From Candidatus Cloacimonadota bacterium (lineage in GTDB: Bacteria; Cloacimonadota; Cloacimonadia; JGIOTU-2): 64,000 nucleotides of DNA. Shown piece by piece: positions 1 through 64,000 of the stretch (position 1 is the first letter of the stretch; every line of letters starts with the position of its first letter). The DNA is taken from positions 1-64,000 of the forward strand of contig JAUWMT010000009.1 in NCBI GenBank assembly GCA_030613025.1, in the 5' to 3' direction. A program made the translations under genes and the position numbers. The notes under the pieces were generated by a model. It saw nothing but the letters and a program-made list of their open reading frames with translations, was not told the DNA's origin and did no database searches.

Positions 1-227
1 TTTTAAACGTATTTACCGTCTCCTGACGCAAAAATTAGCTTTGAAGCTATCAATTCCTTCTAATTATCATAACTGTTTCAATTCTATATAAATTATATGA
101 ATAACTCATGCCTGAAAAGATGGTTGTGAGACAACCCCTTAATGAAACAAAATTAAACATTAACTGTTTTAACGGTTTCTAATTTTATTAATTATTGCTT
201 TTTAGATTGGACTCATATCTTTATTTC

Positions 228-2282
228 CTATCTTGCCAATAACATTTTTCCGGTGTGAGAAACTTCGGGCGAGGTTACTTTGTAGAAATAAATACCATTT
301 GCTACATCATTACCACTCATATCTTTGCCGTTCCATGTTGCGTAACTTTCGGTCGGAGAATCTCCTTCATGTGATTCGAGTGTTGTTATAAATTGTCCTT
401 TGGCATTGTAAATTTTTACAGAAGCTTCACGTAGAGGTTTTGAGGATGAAAAGGAAATGTGAGTGTTGGCGGAAAACGGATTAGGTCGATTGGTAGAATA
501 TACTTTTGAACTTTCAAAATCTTCATCGATTCCATAAAAATACAAATTGATATTCACGATACAATAGTTTATATTTCCTCCAGTATTGTCACCCTGACCA
601 AGTATATAAGATCCGTAAGAATTATCATCAAGATAATAAAGGTACACTTTTCCCCATAAGTAATCAGAGCATTCAATATAATCAGCCATATATGGATATA
701 CGGTAATTTGGTTTGAAAAATCGAAATTTGGGTTATTAATGTCAGTCAGTTCCAACAGCTTATATGTTCCCCAACAACCCCTCCCTGCAAGATAAATAAT
801 TGGATGTTCAAGATATTCTGCATAGTTTGTATATCCAAGCTGAGCGAGGGTCGCGTATGTGGCATCAGACCAACAATGTAAATATTCGGAATTTATTGTT
901 GAAATTGTATTACTTTGCTTGTCACCATAACTACCTCCAGGATAGGCAACAACAACATATAAAATTGTATCATTTCCAGTAATTTTCCACGGTACGGATT
1001 GACCGGAGAATACATCGTTACCAGGCAAGTGTGGGATTTCTTCAAATGAGAATTCACTATTATCACTCCACCAAACGGATTCGATTTGCGGAAGAAAATA
1101 TTCCAAATAGTAGCGATATTTTGTCTCCGGGTCAGTATAGGAATAGTTCGCGAGTAATGTAGTATGCAAATTTCCATTATCATCGTAAAGTGCAGTATTA
1201 TTATAACCGAAAATATCAACATCGAGGTAGTCGGGAACAACTCCATTAAATTCAAATTGAGGTGTGTTTTCTACCTGATAAAATGCGTGTCCCGATCCCT
1301 GGTTGTGGCTATGAAGATTCGTATTATCCCAGGTCTCTCCGTAATCAAAAGATTCCCAAACGAACAATCCTTGATCAACTGGCATATCACCAAGGTCGCC
1401 CTTATTCCAAACGCAATAGCCGATCATGCTTACTTTACCCGGTGTGTTTTGATCAGTTGTAAAAGAAAGAGAACGCGGTCTGCATGATTTTTCTCTCCAT
1501 GAATACATCGGAGTAACTGTTGTCCAATTGTCTAAATTCAGTATTTGTGTCAGGTCAGCAGTTACTGTATTTTCAATATCCATGTACATAATTCTTACAT
1601 CATCACAGGGATATCCATGTGAATTGGGATTAATATTTTGAGAGATATGATAGATCCTGATCCAGTCATTTCCATTTGGAGAAGGTCCTGTGTATAATCT
1701 TGGCCAAAGATATTCATCAGGAAGGGGAGATGTAATAAAAGTGACAGATGACCAGAAACCGGGAATATTCAGAAGTGCGTAATCATCATAACATATGGTA
1801 CAGCCGGTATTTGAGCCGATTGGAATTTCATGCCATGAAGCTATACAGTTTCCAGTAGCAGGATGGAGTACAAGATCTCCATATCCTTGCAGTTCATTGT
1901 ATGTCGAGATTTCATCACAACCTTGAAGATTGCCGTTTTCGTCATAATAAGCCCAGTATTGTCGGCGTGTAGAGGTCGGTGAATCTGTTGCATGAAATGT
2001 AAGGTAAGTGCCACTTCCATTTTCGAGCTGTCTTTGTATGGGATAATTTGAATATCCACCCGGCATATAGTCATAGTAAGATGTCATTACGGTTGTCGGT
2101 TCAACGACAAATTCGTAATCGATCCAATCTGAGTGAGTTTCATCTGTGTAGGGCAAAATTATTGTTCCTCTGTCCAGTCCGGAAACAGGAATAAGTTTTC
2201 GGTCAGGTTCTTGAAGCTCTCCAGCGAATAAGCAGAAAGTAAGTAAAAGAAATGAAATTAAAATACTTGTTTTTCTATACAT
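228..2282 (-). CDS. Secreted T9SS-substrate-like protein with FlgD-like C-terminal sorting domain (paralog 1)
   Basis: Signal peptide-like N-terminus; C-terminus NPFSANTHISF...VKIYNAKGQF...YATWNGKDMSGNDVANGIYFYKV...KMLLAR is typical of type A sorting / FlgD Ig-like domains. Confidence 0.85.
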   Translation of the reverse strand: MYRKTSILISFLLLTFCLFAGELQEPDRKLIPVSGLDRGTIILPYTDETHSDWIDYEFVVEPTTVMTSYYDYMPGGYSNYPIQRQLENGSGTYLTFHATDSPTSTRRQYWAYYDENGNLQGCDEISTYNELQGYGDLVLHPATGNCIASWHEIPIGSNTGCTICYDDYALLNIPGFWSSVTFITSPLPDEYLWPRLYTGPSPNGNDWIRIYHISQNINPNSHGYPCDDVRIMYMDIENTVTADLTQILNLDNWTTVTPMYSWREKSCRPRSLSFTTDQNTPGKVSMIGYCVWNKGDLGDMPVDQGLFVWESFDYGETWDNTNLHSHNQGSGHAFYQVENTPQFEFNGVVPDYLDVDIFGYNNTALYDDNGNLHTTLLANYSYTDPETKYRYYLEYFLPQIESVWWSDNSEFSFEEIPHLPGNDVFSGQSVPWKITGNDTILYVVVAYPGGSYGDKQSNTISTINSEYLHCWSDATYATLAQLGYTNYAEYLEHPIIYLAGRGCWGTYKLLELTDINNPNFDFSNQITVYPYMADYIECSDYLWGKVYLYYLDDNSYGSYILGQGDNTGGNINYCIVNINLYFYGIDEDFESSKVYSTNRPNPFSANTHISFSSSKPLREASVKIYNAKGQFITTLESHEGDSPTESYATWNGKDMSGNDVANGIYFYKVTSPEVSHTGKMLLAR

Positions 2283-2384
2283 ATGACCCTCCCTGGTGTC
2301 AAATATTTTTTCCTGTTAATGTTCCTTTTTTTCATATAAACTCCAAAAAACTAAAAAAGAATATTTTTAAAAATTTGTCAAAAA

Positions 2385-2412
2385 AAAGCCCATTCAAATA
2401 TGAACGGGCTTT
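2385..2412 (-). terminator. Intrinsic terminator downstream of the 693-aa gene
   Basis: Inverted repeat AAAGCCCATTCAAATATGAACGGGCTTT; minus-strand reading is followed by a T-run (complement of the A-run at 2381-2387). Confidence 0.75.
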
Positions 2413-2436
2413 AATATCTCTAAGAAATTTGTAGTT

Positions 2437-4518
2437 TTATCGAGTCAGCATCATTTTTTGGACTTTTGCCGAGCCATCGATTTCAACCTTATAAAGATAG
2501 ATTCCATTTGCTACATCTTTACCATTCAGGTCTTTACCGTTCCATGTTGCGTAACCCTCAGTGGGCTGCTCGCCGGCATTTACATCAAGTGTAGCCACAA
2601 GTTGCCCTCTTGTGTTATATACATTAACAGATGAGCGTTGATACGGTTTTTTGCTTGTAAAGTTGATAGTCGTAGATGAGAAGAAGGGATTGGGATAATT
2701 TGAAAGTGATGCAACAGGATTTGCATGTGCAGGATCAGCCGATACAGGTGGGAATTCAATTTTCACCATGCAATAATTGATCTGTCCGCCGGTATTTTGT
2801 CCTTGTTGAGCTTGAGCATAGGAACCAAAGGAGTTATCGTCGTAATAATAGATGTAGATCAATCCATGAGTTTCATCAATTATCTCAATCTTGTTATAGA
2901 TATTTGGGTAAACAGTTATTTCATCGGAAAAATCGTAGAGGGTGCTGTAAATATCAGTAAGTTCGATCGGATCTGACCAACTGTTGCCATTATTAGATGA
3001 AGCTGAGATGTAAAGAATGGGATGTTCTGCGTAAGCGATATAAGCAGGATCGCCATCTTCTGCCAATTGCACATAGGTGCCGTCAGCCCAAAGCTGAACC
3101 ATCCAATTCTTCTCTGTATTGATCGCATTTCTCTGGGCATTGTTATGGAAGATGGTTGCATCTCCGGGATATTTGTTGTAGGCAACCCTGGTATATAATA
3201 TGGTATCGTTACCCACTATTTCCCATGGCACATCTTTTCCTGTCCAAGGATCAATACCGGGGAATGCCGGCACATTGTGGTAATCCCAACTTGAGCCATC
3301 CCATACTGCTTCCGCCTGTGGAAGGAAATGATTGAAGTAATAACCGGCACCGGTATCGTCGGTATAGCCATATTGCTGCATATAGCAAATGTGAGCATTA
3401 CCGCTTGCATCATATTGTGCAGTATCATGCCAGCCGTAAGAGTCAACTTTTATAGTATCAATAATATTATCATTTTGATCTCTAAATTGTGGGACGTTCG
3501 CAACAGCATATATGTAATCATCAGGACCGTCACCATGAAGATTTGCTGTGTTCCAAGTAGTTCCATAGTCAAGGGATTCAAAGATATAGAAACCTTGATC
3601 AACGGGCATATCTCCCTGGTCTCCTTCCAGCCAGGAGCAGTAACCAACAATTGCAACTTTACCGGGATTGTTAAAGTCGATAGCAAAAGCTTGAGATTGT
3701 GGACGGCATGATTTTGCTCTCCAATAATACATGGGATTGACAGTAGTCCAGTTAGCGACATCGAGTACTGCTGTCAAATCGGCAGAAAAAGTATTCTCAA
3801 TGTCTATATACATGATTCTCGGTTCTTCACAAGGATGATTCCATGGATCACTTGTATAGTTTTTTGAGATGTGATAAAGGCGCACCCAGCCATCACCATT
3901 TGGAGAAGGTCCTACATAGAGATAGGGCCAGATGTATTGATCAGGAAGTGGTGAGGGAATAAAGGTAACAGCCGACCAGAAACCGGGAATGCCCAGAAGT
4001 GCATAGTCATCATAACAAATAGTTGAACCATAATTTGCAGCAGTTGGGTTTTCATGCCATGTAGCAAAGCAGTCACCTGTAGCAGGATGGACAGCTATAT
4101 CACCATATCCTTGAGTGAGATCATAAGTAGAAATAGTGGCCCAGTTTGCACCGATGCTACCTGCCGCATCTGCGTAAGCGTAATACTGACGGCGTGTAGC
4201 AGTGGTTGTGGCTGTGCCGAACCATGTCATATATGTGCCGGTACCATTATCGGTTTGTGCCTGTATTGGATAGCATTCATAAGAACCGGGCATATAGTCA
4301 TAGTACGATGTCATGATCGTTGTGGGTAGGGTGACAAATTCATAATCAGGTACCGGTGGATTGTCTCGGTGATTCGCTTCCGACAAGGGAATTAATTTAC
4401 TGACATCAATATTGGAAACAGCGATTTTATCCGAGCCGGCTGGATCCATAAATTCTGCATGAAGCGTTAGGGTAGTTACGAAAAAGCATAGGAGTAAAAG
4501 TAATCCTAATTTTTTCAT
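2437..4518 (-). CDS. Secreted T9SS-substrate-like protein with FlgD-like C-terminal sorting domain (paralog 2)
   Basis: Signal peptide; shares TSYYDYMPG, RRQYYAYAD, PRIMYIDIENT blocks with neighbouring ORFs; C-terminal sorting domain. Confidence 0.85.
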   Translation of the reverse strand: MKKLGLLLLLCFFVTTLTLHAEFMDPAGSDKIAVSNIDVSKLIPLSEANHRDNPPVPDYEFVTLPTTIMTSYYDYMPGSYECYPIQAQTDNGTGTYMTWFGTATTTATRRQYYAYADAAGSIGANWATISTYDLTQGYGDIAVHPATGDCFATWHENPTAANYGSTICYDDYALLGIPGFWSAVTFIPSPLPDQYIWPYLYVGPSPNGDGWVRLYHISKNYTSDPWNHPCEEPRIMYIDIENTFSADLTAVLDVANWTTVNPMYYWRAKSCRPQSQAFAIDFNNPGKVAIVGYCSWLEGDQGDMPVDQGFYIFESLDYGTTWNTANLHGDGPDDYIYAVANVPQFRDQNDNIIDTIKVDSYGWHDTAQYDASGNAHICYMQQYGYTDDTGAGYYFNHFLPQAEAVWDGSSWDYHNVPAFPGIDPWTGKDVPWEIVGNDTILYTRVAYNKYPGDATIFHNNAQRNAINTEKNWMVQLWADGTYVQLAEDGDPAYIAYAEHPILYISASSNNGNSWSDPIELTDIYSTLYDFSDEITVYPNIYNKIEIIDETHGLIYIYYYDDNSFGSYAQAQQGQNTGGQINYCMVKIEFPPVSADPAHANPVASLSNYPNPFFSSTTINFTSKKPYQRSSVNVYNTRGQLVATLDVNAGEQPTEGYATWNGKDLNGKDVANGIYLYKVEIDGSAKVQKMMLTR

Positions 4519-4700
4519 GTAAACCTCCGTTGGTTTTTTTTTGATAAGTTAACATCTTTAACCTTACTAAGAAAATAACAACTTGTGAAATCTTAATAAT
4601 TTATCAGATTTCGAATTCACATAAACACTTATATATAATATACGATTTAGTTAATTATTGTGGAAAATTTTTGTCAAGAAGTTGATTAGAAAAATAAAAA

Positions 4701-4727
4701 AAGCCCGCTCAAAGAACGAACGGGCTT
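4701..4727 (-). terminator. Intrinsic terminator downstream of the 722-aa gene
   Basis: AAGCCCG...CGGGCTT inverted repeat; minus-strand reading runs into TTTTTTTATTTTT. Confidence 0.75.
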
Positions 4728-4749
4728 CTTATATAATGTTTGATTTTGC

Positions 4750-6918
4750 TTATCTGTTAAGCATCATCTTTTTGGCAATTGTTGCACCGTTGGTTTCCAC
4801 TTTATAGAAGTAGATACCATTTGCTACATCATTACCGTATTGATCAGTACCATCCCACATTGCGTGTCCTGCAGTATGAGAATCTGCAATAGTGTCAATG
4901 GATCTTACGAACTGACCTTTTGTGTTGTAGATAGTAACTTCTGCATTTTCCACACCAACTGAAGCAGAGAATTGGATCTGAGTGTGTGAGAAGAATGGAT
5001 TGGGAACATTGCGAAGTGTAAGAGATGCTGGTGGTTGTGGCTGAGAGGGATCGGAAGAAAGGAAAAGACCAGCAAAGTCGATCTTGAATGAGCAGTACAC
5101 CATTTCACCACCGGTTACGGGACCCATGTCTTGGATCGAGCTGCCGTAGTCATTATCATCAAAGAAGAATATGTCAATCTGTCCCCAGCCATCACCAAGG
5201 TCTTTAATAGTTGGATTAACATAAGGATACATGGTGATCATGTCTGCAAAACCGGGGAATGCTGTGCTGTAGATATCAGAGAGTTCAATTGGATAACTCC
5301 AGTTTTCACCATTATTATTGGTTGCAGAAACATAAAGAATTGGATGGGTTGCATAAGCATCATATCCAGGAATTGCATTTTCTGCGTAAAGTGTTTTTGT
5401 ACCACTATTCCAAATCTGGACCATCCAGGGATTTTCAAAGTTTACTGCATTGCATTGGAGATTTTCATGAAAGCCGACATCAGCAGCAATGGAGAATGGA
5501 TAATCCCTCCACGGGTAGATCAAAGTGTCACCGCTTACGGGTTCAATTTCCCATGGAACAGTGTGCCCGGACAATGCATCTACGCCGGGTAATTCAGGTA
5601 CTTCGCGGATTTCCCATGTACCGTCAGTTTTATACACAATTTCAGCTTCGTACTGGAACTCGTAATAAGGCCAGTAGGATGCACTGCCTGCTACAGTATC
5701 AACAGAGCATATCCAGAGCAACTGTGGCATGTGAATATTACCCTCGCTGTCAAAAGATGCAGTTTTGTGAGTTGAGTGCTGGTTGCCGGGCCACCCGATC
5801 CATACATGAAGTTCATCAAGAAGCACGTCATCAATAGTAAAGCCGGGTACGTTGTCAACGGCATAAAGTACATACTCATTCAACATACCGACATCTGTTT
5901 GATATGAATGGAAGTTTGCATAATCCCATGTTTCACCACCATCATAGGAATCCCATACATAATATCCTTGAGGTACAACTTCGAGACCGATCAATCCGCC
6001 AGTGTATCCTGCATAACCGAACATTGCGATATGTCCTGCATTGAATGGATCCACGGCATAGGAAGGATAAGGACGGCAGGAAAGACCTGTTGTAGGATCT
6101 GACCAGTCACGTGCAATATTCACGGGACCACCCCAGTTGGTCTTATCAAGCATAATATTAAGGTCGCCCCAATTCCAGGAATCTTCAGGAACATCGATCC
6201 AGCGTATAATATCATGTTCGATCACGCCGTCGGGATTCTGCTGGCTGGTCTGATATACGCGGTAGTTACCGGTTGTTGCATAATCAGGAGCCATTCCAAT
6301 ATTCATATAGGGCCAGATATATTCGTCAATGTATGGGGCTGGTTGATCAAAGGTAACAGGGGTTTTCCAGAAACCTGGAATATGCAGAAGAGCATAGTCG
6401 TCAAAGGAAACTCGGGTGTTGGTATCTTCGGGGGTGGAAGCACCCATAATATCGTGCCACGAGGCGATAGGATCGCCGGAAGCCGGATGCATGGCCAAAC
6501 CCGGATAACCCTGCCATGTGTCGGAAGTTGTGATAGTAGCATAGTCAATCACACCGCTTGGTTGAACGTATGCCCAATACAATCTTCTGTTGACAGTCGT
6601 GGATGCGCGACCGTGGAATACAAAATATACTCCACCGAATGCATCAGGTTGCCTCTTTATTGGACGTCCACAATAACTACCGGGCATGTAGTCATAGTAG
6701 TTAGTAAAACCTGCGAGAGTTGTAGGTTCCTGAATGAATTCCCATTGAGGAACCTGGAAGTTGCCCTTGTTAAGATTTTCTGTGGCAACTTTTAGATGCC
6801 CTGGTGCTTCGCGAGGAACAAGAGTATTATTGTTGTACTCTGGTTGTTGAACATCATTAGCCCAAACCATTCCTGCGAGCACGAGGAGCATCACGCTAAG
6901 CATAGCAATTTTTTTCAT
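4750..6918 (-). CDS. Secreted T9SS-substrate-like protein with FlgD-like C-terminal sorting domain (paralog 3)
   Basis: Signal peptide; TNYYDYMPGSY..RRLYWAYVQ shared with paralogs 1 and 2; C-terminal NVPNPFFSHTQIQF...KKMMLNR. Confidence 0.85.
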   Translation of the reverse strand: MKKIAMLSVMLLVLAGMVWANDVQQPEYNNNTLVPREAPGHLKVATENLNKGNFQVPQWEFIQEPTTLAGFTNYYDYMPGSYCGRPIKRQPDAFGGVYFVFHGRASTTVNRRLYWAYVQPSGVIDYATITTSDTWQGYPGLAMHPASGDPIASWHDIMGASTPEDTNTRVSFDDYALLHIPGFWKTPVTFDQPAPYIDEYIWPYMNIGMAPDYATTGNYRVYQTSQQNPDGVIEHDIIRWIDVPEDSWNWGDLNIMLDKTNWGGPVNIARDWSDPTTGLSCRPYPSYAVDPFNAGHIAMFGYAGYTGGLIGLEVVPQGYYVWDSYDGGETWDYANFHSYQTDVGMLNEYVLYAVDNVPGFTIDDVLLDELHVWIGWPGNQHSTHKTASFDSEGNIHMPQLLWICSVDTVAGSASYWPYYEFQYEAEIVYKTDGTWEIREVPELPGVDALSGHTVPWEIEPVSGDTLIYPWRDYPFSIAADVGFHENLQCNAVNFENPWMVQIWNSGTKTLYAENAIPGYDAYATHPILYVSATNNNGENWSYPIELSDIYSTAFPGFADMITMYPYVNPTIKDLGDGWGQIDIFFFDDNDYGSSIQDMGPVTGGEMVYCSFKIDFAGLFLSSDPSQPQPPASLTLRNVPNPFFSHTQIQFSASVGVENAEVTIYNTKGQFVRSIDTIADSHTAGHAMWDGTDQYGNDVANGIYFYKVETNGATIAKKMMLNR

Positions 6919-6951
6919 TTTGATTAATCCTCCATCATTATTGATTAATTA

Positions 6952-7998
6952 TTAAAATTTCATTTTTAAAGAAAGACGTATAGGTCCGGTAAGAAATTTA
7001 CCATCCATCTTTTCTTCTAAGCTACCAAAAGGAGTATAAGCAGCATCAATATCCATTATAGCAAAGGAAGTAGGAAGTTTCCAGCCAAGTCCAAAAGAAG
7101 CTTTTTGAACATCAAGATTAAATTGATATCCACCGCGAAGGAAGAAGGTTCCGATTCTGTATTCAAGTCCGGCATTATAAGTTTCAAGACGGTCAACACA
7201 GTTATCAATTTGGAATACTGCATTAATTGACTGCATCTTTGTTTCAAGAATGTTCATAGCAACACCAAGAGAGAAATTCATTGGAAGTACGAATGAGAGT
7301 TCTTCCGGGTCTTCATCAACAAGACCGTCTCCATCATTGTCCAAAAGGTCAAAGGGGTCTTCATCAATAAGTCCATCGGCATCATTATCCAATGTGTATT
7401 TCATTTCAGGTCCGAAGTTTCTTAAGCTCATACCAATCGTAAGATCTTGCCAGCCAGTATTATAGAGAGTGCCCAGATCGACGCCCCAACCGTTTACATC
7501 ATATTCATCGAGATTTTGCCTGAGATATTTGAACGTGACACCAAGAGAGAATTTGTCAGTAAGCATAGTCGCATAGGAAAGCCCAGCCATCATATCGCTA
7601 CAGGTGAACTGTTCCCCATTAGGACCGAACTCATCATCAGTTGTCACATCCATCCAGTCCATATACAATATCGAACCGTTGATACCGAACACTCCGAGAG
7701 AGGTCGGAAAAGCAAAGGTCAGATAATCATAATTTATATCTGCAACATAGCGAGTGTGGTTTAAAAATAATTCACTGCCATTTGTATATGCGAGACCGGC
7801 GACATTCCAATAGGTTGAGGAAGCGCCTTTCGTATAAGCTGTGTATGCTTCACCCATGCCGATTGCACGGGCGTCAACACCGATTTTGAGGAACTGCATA
7901 CCAGCAGTACCGACTTTAGCAAAAATATCAGCTTGAACCAAGGTTGGTATAAGTAAAAGGGCCAATATTATAAAAATTATCCTTTTCATGTTAACCAC
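6952..7998 (-). CDS. PorV/PorQ-family outer membrane barrel-like protein
   Basis: FAKVGTAGMQFLKIGVDARAIGMGEAYTAYTKGASSTYWNVAGLA is the typical PorV/UPF0164 N-terminus; C-terminal beta-rich ending in LKMKF. Confidence 0.8.
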   Translation of the reverse strand: MVNMKRIIFIILALLLIPTLVQADIFAKVGTAGMQFLKIGVDARAIGMGEAYTAYTKGASSTYWNVAGLAYTNGSELFLNHTRYVADINYDYLTFAFPTSLGVFGINGSILYMDWMDVTTDDEFGPNGEQFTCSDMMAGLSYATMLTDKFSLGVTFKYLRQNLDEYDVNGWGVDLGTLYNTGWQDLTIGMSLRNFGPEMKYTLDNDADGLIDEDPFDLLDNDGDGLVDEDPEELSFVLPMNFSLGVAMNILETKMQSINAVFQIDNCVDRLETYNAGLEYRIGTFFLRGGYQFNLDVQKASFGLGWKLPTSFAIMDIDAAYTPFGSLEEKMDGKFLTGPIRLSLKMKF

Positions 7999-8000
7999 CT

Positions 8001-11000
8001 TTATTTAATTAAAACAAGTTTATTGACTTTAATATTACCAGTCGCATGATCTTCTACGGAATAAAGGTACACACCACTTGCAATGATCTGATCATGTTTC
8101 GAGAGGAGATCCCAGGGTTCTATTCCACTTTGTGCAATACCGGTATGAGTTGCTTTGCTAGGATTGATAACATCCACAGTTGACATACCATCATGTTTAA
8201 TTTCATCAACAAGGTCACCGGCAAGTGTATATATCTTGATAGTACATTTTTCAGGAAGATTTACAAACCAGATACGCTTACTTCTATCACCGGTTTCGTC
8301 TTTGTCACGTCGTCCATCAAACTTGCTTTGTCCGAGGTAGGGATTTGGTACGACATAAACATTTTCGAGATTGGAAGCAGCAGATGGACCGGCAAAGATC
8401 GTTATTCGGTTTCCATCTTTACCTGATTCAAGAGATGGAATGTCCAGTGAAGGAATACCTCTGTCAAAGGAGGTGACGGCAATGTAGTTTTCTACCCCTT
8501 TTTCAGGATAGAGTATTTCACTAATATAGTATCTGCGTGAAAGTCTGTTTTTCTTCAAGGTGAGCAATCCTTCAGGATGTGTCTGACCAAGATGTCCGGG
8601 AAATGGCATCAACTTATCATCATAGAGGTCGATATAAAGATCGTCATCTATTACGGGATTTTTTAAAAGAAGCGCATTTGCCCGCTTTTCAATTTTTGTA
8701 AGTACTGGATGAGCAGGACTAGGAACATAAGGAGGATCGACATCAGCACTATCCAGCACATTATAAAGCGGAATTCCATACACTTCATCACCAGTGGTAA
8801 TATCTATATAAGAATAAAGAGAATCCATCTTAAAGTAGTCTGTCCAATAAACAGTACTGTCGGCAGTATAGATAATATTTTCAGTAGAATCAGTGCTTAC
8901 AGTATATTCCATGGGAAGTCCATTATTAATACCGAGCTGACCGCCGTAATACACATTCATACTGTCAACCGGAAGATTCATACAGACATCATAGTCTCTC
9001 ATATCCTGAGGAGTATCGACCTTATCCCAGCGGTCCCATTCCATATAGGCATCCTGTTCACCGGAATTGGAAGCTTTCCAGAGTGTGTAGCCCTGGAAAT
9101 CATGGCGAAGTCGGTAAGTTGTCCACGGATTTACTTTTGCATTAAAGTTATAACTACCACCATTCCAATGATCAGGATCGAATTCTTCAGGGAAATATCC
9201 ATAATGAGCTAACTGCTCATCATATTTATCAATATAGCTATCAAGATAGGGAATCGTGTTCTGCCAGCCGACAAATTCTTTGAAGATTGTCATTCTATCG
9301 ACTGTGAATTCTGAGCGGTTATCCCAATAGACAAAAACAGTGTCACCATTCAAGGATTGGTCAAGTGTCATGTTTGGAATATCAGGTGGTCCGGGTGCTT
9401 CATAGTGTTTAAATGTATCGGGGAGTACAACTGTTGTAAGAGTCTGCGCTTCTCCATACAGTTTTTTAGAGAAAACCGCAGTTCTTTTGAGATCTTCAAC
9501 ATCATCACCGGGGAATAACGCAATAACGATTTTCATTGTTTCGTATGGTTTTAGGTTCCAGCTTGAATCTGTAGGTGCAGTGAAACCTTGCATATCTCCA
9601 TAGAATGCAAAGAGATATCGTGTGTCGCAAGGATCATTAATTTGAGCATTGGGATCTTCGCGAAGTGAAATGTACTTTGTTGGAGCAAAGGAATTTGTAT
9701 TATGGGTCATCAACCAATACTTTTCATTTCGCTCCGCACCTGGAACATTATGGTTGGGACCATCACCAACTTCCCATGTCCAGCATGCGAAATCCAACTG
9801 TTCGGGATCAGGAGAACACACACGAGAACCGACATATCCTGTGGTTAGTCCGCCATCCTGGTCGGCATCATAGGTATAGGCAATCTCCCATCCTTCACCG
9901 GGAATATAACTGCTTATGTCATCAGAATAAGTATTACCCCATGCCTGCGGACCTACATCACAATCCATATACACAGCCATTGCACAGTCAAAAAGAGTGT
10001 CAACAGGGTTCATGTTTGTTATATCAAATTCAACATATATCAAATTTTTAATATATTCATAACTCCATTGGAAACTCACCTGGCGTACTCGAATATTATT
10101 TGGTATATGATTTTGAGGATAGGACTGTGCTTCCTGGACTCTTTCTCCAGGGGTTCCAAAGGGGCTGTAGTCATAATAGTAGCCAAGAAAATCTTGTTCC
10201 GAGATCGGGTACCCATCCTCATCGCGAAGTCCATCACCATCATCGTCCTGTACTTGGGCAAAGTTATATATACTGTCAGGATCGACATATCCCAATTCTA
10301 GGAAACCAAGAGGGAACCAGATGTCAATGTTTGTAAGAATTTCATCCGGTTCACATTGCATTCTAGGTACCGAACCTCTGAACTCATTATCGCCAGGTAA
10401 AAAGGTGCTGAATTGGGAAGGTACTGTACTTCTGAATGGGAATGCAAAGCCGGCAGGATCTTCATCGATCTTACCATCACCATCATCATCTACACCTGCT
10501 TGCTGGTCACGAATTGATGATTCGATAACACCATCCTTAAGGTTGTAGACATCATACATTGGTCCAAGAGCATATGCTTCCAATGGGTTATATGCCGGCA
10601 GGAATTCATAGTAATCATTATCACCGTCAAAGCCGACAGTCACAAGAGTATCAATAACTCTACCTAATCCCATGTCAGAAGTACCGGTCGTTTCTTGTGC
10701 GGCGTCTTGCCAGTACAGCATCTGTCCAAAGTCATTTCTACGTTGTTTACAAGCACCGAACCACAAAGCACCCTGGTAGAGATAGTCAATACCAGAACCT
10801 CCCGGATATTCCAGTGAGGGCCATTGTGGAACAATGTCATCACCGGATCCAAAGAAACCATAGTTGCTTACCCGCAACCATATGTTTCCGACATCGTGAT
10901 AGCGAGTGATATCAAGTCTTTTATCTGCGCCGGAGCCGCCACCTACTGATCGACTCCAAAGAAATGTACTTGAGAGCATCAGCATGAGGAGAACTGCCAG

Positions 11001-11072
11001 AAAAACAGGCAGGAAACCGATTTTAGAGCGCATATTACCTCCTACTTTTTTCATTAAATTTTTATTTTTCAT
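8001..11072 (-). CDS. Large secreted protein with C-terminal sorting-like domain
   Basis: Signal peptide-like N-terminus; DDDGDG-x-DEDP motifs; C-terminal VVPNPYLGQSKFD...IKIYTLAGDLV...GVYLYSVEDHATGNIKVNKLVLIK. Confidence 0.75.
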   Translation of the reverse strand: MKNKNLMKKVGGNMRSKIGFLPVFLAVLLMLMLSSTFLWSRSVGGGSGADKRLDITRYHDVGNIWLRVSNYGFFGSGDDIVPQWPSLEYPGGSGIDYLYQGALWFGACKQRRNDFGQMLYWQDAAQETTGTSDMGLGRVIDTLVTVGFDGDNDYYEFLPAYNPLEAYALGPMYDVYNLKDGVIESSIRDQQAGVDDDGDGKIDEDPAGFAFPFRSTVPSQFSTFLPGDNEFRGSVPRMQCEPDEILTNIDIWFPLGFLELGYVDPDSIYNFAQVQDDDGDGLRDEDGYPISEQDFLGYYYDYSPFGTPGERVQEAQSYPQNHIPNNIRVRQVSFQWSYEYIKNLIYVEFDITNMNPVDTLFDCAMAVYMDCDVGPQAWGNTYSDDISSYIPGEGWEIAYTYDADQDGGLTTGYVGSRVCSPDPEQLDFACWTWEVGDGPNHNVPGAERNEKYWLMTHNTNSFAPTKYISLREDPNAQINDPCDTRYLFAFYGDMQGFTAPTDSSWNLKPYETMKIVIALFPGDDVEDLKRTAVFSKKLYGEAQTLTTVVLPDTFKHYEAPGPPDIPNMTLDQSLNGDTVFVYWDNRSEFTVDRMTIFKEFVGWQNTIPYLDSYIDKYDEQLAHYGYFPEEFDPDHWNGGSYNFNAKVNPWTTYRLRHDFQGYTLWKASNSGEQDAYMEWDRWDKVDTPQDMRDYDVCMNLPVDSMNVYYGGQLGINNGLPMEYTVSTDSTENIIYTADSTVYWTDYFKMDSLYSYIDITTGDEVYGIPLYNVLDSADVDPPYVPSPAHPVLTKIEKRANALLLKNPVIDDDLYIDLYDDKLMPFPGHLGQTHPEGLLTLKKNRLSRRYYISEILYPEKGVENYIAVTSFDRGIPSLDIPSLESGKDGNRITIFAGPSAASNLENVYVVPNPYLGQSKFDGRRDKDETGDRSKRIWFVNLPEKCTIKIYTLAGDLVDEIKHDGMSTVDVINPSKATHTGIAQSGIEPWDLLSKHDQIIASGVYLYSVEDHATGNIKVNKLVLIK

Positions 11073-11081
11073 ATTATAGTT

Positions 11082-11720
11082 TTATAACTCAAATTTAATT
11101 GGGAAAGTTACCCAAACCGCAACAGGTTTTCCCTGGTTTTTTGCGGGAATAAATTTCCATTGTTTGACTGCCAGAATTGCTGCTTCGTCCAAACCGCCGG
11201 GACCCGATTGCAGACTTTTAACAATTTCGACAGCACCAACATTGCCTTCTTCAAATACTTCTGCACGCACGATCACTTCACCTTCAATACCAGCATTTTT
11301 GGCAAACTGAGAATATTCCGGTCTTACTTTTTTAATAGGAATAGGTATTTCTTCGTGAACAACGAATCTTGGAGTAGTGCCTTCTCTGGAAACAGGGGGT
11401 GGTTTGGTAAGGTCGAGAGTGGTGGGTCCGATGGTTTCAATTTCTTCAATATCTTCATCATCACTCATGTCACTTTCTTCAATGGTTAAAGGAATGATAG
11501 GTTTTACTTCTTCGGGTGGTTTGAATTTCTGTCGCACTTCAGGTGGTATCTCAATGGTTTGGATCTCTTTTGCTCTATGCTGATAGGGCTTCACTTCGAT
11601 CTTTGGGAATACCAAAAACGTGAAAAGCAGCAAAAGAAGGGCGAGGGATAATGATTTCTCATAAAAAGAACTCGCTACGTCTTTCCAATCATAATGAGTG
11701 TTAGCAGATTTATTTTGCAT
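11082..11720 (-). CDS. TonB-family energy transducer protein
   Basis: Single N-terminal TM, proline-rich linker, C-terminal RPEYSQFAKNAGIEGEVIVRAEV...AAILAVKQWKFIPAKNQGKPVAVWVTFPIKFEL. Confidence 0.9.
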   Translation of the reverse strand: MQNKSANTHYDWKDVASSFYEKSLSLALLLLLFTFLVFPKIEVKPYQHRAKEIQTIEIPPEVRQKFKPPEEVKPIIPLTIEESDMSDDEDIEEIETIGPTTLDLTKPPPVSREGTTPRFVVHEEIPIPIKKVRPEYSQFAKNAGIEGEVIVRAEVFEEGNVGAVEIVKSLQSGPGGLDEAAILAVKQWKFIPAKNQGKPVAVWVTFPIKFEL

Positions 11721-11751
11721 AATATAAAACCTTTAGTTTATTTATGTTACG

Positions 11752-12159
11752 TTACCTAGATTTCCGTGCTTCAAAGGATATTCTCAAAGCATTTGCTCTT
11801 TTGAGCTCGTTCATCACATCTACCATTATGCCGTATTCAGTATCTCTGTCGGTTCGAAAACTGGTGATCATAGCAGGATTTTCTGCGATCTTACTTTGCA
11901 TCACGAACTGTATCTGATCGACCTGTGTTGCAAAATCATCAATGGAGATAAGACCGGAACGGCTGACATAAATTGTGGTTGCATTCCGTCTGTTGATCTT
12001 CTGAATGGTTTGTGCACGAGGAAGTTCGACTTTCAGACCTTTTTCTTTTACAAAGGTAGTGGATACCATAAAGAATATCAGCAGCAGGAAGGCAATATCG
12101 GACATTGAAGCATTAGGTATTTCAGAACCGATTTTTGTTTTTCTTAGTATCTTTGCCAT
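11752..12159 (-). CDS. ExbD/TolR-family biopolymer transport protein
   Basis: IPNASMSDIAFLLLIFFMVSTTF motif of the ExbD TM segment. Confidence 0.92.
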   Translation of the reverse strand: MAKILRKTKIGSEIPNASMSDIAFLLLIFFMVSTTFVKEKGLKVELPRAQTIQKINRRNATTIYVSRSGLISIDDFATQVDQIQFVMQSKIAENPAMITSFRTDRDTEYGIMVDVMNELKRANALRISFEARKSR

Positions 12160-12167
12160 AGGACCTC

Positions 12168-12581
12168 TTATCTGGTAGAAAGTGAAACGGTTTGTGCGCC
12201 TGCAGCGAGCAATCTATCAAGTGCACACACCATCATTTCGTATTTTGCTCTTCTGTCAGCTTCAAGCACAAATACCATTTTAGGATTCGCAACAATTTTT
12301 TCGTTTACAATACGTTCAAGCTCGACAGGAGTTACAATCACATCGTCAACAGCTATATCACCTCTTCTATTCACCTTGATCTTTGTAAGGTTTTCCTGCT
12401 TGATCTTTACTATTTTACCACCTGATTCGGTGTGCGGAGGAAGTATCAATCCAAGTCCTTCTTTCACATCAAATTTTGTAGTAACCAGGAAAAAGACAAG
12501 CAAAAGAAAAGCCACATCAGCCATTGATGCTGTCGGGATCTTAGGGTTGAGACGTGGTTTTTTTGCTTTTACAATATTCAT
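12168..12581 (-). CDS. ExbD/TolR-family biopolymer transport protein (second copy)
   Basis: IPTASMADVAFLLLVFFLVTTKF motif; about 140 aa. Confidence 0.92.
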   Translation of the reverse strand: MNIVKAKKPRLNPKIPTASMADVAFLLLVFFLVTTKFDVKEGLGLILPPHTESGGKIVKIKQENLTKIKVNRRGDIAVDDVIVTPVELERIVNEKIVANPKMVFVLEADRRAKYEMMVCALDRLLAAGAQTVSLSTR

Positions 12582-12603
12582 GCTAACTCAATTCCTTGCA
12601 TTG

Positions 12604-13437
12604 TTATTTAGCTTCCATTAAGGTTTCGGTCAGTTTTTCCGAACCTGTCTGCATATCAATGATCAGACCATCAATAATTGAAACAAAGAAGTTATTGAAT
12701 AACTGAATTGGGATAGCAACAGCCAAACCTGATGCTGTGGTGATCAAGGCGACTGAAATACCGCTTGCCACAATTGTGGGTTCAACTTCACCGGCAGCTG
12801 CGATAGCTTCAAATGCCTGGATCATACCAATAACTGTTCCCAAGAAACCAAGCATGGGAGCAAGGTTAATGGTTGTAGCCAGAGCAATAAGTCCTTTTTC
12901 AAGGAAAGACATCTCAAGGATTGCAGCATGTTCGACTGCTTTTTCCACTTCTTCCGGTCCCTTGTTTGCTTTAAGCAATCCAGCATGAAGGACGCTGGCT
13001 ACGGGTCCACGGGTTTTTGCACAAAGTTCTGTTGCTTCGTCGAATTCTTTTTCTTTTACTAAGGGGAGAAGCTTTTCTAAGAAATCGTGAACAGAAATTT
13101 TTGCATAACGAAGGGAAATGATCTTCCAAATTGAAGTGGCTAATGCCCAGATAACCAAAATAAGCATTGGGTACATGACCCATCCACCTTTGATAAAGAG
13201 GTCAACTAAGCCGCTTCCGACAATTTTTCGTGCAAAGGCTTCAATACCTCCGGCTTGGATTGTTTCTTCTACAACAACTGCTTCTTCTTCGACTATAGCT
13301 GTTGTATCTTCTTCAGTTGTAACTGCTTCCTGCGCACAGAGGTTGCCGACGAACATGCCAACTAACAATAATGCCAAGAATAGAATTCTGAATTTCTTAT
13401 TGGTATACACTTGTATATCCTCCTTGATTTTTACCAT
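12604..13437 (-). CDS. MotA/TolQ/ExbB proton channel family protein
   Basis: ATTINLAPMLGFLGTVIGMIQAFEAIA...SGISVALITTASGLAVAIPIQLFNNFF. Confidence 0.93.
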   Translation of the reverse strand: MVKIKEDIQVYTNKKFRILFLALLLVGMFVGNLCAQEAVTTEEDTTAIVEEEAVVVEETIQAGGIEAFARKIVGSGLVDLFIKGGWVMYPMLILVIWALATSIWKIISLRYAKISVHDFLEKLLPLVKEKEFDEATELCAKTRGPVASVLHAGLLKANKGPEEVEKAVEHAAILEMSFLEKGLIALATTINLAPMLGFLGTVIGMIQAFEAIAAAGEVEPTIVASGISVALITTASGLAVAIPIQLFNNFFVSIIDGLIIDMQTGSEKLTETLMEAK

Positions 13438-16400
13438 TCAAATTTAACACCTAAGGAAATTCTTCGACCTACGGAATAAATATTGGGATTTGACAGACCT
13501 GCAAGGTATATTGCAGCGCCGGTGACATCTTCGCCATCTTCTTTAATAATTTTACCGTCGTGGTTCAAATCATAGATATCCCAGTATTCAAAAGTTCCTT
13601 TATCTGTTGTTTTACCAGTTTTGGCGTTTACATAATTGATATTCAAAGTATTAAATAAATTTGATACATTAACGAAGATACTGAATTTTGTATCCCCAAA
13701 GAGATTAAAAGCTTTACTTACTCTAAGATCTGCAGAATTTGTCCAGGGAAGTCTAACTGAGTTCGTTTCAAGTGGAACATTGCTATCAGGATCAGGAGTA
13801 ACAGGTGTATAAGGAGCACCGGATTGAATTCTCCAAAGCAAGCTTGCATAGAACTTATCAGGCATCTTTAAACCAAGGAGATAAAATTCTTCATCCTCAG
13901 GGATCCTGAAATCTAGATTCACAGATGCGTTATGACGAATATCCCAGGTAAGAGGGAATTCGCGAAGGTTATCACGAGCTTCATGTGCACCGGAATTACG
14001 ACCATTTGCCCATGAATAGGTGTAACCAATATTAAATCCCCAGAAATTACTAAAGCGTTTACGAAGTGTTAATTCTACGCCGCGAGCGCTTCCGTAATCT
14101 TCGGAGATATATAACCAGTATTGTCTTCCTGCCTCAGCAATACTATCCGGTAGAAGTGAATAGTCATTATCTAAGACACTAACAAGATTATAAATATTCT
14201 TATAGAAAAGAGTCACGTCGAGGAGATAATCCTCACCCATTTGATGTTCGACACCAACCTCATAAGTAATGGTTGTTTCGGGTTTAAGGTTTGGATTACC
14301 AACGTTCGTGCCGACCTGTCCGGCTTCCGGAGTTGAGCTTGTGAACACATACTGCATTGGAGGAAGCTGGCTCTGGTAGTTATAGGCAAAGTGTAGCACG
14401 TCTTTTTCTGTGATAGGATGAGATACACCGAGACGGGGACTGACCATAATTTGGAATTTATTAACATTCTCGGTTTTGGTCATAAAACCACCGCTACCAT
14501 CATCAATGATAAAGGTAACCTTATTCCATTGTGCATCGACATATTCACCAGTGGTATCGCTTTTCACCTGATATTTATCTCCAAGATACCAGAAGTCAAA
14601 ACGCATACCGGCATTAACGATCATACCTTCCCACTCCATTTTATCCTGCAGATAATAAGCGCCCTGCCATGGATATGCTTTATAACCGTCTATTTCGCCA
14701 CCTGCAAAATGAACGCCATCCTGAAAATCTTCTGCGGTATATATTTTGCCACCCCAACCAAGATAACCATAGAACGCCAGAGAATCGACAGGTATTCCCA
14801 TGCCGGTTGTATCAACGTCCTTACCTCTAAGATAATTCGGTAATCGTTTCGCATCGTCAATTTCCCAGGGATTGTTGAGACGATCCTTATAAATCTCATT
14901 AAATTTAATCTCAAGACCGGTTTTTACCTGGTGAATTTCATCGATCTGATAAGTGAAATCACTTCGAAGTGTATATGTTATTGTTTGATCCTTCCAGAAA
15001 TTGCCGGCTTGAGATCCCGGATTAGAGAAGAAAGGAATTGGTTGAGGGTTATTAAGCTGATCAAGATATTCCACACGTTCGTTTACATGTGTCCCAGGAA
15101 TATGGACACCGAAATTATTTTGGTCTGGATTCTCAATCCATGTAGGATTGTTCCAATCAGTATTTTGTGGTTCAAAATACCAATCTCTGTCCACACCAGA
15201 GTTCAGATCAATGTTTGTCTCAAAACGGCTTGTACGGATTGTATAGAACATTTTTGGGGAAAGAGTATGATCCCAAGTTAAGGCAAATTGGTTATGCTCG
15301 GTAGTCCAGTGGTTCGTGTAACGGAGTGATAATCTATTAAAGTATCCAAAGGGGAGATTAGTTTCTCTGTCACCTCGAACTGCAGCAGTTAATTTAACTG
15401 TAGGACTGACCTGGAACTTTGTTTTAAAGTTTGCCTGATAGTTATTAATATACCTGTCACCAACATCAAACAACCATACCTTTTCTCTGCCTTCACCTAT
15501 AGAATTGATTTGATTGAAGTAGTGCAAGGAGTCTCCAAAGCCAAAATAAGATAATCGTCGCAATGGTTCGAATAAAGGATTGTCTTCCTTGAGGGTATAA
15601 TAATCTTTGTATCGACCATCCGTCCATGCACTGGTAACATTAAGATAGAAAGTGAATCTATCTCTTTGATATTGTGAACCGGCAGGAATAATGGGTCCGC
15701 CAAGTGCGAATTTGACCAGGTCTTTATTGCTTCCTTCATCAAAAATGTGGTCTGAGCTTACTTCAAATTTTCCTGAGTATTGAGGACCACCGGACTTGGT
15801 AACAAGATTAATAATAGCCGATTGTGCATTACCGAATTCTGCGGTAAAGCCACCTGTCTGAACCGACATGTCGCTCACAGCGTCCATATCGAGTTGCATT
15901 CCAAACCCATGATCAACAGGATTGGAAACGGACATACCGTCAACAGTATATACAACCTCACCTGAACGACCTCCTCTGATGTGGAGATTTTCTCCAGATC
16001 CAACAGCACCAGCAGTAACAGCAACGATTTCCTGAATGGACTGCACCGGCATCTGTTTAATGTCTTCAGCGGTAATGATCTTCTCTGATCCGGTGACATC
16101 CCTTTCAACAAGTTTCTGCTGTGCTTTCACTGTGATACCTTCGATTTCGGTATCAGTACTTTTGAGTTCAAAGTTCAGTGTTGTGGTCAAATCAAGATTG
16201 ATCTTGACATTTGTGATAGTTACTGCCTGATATCCCATTCGGAATGCTTGGATCTCATAGGTGCCAGGAGGAATATTTATAACCATGAAACGACCCTTGT
16301 CGTCCGTGGAAGCACCAATCTGTTTCTCAATAATGATCACATTTGCACCGATAACGGGTTCTCCCGAATCTACATCAGTAACACGGCCTGCAAGTTTACC

Positions 16401-16490
16401 TGTTGTACCTGCATTAAGCACGGCTACCAGTAGAAAAAGCACAACTAATATAAAAGCAAATACGTACCTTTTCATAGCTTCTCCCTTCAT
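13431..16490 (-). CDS. TonB-dependent receptor with N-terminal carboxypeptidase regulatory-like domain
   Basis: GKLAGRVTDVDSGEPVIGANVIIIEKQIGASTDDKGRFMVINIPPGTYEI; plug-domain segment IHIRGGRSGEVVYTVDGMSVSNPV; C-terminal barrel. Confidence 0.92.
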   Translation of the reverse strand: MKGEAMKRYVFAFILVVLFLLVAVLNAGTTGKLAGRVTDVDSGEPVIGANVIIIEKQIGASTDDKGRFMVINIPPGTYEIQAFRMGYQAVTITNVKINLDLTTTLNFELKSTDTEIEGITVKAQQKLVERDVTGSEKIITAEDIKQMPVQSIQEIVAVTAGAVGSGENLHIRGGRSGEVVYTVDGMSVSNPVDHGFGMQLDMDAVSDMSVQTGGFTAEFGNAQSAIINLVTKSGGPQYSGKFEVSSDHIFDEGSNKDLVKFALGGPIIPAGSQYQRDRFTFYLNVTSAWTDGRYKDYYTLKEDNPLFEPLRRLSYFGFGDSLHYFNQINSIGEGREKVWLFDVGDRYINNYQANFKTKFQVSPTVKLTAAVRGDRETNLPFGYFNRLSLRYTNHWTTEHNQFALTWDHTLSPKMFYTIRTSRFETNIDLNSGVDRDWYFEPQNTDWNNPTWIENPDQNNFGVHIPGTHVNERVEYLDQLNNPQPIPFFSNPGSQAGNFWKDQTITYTLRSDFTYQIDEIHQVKTGLEIKFNEIYKDRLNNPWEIDDAKRLPNYLRGKDVDTTGMGIPVDSLAFYGYLGWGGKIYTAEDFQDGVHFAGGEIDGYKAYPWQGAYYLQDKMEWEGMIVNAGMRFDFWYLGDKYQVKSDTTGEYVDAQWNKVTFIIDDGSGGFMTKTENVNKFQIMVSPRLGVSHPITEKDVLHFAYNYQSQLPPMQYVFTSSTPEAGQVGTNVGNPNLKPETTITYEVGVEHQMGEDYLLDVTLFYKNIYNLVSVLDNDYSLLPDSIAEAGRQYWLYISEDYGSARGVELTLRKRFSNFWGFNIGYTYSWANGRNSGAHEARDNLREFPLTWDIRHNASVNLDFRIPEDEEFYLLGLKMPDKFYASLLWRIQSGAPYTPVTPDPDSNVPLETNSVRLPWTNSADLRVSKAFNLFGDTKFSIFVNVSNLFNTLNINYVNAKTGKTTDKGTFEYWDIYDLNHDGKIIKEDGEDVTGAAIYLAGLSNPNIYSVGRRISLGVKFEW

Positions 16491-16582
16491 GAAAAATTGG
16501 TCTTAGGTACTAAGACACGGGGCTAATTTCGAGTGGGTTGAAACATGTGTCAACTTTTTTTTAAATCAATAAAACGATATAT

Positions 16583-17386
16583 TTAATTGATGTTATACTT
16601 ATTTTGGAAACCTTCATACAATTGTCTCTCGTAAATGGTTAAATCGCCGTTTTCCGAGAAACATATTCCAAAATGCTTTTGGAATTTTTTTTTTAAGATG
16701 TTTACAAAGTCATTAAATGACAGCGAATTCTCGATAAGATCATTCACTGCAATAGTTTTTCTAAATAATAATTTCTTTATTGTTTCTTTTTCTTTATTAC
16801 TTTTCGTGGGCATCAACTCAGCCATGAGTTCCTGGTTATGATTTAACAAAATTGAACCATGCTGAAGTAAGGCACTGCCCTTACGTATCTGTGCACTGCC
16901 GATTATTTTCTTACCTTTATAATTTATCTCATATTTTGAAGCGCTTGTAAAGCAGGGATTCACCCATGTTTTCTGCTCTTTCTCTGAAGGCATACTGTCC
17001 TTCATCGTTGCATCAATACCTATTTCATGAAGTGTAGCAAGAAGGACTTTTCCGATATTTTGATATGATTCCAGAACTGTGCCGGCAAGGATTCCATCCG
17101 TTCTTGAAATAACCGCATAGGTAACTTCGTCGTAGTGAAGTACTGCTCTTCCGCCTGTCGGTCTGCGAACAAGCCCAAAACCATACTCTTTTACTTTATC
17201 CAGCAGAATATGTTCCCTTATCTTTTGATGATATCCAAAAGAAACAGTCGGCGGATCCCAATCATATACACGAAGTGCAGGCGGATCATTTTTGTTAATA
17301 ATCCCGAATAAAATCGCCTCATCCATTGCCATATTTTCATTGGGCTTGAGTCTTCCGGAATTAATAAAACGCCAAATTTCTTTCAT
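16583..17386 (-). CDS. Lipoate-protein ligase A family protein (biotin/lipoyl ligase fold)
   Basis: NENMAMDEAIL, VRRPTGGRAVLHYDEVTYAV, KIIGSAQIRKGSALLQHGSILL motifs. Confidence 0.88.
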   Translation of the reverse strand: MKEIWRFINSGRLKPNENMAMDEAILFGIINKNDPPALRVYDWDPPTVSFGYHQKIREHILLDKVKEYGFGLVRRPTGGRAVLHYDEVTYAVISRTDGILAGTVLESYQNIGKVLLATLHEIGIDATMKDSMPSEKEQKTWVNPCFTSASKYEINYKGKKIIGSAQIRKGSALLQHGSILLNHNQELMAELMPTKSNKEKETIKKLLFRKTIAVNDLIENSLSFNDFVNILKKKFQKHFGICFSENGDLTIYERQLYEGFQNKYNIN

Positions 17387-18405
17387 TATTGAAGAAGCAC
17401 TTTCTGCTTACCTTTTATTATAGTACCGATAACTTTTGCATCGGTTTGTTTTAAAATTTGATTTACATTTTCTTCGTTGACTACAGCGATTATGCCGATT
17501 CCCATATTGAATGTACGGTACATTTCCGCTTCCTCCACTTGTTCTCCTTGCTGAAGAAATCTGAAAATAGCAGGTACATTCCACGAATCTTTCTTAACTA
17601 TAGCTGACATTCCACCAGGAATAATGCGTTTGAGATTGCCGGGAATTCCTCCGCCTGTAATATGGGCGAGCCCTTTAATAATATGCTGGTCAATAAAAGG
17701 TTCCAGAACGGTATAATAGGATCTGTGTACTGCGAGTAGTGCTTCAGCAACTGGTTTTCCTAATTCATTTATATATGAGTCCGGTTTGAGATTCAAAATA
17801 TCAAACATGATTTTCCGAGCAAGCGTGTATCCGTTTGTATGAAGTCCGGTTGAAGAAAATCCAAGCAGCACATCTCCATCTGAAATTGTCTTGCCCGAGA
17901 TGGCATTCTCTTCATCCACGCAGCCGACAATTGTGCCAACAAGGTCAAAATCATCCTTTTGATAAAGAGATGGCATTTCTGCAAGCTCTCCACCGATAAG
18001 TGCGCAATCATTTTCCCTGCATGCAAGAGCAAGCCCTATCATAATTTCTTCGACATGCTTAGGAATGACTTTCCCAATGCCAATATAATCAAGAAAAAAA
18101 AGCGGGTATGCACCTTGAGTAAGGATATCATTCACGCAGTGATTCACGATATCCTGCCCGACCGTGTCCCATTTTTGTGCAAGATTTGCGACCTGCACTT
18201 TTGAGCCCACACTATCCGTGCTTGATACCAATATTGGCTGTTTCCATTTGGTTAGATCGAGTTTGAATAGCGCACCAAAAGACCCGATATCCGTAACTAC
18301 ATTCCTTGAGAAAGTACTTTTCGCAAGTGGTTTTATCAGTTCGACAGCTTTTTCTGCTGCGCTGATGTCAACACCTGCTTTCTTGTAATTTATTTTATTA
18401 TTCAT
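17386..18405 (-). CDS. purM: Phosphoribosylformylglycinamidine cyclo-ligase
   Basis: YKKAGVDISAAEKAVELI, STDSVGSKV, HCVNDILTQGAYPLFFLDYIG, GGELAEMP, HITGGGIPGNLKRIIP. Confidence 0.95.
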   Translation of the reverse strand: MNNKINYKKAGVDISAAEKAVELIKPLAKSTFSRNVVTDIGSFGALFKLDLTKWKQPILVSSTDSVGSKVQVANLAQKWDTVGQDIVNHCVNDILTQGAYPLFFLDYIGIGKVIPKHVEEIMIGLALACRENDCALIGGELAEMPSLYQKDDFDLVGTIVGCVDEENAISGKTISDGDVLLGFSSTGLHTNGYTLARKIMFDILNLKPDSYINELGKPVAEALLAVHRSYYTVLEPFIDQHIIKGLAHITGGGIPGNLKRIIPGGMSAIVKKDSWNVPAIFRFLQQGEQVEEAEMYRTFNMGIGIIAVVNEENVNQILKQTDAKVIGTIIKGKQKVLLQ

Positions 18406-19307
18406 TATTCAAATTGTGTATATTTTTTGAGTTCGTCAAAGCGTGAATCTATTTTTTCTTTTGAGAGCTCTGTCAGAGAATCCAGACTGAAACCCTCAAC
18501 ATTGAATGCTGAAGTGATCGTTCCAATTATAGCTGCCTGCCTGAGGATTTTATCATTGGGCGTTTTGCAGGATGCAAGATAACCCATGAAACCACCGGAG
18601 AAACAATCTCCTGCACCCGTTGTATCCATCACCTTTTTCAGCGGATAGCCCGGAGCAAAGAAATAGAAGCCCTTTTTCACGATCATAACGCCGTGTTCGC
18701 CCTTTTTGACGACTACGATCTTTGGTCCGTAAGTGAGTATCTTCTGGTAAGCTTCATATATATAATGTTCCTGCGTGAGCAAACGGATCTCATCATCATT
18801 AATAAAAAGAATATCAATATGCTGAAACATTTCTATCAATTTATCGAGTTTCTTGATGATCCAATAGTTCATCGTATCCGCAGCAATGATCTTCGGTTTT
18901 TTCATTTGAGAGATCACATTGAGCTGTATTTCGGGATCAATATTTCCAAGTAATATGAACGGGGAATCACGCAAGTCTTCAGGAATGACCGGATTGAATT
19001 TTTCGAATACATTCAAGTGGGTTTCCAACGTGATCGCTTGATTGAGGTTGTTGTAACGCCCTCTCCAGCGAAAGGTTTCTCCATCTGCAAAATGCAAAGC
19101 TGATGTGTTTACTCCGTGTTTATCCAGCAGTTCAACATGCTCTTTTGGAAAGTCCTGACCGACCACTCCGATAATGGAAACTTTATCATAGAGAAAACTT
19201 GCTGAAACTGATGAATAAACTGCAGAACCACCAAGCACATCATGCACTTTTCCGTGATGATTTTCAATACTGTCGAGAGCAATGGAACCGACTATCAGTA
19301 AACTCAT
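18405..19307 (-). CDS. PfkB-family carbohydrate kinase
   Basis: VLGGSAVYSSVSASFL near N-terminus; DTTGAGDCFSGGFMGYLA near C-terminus. Confidence 0.92.
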   Translation of the reverse strand: MSLLIVGSIALDSIENHHGKVHDVLGGSAVYSSVSASFLYDKVSIIGVVGQDFPKEHVELLDKHGVNTSALHFADGETFRWRGRYNNLNQAITLETHLNVFEKFNPVIPEDLRDSPFILLGNIDPEIQLNVISQMKKPKIIAADTMNYWIIKKLDKLIEMFQHIDILFINDDEIRLLTQEHYIYEAYQKILTYGPKIVVVKKGEHGVMIVKKGFYFFAPGYPLKKVMDTTGAGDCFSGGFMGYLASCKTPNDKILRQAAIIGTITSAFNVEGFSLDSLTELSKEKIDSRFDELKKYTQFE

Positions 19308-19525
19308 TATTCTGTATCCGTTTCTTCAATTATCACAGTGGCAGGTTTGTTCTTTTCATTAAGAAGATAGTCCCAGAATTTAGAAACTCCGCCTGTAGAA
19401 AAAAACCGAACAAGCAGGATCAGCAAGATGAGCAGTATGATCCTGATGATGAGCTTCCAGACAGAGGTGAGGTCTTTATTTCGATAGTTCCTTCTTTTTT
19501 TCCATTCATCTGTGAAAAAAGACAT
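19307..19525 (-). CDS. Small single-TM hypothetical protein
   Basis: 72-aa ORF in operon context with one hydrophobic segment (IIRIILLILLILLVRFF); sits between pfkB-like and aminotransferase genes. Confidence 0.5.
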   Translation of the reverse strand: MSFFTDEWKKRRNYRNKDLTSVWKLIIRIILLILLILLVRFFSTGGVSKFWDYLLNEKNKPATVIIEETDTE

Positions 19526-19529
19526 GTTA

Positions 19530-20726
19530 TTAAATATTTTTCAGTCCTTCGGCAAAGCGCAGCAATCCTTTTTCAATATTTTCCATTGAGTTGGCATATG
19601 AAAAGCGGACATAGTTATTTACTCCAAATGCCGAGCCGGGAACAATTGCGACATAATAATTCTTCAGAATGTATGTGCAGAGATCTGCCGAAGATGTGAT
19701 GTTTTTGTTATTGTTTTGTAAATAATAAGAAATGTCCGGCATGGCATAGAAAGCGCCTTTTGGGAGCGTGCACTTCACATTAGGAATGTTGTTCAGTTCC
19801 TTAACGAGATAATTTCTTCGCTTCTCGAACTGCTGGCGCATCTTTTCAATGCTTCCATCGTCTTCTGTAAGTGCAGTGATCGCTGCTTTTTGGGTCATGG
19901 AATTTACATTGGAGGTTGTGTGGCTTTGAATTCGGCTTGCATATTTGATGACTTCCATTGGTCCGACAGCATACCCGAGACGCCAGCCGGTCATAGCATA
20001 AGCTTTGGAAACGCCGTTTATGACAATTGTGATATCCTTTGCTTCAGGGGAAAGCGATGCAATGGATACGTGCTCTTCGCCATCATAAATGAGTTTCTCA
20101 TATATCTCATCAGAAATAATGAAAATATCATGTTTTACACAAACTTCTGCAATGCCAAGCAGTTCATCTTTGGAATATACACTTCCTGTAGGATTATTCG
20201 GGGAGTTTAAAATAAGCGCTTTCGGATTACCGAGAGAGGAGAGTGCATCATCAAGCTGCCGTGCAGTGATCTTGAAATTAGTGCTCATATTCGTGGGAAG
20301 CAGAATGGGGTGTCCGTCAACCATTTCTACCTGCGATGTGTAGCTCACCCAATAAGGAGATGGGATCAGCACTTCGTCGCGAAGATCGCATATTGCCATG
20401 AGAATGTGAATGATAGATGCTTTTGCGCCTGGAGAAACGAATATTTGATCAGCAGTGTACTCAAGGTCGTTATCATTTTTGAATTTTTCTACGATTGCAT
20501 CCCGCAGTTCAGGAATACCGGCAGCAACAGTATAACGGGTAAAATTTTCATCTATCGCTTTTTTGGCAGCATTTTTGATGTAATCGGGTGTATTGAAATC
20601 CGGTTCGCCGACACCAAAATTTATGACATCATGACCTTCTGCTTTCATCTTTTTGGCAAGGGCAGAAACAGTCAGAGTTGGGGAAGGTTTGATCGCACGT
20701 GCGCGGTGGGAAAGTGTTGTGCTCAT
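19530..20726 (-). CDS. Pyridoxal phosphate-dependent aminotransferase (aspartate aminotransferase-like)
   Basis: INFGVGEPDFNTPDYI, LNSPNNPTGSVYS, SDEIYEKLIYDG, NGVSKAYAMTGWRLGY. Confidence 0.94.
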   Translation of the reverse strand: MSTTLSHRARAIKPSPTLTVSALAKKMKAEGHDVINFGVGEPDFNTPDYIKNAAKKAIDENFTRYTVAAGIPELRDAIVEKFKNDNDLEYTADQIFVSPGAKASIIHILMAICDLRDEVLIPSPYWVSYTSQVEMVDGHPILLPTNMSTNFKITARQLDDALSSLGNPKALILNSPNNPTGSVYSKDELLGIAEVCVKHDIFIISDEIYEKLIYDGEEHVSIASLSPEAKDITIVINGVSKAYAMTGWRLGYAVGPMEVIKYASRIQSHTTSNVNSMTQKAAITALTEDDGSIEKMRQQFEKRRNYLVKELNNIPNVKCTLPKGAFYAMPDISYYLQNNNKNITSSADLCTYILKNYYVAIVPGSAFGVNNYVRFSYANSMENIEKGLLRFAEGLKNI

Positions 20727-20741
20727 TGTATCTCCAAATCC

Positions 20742-22814
20742 TTATAATTCATATACTATTTTTGAAAGATCAGCAGTTTTCGTGAAGGTGGAATGGATCA
20801 AACGAAGGAGCGCCATGCGGTTTTCTTTAAGATCTTCATTCTCAACCATAACCATCACATTATCAAAAAATAAATCAATAAAATCCTTCAATGCAACAAG
20901 GTCGTTAAAGCAGGCATTGTAGTTTTTCTCTTTAAAATGAGCTTCATAATGAGGTATGATCTCAGCCAGTTTTTTATAGAGTTGTAATTCTTGTTTTTCC
21001 TCGAAAAGCGATTCGTTCAAAGTAACTGTCTTCTGCGAGCTTTCCAGTATATTTGATGCCCTCTTAAACCCGATGATGAATTTCTTGAAATCTTCATGCA
21101 GTTTGAATTCCTGCAGTCTTTTGGCTCGTATTATCAAATCGGGAATGTCTGTATGATCAGCTTCAAGCACTGCATTTATAACATCGTAATCGATGCCGAT
21201 ATTTTCAAGATAAGTGCGGATTCTCTGAATAAAGAAATCAACTACTTCTTCTTTCAATTCATTTTTAGTATCTTCAAAAGTTTCGATACTTTGAGCAATG
21301 AATTTATCGAGATTCAGATATAACTTTTGCTCTGCCAGTATTGCGATAATACCATTCCCTGCTCTTCGTATCCCGAGTTGATCGCTTGTGCCGGTGGGCT
21401 GCAGTCCGATAGAGAAACAGCCGACGATCGTGTCCATCTTATCAACAAGCGAAAGGACTGTTCCTGTTTTTGTTTCGGGCAGAATATCATCCTTGAATCG
21501 CGGCAGGTACTGCTCGAAAATCGCCTGTGCTACTTCTTTATTTTCCCTGTCATTCAATGCATATTGCCAGCCCATGTAGCCCTGCAATTTTGTGTATTCC
21601 TTTTCACCAAGAATGAGTGTGGTCAGGTCGGATTTGCACAGATAAACCGCTCTTTCAATATTTTCCTCATCATAAGATAATGTATCAGCACACCACTTCC
21701 CGAGAGATTTCATTCTTTCGATCTTATCATAAAGTGTGCCGAGATTTTTTATGAAAGTGATCTTCTTAAGCCCATCAACACGAGCTGCAAGTGGTGTTTT
21801 TCTATCTGTGTCAAAATAGAATTTCGCATCACTCAGGCGCGCATTGATGACACGCTCGTTGCCATAGAGTACTTTGCTTATTGTCTTCGGATTGCTGTTT
21901 CCGATGCAGATAAAGCAGGGCATGAGTTCATTGTCTTTGTTCTGAACAGAGAAGGATTTTTGAGTTTCTGAAAGAGTTGTTGTCAGCACTTTTGGGGGTA
22001 AAGACAAAAATGCAGTATCAAAGGTTCCAACAATTGGAGAAGGATATTCAACAAGATCGGTCACGGTTTCGAGCAGTTCTGGATTCTCGACAGGAGTGCC
22101 GCTGATTTGCGAAGCAGCGAGCTGAATTTCCTTTTTGATCCGTGCCTTTCTTTCATATCTGTCTGCAATGACAAAGTGTTTTATTAATATAGGAATATAT
22201 ATATTAATTAAAGATATATTAATAATATTATGTAATTTTTGGAAGCGGTTTCCGAAAGTGTATGTGTTACTGATTATTCCATTGATCTCGAACTCGAGAA
22301 GCTTATCGTTATATAAAGCAAGGATCCAGCGGAGCGGACGCGCAAAAAGAAGCGAGCCAATTCCCCAGTGCATCTTTTTTTGGAAGGGGATTTTGGGAAT
22401 GACTTCGACTGAAATTGTACTGAGAATTTCTTCGGTTGGTTTTCCTTTTATATGTTTGATGACACTGAGGTATTCACCCTTTGGAAGTTCTTTTATTATG
22501 ATATCTTTTTCTTCGAGATCTTGTTTGTTAAGGAATCCCAGCCCAACTTTGGTGAGATTGCCCTTTTCATCATAGGAAATACGTTTGGGAGGTCCGACAA
22601 TTTCTTCGGAGGAATCTGCCTGAGCAGCGGGAAGTCCAGTTACCATTATGCATAATCTGCGAGGAGTCGAATATGGTTTAATCATATTAAAAGCAAGCTG
22701 CGCTTCCTGCAAGCGGGTGGAAAAATATTCTTGTAAAAAAGTTATCGCAGGAAGGATATAAGAAGCCGGCAATTCTTCTGTTCCAATTTCATAGAGATAG
22801 GAGTTATTATTCAT
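20742..22814 (-). CDS. glyS: Glycine-tRNA ligase beta subunit
   Basis: YLYEIGTEELPASYI, EIVGPPKRISYDEKGN, KKMHWGIGSLLFARPLRWILAL, DAKFYFDTDRKTPL; start chosen at MNNNSYLYEIGTEELP rather than the upstream ORF-track Met at 22853. Confidence 0.93.
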   Translation of the reverse strand: MNNNSYLYEIGTEELPASYILPAITFLQEYFSTRLQEAQLAFNMIKPYSTPRRLCIMVTGLPAAQADSSEEIVGPPKRISYDEKGNLTKVGLGFLNKQDLEEKDIIIKELPKGEYLSVIKHIKGKPTEEILSTISVEVIPKIPFQKKMHWGIGSLLFARPLRWILALYNDKLLEFEINGIISNTYTFGNRFQKLHNIINISLINIYIPILIKHFVIADRYERKARIKKEIQLAASQISGTPVENPELLETVTDLVEYPSPIVGTFDTAFLSLPPKVLTTTLSETQKSFSVQNKDNELMPCFICIGNSNPKTISKVLYGNERVINARLSDAKFYFDTDRKTPLAARVDGLKKITFIKNLGTLYDKIERMKSLGKWCADTLSYDEENIERAVYLCKSDLTTLILGEKEYTKLQGYMGWQYALNDRENKEVAQAIFEQYLPRFKDDILPETKTGTVLSLVDKMDTIVGCFSIGLQPTGTSDQLGIRRAGNGIIAILAEQKLYLNLDKFIAQSIETFEDTKNELKEEVVDFFIQRIRTYLENIGIDYDVINAVLEADHTDIPDLIIRAKRLQEFKLHEDFKKFIIGFKRASNILESSQKTVTLNESLFEEKQELQLYKKLAEIIPHYEAHFKEKNYNACFNDLVALKDFIDLFFDNVMVMVENEDLKENRMALLRLIHSTFTKTADLSKIVYEL

Positions 22815-22883
22815 GTTGAGGGGGAAATTTCCTGATGGGGTAAAGCGTGTCAAGATTTTGGGAGTGCCAGTTTGTTTTGAAGC

Positions 22884-23324
22884 TTATTCTCTCTCCAAAA
22901 GGAAGGTTGCCGGTCCGAAATTCAGAAGGTCGATCTTCATGAGCGCACCGAATTTTCCCATTTTTGTCGGAACTCCAAGTTCATTCAAACACTTGCCAAA
23001 ATACTCATACAGTGCTTCTGCTTTTTCTGGAGGAGCGGAGTCGGAAAAGCCGGGGCGGTTCCCTTTTTTTGTGTCAGCATACAAGGTGAATTGCGAGATC
23101 AGCAGAATTTCTCCACAGATATCTTTCACGCTGAGATTCATCTTTCCTTCATCATCCTCAAATATGCGCAGGTTTATTGCCTTCTTTGCAAGAAAGTCTG
23201 CATGGGCTTCAGTATCATTGTGCCCGACTCCGAGAAAGATGAGCAGTCCCTTTCCTATTTCTGAAATAAGTTCTCCATCAACAGAGACAGAAGCACGGTT
23301 CACACGCTGAATAAGCAGCCGCAT
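22884..23324 (-). CDS. dtd: D-aminoacyl-tRNA deacylase
   Basis: MRLLIQRVNRASVSVDGE, GLLIFLGVGHNDTEA, LLISQFTLYADTKKGNRPGFSDSAPPEKAE; start moved to MRLLIQRV, which has a GGAGGT-like SD just upstream. Confidence 0.93.
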   Translation of the reverse strand: MRLLIQRVNRASVSVDGELISEIGKGLLIFLGVGHNDTEAHADFLAKKAINLRIFEDDEGKMNLSVKDICGEILLISQFTLYADTKKGNRPGFSDSAPPEKAEALYEYFGKCLNELGVPTKMGKFGALMKIDLLNFGPATFLLERE

Positions 23325-23642
23325 AGCACCTCCGGAAATTTGATGTGAGCAGACTATTTTTGAGTGATGTTTTGTCAACAATCATCAATTTCTTGACGAT
23401 AAAAATGACTTTGCGCATACAAGAACTTCCTATGAAAAAGATTAAATGTAATATATTTGGAACGAATAAAATATTGACCATGAAGGGAATGGCTCTACAT
23501 TTTGGCAATCAAAAGAGGAAGACTGCCTATATACTTTGATACTATCGAAATTTCGCTTATGGCGAGCAATCTGCCAATTAATGGATAAACACTGTAAATA
23601 ATTGAATAAATATGTTTAAGGATAGTAATAAGTTTAATAGGT

Positions 23643-26600
23643 ATGAAGATTAAATCTGTTTTCTTTATCAGCATCCTGTTTTTAGTTGCATCAGGTTATA
23701 CACTCCTGCAGCATAATGCGATACAGGCACAGACCATCATCAAAAAAGGTGAGGAGAAGGTAAGCAAGCAAACAATCGAGGTCACAGATAGCACCGGAAA
23801 AACGACTAAAGATACGCTTCTCATTGTTACTGACACCCTGTTTATTGAAAAGCCGGAACTCGGTATTGTTGATAAAATTCCTTTTGCTGATACATTAAAT
23901 CTTACTGAGGAGCACGAGAAACAAAAAGATACTACAAAAACAGTTATAGAAAAGAAAAAAATACATCCCCAAAAAGTGTCGTCTTTTCCCAGTTTGTTCC
24001 ATCATACCATTTCCATGCCTCTTATGGCAAAAGGGGACACTACAGAGGTAGTAGAATACCTCAAGAAAGAAGCATTCCCACACAAGAAAACTAATAAGTA
24101 TTTTGTGAATTTCAAGCTCTACGAACACTCGGATGAAATTGATATCAGAAAGAATAGAGTACTTGTTAAAAGTTCCTTTGGAGGAGCCCGTATCCATGCA
24201 CCTTTTGCATTGGGCTTGGAAAACTATGTGAACGTTCGTTTCCGTGAGCAGCTTTATGAATATTTATACGAAGACATCGAAGAAGCAGAACGACTTCGTG
24301 TTCAGGATAAGCAGGCGCAGGGAATTATTCCCGATATTGAATTTCCCAAGATAAAAATGCCAAAAGCAATGAGGCGTTTCTTTGGTGATAATATTGGCCG
24401 GCTCAAAGTGACCGGTTCTCAAAGGATTACTATTGGCGGCTCATCAACAAAAAACAAACCTGAAAGAGTAACCGAAAGTTCAAATAAGGGGTTTTTTCCA
24501 GACCTTAAAATGGAGCAAAAGCTGAATCTTGGAATTAGTGGTACTATCGGTAAAAAAATTAAAGTCGATGTAAAACAAACTTCTGATGCATCTATCTTTG
24601 AGAAAAATAAGATCAGCATCAAGTATGTGGGTGATGAAGATGATCCCATCAAACTAATAGAGGCAGGTGATACGCGGCTCTCACTTTCTGGCTCACAATT
24701 TATAAGCTATTCTGCTTCTTCGGAAGACCTGTTTGGCATCAAAGGGGAATTTGAATTCGGGAAGCTTAAACTCACTACCATTGTCAGCCAGCAGGAAGGA
24801 AAACAAGCATCTGCATCTGCCACAGGTAGTGCAGTTGAGCATGAAACAGATTATATGGACAAATATTTTGTTCGAAATAAATATTTCTTGTTCAACGAAC
24901 CTGACAGCTTGTTTGTAGGTCATGACAATCTGCCTGTAAATCCTGACACGCTGCCCATGACTGAATGGGCATATGTCGATAGTATAATGCCAAAAGATGG
25001 CTCAGTGAGAATCTTCATCGATGACGGACGTACTGATCAGACGAATATAACGGGTTATGATTTTGATCATAATGAATATAAGTTTTATGAACTTAATGAT
25101 CCAATAAATGACTTTTTGATAGACTATCTGAACTCTCCATATATGATCCAATTCGGAGTGGGGATTTCAGATAATTATGCAATTGGTGTCATCTATGAAG
25201 AAAAATCCGGAAAGAAGTGGGGAAGTTATGTTGATGGGGTTCCAATCGTTAAAATGATCAAGAAGAACTACAATGTTCCAAATGAGGATCTGCCTGAAGC
25301 ATTGTGGGGTTATCAGATCAAGAACATTTATAGTCTTGGGGGTAAGAATATCGATTCCCAGGGGTTTGAAGTAAAGATCTTTTACTATCCCCCGGGAGCT
25401 GGAGGCGAAGCGGAATACAGAATTATTGATTCCAACAATGTGCAACATAAATTTATTAATATCCTCGATCTTGATACAAATAAAGACGGCATTGTAAACG
25501 GAAACGATGAAACAATTGATCTGGAGACCGGAACTGCTCAATTTCGTATGTGGGAGCCATTCCAGCCATACTGGTTCTCGGAATACAGCGATCTCGGTAA
25601 TCCTATAGTTTATAATGAACGCAATCCGAATATAGATGATTATAATCCCTTTTACCTTAGCGTGAAATCAAATACAGTCGGCAGCAAGATCAATCTGGGA
25701 CACATCAATATTATTGAAGGAAGTGAAAAAGTCTATGTTGACGGCGTGCTGATGAAAAAGGGAACGGATTATGATATTGATTATTTTAGCGGCACAGTAC
25801 GGCTCAAAGGCGATGCAGCCAGCGATCCCAATGCTAAGGTGAAAGTGGATTTTGAGTACGAACCATTCTTCAGTATGGACAAGAAGAGCATGTTCGGTTT
25901 TCGGGCAGATTATGAATTCAATAATAATGCAAAGATCGGTGCAACCTTTATGTATGAAGGAGGTTCTTCAGACAATAAGCATGTAAGGGTAGGAGCCGAG
26001 CCAACTAAGATATTCATTGGTGATATTGATGGATCTGTTAGAGCGGAATTGCCCTTTGTAACAAATCTCGTTAATATGATACCACTGGTGAAAACAAATA
26101 AGACATCAAGCGTTTCGCTTTCCGGGGAAGTTGCAATGAACATTCCTGATCCTAATGCAACTGATAACAGCGAGGCATACATCGATGATATGGAAGCGAT
26201 CAATGAGATATTTTCTATTGGCATTAGTCGTTCCGAATATGATTTTGCCAGTTATCCTATCGGGTATGATTCTCTCATGGCTGACTCGTTGGTATCCAGA
26301 GGTGACCTGAGTTGGTATAATCCACATAATATATTCCAGAAAAAAGATATCTATCCGGATCTTCCAACCGATGAAGGAAAAGAGTATGTCTCTGTTCTGG
26401 AATGCAAACTGGAACCCATATCCCAGCTTCCTAACTGGGCTGGTATCATGAAAAGTTTTGGCAGAACCGCTGAGGATTTAAAGAAAAAACGATATCTCGA
26501 ACTGACCTTGAAAGCAGGAGATGCAAACCTTGGCGATACCCTCTTTATCAACCTTGGCACCATAAGCGAGGATTATTATCCGATCACTCAACCGAATGAC

Positions 26601-29600
26601 AGTCTGAACTATGAGGATCGCAACCAAGATGGTGTGCTCGATGTGGGCGAAGATGTAGGGCTCGATAATGTACCGGGCACTGATCCGGTACCTCCCAAAA
26701 ATCATGATGAGGATGACACTCCCGAAGTCGACGATGGAAATGATGATTATAATTATTCAGCCGGTTCATCGAATTACAGTGGAATAAACGGTGCGGAGGT
26801 CAATGGACAGCTGGATACAGAGGACCTGAATAAAAACTTTGTTCTCGACACAAAAAATAACTATTTTCAATATGCTATAGATCTTACGAATGTAGATCCG
26901 GAAATCCTCATTTCAGAGTATAATGATTGGAAATTTATCCGTATTCCCCTACAGGATTCACTCTACTTCAAACCTCTCGGTGAAGGAAACGTTGCGTGGA
27001 ATTATATTCAAAGTGCTCGTTTGTGGATGAAGACAGAAACATCGGACGATCTGGTTATTGATATCGAGACATTCGAACTGGTTGGCAACAAATGGACTGC
27101 TTCTGCCATAATGGATACCACGCTGCACAAACCTGCAGATCTGCAGCCCGATGAAGCATTCGAGGTGGCAACAGAAAATAATTCTAATAATCTCGATTAT
27201 ACTCCACCTCCCGGTTCATTGACTGGTGACGATGATAAAGAAAAAGAGATCGAGCAATCCCTTGTACTGAAAATTCAAAATCTTGAACCGAACAGATATA
27301 TCTATGCGAAGGAGAATTTTTCAGAAAAATTAGACCTTCTCAATTACAGCAAAGTAATGTTATGGGTTTATGCTCAGCATGCCACAGGACCTCCGCCAAA
27401 TGCATCGGGTACCGAAACAATTATTTTCCGTCTTGGTGCAGATACATCAAACTACTACGAATATCGCCAGTCCGTGCAGGTGTATGATGATATCGACTCA
27501 AAAATGACCGAAAGCCGCTGGCAGGATATCACGATCGATTTTACGGAATTTACCAATATGAAAAAGAGTGATGTTCCTGATACAACTGCTCGTTTGAGAA
27601 TAGTAGGTAATCCTTCTCTTGGTTATATCAAGCAGATAGCAGTCGGACTTATTCGTCCTGATACTTTGGAGACTGCATTCAGTGGTCGCATTTTCTTTGA
27701 TGATATTCGTGTGGGTGATCCATACAGTGAGATGGGTATGGCAGCCAGATTAACACTCGATGCAAAAATTGCGGACTTTGCTGATGTACGGATAAATTTC
27801 GAAAGAAAGACTCCGAATTTCTATTCTCTCGGTGCAAATGCCGGCAGCGGTTCGGACAGTTATTCCTATGCCCTGAGAAATAATCTTTACCTCCATAAAT
27901 TTATGCCGGATGAATGGGGCTTTGATATCCCACTGAAATTCGATTATACTTTTAGTGAAAGCAAGCCGCGCTTTCAGCCGAGTTCAGACGTAAAACTCAC
28001 CACACCGGAAGAAAAGAATAAGTATAAAACTCTTAACGAAACAAAATCAGCATCGATTTCACTGCGAAAAAACAAAAAATCAACCAACTTCTTCGCAAAG
28101 CTTTTTCTCGATAATACCTTTGTCAAAGCAACGGTTCAGCACAGCAAATCTCTTTCTCCTACAAAACGGGATACCACTTACAAATATACCGGAACGTTGA
28201 ATTATACCTTGAATTTCGCAAAAAATACTCATGATATCAAAATTTTTGAAAAATTCAAAGTGTACTTCCTCCCGCAGAAAATCACCATCAATTCTGATTA
28301 TAATTATACAAGATACAATTCTTGGACCAAGCAGAGCCAGGATACGTTATTCATAAAAGATGATAAGGTGCCGCAACACACCTTGAATCCAAGACTTAGT
28401 GTGGATTATGAGCTGTTTACAGATTTTGATACTGATTATACGCTGAATATGACACGTGATCTTGGAAAGAAAAATAAGGTTGGAAAACTGAATATCGGTG
28501 TGGAGACTTCCAGAAACCAGGACATAACCCTTAAATATGTACCTCAGTATTTGAAATTTTTTAGTTTCAACACACAATATAAAACGGGATATAAACAAAA
28601 CCGCAGAGAAAATCTTAAAAATGACTCATTGAGTATTCAATATGAAGTTGAAAATGAACGTAGAACTTCCGCAAGCATAACACTGAAGTTTAATAAATGG
28701 GGTGAATATATTATGAGACTCATCGAGATCGAGGAAGTTGTCAAAGAAGATAAGGGGGAAGACAAGGAGGAAGAGATAATAGAGGAGGAGATAGAAGAGA
28801 TCGATGAGAATGAATTGGAAGACATGGAAAAGGATAGGGAATTAGAAGAGCAGGAGATCGAAGAGAAAAAAGAAGAGCTGAAAAATGAGGAGATTGAAGT
28901 AGTAGTTGATTCTGTGGATATCAAGGTGGAAACACCGGAGGGTGAGGAAGAAATCATTGTTGAAGAAGAGGAAGCTCCTTCCTTAGGATTGAAGAGGATC
29001 GCAATGTACGCCACAAAAGTGGTTGGCTTCTGCGTCAATAAGATTGGCTCTGTGGATCTCAGTTATTCAGGAACTTATAAAACAAAATACTATGTTCCGC
29101 CGGATTCTTTACCAGATTTTTATTATCAGCTTGGATTACGTGATCTTACATTTGGACAGATACAATCAACAGGTCAGGTCGATGCATTCTCTGCCAATAC
29201 GCGTACCAGATTTGAGCTGACGAAGTTCTTAAGCGCAGAAGTTAATGCAAAATACGCTATTGATCTGAATCAAAATTCCGGTAACAAGACAAAATCAGAA
29301 TCAGTAACTCTGCCGGGAATCGTTCTGGGCTTCAATGGACTCGATGATTTCCTGAAAGTAAAATTCATGAAGAAAAGCAATCTCTCGACGAGTTTTTCCC
29401 GCATGATATCTAATACAGGGTCAGGATTTTGGGATACTCCTGATCGCAAGACCGAAAAATTCCAGTTTAGCCCTCTCATCTCATTTAATACAAAACTGTT
29501 CAATAAGGTAAATGCTAATCTTGGGTTCAATTATAATTTCAGCAACCAGACAAGTTATAGTGGAAATGATCAGAAATTAAGAACTGACGAAGCAGGTTTT

Positions 29601-29924
29601 AGCACCACTTTCCGCTACACATTCCAGTCTGCAAAAGGTGTGAAAATACCTCTGCTTGGACGTCTAAAAATGACGAATAAAACCGATATTGACCTTGATA
29701 TAAGTTATACTTCTAATAGTTCCAAAATATTTAATACCGTAACCAACGAGTGGGATTATTCCAATAATAAAAATACATTTAAGGTTGAGCCCAGAGTGGC
29801 TTACAACTTCAGCAGAGACATTAATGCAGGACTCACAGCCCGTTACGAAGCCCAGAAAGATGTGAAAGCAGGAACTTCTACCACGACTACAGCTATTAAT
29901 ATCTGGGTCGAATTCAAATTCTAA
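23643..29924 (+). CDS. sprA: Cell surface protein SprA (T9SS outer membrane translocon component)
   Basis: 2093 aa; conserved SprA blocks such as ITIGGSSTKNKPERVTESSNKGFFPDLKMEQKLNLGISGTIGKKIKVDVKQTSD, MQFGVGISDNYAIGVIYE, KVYVDGVLMKKGTDYDIDYFSGTVRLKG, AYIDDMEAINEIFSIGISRSEYDFASYP. Confidence 0.9.
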   Translation: MKIKSVFFISILFLVASGYTLLQHNAIQAQTIIKKGEEKVSKQTIEVTDSTGKTTKDTLLIVTDTLFIEKPELGIVDKIPFADTLNLTEEHEKQKDTTKTVIEKKKIHPQKVSSFPSLFHHTISMPLMAKGDTTEVVEYLKKEAFPHKKTNKYFVNFKLYEHSDEIDIRKNRVLVKSSFGGARIHAPFALGLENYVNVRFREQLYEYLYEDIEEAERLRVQDKQAQGIIPDIEFPKIKMPKAMRRFFGDNIGRLKVTGSQRITIGGSSTKNKPERVTESSNKGFFPDLKMEQKLNLGISGTIGKKIKVDVKQTSDASIFEKNKISIKYVGDEDDPIKLIEAGDTRLSLSGSQFISYSASSEDLFGIKGEFEFGKLKLTTIVSQQEGKQASASATGSAVEHETDYMDKYFVRNKYFLFNEPDSLFVGHDNLPVNPDTLPMTEWAYVDSIMPKDGSVRIFIDDGRTDQTNITGYDFDHNEYKFYELNDPINDFLIDYLNSPYMIQFGVGISDNYAIGVIYEEKSGKKWGSYVDGVPIVKMIKKNYNVPNEDLPEALWGYQIKNIYSLGGKNIDSQGFEVKIFYYPPGAGGEAEYRIIDSNNVQHKFINILDLDTNKDGIVNGNDETIDLETGTAQFRMWEPFQPYWFSEYSDLGNPIVYNERNPNIDDYNPFYLSVKSNTVGSKINLGHINIIEGSEKVYVDGVLMKKGTDYDIDYFSGTVRLKGDAASDPNAKVKVDFEYEPFFSMDKKSMFGFRADYEFNNNAKIGATFMYEGGSSDNKHVRVGAEPTKIFIGDIDGSVRAELPFVTNLVNMIPLVKTNKTSSVSLSGEVAMNIPDPNATDNSEAYIDDMEAINEIFSIGISRSEYDFASYPIGYDSLMADSLVSRGDLSWYNPHNIFQKKDIYPDLPTDEGKEYVSVLECKLEPISQLPNWAGIMKSFGRTAEDLKKKRYLELTLKAGDANLGDTLFINLGTISEDYYPITQPNDSLNYEDRNQDGVLDVGEDVGLDNVPGTDPVPPKNHDEDDTPEVDDGNDDYNYSAGSSNYSGINGAEVNGQLDTEDLNKNFVLDTKNNYFQYAIDLTNVDPEILISEYNDWKFIRIPLQDSLYFKPLGEGNVAWNYIQSARLWMKTETSDDLVIDIETFELVGNKWTASAIMDTTLHKPADLQPDEAFEVATENNSNNLDYTPPPGSLTGDDDKEKEIEQSLVLKIQNLEPNRYIYAKENFSEKLDLLNYSKVMLWVYAQHATGPPPNASGTETIIFRLGADTSNYYEYRQSVQVYDDIDSKMTESRWQDITIDFTEFTNMKKSDVPDTTARLRIVGNPSLGYIKQIAVGLIRPDTLETAFSGRIFFDDIRVGDPYSEMGMAARLTLDAKIADFADVRINFERKTPNFYSLGANAGSGSDSYSYALRNNLYLHKFMPDEWGFDIPLKFDYTFSESKPRFQPSSDVKLTTPEEKNKYKTLNETKSASISLRKNKKSTNFFAKLFLDNTFVKATVQHSKSLSPTKRDTTYKYTGTLNYTLNFAKNTHDIKIFEKFKVYFLPQKITINSDYNYTRYNSWTKQSQDTLFIKDDKVPQHTLNPRLSVDYELFTDFDTDYTLNMTRDLGKKNKVGKLNIGVETSRNQDITLKYVPQYLKFFSFNTQYKTGYKQNRRENLKNDSLSIQYEVENERRTSASITLKFNKWGEYIMRLIEIEEVVKEDKGEDKEEEIIEEEIEEIDENELEDMEKDRELEEQEIEEKKEELKNEEIEVVVDSVDIKVETPEGEEEIIVEEEEAPSLGLKRIAMYATKVVGFCVNKIGSVDLSYSGTYKTKYYVPPDSLPDFYYQLGLRDLTFGQIQSTGQVDAFSANTRTRFELTKFLSAEVNAKYAIDLNQNSGNKTKSESVTLPGIVLGFNGLDDFLKVKFMKKSNLSTSFSRMISNTGSGFWDTPDRKTEKFQFSPLISFNTKLFNKVNANLGFNYNFSNQTSYSGNDQKLRTDEAGFSTTFRYTFQSAKGVKIPLLGRLKMTNKTDIDLDISYTSNSSKIFNTVTNEWDYSNNKNTFKVEPRVAYNFSRDINAGLTARYEAQKDVKAGTSTTTTAINIWVEFKF

Positions 29925-29925
29925 A

Positions 29926-30597
29926 ATGAGGGAAAAAGACTACTCCCGTCTTATCGCAGTGGGCGATATTCATGGGCAGTTCGATATGCTGAAGGAATTG
30001 ATGAGGAAGATCGATCCTTCGGATAGAGATTTTTTTGTCTTTATCGGAGATTATATCGATAGGGGAAAAAAAAGCCGTGAAGTCGTTGATTATCTGATAA
30101 ATTTCAAAAAGGAATATAAATCCGTTTTTCTTCGGGGAAATCACGAGGATATGCTTTTAGATCTTCTGGGATTGGATGAGGAAGCAATTTACGGCTTGTA
30201 TTATGAGCGCAATGGAGGAAAATTCACTACGCTATCCTATGGGGATGCCGGTTCGACAGTCGCTGATTTGGGACATCTTATGCCACAAGAGCATTTGGAA
30301 TTTATTAAGGACACGAAGATATTTTTTGAAACAGATCATTATTATTTTGCCCATGGCGGAGTGATGCCTGGAGTTCCATTTGATGAGCAGAAACGGGAAG
30401 TGCTTATATGGATACGGCATCAATTTATTAATTATCCAACCGGTTTGGGTAAGATCGTTGTTTTCGGACATAGCCCACAGCGCAGAGTGCTTATTACGGA
30501 TGATAAGATTGGTATAGATACGGGAGCGGGATATTTAAAGAAATTGAGTGCGATCGATCTATTTACAAGAGAAATTTTTCAGGTGAGTTATCGGTAG
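29926..30597 (+). CDS. PPP-family metallophosphoesterase (serine/threonine phosphatase-like)
   Basis: VGDIHGQFDML, FIGDYIDRGKKS, FLRGNHEDML, FAHGGVMPG, VFGHSP signature blocks. Confidence 0.93.
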   Translation: MREKDYSRLIAVGDIHGQFDMLKELMRKIDPSDRDFFVFIGDYIDRGKKSREVVDYLINFKKEYKSVFLRGNHEDMLLDLLGLDEEAIYGLYYERNGGKFTTLSYGDAGSTVADLGHLMPQEHLEFIKDTKIFFETDHYYFAHGGVMPGVPFDEQKREVLIWIRHQFINYPTGLGKIVVFGHSPQRRVLITDDKIGIDTGAGYLKKLSAIDLFTREIFQVSYR

Positions 30598-30710
30598 GGT
30601 CGATTCCCCGAATCGAACGGTTCGATATAATGTCTTTGTTGGGACATGTCTGTGAAAGCGTTGTAGGCAGTCCTATTAGTAGCTACTTTCTCACTTCAAC
30701 AGTAAAATTT

Positions 30711-31439
30711 CTAAAATGGAGTTGTTAAAGAAATTACTAAAAGACCAAGAAATAAGAAAAGTACTAAAAAATCTATTAATGAAAATTTTAGTTTTTTATA
30801 AGTAATGTTTCCATCTGGATTGTAACCACGAGAAAGTAATGTGTCAGAAAATCTAATAGAAGTTTCCAGAGATGAATATACAATTGGCACAAAAATTGAG
30901 ATTAGAAAAGTAGTAATACGTGAAAAGCTTATTGGAAATATCCTTATTGATAATCCTCTACAGCGTTGTGCAATAATTATGTTTTCAATCTTTTTTTTTG
31001 TTATTGGAATCATTCGGTATGCAACCATTAGAACTATTCCGAATTTATGAGGAACTCCTACATTAATTAATGCTTGAGGTATTTCCTTTGGAGTAACAAT
31101 AATACTAAAAAATAAACCTGTTGAAATTACAGACATAATTCGTAAAGCTACTATTAATGATGTCGTAAATCTTTCAGAAAAAGTTCCATGACCAAAAGAT
31201 GTAATAATAATAATTGTTATGCTGCCTGCTATTAATATATAAATTTTAACCATTTTTAGAAATTTAAAACTTTGTTTACTAAGAAAAATCGCAACTAAAA
31301 AAAATATTAAAAAAATAAATAGATATTTAATTGGTGAGATAAGACAAAGAATTGGAGCAACAATTAGAAAAGCTATAAACTTTGTAAAAAAATTAGTAGA
31401 ATCAAAAAAAGTTGATTTATAATCCCTAAGATTATTCAT
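30711..31439 (-). CDS. ECF-type transporter transmembrane protein EcfT
   Basis: Multiple TM segments; two coupling-type motifs IIAQRCRGLSI and DTLLSRGYNPDG typical of CbiQ/EcfT; adjacent to ECF ATPases. Confidence 0.85.
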   Translation of the reverse strand: MNNLRDYKSTFFDSTNFFTKFIAFLIVAPILCLISPIKYLFIFLIFFLVAIFLSKQSFKFLKMVKIYILIAGSITIIIITSFGHGTFSERFTTSLIVALRIMSVISTGLFFSIIVTPKEIPQALINVGVPHKFGIVLMVAYRMIPITKKKIENIIIAQRCRGLSIRIFPISFSRITTFLISIFVPIVYSSLETSIRFSDTLLSRGYNPDGNITYKKLKFSLIDFLVLFLFLGLLVISLTTPF

Positions 31440-33121
31440 TCATTCCTGCTTGTTAAAATATTGGATATTTGATTTACAAAATATTCTTCATCTTCTAAAT
31501 ATTTATTGGAAAGATTCTCAACAAAATCAATAAATTCAGAAGATTCAAGATTGAGATATTTTCTCACTCTCTTGTCTTTAAGTATTTCAAAGGTCTGATC
31601 AACTTTAAAAATTGCCCCATCAACTAGAACAGCAATTCTGTCACACAAGAAAGATGCATATAACAAATCATGAGTAATAATTAAAATTGTTTTTCCTTCC
31701 TCTTTTAATTTTCTTATAATCTTTGCTAATCGATTCTTTGTAAAAAAATCTAAACCAAATTCAGGTTCATCAAATAATAATATATCCTGTTTAATAGCAA
31801 TTATATCAGCAATTGAAAGAAGACGTTTTTCACCACCAGATAACGAATGTGGATGTTTATCTGAATATTTTAGTAGTTGCACCTTTTTCAATGCATTTTC
31901 AGCATATTTTTTGGGTTCGGAATATTTGAAAATTTTGGGACCAAACATCACTTCATTAAGAACTGTATTCTCAAAAATCATATCATTAGGATTTTGAGTA
32001 ATGTAACCTATTACTTTAGCACGATCTTCAACTTTCATTTTATTTATGACATTTCCATTAAAAAGGACTTCACCATTATCAGGTTTTAAAATACCCATAA
32101 GTAATTTAAAAATGGTAGATTTGCCACTACCATTTGGGCCCATAATACCAAATATTTCTTTTTTTTGTATTTTCAGCGATAAATCATTTAAAATCCTTTT
32201 ATCCTTATTATACGAGAAATTTATATTTTCAATTTCTATTATATGATTTCCCTGGTAAGAATTGTTATCATAAAAAGAATTATTTAATAATTTATTTTTT
32301 GAATGTGAAATTAATTTACTTAAATCATGCCATGAAAAAAAGTTATTATTCAATTTTGTGTCTAATTTAGCCTTTCGTATTATTTTATACTGCAAAGGAG
32401 TAGAAATAATCTTATCAATCTTCTCATTCCAGAGAGCATATATGGGAGAGCCATCAAATTCTATCTTTCCATTATTTAGAAGAGTTACTTTATCAGCATA
32501 TTTAGCTATTTCTTCAATAACATGACTGCATATTATAATAGTTTTTCCTTTCTTTTTTAAATTTATAATAATTTTTAGTAAGGAATCTGCAGATTTAAAA
32601 TCAACGAGTGAAAATGGTTCATCTAATAATATTATATCACAACCTGATATTAAAACTGCTGCAAGGGCTACTTTTTGTTGTTCACCATAAGAAAGTTCTT
32701 CTGGGCTGCGATATAAAAATTCCTCTCCCAAAATTTCAACAATTATTTCACGAGATTTATTATAACACTCATCATAAGGTTTTGCTTGATACATCAAACT
32801 GCTTGCTACTTCATCCCATACCGTTAATTGATGAAGTTGACTTGCAGGATCCTGCATTAAAATTCCGATTTTCGAACTTAATTCTCCAACATTTTTGTCA
32901 ATAATGCTTGCTTCATCAATGAGTATTTTACCTGTTAATTCACCTCCATACTCACTGTAAAAACCCCTTATAAGCATTAGTAAAGTTGATTTTCCACTGC
33001 CTGTTGGACCAGTTAATATAGAAATAGATTCTTCAGATATATGTAAATTTATATTTGATAAAATTAATTCTTTAGAATCTGGATACTTGTAATTGATGTT
33101 TTTTATTTCAATTTTTTTCAT
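31436..33121 (-). CDS. Fused double ABC ATPase of an ECF-type transporter (EcfA-EcfA')
   Basis: Two Walker A motifs (GPTGSGKSTLL, GPNGSGKSTIF), signatures LSYGEQQKVALA and LSGGEKRLLSIA, Walker B IILLDEPF and ILLFDEPEFGLD. Confidence 0.93.
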   Translation of the reverse strand: MKKIEIKNINYKYPDSKELILSNINLHISEESISILTGPTGSGKSTLLMLIRGFYSEYGGELTGKILIDEASIIDKNVGELSSKIGILMQDPASQLHQLTVWDEVASSLMYQAKPYDECYNKSREIIVEILGEEFLYRSPEELSYGEQQKVALAAVLISGCDIILLDEPFSLVDFKSADSLLKIIINLKKKGKTIIICSHVIEEIAKYADKVTLLNNGKIEFDGSPIYALWNEKIDKIISTPLQYKIIRKAKLDTKLNNNFFSWHDLSKLISHSKNKLLNNSFYDNNSYQGNHIIEIENINFSYNKDKRILNDLSLKIQKKEIFGIMGPNGSGKSTIFKLLMGILKPDNGEVLFNGNVINKMKVEDRAKVIGYITQNPNDMIFENTVLNEVMFGPKIFKYSEPKKYAENALKKVQLLKYSDKHPHSLSGGEKRLLSIADIIAIKQDILLFDEPEFGLDFFTKNRLAKIIRKLKEEGKTILIITHDLLYASFLCDRIAVLVDGAIFKVDQTFEILKDKRVRKYLNLESSEFIDFVENLSNKYLEDEEYFVNQISNILTSRNE

Positions 33122-35067
33122 TCATTTTTTAGTTCATCAATAGCCTTTTCCACATTTTGAATAAGAAATTTTAAATTTTTTGTAGTATATCTTTGTTTAA
33201 TTTTTTTAAGATTTGTATTATCAAGTTTATCAAAATCATTAAAAAGTATTTCTCTGTTCCTTGAAAAAATAAAATCTACGCTAACAGCCTTCATCTTATC
33301 TTCAATAATAGTCATGTAACCTATATTTACTTTTATTTTAAATTCATAATCATTAACTTTTAAAAACTTCCATACTCTTGAAAATTCACTAATTTTTTCT
33401 AGGTATTTTAAGAAAATATTTTTTTCTTCAATTCTATCTTCTTCATCTTTTTGATTTTCTATATTTTGATTATATCTATGTAATATATTAATTTCAATAC
33501 TATTTTTATCCCCATCAATATTTATCAGTTCAGGTTCTTTCGAATGTTTATAGTTATCTTCTTGTTCAATACTTGGTCTCCCCCAATCTTGAATATTATC
33601 ACAGAGAATTAATAAAAAAGTTAAAGGTCTTTTCTCAAAGTTACAAAAAGTCTTATGATTCTTTACCCTATTCTCTAGATACTTTTTTTCTCGTATCCCT
33701 AATCTTTTTTGAAACCTTTCTTCAACCTTTTGATCATAAAATTGATTGAAGTCCCGCCAAATATCCCAATCATGTATTGATATGGCGTTGAGTGCTGGTT
33801 TATAGTCAGATATATTTATTTTATTTTGTTTCAATTCAATCATTATAGCAAATGCACTTAAAAAACCATGATTTTTGGTCAATAACATTTTATGTAAAAG
33901 GATTTCTTTCTTTCTATTATTTTTAAAAGAATTCGAAATTAATTCATTTATGTAATCAATATAATCTTTTTCTACTATGATTCTTTCTAGATTCAAACTT
34001 GTTGGTGGAAATTTCATTTTTAGAACTTTTTTAAAATACTTTTCCATTAATGAGTCAAATCTCTGAATACAAAAACCAATATCATGCATTGCTGCCGTTA
34101 CAAACCATAGCTTTTCGATTTTCTTTTTTTTATCAATTTGTGTTAAAGTACCATTATGTTTAAATATATAATGAGTAAATTTATTATAAAATTTATCAAT
34201 AATTATTACACCAAGCAAAAAGACTTGGAATTGATGTATAAAATGACTTCTATATTTTGAAGTTAAAGAATCAAAGCCATAGTCCTTGAATATCATATTT
34301 TCAAAATCACTTATAAAATCAAATAAACTAGAAAAAATTTTAGGATTTCCAAATAACCTATTGGCACATTTTTCAAATGACTTTTTAAATATATCATTTA
34401 TATGGGCATTGCTTTGTGAGTATAATAAAAAGAAATTTTCTTCTTTTTCTAAATTATTATCTATTCTTTCAGTTCTTTGAATGTAGTTCTTATCAATATT
34501 TTCATTAAATTTTAAGAAATCAATCTTTTTTGATCCAAAAATACCATTATATTTTATATGTTCTATTTCTTTAAGCTTTATTAAAATATTATAAGATAAC
34601 ATTTCTTTTTCATATTTCTCTCTAAGTTTAATTAAATTTTTTATCTTATCAATTATATCTTTGACATGATTTAAAAGTTCTTCTTCTTTGGTAGTGTCTC
34701 CTTTTGGGAAAAATTGATCAATTATACTATCATTAAACAATTCAACTGCATTTTTTTCTTCCGGATATTGAGTTATAAGGACATTGATAATTGATGGATA
34801 TGTCATCCGAACATCTTTAAGAAAATTTGATCCTTGTTCTTCTCGTCTTTTTCCCTTAAGATGTTGATCCATAATTATCACATTAAAATAATCTTTCGAT
34901 AGATTATTTTTCAATTTTCCTATAGAGTCAACCGAAATATATCTTATATTTTCAGTAGATTTCCACTCTTCTAGCTTTGACAATAATATTGATAATATTT
35001 CTGGTTTTGCATCCAATCTTAATTCATCATCACAAAGTATAATTCCATATGGATATTTATCATACAT
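33118..35067 (-). CDS. Receiver-domain protein with C-terminal HD-type hydrolase-like domain
   Basis: N-terminal receiver: ILCDDE, VIIMDQHLKG (phospho-acceptor Asp), LITQ, FPKG; C-terminal HD-like residues SHFIHQFQVF, AAMHDIG, KNHGFLSA, ISIHDWD, ILCDNIQDWGRP. Confidence 0.75.
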   Translation of the reverse strand: MYDKYPYGIILCDDELRLDAKPEILSILLSKLEEWKSTENIRYISVDSIGKLKNNLSKDYFNVIIMDQHLKGKRREEQGSNFLKDVRMTYPSIINVLITQYPEEKNAVELFNDSIIDQFFPKGDTTKEEELLNHVKDIIDKIKNLIKLREKYEKEMLSYNILIKLKEIEHIKYNGIFGSKKIDFLKFNENIDKNYIQRTERIDNNLEKEENFFLLYSQSNAHINDIFKKSFEKCANRLFGNPKIFSSLFDFISDFENMIFKDYGFDSLTSKYRSHFIHQFQVFLLGVIIIDKFYNKFTHYIFKHNGTLTQIDKKKKIEKLWFVTAAMHDIGFCIQRFDSLMEKYFKKVLKMKFPPTSLNLERIIVEKDYIDYINELISNSFKNNRKKEILLHKMLLTKNHGFLSAFAIMIELKQNKINISDYKPALNAISIHDWDIWRDFNQFYDQKVEERFQKRLGIREKKYLENRVKNHKTFCNFEKRPLTFLLILCDNIQDWGRPSIEQEDNYKHSKEPELINIDGDKNSIEINILHRYNQNIENQKDEEDRIEEKNIFLKYLEKISEFSRVWKFLKVNDYEFKIKVNIGYMTIIEDKMKAVSVDFIFSRNREILFNDFDKLDNTNLKKIKQRYTTKNLKFLIQNVEKAIDELKNE

Positions 35068-35069
35068 TA

Positions 35070-36485
35070 TTACCCTCCTTTAGGGATTATATCATTAAAC
35101 TCAATTTCAAAGATTGAACCTTCTTTTTTGTTTTTTCTAAAAATAAATTCAATATCGGCTCCATAAACACCAACCTGTAATAATTTAACTTTTACATCTG
35201 GAAGGCCATTTCCTGGGGATCCTTTTGTTGAAAATTTTTTTTCCCAAATTTTATGGACAATATTTTCAGAAATCCCACCCCCATAATCTTCTATAGTTAA
35301 TAACAAGTTTGATCTTTTATTTCTTTCCAATATAAAATCCAAGATTATTATTTTTTTATCTTTTTCTGATGAATAAGATTCATATGCATTCTTAAATAAT
35401 TCATTAAATACATGTTTTATACTATCCTCTGACATTTCAATTAAATCATCATAATATTTCTTTGCTTCTGTAAAATTATTGGTTTCAAATATTACATCCT
35501 TGTATTGATTTTCAAAATTTTCAATACTTTTTGTAATTATACTAAAAAGTGAAATTTTCTTTTTTATTACCGATGTTTCATAAAGTGAATCTTTAATAAA
35601 ATTTATCTCATTAATCTCATTGAGCAAGTTCGATCCTATTCTATCTTCATTAATATCATTTAGTATAATTTTTAAATGTTTATTTATTCTATCTGCTTTA
35701 TTTTTATATTTATAATTAGCTAAATCTAAATAGTCGTCGTAATCTTTAACTGTAGTGAAAAGATTCTTGGCAACAGGATATAAAGATAATTGAGTACAAA
35801 TTTGTTCAATTTTAATTATCTCCTCAATAATTATTTTATTATTTAAAGATCCTATTTCTTTAAAAATAAAACCGATAATCCAAAATTCATTCATTACTTT
35901 CTTGCCAGTGGATTTTTCAATATTTTCTATACCAAATGTATTTAAAAAGCTGAAATAAATAGGAAACCATAAAGTATAATAGCCTAATTTATACTTAGAT
36001 TTTTTTAGTGTCCTGGAACTTTTAATTGTTTTAAGATATGCATGTTCAAATATTTTTTCAAAATAAATCATTTTTTTTAAGATTTTGAACTTTTTCGAAT
36101 TTTCATCAAAATGCCACGCCTTTTTTTCTTCCTCTGAATAGAAAACTAATAGAGGTTTCCTGTTAGTTCTCATAAAATCAAGCTGAGTATTTGATTTGGC
36201 TGTTTGGTCATATTTTAGATTAAATAAATATATTATAGCCTCTTTTTTTAACTTACCTAAATCTTTATAGACATTTTGAGAATTGCATATTAATTCAATT
36301 TTATTAGAATCATAATTATGTTTAAATACAAAACCATACGAACTCCTAAAAATATCAGAACCGATGTTGATTATTTCATCAATTAAATGTTGAAAAATTT
36401 TTTCTGGTTCACTGGCATTATAAATTTCAGAACATATTTCTAATATTAGTTGGTCATACTTCTGTAATTTATCATTTTCTTTCAT
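35070..36485 (-). CDS. Histidine-kinase-like protein (GHKL/HATPase_c domain) with GAF-like N-terminal region
   Basis: N box NELFKNAYESY, G1 IEDYGGGI, F box KIWEKKFSTKG, G2 GSPGNGL; no obvious canonical H-box. Confidence 0.78.
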   Translation of the reverse strand: MKENDKLQKYDQLILEICSEIYNASEPEKIFQHLIDEIINIGSDIFRSSYGFVFKHNYDSNKIELICNSQNVYKDLGKLKKEAIIYLFNLKYDQTAKSNTQLDFMRTNRKPLLVFYSEEEKKAWHFDENSKKFKILKKMIYFEKIFEHAYLKTIKSSRTLKKSKYKLGYYTLWFPIYFSFLNTFGIENIEKSTGKKVMNEFWIIGFIFKEIGSLNNKIIIEEIIKIEQICTQLSLYPVAKNLFTTVKDYDDYLDLANYKYKNKADRINKHLKIILNDINEDRIGSNLLNEINEINFIKDSLYETSVIKKKISLFSIITKSIENFENQYKDVIFETNNFTEAKKYYDDLIEMSEDSIKHVFNELFKNAYESYSSEKDKKIIILDFILERNKRSNLLLTIEDYGGGISENIVHKIWEKKFSTKGSPGNGLPDVKVKLLQVGVYGADIEFIFRKNKKEGSIFEIEFNDIIPKGG

Positions 36486-36488
36486 TAT

Positions 36489-37880
36489 TTAATTCAAAAT
36501 CCGAAAAATATTTTTATAAAACTTCCTATACATGAAAAAATATTCTGGTTTTTTTATAATATTTTTAACTACTCTTATTAAATAGTAAGGGCTTGTATAG
36601 AAGTTTTTTTCAAATTTTCTTCTCATTTTATAATAATCACATTGTGGCAAAGGTGTTTTTAAAACCGTCCTTGTGCAATCATATTGTCTAAAGTCATCGG
36701 TATTGATTAGATTATCTTTTTTACATTGATTGTAAAATGGGGTTCCCGGAAAAGGTGTGATAAAAGCTAAATAGATATAATCTACCTTAAGTTTTTTTAA
36801 TTTCTTTAACCCAGAATTTAACTCTTCAAAAGTTTCCCATGGATAACCGATCATGTAAGTTCCCCATGTAATCATCCCTTCTTCATTCATAATCTTTACT
36901 GCATCTTTAATATCGTTTGTGGTAATTTTTTTTGCTATTTTCTTTAAAGTCTCATCATTCATTGACTCAATACCTACCATTGGACCAGTACATCCAGCTT
37001 CCTTCATCCTTTTTAATAAATTATGTTCAATGTCAGTTATTTTTGAGAAACATGTCCAGGATATTGATATTTTTCTTCTTATAATTTCGTCACAAATTTC
37101 GTAGATTCGATTTTTATCTTTCATAAAATCTTCATCTGCAAAAAAAATATCGTTAATCTTATAATCATTTATAAGATGTTCCATTTCATCAACTACATTT
37201 TTTGCAGAACGTGCAAACCAATCACCTTTCCAGGTTACTACTGATGAACAAAAAGTACAACTATATCTACATCCTCTTGCTGAATGTATAGTTGCTAAAT
37301 TGTTTCTATTATAAGGATACTTAAGCCCATATCCTTTATATTTTTTCATAGGTAAGTTGCTTCGGTCAGGAAAAGGTAAACTATCCAGATTTTTTATCCT
37401 TGGTCTTGATGGGGTAATAATAACCTTATTATTTTTAAGGAAACTTATTCCTTTAATTTTTTCAAAGTCATTATTTTTTTCTTGGAGAAAATTAATAAGT
37501 TCCAGAGTTGTCTTTTCCCCTTCTCCAATCACAGCAAAATCAATAACCTTTTCTTTAACGATTTCTGGTACACCAGATGCGTGTGAACCTCCAAAAATAA
37601 TTGGGATATTTTTATTTTCCTGCTTTATTCTTTCCGCAAGCAATATTCCATCTGGATAATTATATGTCATTGTTGAAAACCCAACGATGTCTGGCTGAAA
37701 TGATTTTACTTCATTCAATACTTGATTATCAGATTTGTCAAACTGGTCTATTACTCGTGTAAAATGACCATTTTTTCTAAGAAAAGCTGATATATAACAA
37801 GCACCAAGTGGTTCTTTCCGGACTCGAGCAACTTGTTGATCTTCTTTACCTGTGGAAGGTGATATTAATAAGACTTTCAT
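36489..37880 (-). CDS. B12-binding-domain radical SAM protein (BchE/cyclase-like class)
   Basis: N-terminal cobalamin-binding-like fold (PDIVGFSTMTYNYPDGILLAERIK...IPIIFGGSHASGVPE); CRYSCTFC (CxxxCxxC) cluster motif; MVGIESMNDETLKKI. Confidence 0.9.
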   Translation of the reverse strand: MKVLLISPSTGKEDQQVARVRKEPLGACYISAFLRKNGHFTRVIDQFDKSDNQVLNEVKSFQPDIVGFSTMTYNYPDGILLAERIKQENKNIPIIFGGSHASGVPEIVKEKVIDFAVIGEGEKTTLELINFLQEKNNDFEKIKGISFLKNNKVIITPSRPRIKNLDSLPFPDRSNLPMKKYKGYGLKYPYNRNNLATIHSARGCRYSCTFCSSVVTWKGDWFARSAKNVVDEMEHLINDYKINDIFFADEDFMKDKNRIYEICDEIIRRKISISWTCFSKITDIEHNLLKRMKEAGCTGPMVGIESMNDETLKKIAKKITTNDIKDAVKIMNEEGMITWGTYMIGYPWETFEELNSGLKKLKKLKVDYIYLAFITPFPGTPFYNQCKKDNLINTDDFRQYDCTRTVLKTPLPQCDYYKMRRKFEKNFYTSPYYLIRVVKNIIKKPEYFFMYRKFYKNIFRILN

Positions 37881-37890
37881 ATTTTGTTAA

Positions 37891-38439
37891 TTAGTGTTGT
37901 ATTCGTTTAATTAAGGCAGTATTTTCAATCTTTTTATATACATAAAGCCCTAACCATCCGCCAAAAATTGCCAAAATAAAAACTACAACACAGCTTAATA
38001 TAACCAGTCTTAATACTGCATTAATACCAGGCATTTTAAATAATACTCCTAAGCTGAAAAATAGTATTGTTATAGTTAGTTGACCAAATGCACCAGTAAA
38101 TAAAGCTGCTAAGGTTATTTTCTTTCTCAATATCCAAAATACAATATCTGCGATAAAACCACCTCCAGTTGCAATTATTATCTTTGGTAAAAAACCTGGT
38201 GTTCCAATAACAGGAAAAGGTAAGGCCATTATACTATAGATCAAGACCATAAAAGTCGCAGCTCCAAATTTTCTCATAATCAAATTACTTAATGTCATAC
38301 ACATAGCACCTAAAATACCCATTAGAAGTGCTGCTCCACCAGTGATACCAGTCAAAATTTGTACTCCACTTCCCAACAAACCAAAAATTAAGTAAATTAC
38401 ACTTAAACTTACCAATACTATCAGTTTAGTAAAATTCAT
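37891..38439 (-). CDS. Integral membrane protein, probable ECF transporter substrate-binding (S) component
   Basis: 182 aa, about five or six hydrophobic segments, first gene of a co-directional operon containing EcfA and EcfT; S-component-like size and topology. Confidence 0.65.
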   Translation of the reverse strand: MNFTKLIVLVSLSVIYLIFGLLGSGVQILTGITGGAALLMGILGAMCMTLSNLIMRKFGAATFMVLIYSIMALPFPVIGTPGFLPKIIIATGGGFIADIVFWILRKKITLAALFTGAFGQLTITILFFSLGVLFKMPGINAVLRLVILSCVVVFILAIFGGWLGLYVYKKIENTALIKRIQH

Positions 38440-38882
38440 TTTACTACCTCCGTTATTAAAACAAAATTATTTTTTTAGTTCTTTTTCTACAAAAATAAAT
38501 TTATTTGTCCACAAAATACGAGTTTTATTTATTTTTAAAAGAACCAAAACTTTTTCTTGAAACTAAAATATGAAATACAATTTACCGAAAATGTGGAAAA
38601 TTATTAACTAAAAATAATAAAAAATAATTTTCATGATTCCAGTTTATTTTTATTTTCACTATCGTATGTATTCCCGAATAAGTTAGACCTTTTCTTTTAT
38701 TAAGATATTATTCATTACTCAACTCCAGTTCATCAAAAGGCTCTTAATTTTATTTAAGGTATTTTTCGTATAAATTTTTATAATCTGTCAATAAGTTTGC
38801 GGAAATAAATGGGTTAAGATATAAAATAAATTAAATGCGGTCATTTGAGGGCTGATGATTATGCATGGGGTTTTGTAGAAAA

Positions 38883-39335
38883 TCAAAAATTATACCTCAA
38901 TGACATTCCTAAACCCTCAAATTCCAGATCTAACTTTTTCTTTTTCTCATTAAAATTAAACAACTTTGCATCTACATATGCATCGAGCACAGCAAGTAGC
39001 TTCACTGTCGCCCACCACCAGAGCATATTCTGCCTCTGTTGATAGTAGTAATTGTACTCATTATAATATGCCTGGCTGTGTGTCTGCTCATACAATGAAT
39101 AAGCGTCATTCATCTCGATATGATATTGAATAGCTGTTCCAAGAAGCAGCGACTCTGCCAGAATATCTATGCCCGCTTTCACATACTGCTTGTTATATAT
39201 CTGCCCACCACCCGGTATTATCGACCAGAGTAATGCCTTTGTGGAGCTGCGTCCGGTATTAAAGGGTTTTTCTTCCGCAAGAAGATTTGTGAAGAGTAGA
39301 ATAATTATGAATGTCGTAAGACAGATTTTTTTCAT
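38883..39335 (-). CDS. DUF5683-like small membrane/periplasmic protein
   Basis: STKALLWSIIPGGGQIYNKQYVKAG motif; signal peptide. Confidence 0.75.
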   Translation of the reverse strand: MKKICLTTFIIILLFTNLLAEEKPFNTGRSSTKALLWSIIPGGGQIYNKQYVKAGIDILAESLLLGTAIQYHIEMNDAYSLYEQTHSQAYYNEYNYYYQQRQNMLWWWATVKLLAVLDAYVDAKLFNFNEKKKKLDLEFEGLGMSLRYNF

Positions 39336-40219
39336 TGTCCTTCACTTTCTGCTATTTTGACATGCGTCGGTCTCAGGTGAAGTATAAATCCGCAAAGTGT
39401 GGGAATGAGTATGTTGATTGCAAAGAGAAGCAATGACGCACTTGCTGCCTGCCCCGGACTCATAAAAAGCTGCTTAAAGAAATACACAGAAGCAAGCTCC
39501 CGCAATCCAAGTCCGCTAAACGTGATTGGGACGGCATTCACCAGCATCACAATGGAAATAAAGAAGAATGAACTGAAGATGTTCACCTGTCGGAAAGCAT
39601 TCAGGATCAGATAAAATTGGAAGATATACACAAAAACAAAAAGAAGAGAGATCAGGAATATCTTAGCTGTGTGTACTTTTTTTAATATAGTTGTAAACTT
39701 CATAAAGTATGGAAGATGCTGTAGGATATTTTGTGAGAAGAACATGAGAAACAGAACAGCGACCACTGCGATCAAATAATAAAAACTCTGGTAAAAGCTA
39801 AGAGAAATGAGTCCAAAGAGCATAAGAGAGCAAAAGGCAAAGAATTTCTCGTAAAATGCAAGTACGACCATCTCATCCTTTTTAGAGTTCGTAATATGAA
39901 AAGCTCTGCCAATCTCGCCGAGACGTGCAGGTGTGAAGATGCTGTAGGAAAAGCTGTAGAGGATCGAAGTGAAGATCTCTTTATTGGAAACTTTTTCTTT
40001 GCTTAAAGTTACGAGAAATTTCCACCGTATTGATTGCAGGAATAGGTTTAGAGGTAAAAGTAGGAATGCGAGAAGCACCCAAAGCATATCTGCATCCCGA
40101 AGTGCACCAAGTATTTGCTGTGGCTTTATTATAAAGAAAAGAAATATCAGGAAGAGAATACTGATAGCGATCTTAAAAATGAGTGTAGATTTCTTTTTTA
40201 GCATAATGAAATAGCACAC
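39332..40219 (-). CDS. Lysylphosphatidylglycerol synthase TM region / UPF0104 flippase-like membrane protein
   Basis: Multi-TM; SIRWKFLVTLSK, FTPARLGEIGRAFHI, VNAVPITFSGLGLRELASVYFF. Confidence 0.85.
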   Translation of the reverse strand: MCYFIMLKKKSTLIFKIAISILFLIFLFFIIKPQQILGALRDADMLWVLLAFLLLPLNLFLQSIRWKFLVTLSKEKVSNKEIFTSILYSFSYSIFTPARLGEIGRAFHITNSKKDEMVVLAFYEKFFAFCSLMLFGLISLSFYQSFYYLIAVVAVLFLMFFSQNILQHLPYFMKFTTILKKVHTAKIFLISLLFVFVYIFQFYLILNAFRQVNIFSSFFFISIVMLVNAVPITFSGLGLRELASVYFFKQLFMSPGQAASASLLLFAINILIPTLCGFILHLRPTHVKIAESEGQ

Positions 40220-40325
40220 GGATTTTCACGGATTTGCACAGATGAATATTTAATATTATTTATTTTCATTTTCATTCTTTTCTTAATCAGCGTGAATCCG
40301 TCTTATCAGCGACAATCTGTGTTCT
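40215..40325. repeat. Intergenic imperfect inverted-repeat element
   Basis: Left end CACACGGATTTTCACGGATTTGCACAGAT; right end AATCAGCGTGAATCCGTcttatcagcgacAATCTGTG carries the same words inverted. Confidence 0.55.
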
Positions 40326-40353
40326 ATTCTTTTGAGTTCCATTCTTCTATGTT

Positions 40354-41289
40354 CTATTCTTCTAAGAGACTTCCCATAAGCAGCGGGAACATGATCTCAT
40401 GATGACCAATAAAATGAAAACCCTTTCCGCCACAAGCTGTCGGACGATGGACAATATTCGTCATGGGTCTGTAGTGCTTTATCATATCAAAAACTGCGGT
40501 ATAAAAATTATTCACTTCGTAGCCGAGGTTGCGCACGATGGTCAGCGCTTTCAGGAATACTTCAGGCAATATTACTGCGGAGCCGAAAGATAGAAGTACG
40601 CCGCCGTCATTGAGTTCTTTCACAATATTCGTAAATATCTTGAAATCTTTATAACTCGAACCGCCGAGGGCTGCGCCGTCTGCTTGTGGATGTTGATAGA
40701 TAATATCTGTGCCTATACCCACATGAACTGTGATTGGAATATCATACTCATACGCTTTGGCAAAAACGCTGTAATCCCAGTAAGGCGGACGCTCCTCAAA
40801 AATAAATTTACCAAGCGCTTCGCCATAGCCGAGATCATTTTCAAAACCTTCGGAAATTACTTCATTGATTATCCTGCCTGTTTCTGCTCCCATACCAAAA
40901 CTGCCGTCTTCAAGAGCGGTTTGCACATCCTCAGAGGTTTTTCCAAAGAATGCAATTTCAAAATCATGAATACCGACTGAACCGTTCACTGCAATAGCAG
41001 AAATTACTTCCTGTTCGATAGCTCTATTTATCAATGGAGAAAGTCCGCATTTAATGAGATGTCCTCCGAACAAAAGAATAACGGGCTTTTGATCCATTAT
41101 TGCTTTTTTTGTATATCGGATTAACTCTTTAATATCTTTTGCAGCAAGGATGTTGGGAAGACATTTTATGAACTCGTCAGTTTTCACGAATTCATCGGAT
41201 ACAAAATCCTTCACATTCACTTTGCTTGGACGATCTTCGACAGAGTAAGTCGAAATGTTGTTTAAATCGATTTCTTTGTATTTAGACAT
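40354..41289 (-). CDS. Conserved protein, possibly deoxyhypusine-synthase-like Rossmann-fold family (function unassigned)
   Basis: 311-aa full ORF; VILLFGGHLIKCGLSPLI, VNGSVGIHDFEIAFFG, GGVLLSFGSAVILPEVF; family assignment tentative. Confidence 0.6.
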   Translation of the reverse strand: MSKYKEIDLNNISTYSVEDRPSKVNVKDFVSDEFVKTDEFIKCLPNILAAKDIKELIRYTKKAIMDQKPVILLFGGHLIKCGLSPLINRAIEQEVISAIAVNGSVGIHDFEIAFFGKTSEDVQTALEDGSFGMGAETGRIINEVISEGFENDLGYGEALGKFIFEERPPYWDYSVFAKAYEYDIPITVHVGIGTDIIYQHPQADGAALGGSSYKDFKIFTNIVKELNDGGVLLSFGSAVILPEVFLKALTIVRNLGYEVNNFYTAVFDMIKHYRPMTNIVHRPTACGGKGFHFIGHHEIMFPLLMGSLLEE

Positions 41290-41302
41290 AATTTTTTTCT
41301 TC

Positions 41303-41356
41303 GGGGTTAAAACCCCTTTTCTTTTTTATTCTCAGTCCACGAGATGAATCTCGTGG
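41303..41356. repeat. Pair of adjacent hairpins (REP-like)
   Basis: GGGGTTAAAACCCC (41303-41316) followed by CCACGAGATGAATCTCGTGG (41337-41356), both perfect inverted repeats. Confidence 0.6.
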
Positions 41357-41395
41357 TAATTCAATAATCCGCTAAGCTTTTTTTAGGTCAAGCAA

Positions 41396-42079
41396 TTATC
41401 CTAATTTTTCTCTTATCCAATAATGAAGCGGTGCCATTCCTTTGAATATTTTGAAGCACCATTCGACAAAATCGGATGAGAAAAGTTCTTCAGGCGGATG
41501 GCATTCATTCCAGGAATAGATTCCTTTATATTTCAGAAGTTCAGCGTATTTGTATTCCTTGTCATATCCGCGTGGAACATTCTTTGATGCATCACCACCT
41601 GATTTATAACCACTCTGTTTTACCTGTTCGATAACCGCAAGCAAATTCTCTGCTTCTCTGGATTTTGATACGATTTTTCTATATTCATGAAGAACATCTC
41701 GTGGGAAAATATAAATGCCAAGCCCGATAAAAACTTTCTGTGGATCGATGTGCAGATAGTAGCCGGAACATTCAAGTTTCTTTCGTGGTCCGTCCCAGAA
41801 AAAGAGTGCCAGATGAGTTTTATAGGGTGTCTTATCTTTACTGAATCTAATGTCCCTGTGAATTCGGAAGATCGTTTTATCCACTTTAGGGATGGCATGA
41901 ACATCGGGCGAAAGCTCACGAAGTTTTTCTCCCATCTCCATTACAAAATGCTGGGAAGGTGTGAGAACGAATTTTTCATAGTCAGTTCTGTGCTTCTCAA
42001 ACCAATCGCGATCATTATGCGCAGAAAGCTGTCGGAAAAATGTAAGCGTTTTCCTATCAAATCCCTTAAAAATGTTCAT
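41396..42079 (-). CDS. DUF2461 family protein (TIGR02453)
   Basis: LTFFRQLSAHNDRDWFEKHRTDYEKFVLTPSQHFVMEMGEKL...FRIHRDIRFSKDKTPYKTHLALFFW. Confidence 0.9.
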   Translation of the reverse strand: MNIFKGFDRKTLTFFRQLSAHNDRDWFEKHRTDYEKFVLTPSQHFVMEMGEKLRELSPDVHAIPKVDKTIFRIHRDIRFSKDKTPYKTHLALFFWDGPRKKLECSGYYLHIDPQKVFIGLGIYIFPRDVLHEYRKIVSKSREAENLLAVIEQVKQSGYKSGGDASKNVPRGYDKEYKYAELLKYKGIYSWNECHPPEELFSSDFVEWCFKIFKGMAPLHYWIREKLG

Positions 42080-42082
42080 GAT

Positions 42083-42505
42083 CTATAATTGAATAGTAGT
42101 TGCAGTTTCTTCACTGGGGCGCAAATATTCCATGGATTTTATCTTGAGTTCCAACAATGTGTAGCCCGGGTCTTCCTGCTCCTGCCAGTAATGTCTGATG
42201 TAGGCAAATTTATCAATAAATTCTTTTCTGATGTGCAGGTCTTGAATGAATTCTACTTTTCCTGCACCACGAATGTAACCATGCTCAGAATCCTTTTCAA
42301 TAAAATAGCAGAATTCGATGTTAGGATTTATTTTTAGTTGGTGAGTCTTTGCATCTTCGGTTCCTGTGGCAACCCAGAATTTATCATTCACATAAAGGAG
42401 CAGCACGGGTCTGACATACGGATGCTCAATATCACAGGTCGCAAAGAAGACCGTTTGCATTTCCTTGAAATGTGACCATATTTCTTGTTTGATATTATTA
42501 GTCAT
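42083..42505 (-). CDS. Pyridoxamine 5'-phosphate oxidase-like FMN-binding family protein
   Basis: VFFATCDIEHPYVRPVLLLYVNDKFWVATGTEDAKTHQLKINPNIEFCYFIE. Confidence 0.85.
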   Translation of the reverse strand: MTNNIKQEIWSHFKEMQTVFFATCDIEHPYVRPVLLLYVNDKFWVATGTEDAKTHQLKINPNIEFCYFIEKDSEHGYIRGAGKVEFIQDLHIRKEFIDKFAYIRHYWQEQEDPGYTLLELKIKSMEYLRPSEETATTIQL

Positions 42506-42520
42506 GATTTCTTCCTTTCA

Positions 42521-42571
42521 AACAAGATTGGAATCTTGTTTTACTTTGTAGCTCAACATTCCGATGTTGAG
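42521..42571. repeat. Pair of adjacent hairpins (REP-like)
   Basis: AACAAGATTGGAATCTTGTT (42521-42540) and CTCAACATTCCGATGTTGAG (42552-42571), both perfect inverted repeats. Confidence 0.6.
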
Positions 42572-42591
42572 GATGCGCATAATAATACCAT

Positions 42592-43134
42592 TTATTTCAT
42601 CGTTTTTTCAGGATGGTAATACCGATCTTTATCGCTGTAGATGCAGCCGCAATATTGCTGGCGATACATATCTTCAGTTTTAGAAAGCTCGATGCCTTCT
42701 TTCCAGAACTCGCGGAGGTCTTTGTAAAAGAAAGATACTCCGTATTCTTTTGCCAGCGCTTCCCCCATTTCCTTAATCAGTTCATGGTCCTGAAATTTAC
42801 TGTAGAGCAGCGTGGTAGTGAAACAATCAAATTTACCTTTTTTAGCATATTTCGCTGTTTGCTCCAGCCGATCATGATAACAGAACCGGCATCGGTCATT
42901 TTCCCGGAACGTAACATTACGCAGCCATTTTTCAAGTGGATATTCAGCGTTGTAGATAATTTTAATTTCTTGATTTCTCTCGAACTTCTGCACTTCCTGC
43001 AATCTTTTTTCGTATTCCTGATATGGATGTATGTTCGGATTATACCAGAAGCCCGTGATATCGAATTCCTTTTTGAGATGCTCATAAGGAGCAATGAAAC
43101 AGGGTGCACAGCAAATATGAAAGAGAAGCTTCAT
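42592..43134 (-). CDS. queH: Epoxyqueuosine reductase QueH-like (DUF208)
   Basis: MKLLFHICCAPCFIAPYEHL, GFWYNPNIHPYQEYEKRL, CRFCYHDRLEQTA, YCGCIYSDKDRY. Confidence 0.9.
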   Translation of the reverse strand: MKLLFHICCAPCFIAPYEHLKKEFDITGFWYNPNIHPYQEYEKRLQEVQKFERNQEIKIIYNAEYPLEKWLRNVTFRENDRCRFCYHDRLEQTAKYAKKGKFDCFTTTLLYSKFQDHELIKEMGEALAKEYGVSFFYKDLREFWKEGIELSKTEDMYRQQYCGCIYSDKDRYYHPEKTMK

Positions 43135-43243
43135 TGGAAATTAGAAATTTGAAATTAGAAATTTGATGTGCGGTGTAAAACAATAAAATATACCTGACAT
43201 CATTATCACCTGTTCACACCAGTTTGTCATACAGAAACTTCTG

Positions 43244-44392
43244 TTACTTATATTCTTTCAAAAGATGGGATGCGATCACCAATCTTTGGATCTGGTTTGT
43301 GCCTTCATATATCTGGGTGACCTTGGCATCGCGCATCATTTTTTCAACCGGGTATTCCTTCATGTAGCCGTAACCGCCAAGCACCTGTACTGCATCTGTT
43401 GTCACTTCCATTGCGATGTCGGATGCAAAGGTTTTACACATGGCAGATTCCATGCTGAATCTCTTTTCGCCGGAATCGATCATTCGGGCTGTAGCATAGA
43501 TGAGTGCACGTGCAGCTTCGATCTTCGTTGCCATATCAGCAAGCATGAATTGAATTCCCTGGAAAGTTGAAATAGGATTGCCAAATTGGTGTCGTTCGCG
43601 GGAATATTTCACTGCTTCTTCCATAGCTCCCTGGGCAATTCCAAGTGCCTGAGCTGCGACCATAGGACGGGATTTATCAAGGGTTTTCATGGCTGTCATG
43701 AAGCCGGTGCCTTCTCTGGCAATAAGATTTTCTGCCGGCACTTTTACATCTTCAAATATGAGTTCGCGTGTACATGAAGCGCGGATACCCATTTTATTTT
43801 CTTTCTTACCAAAGCTGAATCCTTCTGTTCCTTTTTCCACGATGAATGCAGATGCACCGCGCGCACCTTTTGATTTATTGGTTAGTGCGAATACGGTGTA
43901 AATATCTGCTTCGCCGCCATTTGTGATCCATTGCTTTGTGCCGTTAAGTATATAATGATCTCCGTCTTTAACTGCGGTAGTTTGAATACCTCCTGCATCG
44001 GATCCGGCATTTGCTTCTGTCAGTGCAAAAGCAGCCAATTTTGCTCCATCTGCAATAGGAGGGAGATATTTTTGTTTTTGTTCTTCATTTCCACTCAGAA
44101 GGATCGGGTACATACCGAGTCCGGTTCCGCCCAGTGCAAGTGCGATACCGCTGTCCACTCTGCTCAGTTCTTCCATCAGAATGACAAGATCCATGACCTT
44201 GCCGCCGAACCCTTCATATTCCTCTGGCAGTAGAACGCGGAACATATCCGTCTGCGCCATCTGCTTGACAATATCCCATGGAAAGATTCCCTCTTCATCA
44301 TATTTTTCTCGTACAGGTTTCATTTTTTCTTCAGCGAGTTGACGCGCAAGCGCTTTGATTTCCTGCTGTTCTTCTGTTAAGAAGTATTCCAT
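43244..44392 (-). CDS. Acyl-CoA dehydrogenase
   Basis: FALTEANAGSDAGGIQTTA, YILNGTKQWITNGGEAD, QVLGGYGYMKEYPVEKMMRDAKVTQIYEGTNQIQRLVIA. Confidence 0.95.
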   Translation of the reverse strand: MEYFLTEEQQEIKALARQLAEEKMKPVREKYDEEGIFPWDIVKQMAQTDMFRVLLPEEYEGFGGKVMDLVILMEELSRVDSGIALALGGTGLGMYPILLSGNEEQKQKYLPPIADGAKLAAFALTEANAGSDAGGIQTTAVKDGDHYILNGTKQWITNGGEADIYTVFALTNKSKGARGASAFIVEKGTEGFSFGKKENKMGIRASCTRELIFEDVKVPAENLIAREGTGFMTAMKTLDKSRPMVAAQALGIAQGAMEEAVKYSRERHQFGNPISTFQGIQFMLADMATKIEAARALIYATARMIDSGEKRFSMESAMCKTFASDIAMEVTTDAVQVLGGYGYMKEYPVEKMMRDAKVTQIYEGTNQIQRLVIASHLLKEYK

Positions 44393-44598
44393 ACAACCTC
44401 CGGGATTAACAATTTCTACCTAAATTAAATCGGCTTCAAATTAGTCAAGTTATATGGAATGGGGGATATGCAAGTATTTGAAAATCAAATAAATAAAAAT
44501 TCCTCAGAAGAAACATTTTTTTATTGACACACAAATATTTAAAAATCAGATTTTTGAGCAAATGAATCGAAAACAGAAATAATGAGAGGAGAAACTTC

Positions 44599-46011
44599 AT
44601 GGGTAATAGCTCACAAAAATTAAATCTTTTTAAACTTGTGATGATCACGCTTGCATTCATTATGAGCATTCGTAATCTACCAATGCTTGCAGAAACCGGC
44701 TGGGCGCAGATATTCTATATGGTTGTTGCAGCACTTATCTTTTTGATCCCCACTGCATTGATCTCTGCGGAACTTGCAACCGGATGGCCCACTGCTGGCG
44801 GTGTGTACAAATGGATCAAACTTGCTTTTGGCGACAGGGCTGCCTTTGTCGGCGCATGGATGCTCTGGGTGCAGATGTTTTTTGGTATGGTTATGATTGG
44901 TTCGTTCATTGCAGCGATGATCGCATTTATTTTTAAACCCGCACTGGCGAATAACAATATTTATATTGCTGTTGTCACAATTGCAATTTATTGGGTAGCA
45001 ACGCTTTTTAATATGAAAGGATTGAAGTCAGCCAGTTTGATCAGTTCGGTCGGTTTCCTGGTTGGTGTGCTCATTCCATTCATTTTGATTCTCGGATTCG
45101 GGCTAAACTATTTCCTTGGCAGTAACCCGATCCAGTTGCCAAAATTTACCTGGTCGCAGGTATTTCCCGATTTTTCAAGTATCAGGAATCTTGCATTTTT
45201 TGTGGGAATAATATTTCTCTATTCGGGTATGGAGGTATCCTCTGTTCATGCAAATGAAGTGAAAAATCCGCAGAAAAACTATCCTCTTGCTATGCTGATC
45301 GCTGCGATTTTTATCATGGCTTTGAACATAATGGGTGCCTTTGCAATAGAGATCGCCGAACCGAGAAGTTCTATCAATCTTGCATCAGGAATTATGCAGA
45401 CATTCACGATCTTTTTTAATCAGCAGAATGTTAGTTGGCTTATTCCAATTGTGGCGCTCATGGCTGCGATCGGTGCATTTGGACAGCTCAGCACATGGGT
45501 GCTGGGACCGTCAACAGCTATGCTGCAGGTGGCAAAAAACGGCTTTATGCCAAAATGGTGGCAGAAAACGAACAGTGCAGGTGTGCCAATTCGTTTCGTG
45601 CTTGTTCAGGCAACTATGGTCTCACTCGTCGCATTGATCTATGTGGTCGTTCCCGCAGTAAATGCCGGCTTCTTCATGGTGCTGATCCTAACGACAGTAC
45701 TCTACGCAGTGATGTATCTTCTGCTGTTTGCTTCCGGAATTAAACTGAGATATAAATATCCGGATGTGAAGCGAACCTACAGAGTTCCAGGAGGAAATAT
45801 CGGAATGTGGATAGCTGGAGGTCTTGGTTTCCTGACAATGCTATTTGTTATTATTATAAGTTTCTTCCCGCCAGCAAATCTCAAAATTGGAAGTCCGACT
45901 TTTTATGTACTTTTCATGGTGCTCGGACTGCTAATATTCGTAACACTTCCAATTATTATTTATGCTCGAAGAAAGCCCGAATGGAAAGCAACGACGACAA
46001 CAAAACAATAA
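44599..46011 (+). CDS. Amino acid permease/antiporter (APC superfamily; GadC/TyrP-like)
   Basis: 12-TM APC architecture; LISAELATGWPTAGGVYKWIKLAFG, YSGMEVSSVHANEVKNPQKNYPLA; adjacent to PLP decarboxylase. Confidence 0.88.
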   Translation: MGNSSQKLNLFKLVMITLAFIMSIRNLPMLAETGWAQIFYMVVAALIFLIPTALISAELATGWPTAGGVYKWIKLAFGDRAAFVGAWMLWVQMFFGMVMIGSFIAAMIAFIFKPALANNNIYIAVVTIAIYWVATLFNMKGLKSASLISSVGFLVGVLIPFILILGFGLNYFLGSNPIQLPKFTWSQVFPDFSSIRNLAFFVGIIFLYSGMEVSSVHANEVKNPQKNYPLAMLIAAIFIMALNIMGAFAIEIAEPRSSINLASGIMQTFTIFFNQQNVSWLIPIVALMAAIGAFGQLSTWVLGPSTAMLQVAKNGFMPKWWQKTNSAGVPIRFVLVQATMVSLVALIYVVVPAVNAGFFMVLILTTVLYAVMYLLLFASGIKLRYKYPDVKRTYRVPGGNIGMWIAGGLGFLTMLFVIIISFFPPANLKIGSPTFYVLFMVLGLLIFVTLPIIIYARRKPEWKATTTTKQ

Positions 46012-46029
46012 AAAATATAGGAGATAAAA

Positions 46030-47877
46030 ATGGATATTAACGGATTATTCTTAGGACCAAAATCAGAGAACGGGAAGTTCTTTCTCGATCAGTTGAACGA
46101 GATAGTAAATGAACACCTTTTCTGGAGAAAGGACTTTCATCCCGAAGACGATCCTGTGATCTCTTTATCAGATCAAAATGCTGAGGGATTTCAGGAAACA
46201 CAAGAAACAACAACGAATGTATTGAGGAAGCTGTGTGCAAAGCTTAAATTAACTTCCATGCCCTGGCACTCTCCCCGTTATCTTGGGCATATGAATGCGG
46301 ATATTCTGATGTCTGCTACACTCGGGTATATCGCTGCGATGCTTTATAATCCAAATAACTGCGCATATGAAGCCAGCACTGCGACCACCCCGATGGAACT
46401 GGAAGTAGGAAAAGATTTTGCGCGTCTTATGGGATTCGACACGGATATTGCTTGGGGTCATATCTGCACCGATGGTACTGTGGCAAATATGGAAGCTTTG
46501 TGGTATGCAAGAAACCTGTCATCCATTCCTTTTGCAGTGAAAAAAGTTCGTCCAAAATTAGTCGATGGCATGTCGGATTGGGAACTCTCAAATATGAAGA
46601 TTGCAGACATTCTCGATCTCGTAGATAAAGTTCAAGATGTATGGGATGAAGTGAGAGACTGTTCTGTGCGCGGTACTGGTGTGAATGAAGCACAGCTTGG
46701 AAAATGGATCGTTCCTGAGACAAAACACCTTTCCTGGGTAAAAGCAGTAGATATACTTGGCATCGGTTTAAATAATGAGATCAATATTCAGGTCGATGAT
46801 CATTTTCGCATGGACATTAATGTGCTCGAAAAAACCATTGAAGATCTTGCGGAGAAAAAGATACCTGTCCTTGGTGTAGTTGGAGTGATAGGAAGTACTG
46901 AAGAAGGAGCTATAGATCACTTTGATAAGATTATTGCGCTCAGAAAGAAGTTTGAGAAAAAAGGTGTTTCCTTTTATGTGCATGCTGATTGCGCTTATGG
47001 CGGATATGCGCGTTCCATATTCCTTGATGAAGATAATAACTTCATGCCATATAATTCTCTCAAAGTTCGGCTTCATAAAATGAATATCATCAATCAGGAT
47101 GAACTCGACTGGCCCAGCCAGGATGTGTATAATGCATTCGAGGCAATTTCTCAAGCAGATTCAGTCACAATTGATCCACATAAAATGGGATATGTACCTT
47201 ATGCAGCGGGTGGAATAGCTATCAGAGATAAGCGAATGGTTGATGCGATTTCCTTCTTTGCTGCATATATCTTTGAAAAAGGTACGGATGTTCCATCTCT
47301 TCTTGGAAGTTATATTCTTGAAGGATCAAAAGCAGGTGCAACTGCTGCAGGTGTGTGGGCTGCCCATCATGTTCTTCCTCTAAATATTACAGGATACGGC
47401 AGACTTATTGGTGCCAGCATCGAGGGTGCTCAAAAATTGTACGATCTGGTTCAAACCGTTGAGCATTTTAAGTTCAACAACACCAAAATTAGGTTTGAAA
47501 CTCTTATCAGACCGGATTTCAATATGGTTGATTTTGCATTTAATATCGACGGTAACACAGATCTGGAAAAGATGAACCAGCTTAATCTTGATCTGTATAA
47601 TTTAAGCTCCTATGTATCAGGTCCAGTTTACAAGGATGATTTCATAACTTCTCACACAAAGCTGGATTATGAAGATTACAAAGATGCTCCACGAGAGCTT
47701 GCAGGACGCCTTGGAATTCCCAAGGAAGAATGGGATAAAGTACACAGCTTGCGCGTGATGAGAGCATGCGTGCTTACACCATATTTCATGAGCGAAAAAG
47801 TCACTGAGAATTATTGGCAGAAATATGTCGAAAGCATGAAAGGTAAATTGGAAGAGCTCATCCCAAAATTTAAATAA
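46030..47877 (+). CDS. Group II PLP-dependent decarboxylase, tyrosine decarboxylase-like
   Basis: 615 aa; resembles enterococcal tyrosine decarboxylase throughout the N-terminus (PWHSPRYLGHMNADILMSATLGYIAAMLYNPNN..EASTATTPMELEVGKDFARL; WGHICTDGTVANMEALWYAR); PLP lysine context DPHKMGYVPYAAGG. Confidence 0.87.
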   Translation: MDINGLFLGPKSENGKFFLDQLNEIVNEHLFWRKDFHPEDDPVISLSDQNAEGFQETQETTTNVLRKLCAKLKLTSMPWHSPRYLGHMNADILMSATLGYIAAMLYNPNNCAYEASTATTPMELEVGKDFARLMGFDTDIAWGHICTDGTVANMEALWYARNLSSIPFAVKKVRPKLVDGMSDWELSNMKIADILDLVDKVQDVWDEVRDCSVRGTGVNEAQLGKWIVPETKHLSWVKAVDILGIGLNNEINIQVDDHFRMDINVLEKTIEDLAEKKIPVLGVVGVIGSTEEGAIDHFDKIIALRKKFEKKGVSFYVHADCAYGGYARSIFLDEDNNFMPYNSLKVRLHKMNIINQDELDWPSQDVYNAFEAISQADSVTIDPHKMGYVPYAAGGIAIRDKRMVDAISFFAAYIFEKGTDVPSLLGSYILEGSKAGATAAGVWAAHHVLPLNITGYGRLIGASIEGAQKLYDLVQTVEHFKFNNTKIRFETLIRPDFNMVDFAFNIDGNTDLEKMNQLNLDLYNLSSYVSGPVYKDDFITSHTKLDYEDYKDAPRELAGRLGIPKEEWDKVHSLRVMRACVLTPYFMSEKVTENYWQKYVESMKGKLEELIPKFK

Positions 47878-47901
47878 TATTAATAAATTAATGAATAATT
47901 A

Positions 47902-47941
47902 CGAAGCTGGAACCAGGGATCATTTCCGACCTCCAGCTTCG
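47902..47941 (+). terminator. Putative stem-loop downstream of decarboxylase
   Basis: CGAAGCTGGA...TCCAGCTTCG inverted repeat 25 bp after the stop codon; only a weak downstream T-tract. Confidence 0.5.
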
Positions 47942-48339
47942 AAAATTTATGTAATTACAGTCCAAAGAATGGGGCACATCTTAATAGAAAGTGTGTAATA
48001 ATAAAATTGTTTCAGACAGAATTTTATCAATTATCATGTCTAATAGATAAAAAAATTTTAAAAAAATTGATAATAACACAAATAGAAATTGATAATGAAC
48101 CAATTGTGTAGTTGCTAAAAGAAAGTTGATATCAAAAAAAGAAAGGGTATTTTTGAGAATAGGTTATATGAAGAATGTTAATGTCAAAATTAGGCAACCG
48201 GCTTTTGTCAGAGAGTTACTCAACTTTTTGGCTGGGATTATCTCCTTTTCTGCCAGCGGATTATGCGAGGTAACTATTATATTAACTTCAAATTATTAAG
48301 TAGTACACATGAAAAATCCTATTATAGGAGGAATAAAAA

Positions 48340-50559
48340 ATGTTAAAAACGATTAGGAATCACAGTTTTTCAGTGAAAAAGATATTAACCGTAGTATCCA
48401 TATTATTTATGTTTATTACATTTAATCTTTACGGAAATTTTGTAGATATTAAGACAGCTGAAGAAGTTGCTTGTAACTGGTATCAACATTGGGTACCATA
48501 TCAGATTGATAACTTTAATGTCAAAGACGTCTTTATAGAAGAGTATAACGATCACCCAAGTTTCTATATTTTTACATTTGAGCCGGGCGGCTTTGTAATT
48601 GTGTCGGCGGATGATGCTGCGATCCCGATTCTCGGATACTCTTATATATCTGAAGCAAAAGAAGACATTACTCATCCGCCGCTGGCGGATTGGATGGATA
48701 ATTATCATCAACAGATCGATTATATAATTGATCAAAATATTGATAACAATGAAACAATTGGTCTTTGGCAGAATATTCTAAAAAAAGATTTTGCCTCTTT
48801 TGGTAAAGGAAGAGATGTGTTGCCATTATTATCAACTACATGGAACCAGAATTGGCCATATAATGAGCTTTGTCCTGCAGATGCTTCCGGTTCTGGTGGA
48901 CATGTCTATGCGGGCTGTGTTGCTACTGCTATGGGGCAAGTTATGAAATATCATGATCATCCAAGTCCCGGTGTAGGTTTACATAGTTATGACCATCCTA
49001 CTTATGGAAATTTATCTGCTGATTTCAGTACAACAAACTACGATTGGATGAGTATGCCGGATAATATTAGTTCAAGCAATATACCTATTGCGACACTTCT
49101 TTATCATTCCGGCGTAGCAGTTGAAATGAATTATAGTCCCAGTGGATCCGGTGCAAGCACTGTTTTTGCAATAATCGCTTTAAGAACATATTTCAATTAT
49201 GATACTTCATCACAACTTGTTTATAAAGAAGATTATTCAGTTCTGGACTGGGAAAATGTATTAACAACTGAACTTGATAATAGCCGACCCATGCTCTATG
49301 CAGGCACAAATCCTTCAAGTGGAGCCGGACATGCTTTTGTATGTGATGGCTATCAGGGTACTGACTATTTCCATTTCAATTGGGGATGGTCTGGTTCTTA
49401 CAATGGATATTATTATTTGAATAGTTTAAATCCCGGAACTCATAATTATACAAACGATCAACAGGCAATTATCGGTGTCATACCAAACACATCCTCTTAT
49501 GTATATCCTCTATTTAGCGGATTTGAATATACAAGGTATGATTGGACAATAATTGATAATGATGGAGATGGTAATAAGTGGAAACGCTGGAGTGAATTTC
49601 ACTCAGGTACAAGATGTATAGGGGTGAAAGCGAATCCCTCTGGAAGCGATGATTGGCTTATCACAAGACAATTGGGGTTATCGGATAATTCGGCGATCAA
49701 TTTTTCCTTCTGGGCGCGCTCATGGTACTCAGCAGACCAAGATTTCAATGTTAAACTTTCTACAACCGGTAACAATATGAGTGATTTCACAACGACATTA
49801 GAATCAGTAAGCGCTGTTCCTGTGGCCTGGACAGAATATGAATATGACCTCAGTTCTTATGCCGGACAAAATATTTATCTTGCTGTTCAATGCGTAAGTG
49901 TTAATGATGACTTTTTAATGGCAGACGATTTTGCCATAGCAGTTAACTGTTATCCGGTAGCAGATGCCGGCGCGGATACTACAGCAAATATGGGTGGCTT
50001 AGTAACATTGGATGGTTCGGATTCATATGATCCGTATGGTGGAAGTATAAATTATAATTGGAGTGCTCCTGCCGGGATCACACTTTCGGATTCCACGATA
50101 GCAAATCCAACCTTTACATCTCCAACTGTTGGCGATTCTACGGATTATGCCTTTACATTAATAGTTGATGATGGACTGCTTTATTCTGAACCGGACACAG
50201 TTGTAGTTACTGTTATTCCATTTGGCATAGACGATGATATTCTTTACCCGCTATCTACACATATTAGTGAAAACTATCCTAATCCATTTAATCAGGCGAC
50301 CACGATCAAGTATGCTCTTAAAGTGAATTCGGAGATTTCTATTGAGATTTATAATATCAAAGGGCAGAAAATAAGAACTCTTATTGATTCTAAAATGCAA
50401 TCCGGTCCTCATAGTATATTTTGGGATGGGAAAGACGAAAAAGGACAAGCTGTTCCAAGCGGGATATATTTTAGTAAGATGACCACCAAAGGTGAATCTT
50501 CTGTAAGTGGAGCAGCAGAGAATTACAATAAAGTGCGCAAGCTGATATTGCTGAGATAG
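48340..50559 (+). CDS. Secreted C10 (streptopain)-family cysteine peptidase with PKD-like and C-terminal sorting domains
   Basis: Signal peptide; Spi-like propeptide region; catalytic Cys block GHVYAGCVATAMGQVMKYHDHP; catalytic His block SGAGHAFVCDGYQG; C-terminal NYPNPFNQATTIKYAL...GIYFSKMT. Confidence 0.88.
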   Translation: MLKTIRNHSFSVKKILTVVSILFMFITFNLYGNFVDIKTAEEVACNWYQHWVPYQIDNFNVKDVFIEEYNDHPSFYIFTFEPGGFVIVSADDAAIPILGYSYISEAKEDITHPPLADWMDNYHQQIDYIIDQNIDNNETIGLWQNILKKDFASFGKGRDVLPLLSTTWNQNWPYNELCPADASGSGGHVYAGCVATAMGQVMKYHDHPSPGVGLHSYDHPTYGNLSADFSTTNYDWMSMPDNISSSNIPIATLLYHSGVAVEMNYSPSGSGASTVFAIIALRTYFNYDTSSQLVYKEDYSVLDWENVLTTELDNSRPMLYAGTNPSSGAGHAFVCDGYQGTDYFHFNWGWSGSYNGYYYLNSLNPGTHNYTNDQQAIIGVIPNTSSYVYPLFSGFEYTRYDWTIIDNDGDGNKWKRWSEFHSGTRCIGVKANPSGSDDWLITRQLGLSDNSAINFSFWARSWYSADQDFNVKLSTTGNNMSDFTTTLESVSAVPVAWTEYEYDLSSYAGQNIYLAVQCVSVNDDFLMADDFAIAVNCYPVADAGADTTANMGGLVTLDGSDSYDPYGGSINYNWSAPAGITLSDSTIANPTFTSPTVGDSTDYAFTLIVDDGLLYSEPDTVVVTVIPFGIDDDILYPLSTHISENYPNPFNQATTIKYALKVNSEISIEIYNIKGQKIRTLIDSKMQSGPHSIFWDGKDEKGQAVPSGIYFSKMTTKGESSVSGAAENYNKVRKLILLR

Positions 50560-50600
50560 TGACATAATTAATTCCTTAGTGAAAAGGTTACTCGCAGACT

Positions 50601-50632
50601 GGACTTCATCCCGATTTATCGGGGTGGAGTTC
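50601..50632. repeat. Strong hairpin downstream of C10 peptidase
   Basis: GGACTTCATCCCGATTTATCGGGGTGGAGTTC folds to a ~15-bp stem with a few G-U pairs. Confidence 0.6.
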
Positions 50633-50692
50633 AGAATGCATAATCACACAACCCGAATATAATGTTGTTCTGAACTCACACTGGTTGGTCTT

Positions 50693-50862
50693 GACTCATG
50701 ACTAAGTACGAGTCGAGAACAACCTGTCAAAGTCGCAATTCTCGACTCACATTTCCTTCGGTCATTGCGAGTCAAGTCTTGCTCGAACTTCTGTTCTGTT
50801 GTTCTGAACTCGAGGACTTCGTCTCTCAAGTCCAGTCCAGCCAATTTTTCAGCGAGAGACTC
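50693..50862. repeat. Structured intergenic element with alternating GACTC/GAGTC words
   Basis: GACTC at 50693, GAGTC at 50710, GACTC at 50744, GAGTC at 50769, GACTC at 50858; hairpin GGACTTCGTCTCTCAAGTCC at 50814-50833. Confidence 0.5.
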
Positions 50863-50992
50863 GCCAACTCCAAACTGTTTTAACTCCATATCATCTCGAA
50901 AAAATTAGTGCTCCAACTTTACTAATGTATTCTTCGTGATCTTCCTCGGATTGAGGATAAAATAAATTGTGATCTCTTTAGTGTTGTGTTTT

Positions 50993-51448
50993 TTATTTGT
51001 CGGAAAGTAATTCAGGATGATTATTTAACATCCATTCTTTGACCTCATTATGATATTTTTGTACGAAATCAAGTAGTTCATCTGCTTCTTTCTCTGAAAT
51101 TGATCCTGCATAATCATAAGATGATGTATTGCGTTTGACCCGACATGAATCAAGGTAAGCGGCTTCTTTGTTTTTATTGGATCCCAAAATTTCTGTAATT
51201 GACTGTATTGTGTAATATTGATTGGATTTTCGTTCTGCCATATATCCAGAGGAATATAGTAAAATTGTACATAATTTTAATGCGGCATTATATGCTATAT
51301 TGAAGATCCAGTCCGGATGGGTATTTTCTTTCGCAGAATTAATATCTCTCTCAACAAGTTTGAATAAATTTTCAATTTCCTTACGATTTGTCGAATGTTT
51401 CTTAAGCCAATTATTCAATTCCCATTGTTTCAAGGTCATTTTTTTCAC
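50993..51448 (-). CDS. HEPN-domain protein (putative toxin/RNase partner)
   Basis: Helical, ~150 aa; CRVKRNTSSYDYAG resembles HEPN RN...Y/H region (SAV_6107-like); overlaps upstream nucleotidyltransferase gene. Confidence 0.7.
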   Translation of the reverse strand: MKKMTLKQWELNNWLKKHSTNRKEIENLFKLVERDINSAKENTHPDWIFNIAYNAALKLCTILLYSSGYMAERKSNQYYTIQSITEILGSNKNKEAAYLDSCRVKRNTSSYDYAGSISEKEADELLDFVQKYHNEVKEWMLNNHPELLSDK

Positions 51449-52001
51449 CTAATATAAAATTTATTGGGGAATTTAGCACCGAAGTAACAAAATGCTCATT
51501 TTCATTTTTTCTTTTTATAAATTCATTTTTTGATAGAAGAAAATAATTAATTTCTCTACCTATTATATCCGATACATCTTTTAAACAGAAAGACAAATCT
51601 TGTGCAGTTATATCCCCGATAACAAACAAATCGATGTCGCTTTCTGAATCGAGATTGCCAGATGAATAAGAACCAAAAATAAACGCACAAATAATATTTT
51701 TATCATTGAGTGTTCGAGATAATAATTGTTGTAATCCATTGGTTTTTTGCACTATGTCATGAATAGATTTGTACAAGGGGTGCAAAGTATTGGCCTTATA
51801 ATAAGTACGATTTCTCGATTTTCGACAAATTAATAAATCTAAAGATGTGAGTTTGTCAACTTCCTGTTTGATGGTGCCAACACTTAAATTAATTCTTCTT
51901 TGTATTTCTCTGAAATGCAATTCTTCATTATTAATACCAAAAAAAAGTGCAAAAATTTTGGCTCTAGTTTTTGAGGATAAAATTTTAGCTAATTGATCCA
52001 T
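51411..52001 (-). CDS. HTH-domain nucleotidyltransferase (MNT-like) protein
   Basis: N-terminal winged-HTH (HFREIQRRINLSVGTIKQEVDKLTSLDLL); catalytic GSYSSGNLDSESDIDLFV. Confidence 0.85.
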   Translation of the reverse strand: MDQLAKILSSKTRAKIFALFFGINNEELHFREIQRRINLSVGTIKQEVDKLTSLDLLICRKSRNRTYYKANTLHPLYKSIHDIVQKTNGLQQLLSRTLNDKNIICAFIFGSYSSGNLDSESDIDLFVIGDITAQDLSFCLKDVSDIIGREINYFLLSKNEFIKRKNENEHFVTSVLNSPINFILGEKNDLETMGIE

Positions 52002-52003
52002 AA

Positions 52004-52043
52004 TGTTCGGTTAAACAGAACAACTGTTCGGTTAAACCGAACA
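52004..52043. promoter_or_regulatory. Twin palindromic operator upstream of HTH-NTase gene
   Basis: TGTTCGGTTAAACAGAACA (52004-52022) and TGTTCGGTTAAACCGAACA (52025-52043), start-to-start spacing 21 bp, immediately 5' of the minus-strand ATG. Confidence 0.75.
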
Positions 52044-52128
52044 AGTATGATCGTATTGGGTTTCGCAAATAAATAATTATTCTTTCCATTATGTTTTATA
52101 TCCATAATATCACGAATTTTCAGTCAAT

Positions 52129-53178
52129 TTATTTATAGTACTTTTTTGTAAAGCCCGTAATCCATTCACCCTTTTTTACAAATAATGATTTGATCCCTCC
52201 GGTGAGTAATCCCAAACCATAGGCGATGACTTGGGTAAGCAAAGTGATTATGGAAAGAACGCCTACAAGCAGCGAGTGATTTCTGGCAGTTGATTGAATA
52301 AAAGCAAAGATTAAGATAAGGAGTAAGAGAGAGCTTTCTGCAAAGAAAATATATTTCATAATGGGGAAGAAAAAGGCGAGAATAGTTGTAACAATATAAC
52401 CAACAAGTGCTATTGCTGGTAGCACATGAATTGGCTTAAACATCTTGGAATCGATTCTGCCAAGATTGATACGGGTAATCCCCCAATTGAATATCTGCTT
52501 GAAAAATTTTTTCAGATTTGTTCTCCGTTTATGATATACCGGGACATCGGAAAGGAATTTTACTTTAAATCCCGCATTATAAATCCTGTTAGAAAAATCC
52601 ATATCCTGTCCATGCCTGAGAGAATTCATCCCGCCTATTTTTTCATAGACTTCTCTCTTTATGCCCATATTGAAGCTGCGCGGATAGTATTTTGCGAGCT
52701 GTTTTCCTTCTGAGCCGCGTGTGCCGCCGGTTCCAATAAATGATGTCATGGAATAATTAATAGCTTTCAGGAAAGGAGAGAAACTTTTATGACAGGTATC
52801 GGGACCGCCAAAGGCATCGAAATCATCATTTTTAAGATTACGAGTGAGGTTTTCAATATAGTTTTCAGGAACCGTGCAGTCAGAATCAATAAAAACAAAG
52901 ATATCACCATTTGCGTTTTTCATGCCAAGATTGCGTGCTGCGCCGGGTCCTTTATTTTGTTGAAATAAATAGTGGAATACAAAATTTAGTTTGTGTAATT
53001 CAACTACTTCTTTTGTATCATCAGTCGAACCATCATCAACTACGATCACCTCGAAATTCTTAGCAGTCTGCCTTTCAAATGAAGAAAGGAATTCTTCGAT
53101 TTCGTCAGCACGATTATAAGCAGGTACAATTATTGAAATAAAGGGAGGAGGGAGAACGGAGGAGGGAGGATGGCTCAC
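52129..53178 (-). CDS. Glycosyltransferase family 2
   Basis: ISIIVPAYNRADEIEEFLSSFERQTAKNFEVIVVDDGSTDDTKE; IFVFIDSDCTVPENY. Confidence 0.93.
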   Translation of the reverse strand: MSHPPSSVLPPPFISIIVPAYNRADEIEEFLSSFERQTAKNFEVIVVDDGSTDDTKEVVELHKLNFVFHYLFQQNKGPGAARNLGMKNANGDIFVFIDSDCTVPENYIENLTRNLKNDDFDAFGGPDTCHKSFSPFLKAINYSMTSFIGTGGTRGSEGKQLAKYYPRSFNMGIKREVYEKIGGMNSLRHGQDMDFSNRIYNAGFKVKFLSDVPVYHKRRTNLKKFFKQIFNWGITRINLGRIDSKMFKPIHVLPAIALVGYIVTTILAFFFPIMKYIFFAESSLLLLILIFAFIQSTARNHSLLVGVLSIITLLTQVIAYGLGLLTGGIKSLFVKKGEWITGFTKKYYK

Positions 53179-53543
53179 TAAAATTTTTCCTTTCTGGTTT
53201 TAATAAGATTAAAGAGCATTGCAGAGAGCTTACGGGTTCTATCAATAAGCTCAAGAGCTTTATTTTTGGGAAGAAAACCAATTTTCAATGAAAGATATAA
53301 CTGAGTTCTTAATTCAGCACAAGAACCACGTGCTATATTTAAAAAGCGAATGAATTCTTTGTTTGAATTTCTATCATATCCTTCATAAATATTCGAAGGA
53401 ATCGAAACAGATGATCTTTGAATTTGGTCTCGAAATCCGAAATCTTTACTTTCTGAAAATTTTTTATAAATATCGACAGCCATTCTCATACTTTCCTGCC
53501 AAACATCTAAGTCCTCAAATTTCTCAATTCTTTTATTTTGCAT
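53178..53543 (-). CDS. Four-helix-bundle protein (S23/IVS-encoded family)
   Basis: FEDLDVWQESMRMAVDIYKKF...FGFRDQIQRSSVSIPSNIYEGYDRNSNKEFIRFLNIARGSCAELRTQL; start placed at MQNKRIEKFEDL. Confidence 0.88.
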   Translation of the reverse strand: MQNKRIEKFEDLDVWQESMRMAVDIYKKFSESKDFGFRDQIQRSSVSIPSNIYEGYDRNSNKEFIRFLNIARGSCAELRTQLYLSLKIGFLPKNKALELIDRTRKLSAMLFNLIKTRKEKF

Positions 53544-56010
53544 CCGTTTTCCCCTTTCCGTTTTCATTCTTCCGAAGAATAGTAATGATAGCAACAGCGA
53601 TCAAACAAAGGAAAGCAAAGATATGCGCTATGAGTGAAACTGTATAATATTTCTTGAAAACTTCAGGAATGAATTCAAACAAAATATCATGTTTGCCGGG
53701 TGAGTCGATATAAATGGAGCGCAGCACGTGATTTGTTTTGTAGATTAGAACTTCTTTGCCATCAACAAAAGCTTTCCAGCCACCCTTGGGCGGATAGTAT
53801 ATTTCTGATGCAACGAATAAGGTTGGTTTATCAGTAAATATTTCATAATTCATTGTATTGAAGGATGGAGTAGTACGAACATAGGATGAATCGGGCTTCT
53901 CAACGGGCAAAAGGAACTCTTCCTCAAGAATTGCAGTTTGAGAAGGATCGAAATCCAGGTCGTTCAATTCATCAAAGCGTTTTTCACGATCTTCAACAGT
54001 AATGACTTCATCGACAAACCATGCGGGCTGAGGATCATACTTCGCTTTGTAAACAAGGAGTTTATTTGATTGATCATAATAATAGGGCTCAAGATGATCT
54101 TGTGGCAGCTCTGAAGAGGAGATAATGTATTTCGTGTTCAGCATTTTAAGAATGTTCCAGTTCACCGGAACTTGCGGGTCGGCGCCTTTGAAAATACAAT
54201 TCTCAACTATGTCCTGATAAATTCTGAGTTTTGCTGCATTATACCCGCCGATCGAATTGTGATAATATGACCAGTCATTGTTGTTAAATGGATTTTCAGT
54301 AATAGGGAATACCCGATAGTAAGAAGTATCTTGCAAAATTGCTTTGTTTGCAGGTTTCAGTTTAAAATGCTGTTTTTCAAGTTTTACAGGATCGTAAAGT
54401 TCGCCCTCTGCTTTTTTCACGTATGGAATAAGGTCGATCAGCAAAATAACAATGACTGCTCCAATAAAAATATATTTTCGGATTACTTTGTGAATGAAAA
54501 GGAGAATAATTGCTGCTGTAAGAAGTGTAAATATTATCATGCGTAAAGCATCGGTCTGCAACATATCAAGCCGAGCTTGTTTTATCATAGAAAGCACTTG
54601 TGGTTCATATTGTGAAGCATCGCCGGCTTTTTCAAGTGGAAAGGATGAACCAAAGATGAGGACTATCAATCCAATGAGAATAAGGGATGCTCCTACACCC
54701 AATATAATATTTTGAACTTTTTTCAGATTTTCTTTTGTGATATCGAGTATGTGTTTGAATCCAAATGCAGCCCAAATAACCATGATGAACTGCATTACAA
54801 CCAGTATCATCGAAGGCACTCGAAATTTATTGAAGAATGGAATATGCTGGAAAAATAGCGAGTACAGGAATGGCAGATGCCTTCCGAAAGACAAGAAAAC
54901 CGACAGAAGAAACAGAGCGAAAAGTACTTTTATAAACCCTTTCTTGAATGAAAGGATCAAACCTACTATTGCAAAGAAAAATAGAACAACACCAAAATAA
55001 TCATATACCTGAGTGAAAGGCATGTGCCCCCAATATCCGGGAATTTGTCTGCCCTTTAGCTGTGAAACTTTGTTCCCATTATAAATCTCTCCGGAAGTTC
55101 CGCCAAAAAAGCGAGGCATAACGAGAGTGAGCAGTTCAGCCGGATGCATTGACCATCCGGTCGCATAATCCATATCCAGTCCGGTTGATTCTTCTTCACC
55201 TGTGCCGCCCCGAATGGAGTGTGGAGTATATTCATTCGTGACAAATAGGGGTTGCGCAACCATTGCAGTAATGAGGAGAGAGCCGCCGATAATAAGTAAA
55301 ATCTTAAAAATAAAACGATTGCTCTCCTTGTCGATCAGCATCTTAATAAGATAATACAGTCCCACAAAAAGCAATATCAAGATCTGGTAGAAAATAATTT
55401 GATAATGCTGGGTTCTGATTTGGATAGAGAATGCAAATATGAATCCAAAGAACCACAGCAGATTTTTTTTATTGAGAAAACTCAAGAAGAAGAAAGTGAC
55501 TATCGGCATATACATGATCGGTCTGAATTTAGCAAAATGCCCGATATTCAGCAGTGACATAAAATGCGGAATAAAAATAAAGCCCAGTCCTCCAAACACT
55601 GATTCCCAGAATCCGAGCTTGAAAAATCGAAGAAGGTAAAATATCCCAATGAAGCCAATGAGGTAGATCCAGATTATGCTGTAAATAATTTTACCCAAAA
55701 ATTTATTAATAATGCTATCAAGCGAGAATACTTTTCCACCAATCCGATGATAGTTTGGCATTCCGGAAAAGACAGGTGAATTCCAATAAACGGTTTTACC
55801 TGTTTCTTTTTGATATTCCAATCGTTGGTGTGTTGAGCCCTTTGAACCGATTACATCAACTCCGCCGGGGCGTAAATCTTGAAATGCCATCGGGTAAAGA
55901 ACGATCAGGAGTATGAAAAAAACAACAGCAAAAGTAATGATGTTGCGCTGATATGGTTTCAGGTTAATTTTTTTTGTATTGCCAGTAATATCTTGATCAA
56001 TTTTTTTCAT
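53533..56010 (-). CDS. YfhO-family membrane protein (glycosyltransferase-like)
   Basis: 825 aa multi-TM; C-terminal ASEIYYPPKGGWKAFVDGKEVLIYKTNHVLRSIYIDSPGKHDILFEFIPE typical of YfhO. Confidence 0.85.
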   Translation of the reverse strand: MKKIDQDITGNTKKINLKPYQRNIITFAVVFFILLIVLYPMAFQDLRPGGVDVIGSKGSTHQRLEYQKETGKTVYWNSPVFSGMPNYHRIGGKVFSLDSIINKFLGKIIYSIIWIYLIGFIGIFYLLRFFKLGFWESVFGGLGFIFIPHFMSLLNIGHFAKFRPIMYMPIVTFFFLSFLNKKNLLWFFGFIFAFSIQIRTQHYQIIFYQILILLFVGLYYLIKMLIDKESNRFIFKILLIIGGSLLITAMVAQPLFVTNEYTPHSIRGGTGEEESTGLDMDYATGWSMHPAELLTLVMPRFFGGTSGEIYNGNKVSQLKGRQIPGYWGHMPFTQVYDYFGVVLFFFAIVGLILSFKKGFIKVLFALFLLSVFLSFGRHLPFLYSLFFQHIPFFNKFRVPSMILVVMQFIMVIWAAFGFKHILDITKENLKKVQNIILGVGASLILIGLIVLIFGSSFPLEKAGDASQYEPQVLSMIKQARLDMLQTDALRMIIFTLLTAAIILLFIHKVIRKYIFIGAVIVILLIDLIPYVKKAEGELYDPVKLEKQHFKLKPANKAILQDTSYYRVFPITENPFNNNDWSYYHNSIGGYNAAKLRIYQDIVENCIFKGADPQVPVNWNILKMLNTKYIISSSELPQDHLEPYYYDQSNKLLVYKAKYDPQPAWFVDEVITVEDREKRFDELNDLDFDPSQTAILEEEFLLPVEKPDSSYVRTTPSFNTMNYEIFTDKPTLFVASEIYYPPKGGWKAFVDGKEVLIYKTNHVLRSIYIDSPGKHDILFEFIPEVFKKYYTVSLIAHIFAFLCLIAVAIITILRKNENGKGKTDAK

Positions 56011-56031
56011 ACAAAACCTCTTAAATTAAAT

Positions 56032-57501
56032 TTATTTCTTTTTCAAGCCTGTCAATTTATGCCATCCTTGCTTTATGCGCTCCAATTCAATAGGTTCATA
56101 AAAATTGAATGGAAAAAGGATAAATGGGAATGAAATTATTATAGCAACTTTTATTAAGATCCTTGGTAAAATATTCAAGTTTGCTGTCAAGGTTGAGAAG
56201 AAGAATAAAATGATAGCTAGAATCAACATTTTTAGAAGTTTCATGTTCTCATAAGGAATTTTGTAAAAACGACTTGCCACAAAATATGTAACGATATACA
56301 AAGCAACGAAAGATATAATTGTAGCGATCGCAGCTCCCATCATCTTATATTTTGGAATAAGAATAAAATTGAGAACAACATTCAGAACTGCTGCACCAAT
56401 CGTAAGATATGCGATATACTTTGTTTTTCTTTTCAAGTATAATCCGAGATTTGCTACAGATTTGGCTCCGCTAAATATATATGCAAGAATAATATAAGGA
56501 ACAACCTGGTAAGCAGCCCAATAATCAGGATTTAGGGCAAGCAGTTCAATGATTTCTTTACTAAAGAATGCCAAACAAAGTCCCGCCCAAAAAAGAATAA
56601 ACAGAAAATAGGTCAGCATTTTACTATAGTATCTTTTATCACCTTTTTGACCATACATTTTATAGGCAATTGGAAGTAATCCTAATGAAAAAGATTGTAT
56701 AAGAAACACATTCAAAACTCCGGCAACTTTGTATCCGAAATTATAAAGTCCGACCTCTTTGTAATCAACTAAAAATTTCAGAATGTATGTGTCGCCCTTA
56801 TTAAGCAACATTCCTGCTAAAGAAGTAAATATCAAAGGAAATCCAAAAGTAAGTGTTGCTTTTAGAATTTTAGAGTCAAATTTTGGGATCATCTCAGAGA
56901 TCATATTTGGAAAGAGAATGATAAACAGCAAACCATCCCCGATTAGATATGAATACAAGATGCCTTTTACACCAATCTTTGCAAATGCGACAAAATAGAT
57001 ATTAAGCCCTAAAATAACTGCTATTTTAATTATATTTGCAGTTGCATAAAATACAGATTTTTCCTTGGCACGCAAGACACTGAGGAAAAGGTTGTTTATA
57101 ACTCGTAAAAAAATTATTATGAAACATAGTTTAAAATAAATTGTAAATTCTAAAGGTTTTGAAAATAAAGCAGAAAGTTTTGATGCACATCCTAGCCCAA
57201 ACAAATTAAATAACAATCCAGTACTAAATAGAAGGACAAATATTGTAAAAAGAGTTGATTTTCTTTTTTCTTTATATTCATGTAAATCGTGAAATCTGAG
57301 AAATGCTGATGACTGCCCCAATATCAATACTTGAGTGAGGATCATTATTGAAATCTCCAGAATTCCAAGTACACCATATTCAGATACTGTTATATGCTTT
57401 GTGTATAATGGTAATAGGACGATGCCGATCAGCTTTGTGGCGATATTACCAATGCTGTAAATAGCAGAGTGTTTGAGAGTGTTTTTAATTTTACTTAACA
57501 T
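56032..57501 (-). CDS. Polysaccharide flippase (Wzx/oligosaccharide flippase family)
   Basis: IYSIGNIATKLIGIVLLPLYTKHITVSEYGVLGIL; 12-14 TM topology. Confidence 0.9.
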   Translation of the reverse strand: MLSKIKNTLKHSAIYSIGNIATKLIGIVLLPLYTKHITVSEYGVLGILEISIMILTQVLILGQSSAFLRFHDLHEYKEKRKSTLFTIFVLLFSTGLLFNLFGLGCASKLSALFSKPLEFTIYFKLCFIIIFLRVINNLFLSVLRAKEKSVFYATANIIKIAVILGLNIYFVAFAKIGVKGILYSYLIGDGLLFIILFPNMISEMIPKFDSKILKATLTFGFPLIFTSLAGMLLNKGDTYILKFLVDYKEVGLYNFGYKVAGVLNVFLIQSFSLGLLPIAYKMYGQKGDKRYYSKMLTYFLFILFWAGLCLAFFSKEIIELLALNPDYWAAYQVVPYIILAYIFSGAKSVANLGLYLKRKTKYIAYLTIGAAVLNVVLNFILIPKYKMMGAAIATIISFVALYIVTYFVASRFYKIPYENMKLLKMLILAIILFFFSTLTANLNILPRILIKVAIIISFPFILFPFNFYEPIELERIKQGWHKLTGLKKK

Positions 57502-58745
57502 CAGTTGCTTTTGAAATAGTCATTCTTTATGAATTCAATACTTTTTTTAGATAACTCTTGTAATTTGGGAATCTCAGTTTCTAATTTTTGTATAATTTTA
57601 TATCTGTTTTTAATAATGTTTTTAATTTTACTCTTAAAAAGGTTGTAGTTTTCTGAATGCATATCAAATGTATATTTGCCTAATGATATTCTATTGAATA
57701 ATTGTTTTGTTTTGAATTCATAAACTATTCCTAAACAAGGTGTAAGATTTAAAAAGTTAAAAATAATTGAATGCATGCGCGTACCTATGAAGAAATCAAA
57801 TTCACGAAATATCTCTATTAACTCCTCTGGTCTGTGAAATTCGCGATTTACAGTGATATTTTTTTTATATTTTTCATAGACCATACCCTTAATTTCCAAT
57901 GCAAGAATAGAATCATCTTTATATTCTTTCTCTCCCTGACAAGTAGAGATGAAGGTAATATAATAATTATATTCCTCTATGAGAAACTCACAGATCTTTT
58001 TTAAATTATTTTTATAGTTGCCGATGGATTTTTTATGCGACTTCTTTATATTAGAAAAATCCCAATCCCGAACAGATATACCAATTTTTTTTGTCTCAAT
58101 TTTTTCCTTTTTATTTATATCACAAAAACCAAAGGCGGCATCAGCTGTTACTTCACAATTACTCGGTATTTTCCCAAGCAATTTTTTTAGATGTTGAATA
58201 GATTCATTGTCGCGCATAATGATAAAGTTAGCCTTTAAAAAAATCGGTTTTAAGAATTTAAATGTAGTTTTTTTCCAAAATGGACCTATTGATTGTGCAT
58301 AAAAATATAATTTTTTTTTAAAACTAATAATATAATTAAATAATGCGAGATTGAATTGCATATAATAAGAATCTGTTAAGTAACCACCACCAGGAGCAAT
58401 AATAATATCTGCTTTTTTTATATTATTTAGTAATTGATTTTCAAAATCCCTCAAAAGAAATTTTGGAAAACATCCAAAAATGTGCTGGTAAAATAAAATA
58501 AAATAATTTCTTGGGATTCTAGTTTTCCCTTTCTTAAAAATTTTATCTTTGATAGAACTTTTAAAATCCATATAATTTACTTCTGGGTAATGTTTGTTTG
58601 CAATTTTTGCTTGATAAGAAGCCACAATTATCTCACAATTATTATTAAATGTTTTCTTAATTGAATTTATGGTGCTAAGTAAAATAGATGCATCCCCTGT
58701 ATTTAATGTGCTACTGAAAGGAATAAATACTTTTACTTTTTTCAT
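57501..58745 (-). CDS. Polysaccharide pyruvyl transferase family protein
   Basis: NTGDASILLSTINSIKK, IIAPGGGYLTD, YAQSIGPFWKK, FFIGTRMHSIIFNFL. Confidence 0.9.
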   Translation of the reverse strand: MKKVKVFIPFSSTLNTGDASILLSTINSIKKTFNNNCEIIVASYQAKIANKHYPEVNYMDFKSSIKDKIFKKGKTRIPRNYFILFYQHIFGCFPKFLLRDFENQLLNNIKKADIIIAPGGGYLTDSYYMQFNLALFNYIISFKKKLYFYAQSIGPFWKKTTFKFLKPIFLKANFIIMRDNESIQHLKKLLGKIPSNCEVTADAAFGFCDINKKEKIETKKIGISVRDWDFSNIKKSHKKSIGNYKNNLKKICEFLIEEYNYYITFISTCQGEKEYKDDSILALEIKGMVYEKYKKNITVNREFHRPEELIEIFREFDFFIGTRMHSIIFNFLNLTPCLGIVYEFKTKQLFNRISLGKYTFDMHSENYNLFKSKIKNIIKNRYKIIQKLETEIPKLQELSKKSIEFIKNDYFKSN

Positions 58746-59794
58746 GAGTAGTATTTTCTTTTTATAATTGAGATGATCTTATTTTCCCGCTGCCCTAAGG
58801 TGAAATTTTTCATAATTCTTTCCCTTGCCTTTTTACCCAAATCTTCATGTGAATTCATTGCTTTTTCAATTAGTTTCACTGCCATATCTACATTTCTCTC
58901 TTTAAGGACAAAACCGCAATCTCCTATCGCTCGTGGAATACCATTAACATTAGAGCCAACCGGTATGCATTCACAAAGCATGGCTTCACAAAGTGTGTTA
59001 GGTAAACCCTCACTTAATGAAAATTGACAAAATACTTTAGCCTTAGAATAAATATTTATTAATTCATTATTTGGAATAAATTTATGTAATTCAACATTAT
59101 CTGCAACATGTTTCTTTGCATAATCATATATATTACCCTTTAGTCCGACAATGATAAACTTCACTTTTGACATTTTTCGAGCAATATCAATTAGAAAATC
59201 AAAACCCTTTCTTCTGTATGTCTGAAGAGATGAAACTCCACCAATTGACAATACAATTCTTTCTTTTTTTATTTTATTCTTTTTATACAATATTTTAGAG
59301 TTATATCCAGTAGGAATCGTAATAATTTTAGTATTTATGCCAGGCACAAAATATTTTATACCAATTTTTAGTCCATCTTTTTTAATATAGTAATTTACAC
59401 TTTCAATCAATGACTCATCTACGGGAATTATTATATTTGCATTTTTATAAGAAAATTTAGCAAAAGAGCTTCTGAATTTTTTGTAGAAAACGCCAAATTC
59501 CAATTCGGGTATTGACACAGCATCATATCCACCAACAATAATAATTGATTTCTTCTTAAAAATTTTACCAAATAAAACTGGCATAAAAGAATGATAATCA
59601 GCAAACCAGATATAAATAAATTTTGCTAACCAAATATTTTTTAATAACCAGACAAACATCTTAATTTGGCTTTGTAAATTTATAGTTAATTTTTTGCTGG
59701 TTTTATAACAGAAATTTTTTATTTCAAAATGTTTTGTAAGTATTTGGTAATCTTTTTTTACGAAACTTGAAAAGCCAGGGTGGATGAATAACAT
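58742..59794 (-). CDS. Glycosyltransferase family 4 (group 1)
   Basis: VLSIGGVSSLQTYRRKGFDFLIDIARKM, KVFCQFSLSEGLPNTLCEAMLCECIPVGSNVNGIPRAIGDCGFVL. Confidence 0.9.
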   Translation of the reverse strand: MLFIHPGFSSFVKKDYQILTKHFEIKNFCYKTSKKLTINLQSQIKMFVWLLKNIWLAKFIYIWFADYHSFMPVLFGKIFKKKSIIIVGGYDAVSIPELEFGVFYKKFRSSFAKFSYKNANIIIPVDESLIESVNYYIKKDGLKIGIKYFVPGINTKIITIPTGYNSKILYKKNKIKKERIVLSIGGVSSLQTYRRKGFDFLIDIARKMSKVKFIIVGLKGNIYDYAKKHVADNVELHKFIPNNELINIYSKAKVFCQFSLSEGLPNTLCEAMLCECIPVGSNVNGIPRAIGDCGFVLKERNVDMAVKLIEKAMNSHEDLGKKARERIMKNFTLGQRENKIISIIKRKYYS

Positions 59795-59985
59795 TATAAA
59801 CGACCAATCCTTTTCAACACTTTGTATTTTGTTTTATACATTTTTATTGCATTTTGTAAGATATCTTGCTTTTTAAACTTACCTGCAAATTCTTTAAATA
59901 CCCTTTCATTTGTTAGTTTATATAACATCTCTAACTGAATAATATGCAATCTCTGATAGCCAATTGTAGCCGGGTCAATTTTCTG
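59794..59985 (-). pseudogene. C-terminal remnant of a D-glucuronyl C5-epimerase-like gene
   Basis: Minus-strand translation KIDPATIGYQRLHIIQLEMLYKLTNERVFKEFAGKFKKQDILQNAIKMYKTKYKVLKRIGRL* aligns to the C-terminus of the ORF at 63194 (EIDPATIGYQRLHITQLEMLYRLTNEEIFKEY...MYRVKYTALKKMRRL). Confidence 0.85.
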
Positions 59986-60027
59986 ATCACTTTTTGTGTC
60001 CTATGCAAAGAATTAAGAAATGAACAA

Positions 60028-60387
60028 TTATTTTGACACAAAATATATTCCACAGATTATTAATAAAGTTCCAATTATTTTATAAATTCCGAGAGGTTCT
60101 TTCAAGAAAAAATATGAAATAAGTATTATCAAAATATAGCCAATACTTAACATTGGATAAGCAACACTTAATTCAACTTTCGATAAAGCAATTATCCAAA
60201 AAATAGCACTAATTCCATAGAAAAATAACCCCAGAAGGATATGTGGTAGTGTAAAAATTTTAAAAAGTGTTATGAAAATATTTTTATTGAATTCTACTAC
60301 CCCAAATTTTGTCATTCCAAACTTCATAGAATACTGCCCAAAAACATTAAACAAAATACTTATTAAAACAAGATATTTTCCGTCCAT
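60028..60387 (-). CDS. Small EamA/DMT-family transporter-like membrane protein
   Basis: 119 aa, four TM segments; IIALSKVELSVAYPMLSIGYILIILISYFFLKEPLGIYKIIGTLLIICGIYFVSK. Confidence 0.82.
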   Translation of the reverse strand: MDGKYLVLISILFNVFGQYSMKFGMTKFGVVEFNKNIFITLFKIFTLPHILLGLFFYGISAIFWIIALSKVELSVAYPMLSIGYILIILISYFFLKEPLGIYKIIGTLLIICGIYFVSK

Positions 60388-60402
60388 ATATTCCTCTATG
60401 GG

Positions 60403-61086
60403 TTATTTTACAAATCGATATTTTATCAAAGTCCAAATAGCTTCTATACCATCATACCATTTTATTTTTTTACCTTCTGTGAAATTTCTTGGATAATAAC
60501 TTATAGGTATTTCTTTTATTTTAATACCCTTTTTGGCAATTTTAGCTGTTACTTCTGGACAAAATTCAAAGCGTTTGCATTTTAAAAAGATAGATTTTAA
60601 TAATGTTGTATCAAACACTTTATAGCACGTTGGTTCATCGGTTAATCTTTGTGAAAACAGGATATTTGTAACAAATGTTACCAATTTACCACCAAGTAAA
60701 TAACGATTATAAGAATGTTTATTTTCAGGATTTAACGCTCTTGATCCGTAAATAACTTTAGCATCCTTATTCTGGATAGGCATCACTAATTTTAAATAGT
60801 CATTAGGGTCATATTCAAGGTCTGCATCTTGAATTATCACAATATCGCCGGTTATATATTTTATCGCTGTTCTAATAGTTGCACCTTTTCCTATATTTTT
60901 TGTATGGTAAATAATCTTAATATTTTGCACATTCTCATATTTTTTTAGGATTTCTCTTGTTCCGTCAGTAGAACCATCGTCAACCATAATTATTTCTTTT
61001 TCTATTGAAACTTTTTGGACTTTTTCAACAATCTTTTCTAATGTATCTTTCTCATTGTAAATTGGCATTATAATAGATAATTTCAT
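60403..61086 (-). CDS. Glycosyltransferase family 2 (DPM1/dolichol-phosphate mannosyltransferase-like)
   Basis: MKLSIIMPIYNEKDTLEKIVEKV, MVDDGSTDGTREIL, VIIQDADLEYDPNDY; start set at MKLSIIMP rather than the upstream Met at 61128. Confidence 0.92.
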   Translation of the reverse strand: MKLSIIMPIYNEKDTLEKIVEKVQKVSIEKEIIMVDDGSTDGTREILKKYENVQNIKIIYHTKNIGKGATIRTAIKYITGDIVIIQDADLEYDPNDYLKLVMPIQNKDAKVIYGSRALNPENKHSYNRYLLGGKLVTFVTNILFSQRLTDEPTCYKVFDTTLLKSIFLKCKRFEFCPEVTAKIAKKGIKIKEIPISYYPRNFTEGKKIKWYDGIEAIWTLIKYRFVK

Positions 61087-61102
61087 AATTTTTTCTTGAA
61101 AT

Positions 61103-62485
61103 TTATTTTGAAAATAAAAATATTTCATACTTATTAAATAAAGAATTTATTACTTTGTTAGTTGAGATATAGAACCACATGATAGGAATGAATGCAAATA
61201 AACCTCTTCTATAAGAAGCTTTCATCATGCTATCCAATGAATCCATTTTTGTATTATCCATCTGATAAAATAAGAAAGTATAAATTCCCCATGATATGAA
61301 AAATAGAATCAATAAAATACTGGTTTTTTCTTTAAAAATATTTTTTATATTTATGATTATTGATACAAAAAAAACATAAAAGGAAATGCCATATAGATTT
61401 GTATTTGTTACTAAATTTTTAACCCAGGTTAGGACGCTATTAAATTTATTGGAATCCCAGAATGGTTTATTTATGAATACATTTTGATCAACATTGATAT
61501 TAAATTTTATATATAAGTTCCAAGCGATAAATGGTAAAAATGCAATTACAGAATAAATTAATAGTTCTTTCCAAGTTCTATTCTTTAAGGCATCGAATAA
61601 TAAAACAATGAAACCTGCAATATTAAACACAACAGCATCACTTCTCGTCCAGATGTTAAATCCCATTAAAAGAGAGGCAATAATTAGATATTTTTGTTTT
61701 CTTCTGTTAAGCCATATATATAAGTAAATGATCGATAAAGAACCATATATGGCTGTTGGTATATTTGTCGTTGAAAGAGAAGAGAAAGCAAACATTTCCG
61801 GTGTTATCACTGTAAAGAAAGTAATAATAATCGAATTAGTTTTATTGGTGAATAATCTTAAACTAGCATAAAAAGAAATTACAAAAAAAATGAAAAAAAG
61901 AGTACTAATAAGTTTAGAAGTAGGTAAATTACATAGATATGCAAAAGCAAAACTTCCAGAAACTAATGGTGGATAAATACATCTTCGTGCTGAACCAAGA
62001 ATAGGGGTATTGTTAATTTCGAATAAACTGTTATTTATTTTGCCTTCGCTTGCAACCACTTTTCCCATTAAATCATAACCGGCTACATTATCATAAGCAA
62101 AAGTTGGCCAATATAAAGATTTAGCTGCACTTCCATAAAGCAATATACAGATTAAGATAAAAAAGAATAACCAAACTAAATTTGTTTTTTTATAATTAAT
62201 TTTCGAAAATTGTGGTTTGAGTTTTTTTAATTTTTTAACTAGAATTTTAAAATTTTTTATATTGTTAATATTTAAGATAATTATAAAAAATATTGAAATT
62301 ACACGCAACATAATAATATTAAATTTTATGTTTAGAATATCAAATATGAACATAAAAATAGTTTCAAATCCAATTCCTATTAGAAAAGCCAAACCTATTT
62401 TTTCTAAGATGGAAAATTTTTTTGATATACAATTAATTACTGATAAACCTAAAAAGAGAACTAAAATAATTCCTAATATGATCAT
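61103..62485 (-). CDS. Multi-TM membrane protein, probable GT-C glycosyltransferase-like
   Basis: 460 aa, about 10 hydrophobic segments, in glycan locus with DPM1-like GT2; family assignment tentative. Confidence 0.65.
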   Translation of the reverse strand: MIILGIILVLFLGLSVINCISKKFSILEKIGLAFLIGIGFETIFMFIFDILNIKFNIIMLRVISIFFIIILNINNIKNFKILVKKLKKLKPQFSKINYKKTNLVWLFFFILICILLYGSAAKSLYWPTFAYDNVAGYDLMGKVVASEGKINNSLFEINNTPILGSARRCIYPPLVSGSFAFAYLCNLPTSKLISTLFFIFFVISFYASLRLFTNKTNSIIITFFTVITPEMFAFSSLSTTNIPTAIYGSLSIIYLYIWLNRRKQKYLIIASLLMGFNIWTRSDAVVFNIAGFIVLLFDALKNRTWKELLIYSVIAFLPFIAWNLYIKFNINVDQNVFINKPFWDSNKFNSVLTWVKNLVTNTNLYGISFYVFFVSIIINIKNIFKEKTSILLILFFISWGIYTFLFYQMDNTKMDSLDSMMKASYRRGLFAFIPIMWFYISTNKVINSLFNKYEIFLFSK

Positions 62486-63057
62486 TATTTTTCTTGTGGA
62501 ATATTAATAGGGAGTATTTGATATTTTTGTTTTTTATCAATTTTATAATTTAATTTATCATATCCATTATAATTCACAATTGCCACATAGTTTATTTGCT
62601 CATAAAATGGATTTGTATCTTTTTCTTGTTCATAAACTAATCTTCTTGGATATAAGAAATAAGTTGCCCATGCTTTATTTTTTACTCCCCAAGCTCCTTT
62701 ATTATTGAAATCAGATTTTTCACCTTGTGGATATATTTCTTCTCTTGAAGGCAATAAAATAATTGCATCTTCGGGGGTATTTTTTTTGATATAATCTAAA
62801 TATTTATAGTCGAAACCGCATTTTATTTCATATTTTTGCTCGATTGTTAAATTGGGATATTTCTTTATCGTATTAAGATTACCAATTACTAAACTATCCC
62901 AAATCCATCTATAGCCGCCAATACTGTTGTATAAAATTAAAACGAAGATGACACAAAAAAATAAAGAAATAATATTTTTTGTAATATAAGAAAAAGAATC
63001 AGACTTTTTAACCTGCTTCGCCTGTTTCTTTGATCTTTTTAATTTTTTCTTATTCAA
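62485..63057 (-). CDS. Hypothetical membrane-anchored protein
   Basis: 190 aa; one TM after a lysine-rich N-terminus; start/stop coupled to the next gene. Confidence 0.6.
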   Translation of the reverse strand: MNKKKLKRSKKQAKQVKKSDSFSYITKNIISLFFCVIFVLILYNSIGGYRWIWDSLVIGNLNTIKKYPNLTIEQKYEIKCGFDYKYLDYIKKNTPEDAIILLPSREEIYPQGEKSDFNNKGAWGVKNKAWATYFLYPRRLVYEQEKDTNPFYEQINYVAIVNYNGYDKLNYKIDKKQKYQILPINIPQEK

Positions 63058-63193
63058 GATTTTCTCTTCTAAATTATTTTTTATATCAATCTAAAATTTT
63101 ATTTAGCTAAGAAGTCCAATACACAGTCAAGAAATTTAATAATTTCTTGAATTACCATATAATTTATCACAATTATCCAAAACGTTATCCTAT

Positions 63194-64000
63194 CTATAGT
63201 CTCCTCATCTTCTTCAACGCAGTATATTTTACTCTATACATTCTCATTGTATTGATAAAATTATCTTGCTCTTTAAATATCTCCACATATTCTTTAAATA
63301 TCTCTTCATTTGTCAATCTATATAACATTTCCAATTGAGTAATGTGCAACCTTTGATAACCAATTGTTGCAGGGTCAATTTCAGGATACCATTCTGCTTT
63401 ACATAAGTTATAGTGAGACCAGTAACCTAAGTCATATTCAGGTAAGATATTTTTCAGAGTTTGGATGCCATCTTCGTATATTTTTCTTGCCACTTTATTT
63501 TTTGGGAAAACTCGCACAAAATCATAAATGCCGCATAAAGAGAAAATCATACCATTTAAGACAAGGGTTGGCACCTTTGCTGTATATTCTTCATAAAAAG
63601 GACCCCATTTTGTAAATGAAGTTACACCCCCTTCTGAAACTGGTTTAGTAAAAGGAATCAGTGCTTTTTCAGCCATCTCTGCATATTTTTTATTTCCTGT
63701 TAATTGATACCCCCGAAGAAGTATTGATATTCCTCTACTTTGTGAGAAGGCAGACTGCCATGGTCCTGGATTTTTATATTGAGGTAAAGAAACATCTGTT
63801 AACCATCTTACGCCTAAATCATCACTTATTTCTGCATTTTCATAAAACCAATCAACAAATTTGAGAAATCTGTTCTTATCCTTTTCGGATTTAGTTTTTA
63901 AATAAGTATGGAAAACTGCAAGACCCATTTGTCCAATAGAAATAGGGAAATAAACAAATTCTTTTTCCTTAACATCGATGTAGGTTTTATTGATTGGTAT
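63194..64000 (-). CDS. D-glucuronyl C5-epimerase family protein (5' end outside window)
   Basis: Frame remains open to the window edge (IPINKTYIDVKEKEFVYFPISIGQMGLAVF...); WLTDVSLPQYKNPGPWQSAFSQSRGISILLRGYQLTGNKKYAEMAEKALIPF. Confidence 0.82.
   Translation of the reverse strand: MPINKTYIDVKEKEFVYFPISIGQMGLAVFHTYLKTKSEKDKNRFLKFVDWFYENAEISDDLGVRWLTDVSLPQYKNPGPWQSAFSQSRGISILLRGYQLTGNKKYAEMAEKALIPFTKPVSEGGVTSFTKWGPFYEEYTAKVPTLVLNGMIFSLCGIYDFVRVFPKNKVARKIYEDGIQTLKNILPEYDLGYWSHYNLCKAEWYPEIDPATIGYQRLHITQLEMLYRLTNEEIFKEYVEIFKEQDNFINTMRMYRVKYTALKKMRRL

Follow-up and report, generated by a model that had tools for sequence, protein, structure and literature searches.

The window analysed here (the whole stretch of DNA, 64,000 nucleotides) carries, at a REP/RAYT hot spot, a block of about 8 kb with six genes on the minus strand that was acquired or lost in one piece. 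We tentatively read this block as an ECF operon with an embedded conflict- or stress-type two-component module, i.e., a radical SAM enzyme, a kinase and a receiver-HD hydrolase. The parts are of known kinds, and no description of their combination was found in open-access papers. Coupling of the module to transport is plausible and, if real, would connect signalling or defence, via a B12-radical SAM enzyme, with uptake transporters of the vitamin type. The features on which this account is based are as follows.

37891-38439, minus strand: putative ECF S component (P0006), 182 aa; first gene, preceded by GGAGG
36489-37880, minus strand: B12-binding-domain radical SAM enzyme of the BchE/HpnJ-like class, 463 aa, assigned by PF04055, PF02310 and its motif
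35070-36485, minus strand: GHKL ATPase / kinase-like protein (P0004), 471 aa, assigned by PF02518 and motif positions
33118-35067, minus strand: receiver-HD protein (P0003), 649 aa, assigned by motifs, a 17-member alignment and similarity to the HupR receiver
31436-33121, minus strand: fused EcfA-EcfA' ATPase, 561 aa, assigned by TIGR04521, TIGR04520 and Walker A motifs
30711-31439, minus strand: EcfT transmembrane component, 242 aa, assigned by PF02361 and XRG motifs
30629-38695, no strand: extent of the insertion, present here; same site without the block in congeners G005, G006 and G003
30595-30619, plus strand: REP-like palindrome at the left edge; the same element adjoins a RAYT transposase in G006
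38837-38858, plus strand: second REP-type repeat, at the right edge

A six-gene block at an insertion hot spot

The six open reading frames span 30711-38439, and their order, strand and coordinates are those given in the first-pass annotation, as are the three intergenic gaps (10, 3 and 2 nt) and the pair of 4-nt ATGA overlaps that follow (33118-33121 and 31436-31439). The first of these overlaps, between the receiver-HD gene and the EcfA-EcfA' gene, is the junction of the module with the ECF genes. The AT-richness that had also been claimed is borne out by the GC content, 0.235-0.32 in the block vs about 0.38-0.42 in the flanks, and by GC3, which is 0.115-0.216 in the six genes, whereas it is 0.39-0.44 outside. 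An Rfam scan of the block returned no riboswitch and no other RNA, no terminator or biosynthesis gene was found within it, and its promoter-like sites are about as numerous as in shuffled sequence.

The same site was compared in three congeners. In G005 (L027), flanks that are 92-94% identical close to the gene ends run on without the block, and the block is thus more than compositional drift; between these flanks lie the genes of a nucleotidyltransferase and a HEPN-like protein, a toxin-antitoxin-like pair named by reading the sequences. The interval of G006 (L029) holds a 165-aa RAYT-type transposase between REP-type repeats, and that of G003 (L031) is an empty site of just a few bases. Together with the REP-type repeats, one copy at each block edge in the window, these three block-free intervals mark an insertion hot spot at which the block was gained or lost as one unit. 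The horizontal acquisition suggested earlier is therefore supported by the congener sites, the AT-rich composition and the low GC3. The hot spot (window 30597-38883; L027, L029, L031) is bordered by a phosphatase gene on one side and a DUF5683-like gene on the other. A second AT-rich region (window 56000-64000, 25-30% GC) contains flippase, polysaccharide pyruvyl transferase-like and glycosyltransferase genes and is probably a surface-polysaccharide locus.

Domains and motifs of the six proteins

EcfT matches PF02361 (CbiQ) above the cut-off (E 4e-14) and has two XRG coupling motifs, CRG160 and SRG203. The ATPase contains two ABC_tran domains in Pfam, exceeds the NCBIfam cut-offs of both TIGR04521 (354 bits) and TIGR04520 (337 bits), and carries Walker A motifs at residues 38 and 328 with the signatures LSYGE and LSGGE. 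Judged by these family scores and motifs, the fused A-A' and T proteins are parts of a genuine ECF transporter, as the first-pass annotation had it; the S assignment is less certain. The S-like protein P0006 matches no Pfam or NCBIfam family, and its assignment draws on its hydrophobic sequence, on the place of its gene in the operon, and on weak similarity (2e-6) to the S protein encoded in an S-AA'-T operon (L065). A single-sequence structure model of P0006 is all-helical but poor (pTM 0.36), too poor for structure search.

At the first cut-off used, neither P0003 nor P0006 had a full-length relative in other genomes of the phylum; a later search found remote S relatives with about 30% identity. 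Their operons are arranged S-x-AA'-T in L064, L066 and L067 and S-AA'-T in L065, with the module absent, and because the S relatives sit in such operons, the three middle genes of the block look embedded in an ordinary ECF operon. In L064, the S relative belongs to the PF09819 (ABC_cobalt) family, and the intervening gene product weakly resembles a molybdopterin-binding protein. The L065 operon (L065:4658-11219) also has two FmdE-type proteins and, by reading, a TonB-type receptor; its gene content suggests a possible role in metal or cofactor uptake. Among the sets compared, the window ATPase and EcfT are closest to those of a riboflavin-type operon of Cetobacterium (L118), of which they are clear homologues (2.9e-76 and 1.6e-13, respectively).

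The second gene had been called a B12-type radical SAM enzyme, and this holds: the protein matches Radical_SAM (PF04055, 1e-20) and B12-binding (PF02310, 8e-20) and has CxxxCxxC at residues 204-211. Over its full length it resembles BchE, HpnJ and allied B12-radical SAM families, with scores that fall far short of every cut-off; membership of BchE (216.6 bits vs a cut-off of 481.35) and of HpnJ (190 bits vs 577.6) was rejected. Its nearest relatives in the phylum are about 30% identical; ECF and HD genes are missing from six of the seven loci inspected, which are glycan or other loci, and the seventh is a Liv operon (L115) described below. A plasmid relative, 31% identical, lies in a PqqD / S8 peptidase / ABC cluster. 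A scan of viral contigs with P0005 gave no matches, the chosen peptides not being conserved.

P0004 matches HATPase_c (PF02518, 3e-8) and has an N-box at 361, the G1 box DYGGGI at 400, an F-box at 418 and a G2 box at 425. A lone His270 in the DHp interval is the one candidate phospho-His, and a canonical H-box is absent. P0004 is thus predicted to be a kinase-like protein with one candidate phospho-His; the GHKL part of the earlier assignment is supported by the Pfam match and the four boxes. Pairwise comparison detects no similarity between P0004 and the kinase of a kinase-receiver-HD locus discussed below (L040), and close homology of the two was not supported.

The receiver of P0003 gives a weak Pfam match below cut-off (E 0.026), has the complete set of receiver residues (D13/D14, D67, T99, K122) and resembles the HupR receiver; matches to this region in phylum genomes cover the receiver part only. 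The HD domain follows at about residues 250-520, and this part of the protein has no match in Pfam or NCBIfam. In a 17-sequence alignment the motifs R-x-H-x2-H (RSHFIH in P0003), HD, HG, H and D-x2-Q-x-W-G-R are invariant, the end motif being written Q[DE]WGR, and so are the H, HD, H, H, D columns that form the metal-binding set of the HD superfamily. With its receiver residues and HD motif set both in place, the receiver-HD protein described by the first-pass annotation is confirmed. P0003 has no GYP and no HD-GYP family match above cut-off, and HD-GYP membership was rejected. Foldseek of the HD model listed PDE5/PDE10, a predicted HD hydrolase (2pq7) and GppA, none significant; an identification from these was rejected, the model being at most compatible with an HD phosphohydrolase.

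Relatives of the HD domain and parallel transporter loci

The HD family, which has no Pfam or NCBIfam match, is little-described. A scan of 85,462 GTDB species genomes with the pattern [CA]Dx[IL]Q[DE]WGR, i.e., the HD motif alone, found 22 loci with relatives of the HD domain, and one more was found on a viral contig. Profile searches found the family in 5 of 386 genomes of mixed phyla and in 13 of 399 genomes of one large phylum; it is scattered over bacteria, archaea and the one viral contig. With P0003 as a plain protein query, public genomes and viral contigs gave no matches, the chosen peptides not being conserved, and a degenerate P0006+P0003 query with hand-made variants served solely to loosen the search patterns. 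Plasmid searches with P0003, P0004 and P0006 came back empty, as did a phage search with P0003. The N-terminal partners of the HD relatives vary, and the fused receiver was seen only in the window. The viral relative (L032:7248-8900) is a QEWGR-HD protein on a contig with a terminase-like gene. In four other loci (L035, L036, L037, L038), an HD protein with an uncharacterised N-terminal region follows a 170-aa P-loop gene; the MAGs labelled Nitrospirae and Desulfobacterales have almost the same protein, and it differs very little in Thermoprotei and Deltaproteobacteria, which points to either recent transfer or a binning error.

By Pfam, the neighbours of the HD relatives include ThsB-TIR (L048), TIR with SLATT and a SPASM radical SAM protein (L050), SIR2 (L087), DUF4062 (L082), ParA-like ATPases (L053, L088) and XRE-ImmA with a SPASM radical SAM protein and DUF2284 (L080). 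In L083 and L084, the HD gene overlaps a TIR-LRR gene of about 630 aa, a pair kept in two genomes of one genus. With these neighbourhoods, the HD family is often found in probable defence operons, which makes it a concrete candidate for a new kind of conflict effector and possibly a more important lead than the block. Kinase (GHKL), receiver and HD genes stand in line in L040, and L079 has an HD relative with a B12-type radical SAM enzyme. A SPASM radical SAM gene directly precedes the QEWGR-HD gene in L080, L055, L042 and L050, XRE-ImmA occurs at L080 (Pfam) and L042 (by reading), and DUF2284 occurs at L080 and L055; going by its gene content, this set resembles a conserved, as yet undescribed conflict system.

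Radical SAM genes are enriched near HD-family genes, with 7 of 142 genes within two places vs 1 of 197 further away (Fisher p 0.011, in a test that treats the relatives, and the window locus too, as independent). In the tree, the four SPASM cases are one clade, and the window, L109 and L079, all with B12-type enzymes, each form a lineage of their own, with long branches in two cases. Because the four SPASM loci form one clade, the independent HD-radical SAM links number about four. Among roughly 40 HD relatives, none has an ECF transporter beside it.

A second insert in the window's own genome (L075/L109, on G000:C89) joins a transport component to the same two enzyme types. This AT-rich insert comprises genes for a Liv-type substrate-binding protein, an HD protein of 755 aa and a B12-radical SAM enzyme of 534 aa, with the HD gene between the other two; its genes have GC3 of 0.16-0.17, whereas the adjoining LivH, LivM and CHASE2 genes have the native composition (0.37-0.41). 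Genes for AbiEi_2 and AbiEii-like proteins also lie within the same Liv operon. In another family of the same class (G116, L115:6692-14518), a Liv operon contains a binding protein, a 246-aa protein of unknown kind, a B12-radical SAM enzyme, LivH, an AbiEi-like protein, a nucleotidyltransferase and LivM; the radical SAM gene lies between the binding-protein gene and LivH, and there is no HD gene. In three congeners (L101, L102, L106), a binding-protein gene of native composition directly follows a B12-radical SAM gene. B12-radical SAM enzymes with transport components are thus recurrent in the lineage, and HD joins them twice in this genome. The syntenic Liv locus of congener G006:C48 (L108:2865-9512) carries AT-rich ThiF-like, YcaO, nitroreductase and binding-protein genes and two unknown genes. 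Its binding protein is 31% identical to that of L075, and the locus appears to be a transporter locus with swapped modifying enzymes.

The gene-neighbourhood check proposed in the first-pass annotation accordingly gave a divided answer. ECF coupling as a recurrent grouping is not supported, in that no HD relative adjoins ECF genes, the nearest phylum relatives of the radical SAM enzyme are not beside them either, and the S relatives sit in plain operons; the second insert and the Liv loci do show transport with a B12-radical SAM enzyme, sometimes with HD. Functional coupling to the ECF transporter is weakened because the grouping was not seen to recur; rare adjacency is what the first-pass annotation itself had said would count against it. 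Within the searchable material, the full set of six genes occurs just once, in the window. The impression that no described system covers the block was upheld in the family libraries and open-access papers searched: PADLOC gave no specific match for the block, and searches of an open-access paper library turned up no description of an ECF transporter with radical SAM, kinase and HD genes.

Readings of the block and comparison with known systems

Our account builds on the gene order, the insertion, the domain assignments, the intact motifs and the family relations, all of which are shown. The frame would be an ordinary ECF uptake transporter (S, A-A', T), with the three-gene module between S and A-A'. 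The soluble GHKL protein P0004 would respond to a cytosolic cue by autophosphorylating at H270 and would pass the phosphate to D67 of the P0003 receiver, and this phosphorylation would switch the HD domain on (or off). The HD domain would be a metal-dependent phosphohydrolase, its substrate probably a nucleotide or another phosphate ester. The radical SAM enzyme may make or modify a small molecule, possibly that of the transporter, as cue or product; we infer a link of this kind between the transported molecule and the signalling. The conflict or stress role is suggested by the neighbours of the HD relatives, and from the same genomic context an anti-phage role may be predicted.

Several observations favour this embedded-module reading: the unit insertion with uniformly low GC3, the intact receiver, GHKL and HD motifs, the TIR, SIR2, SLATT, ParA-like and XRE-ImmA neighbours of a patchy HD family, the L040 line-up, the radical SAM enrichment, and the toxin-antitoxin-like pair at the same site in a sister genome. 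Against it stand HD relatives that lack ECF neighbours, a six-gene set seen once, radical SAM links that are independent only about four times, the absence of pairwise similarity between P0004 and the L040 kinase, and the lack of a PADLOC or significant structure match. We hold this reading at somewhat less than even confidence.

The block could instead, along the lines of the first-pass annotation, serve nutrient or cofactor uptake with its own sensor, the ECF transporter importing a small molecule, the B12-radical SAM enzyme converting it and the GHKL/receiver-HD pair sensing and signalling. The single operon with transporter genes on both sides of the module speaks for such a role, as do the second insert, the radical SAM gene in the Liv operon of L115 and the binding-protein and radical SAM pairs of the congeners. 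However, the block has neither biosynthesis genes nor an Rfam riboswitch, HD relatives elsewhere keep TIR, SIR2, SLATT and XRE-ImmA rather than transporter neighbours, and recurrence with ECF was not found. We regard uptake with its own sensor as rather unlikely. Hitch-hiking, in which a defence-type module with no relation to the ECF operon became linked to it by chance in a donor, and the two moved jointly and are co-transcribed without functional coupling, we also regard as unlikely. Very tight spacing with a 4-nt overlap at the module-ECF junction, a composition that is even across the six genes, and a second insert that repeats transport component, HD and B12-radical SAM all argue against a chance union. 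Yet the related S-AA'-T operons do without the module and the HD relatives without ECF genes, and AbiEi/AbiEii-like genes lie inside the Liv operon of the same genome, which shows that this lineage does take conflict genes into its transporter operons.

A bolder reading posits an undescribed module class, in which an uptake component (an ECF S protein or an ABC binding protein), a B12-radical SAM enzyme and a QEWGR-HD hydrolase would act together, with HD under a kinase/receiver or a fused sensor, and the imported or modified molecule would be the trigger (or antidote) of a conflict or stress response; we consider this generalization doubtful. Very improbable is a peptide natural product, with the B12-radical SAM enzyme modifying a ribosomal peptide that the transporter moves. 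The cluster around the plasmid relative and the YcaO, ThiF-like and nitroreductase genes of the homologous Liv locus in a congener point that way, but the plasmid relative is only 31% identical, the block has no recognisable precursor gene or leader-binding domain, and ECF transporters are small-molecule importers.

Among described systems, Detocs is a defensive two-component system of kinase, receiver and receiver-effector genes, whose best known effector is PNP (PMC11249213). The window resembles it in that a kinase-like gene adjoins a receiver fused to an enzymatic domain; it differs in having no PNP domain, no stand-alone receiver gene and no PADLOC match, and in adding ECF and radical SAM genes. 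Detocs membership was rejected, given the single receiver protein, the missing PNP and, for P0003/P0004, a weak Cas3-HD match at most in PADLOC. The HD-GYP response regulators, i.e., c-di-GMP phosphodiesterases such as RpfG, share the order of receiver then HD-superfamily domain, whereas the window protein has the QEWGR-type motif set and no GYP. With ECF transporters that have a fused A-A' and a dedicated S component (e.g., L118), the window shares S, fused A-A' and T encoded together; however, it has three non-transport genes between S and A-A', and its S protein matches no named S family. BchE/HpnJ-like enzymes have the same domain order, the CxxxCxxC motif and full-length similarity, whereas the window enzyme scores under half of both cut-offs and its gene context differs. 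The L080 set (and partly L042, L050 and L055) likewise places a radical SAM gene next to one whose HD domain is of this family; the radical SAM enzyme there is SPASM-type, whereas the window enzyme is B12-type, and the set has no kinase, receiver or transporter.
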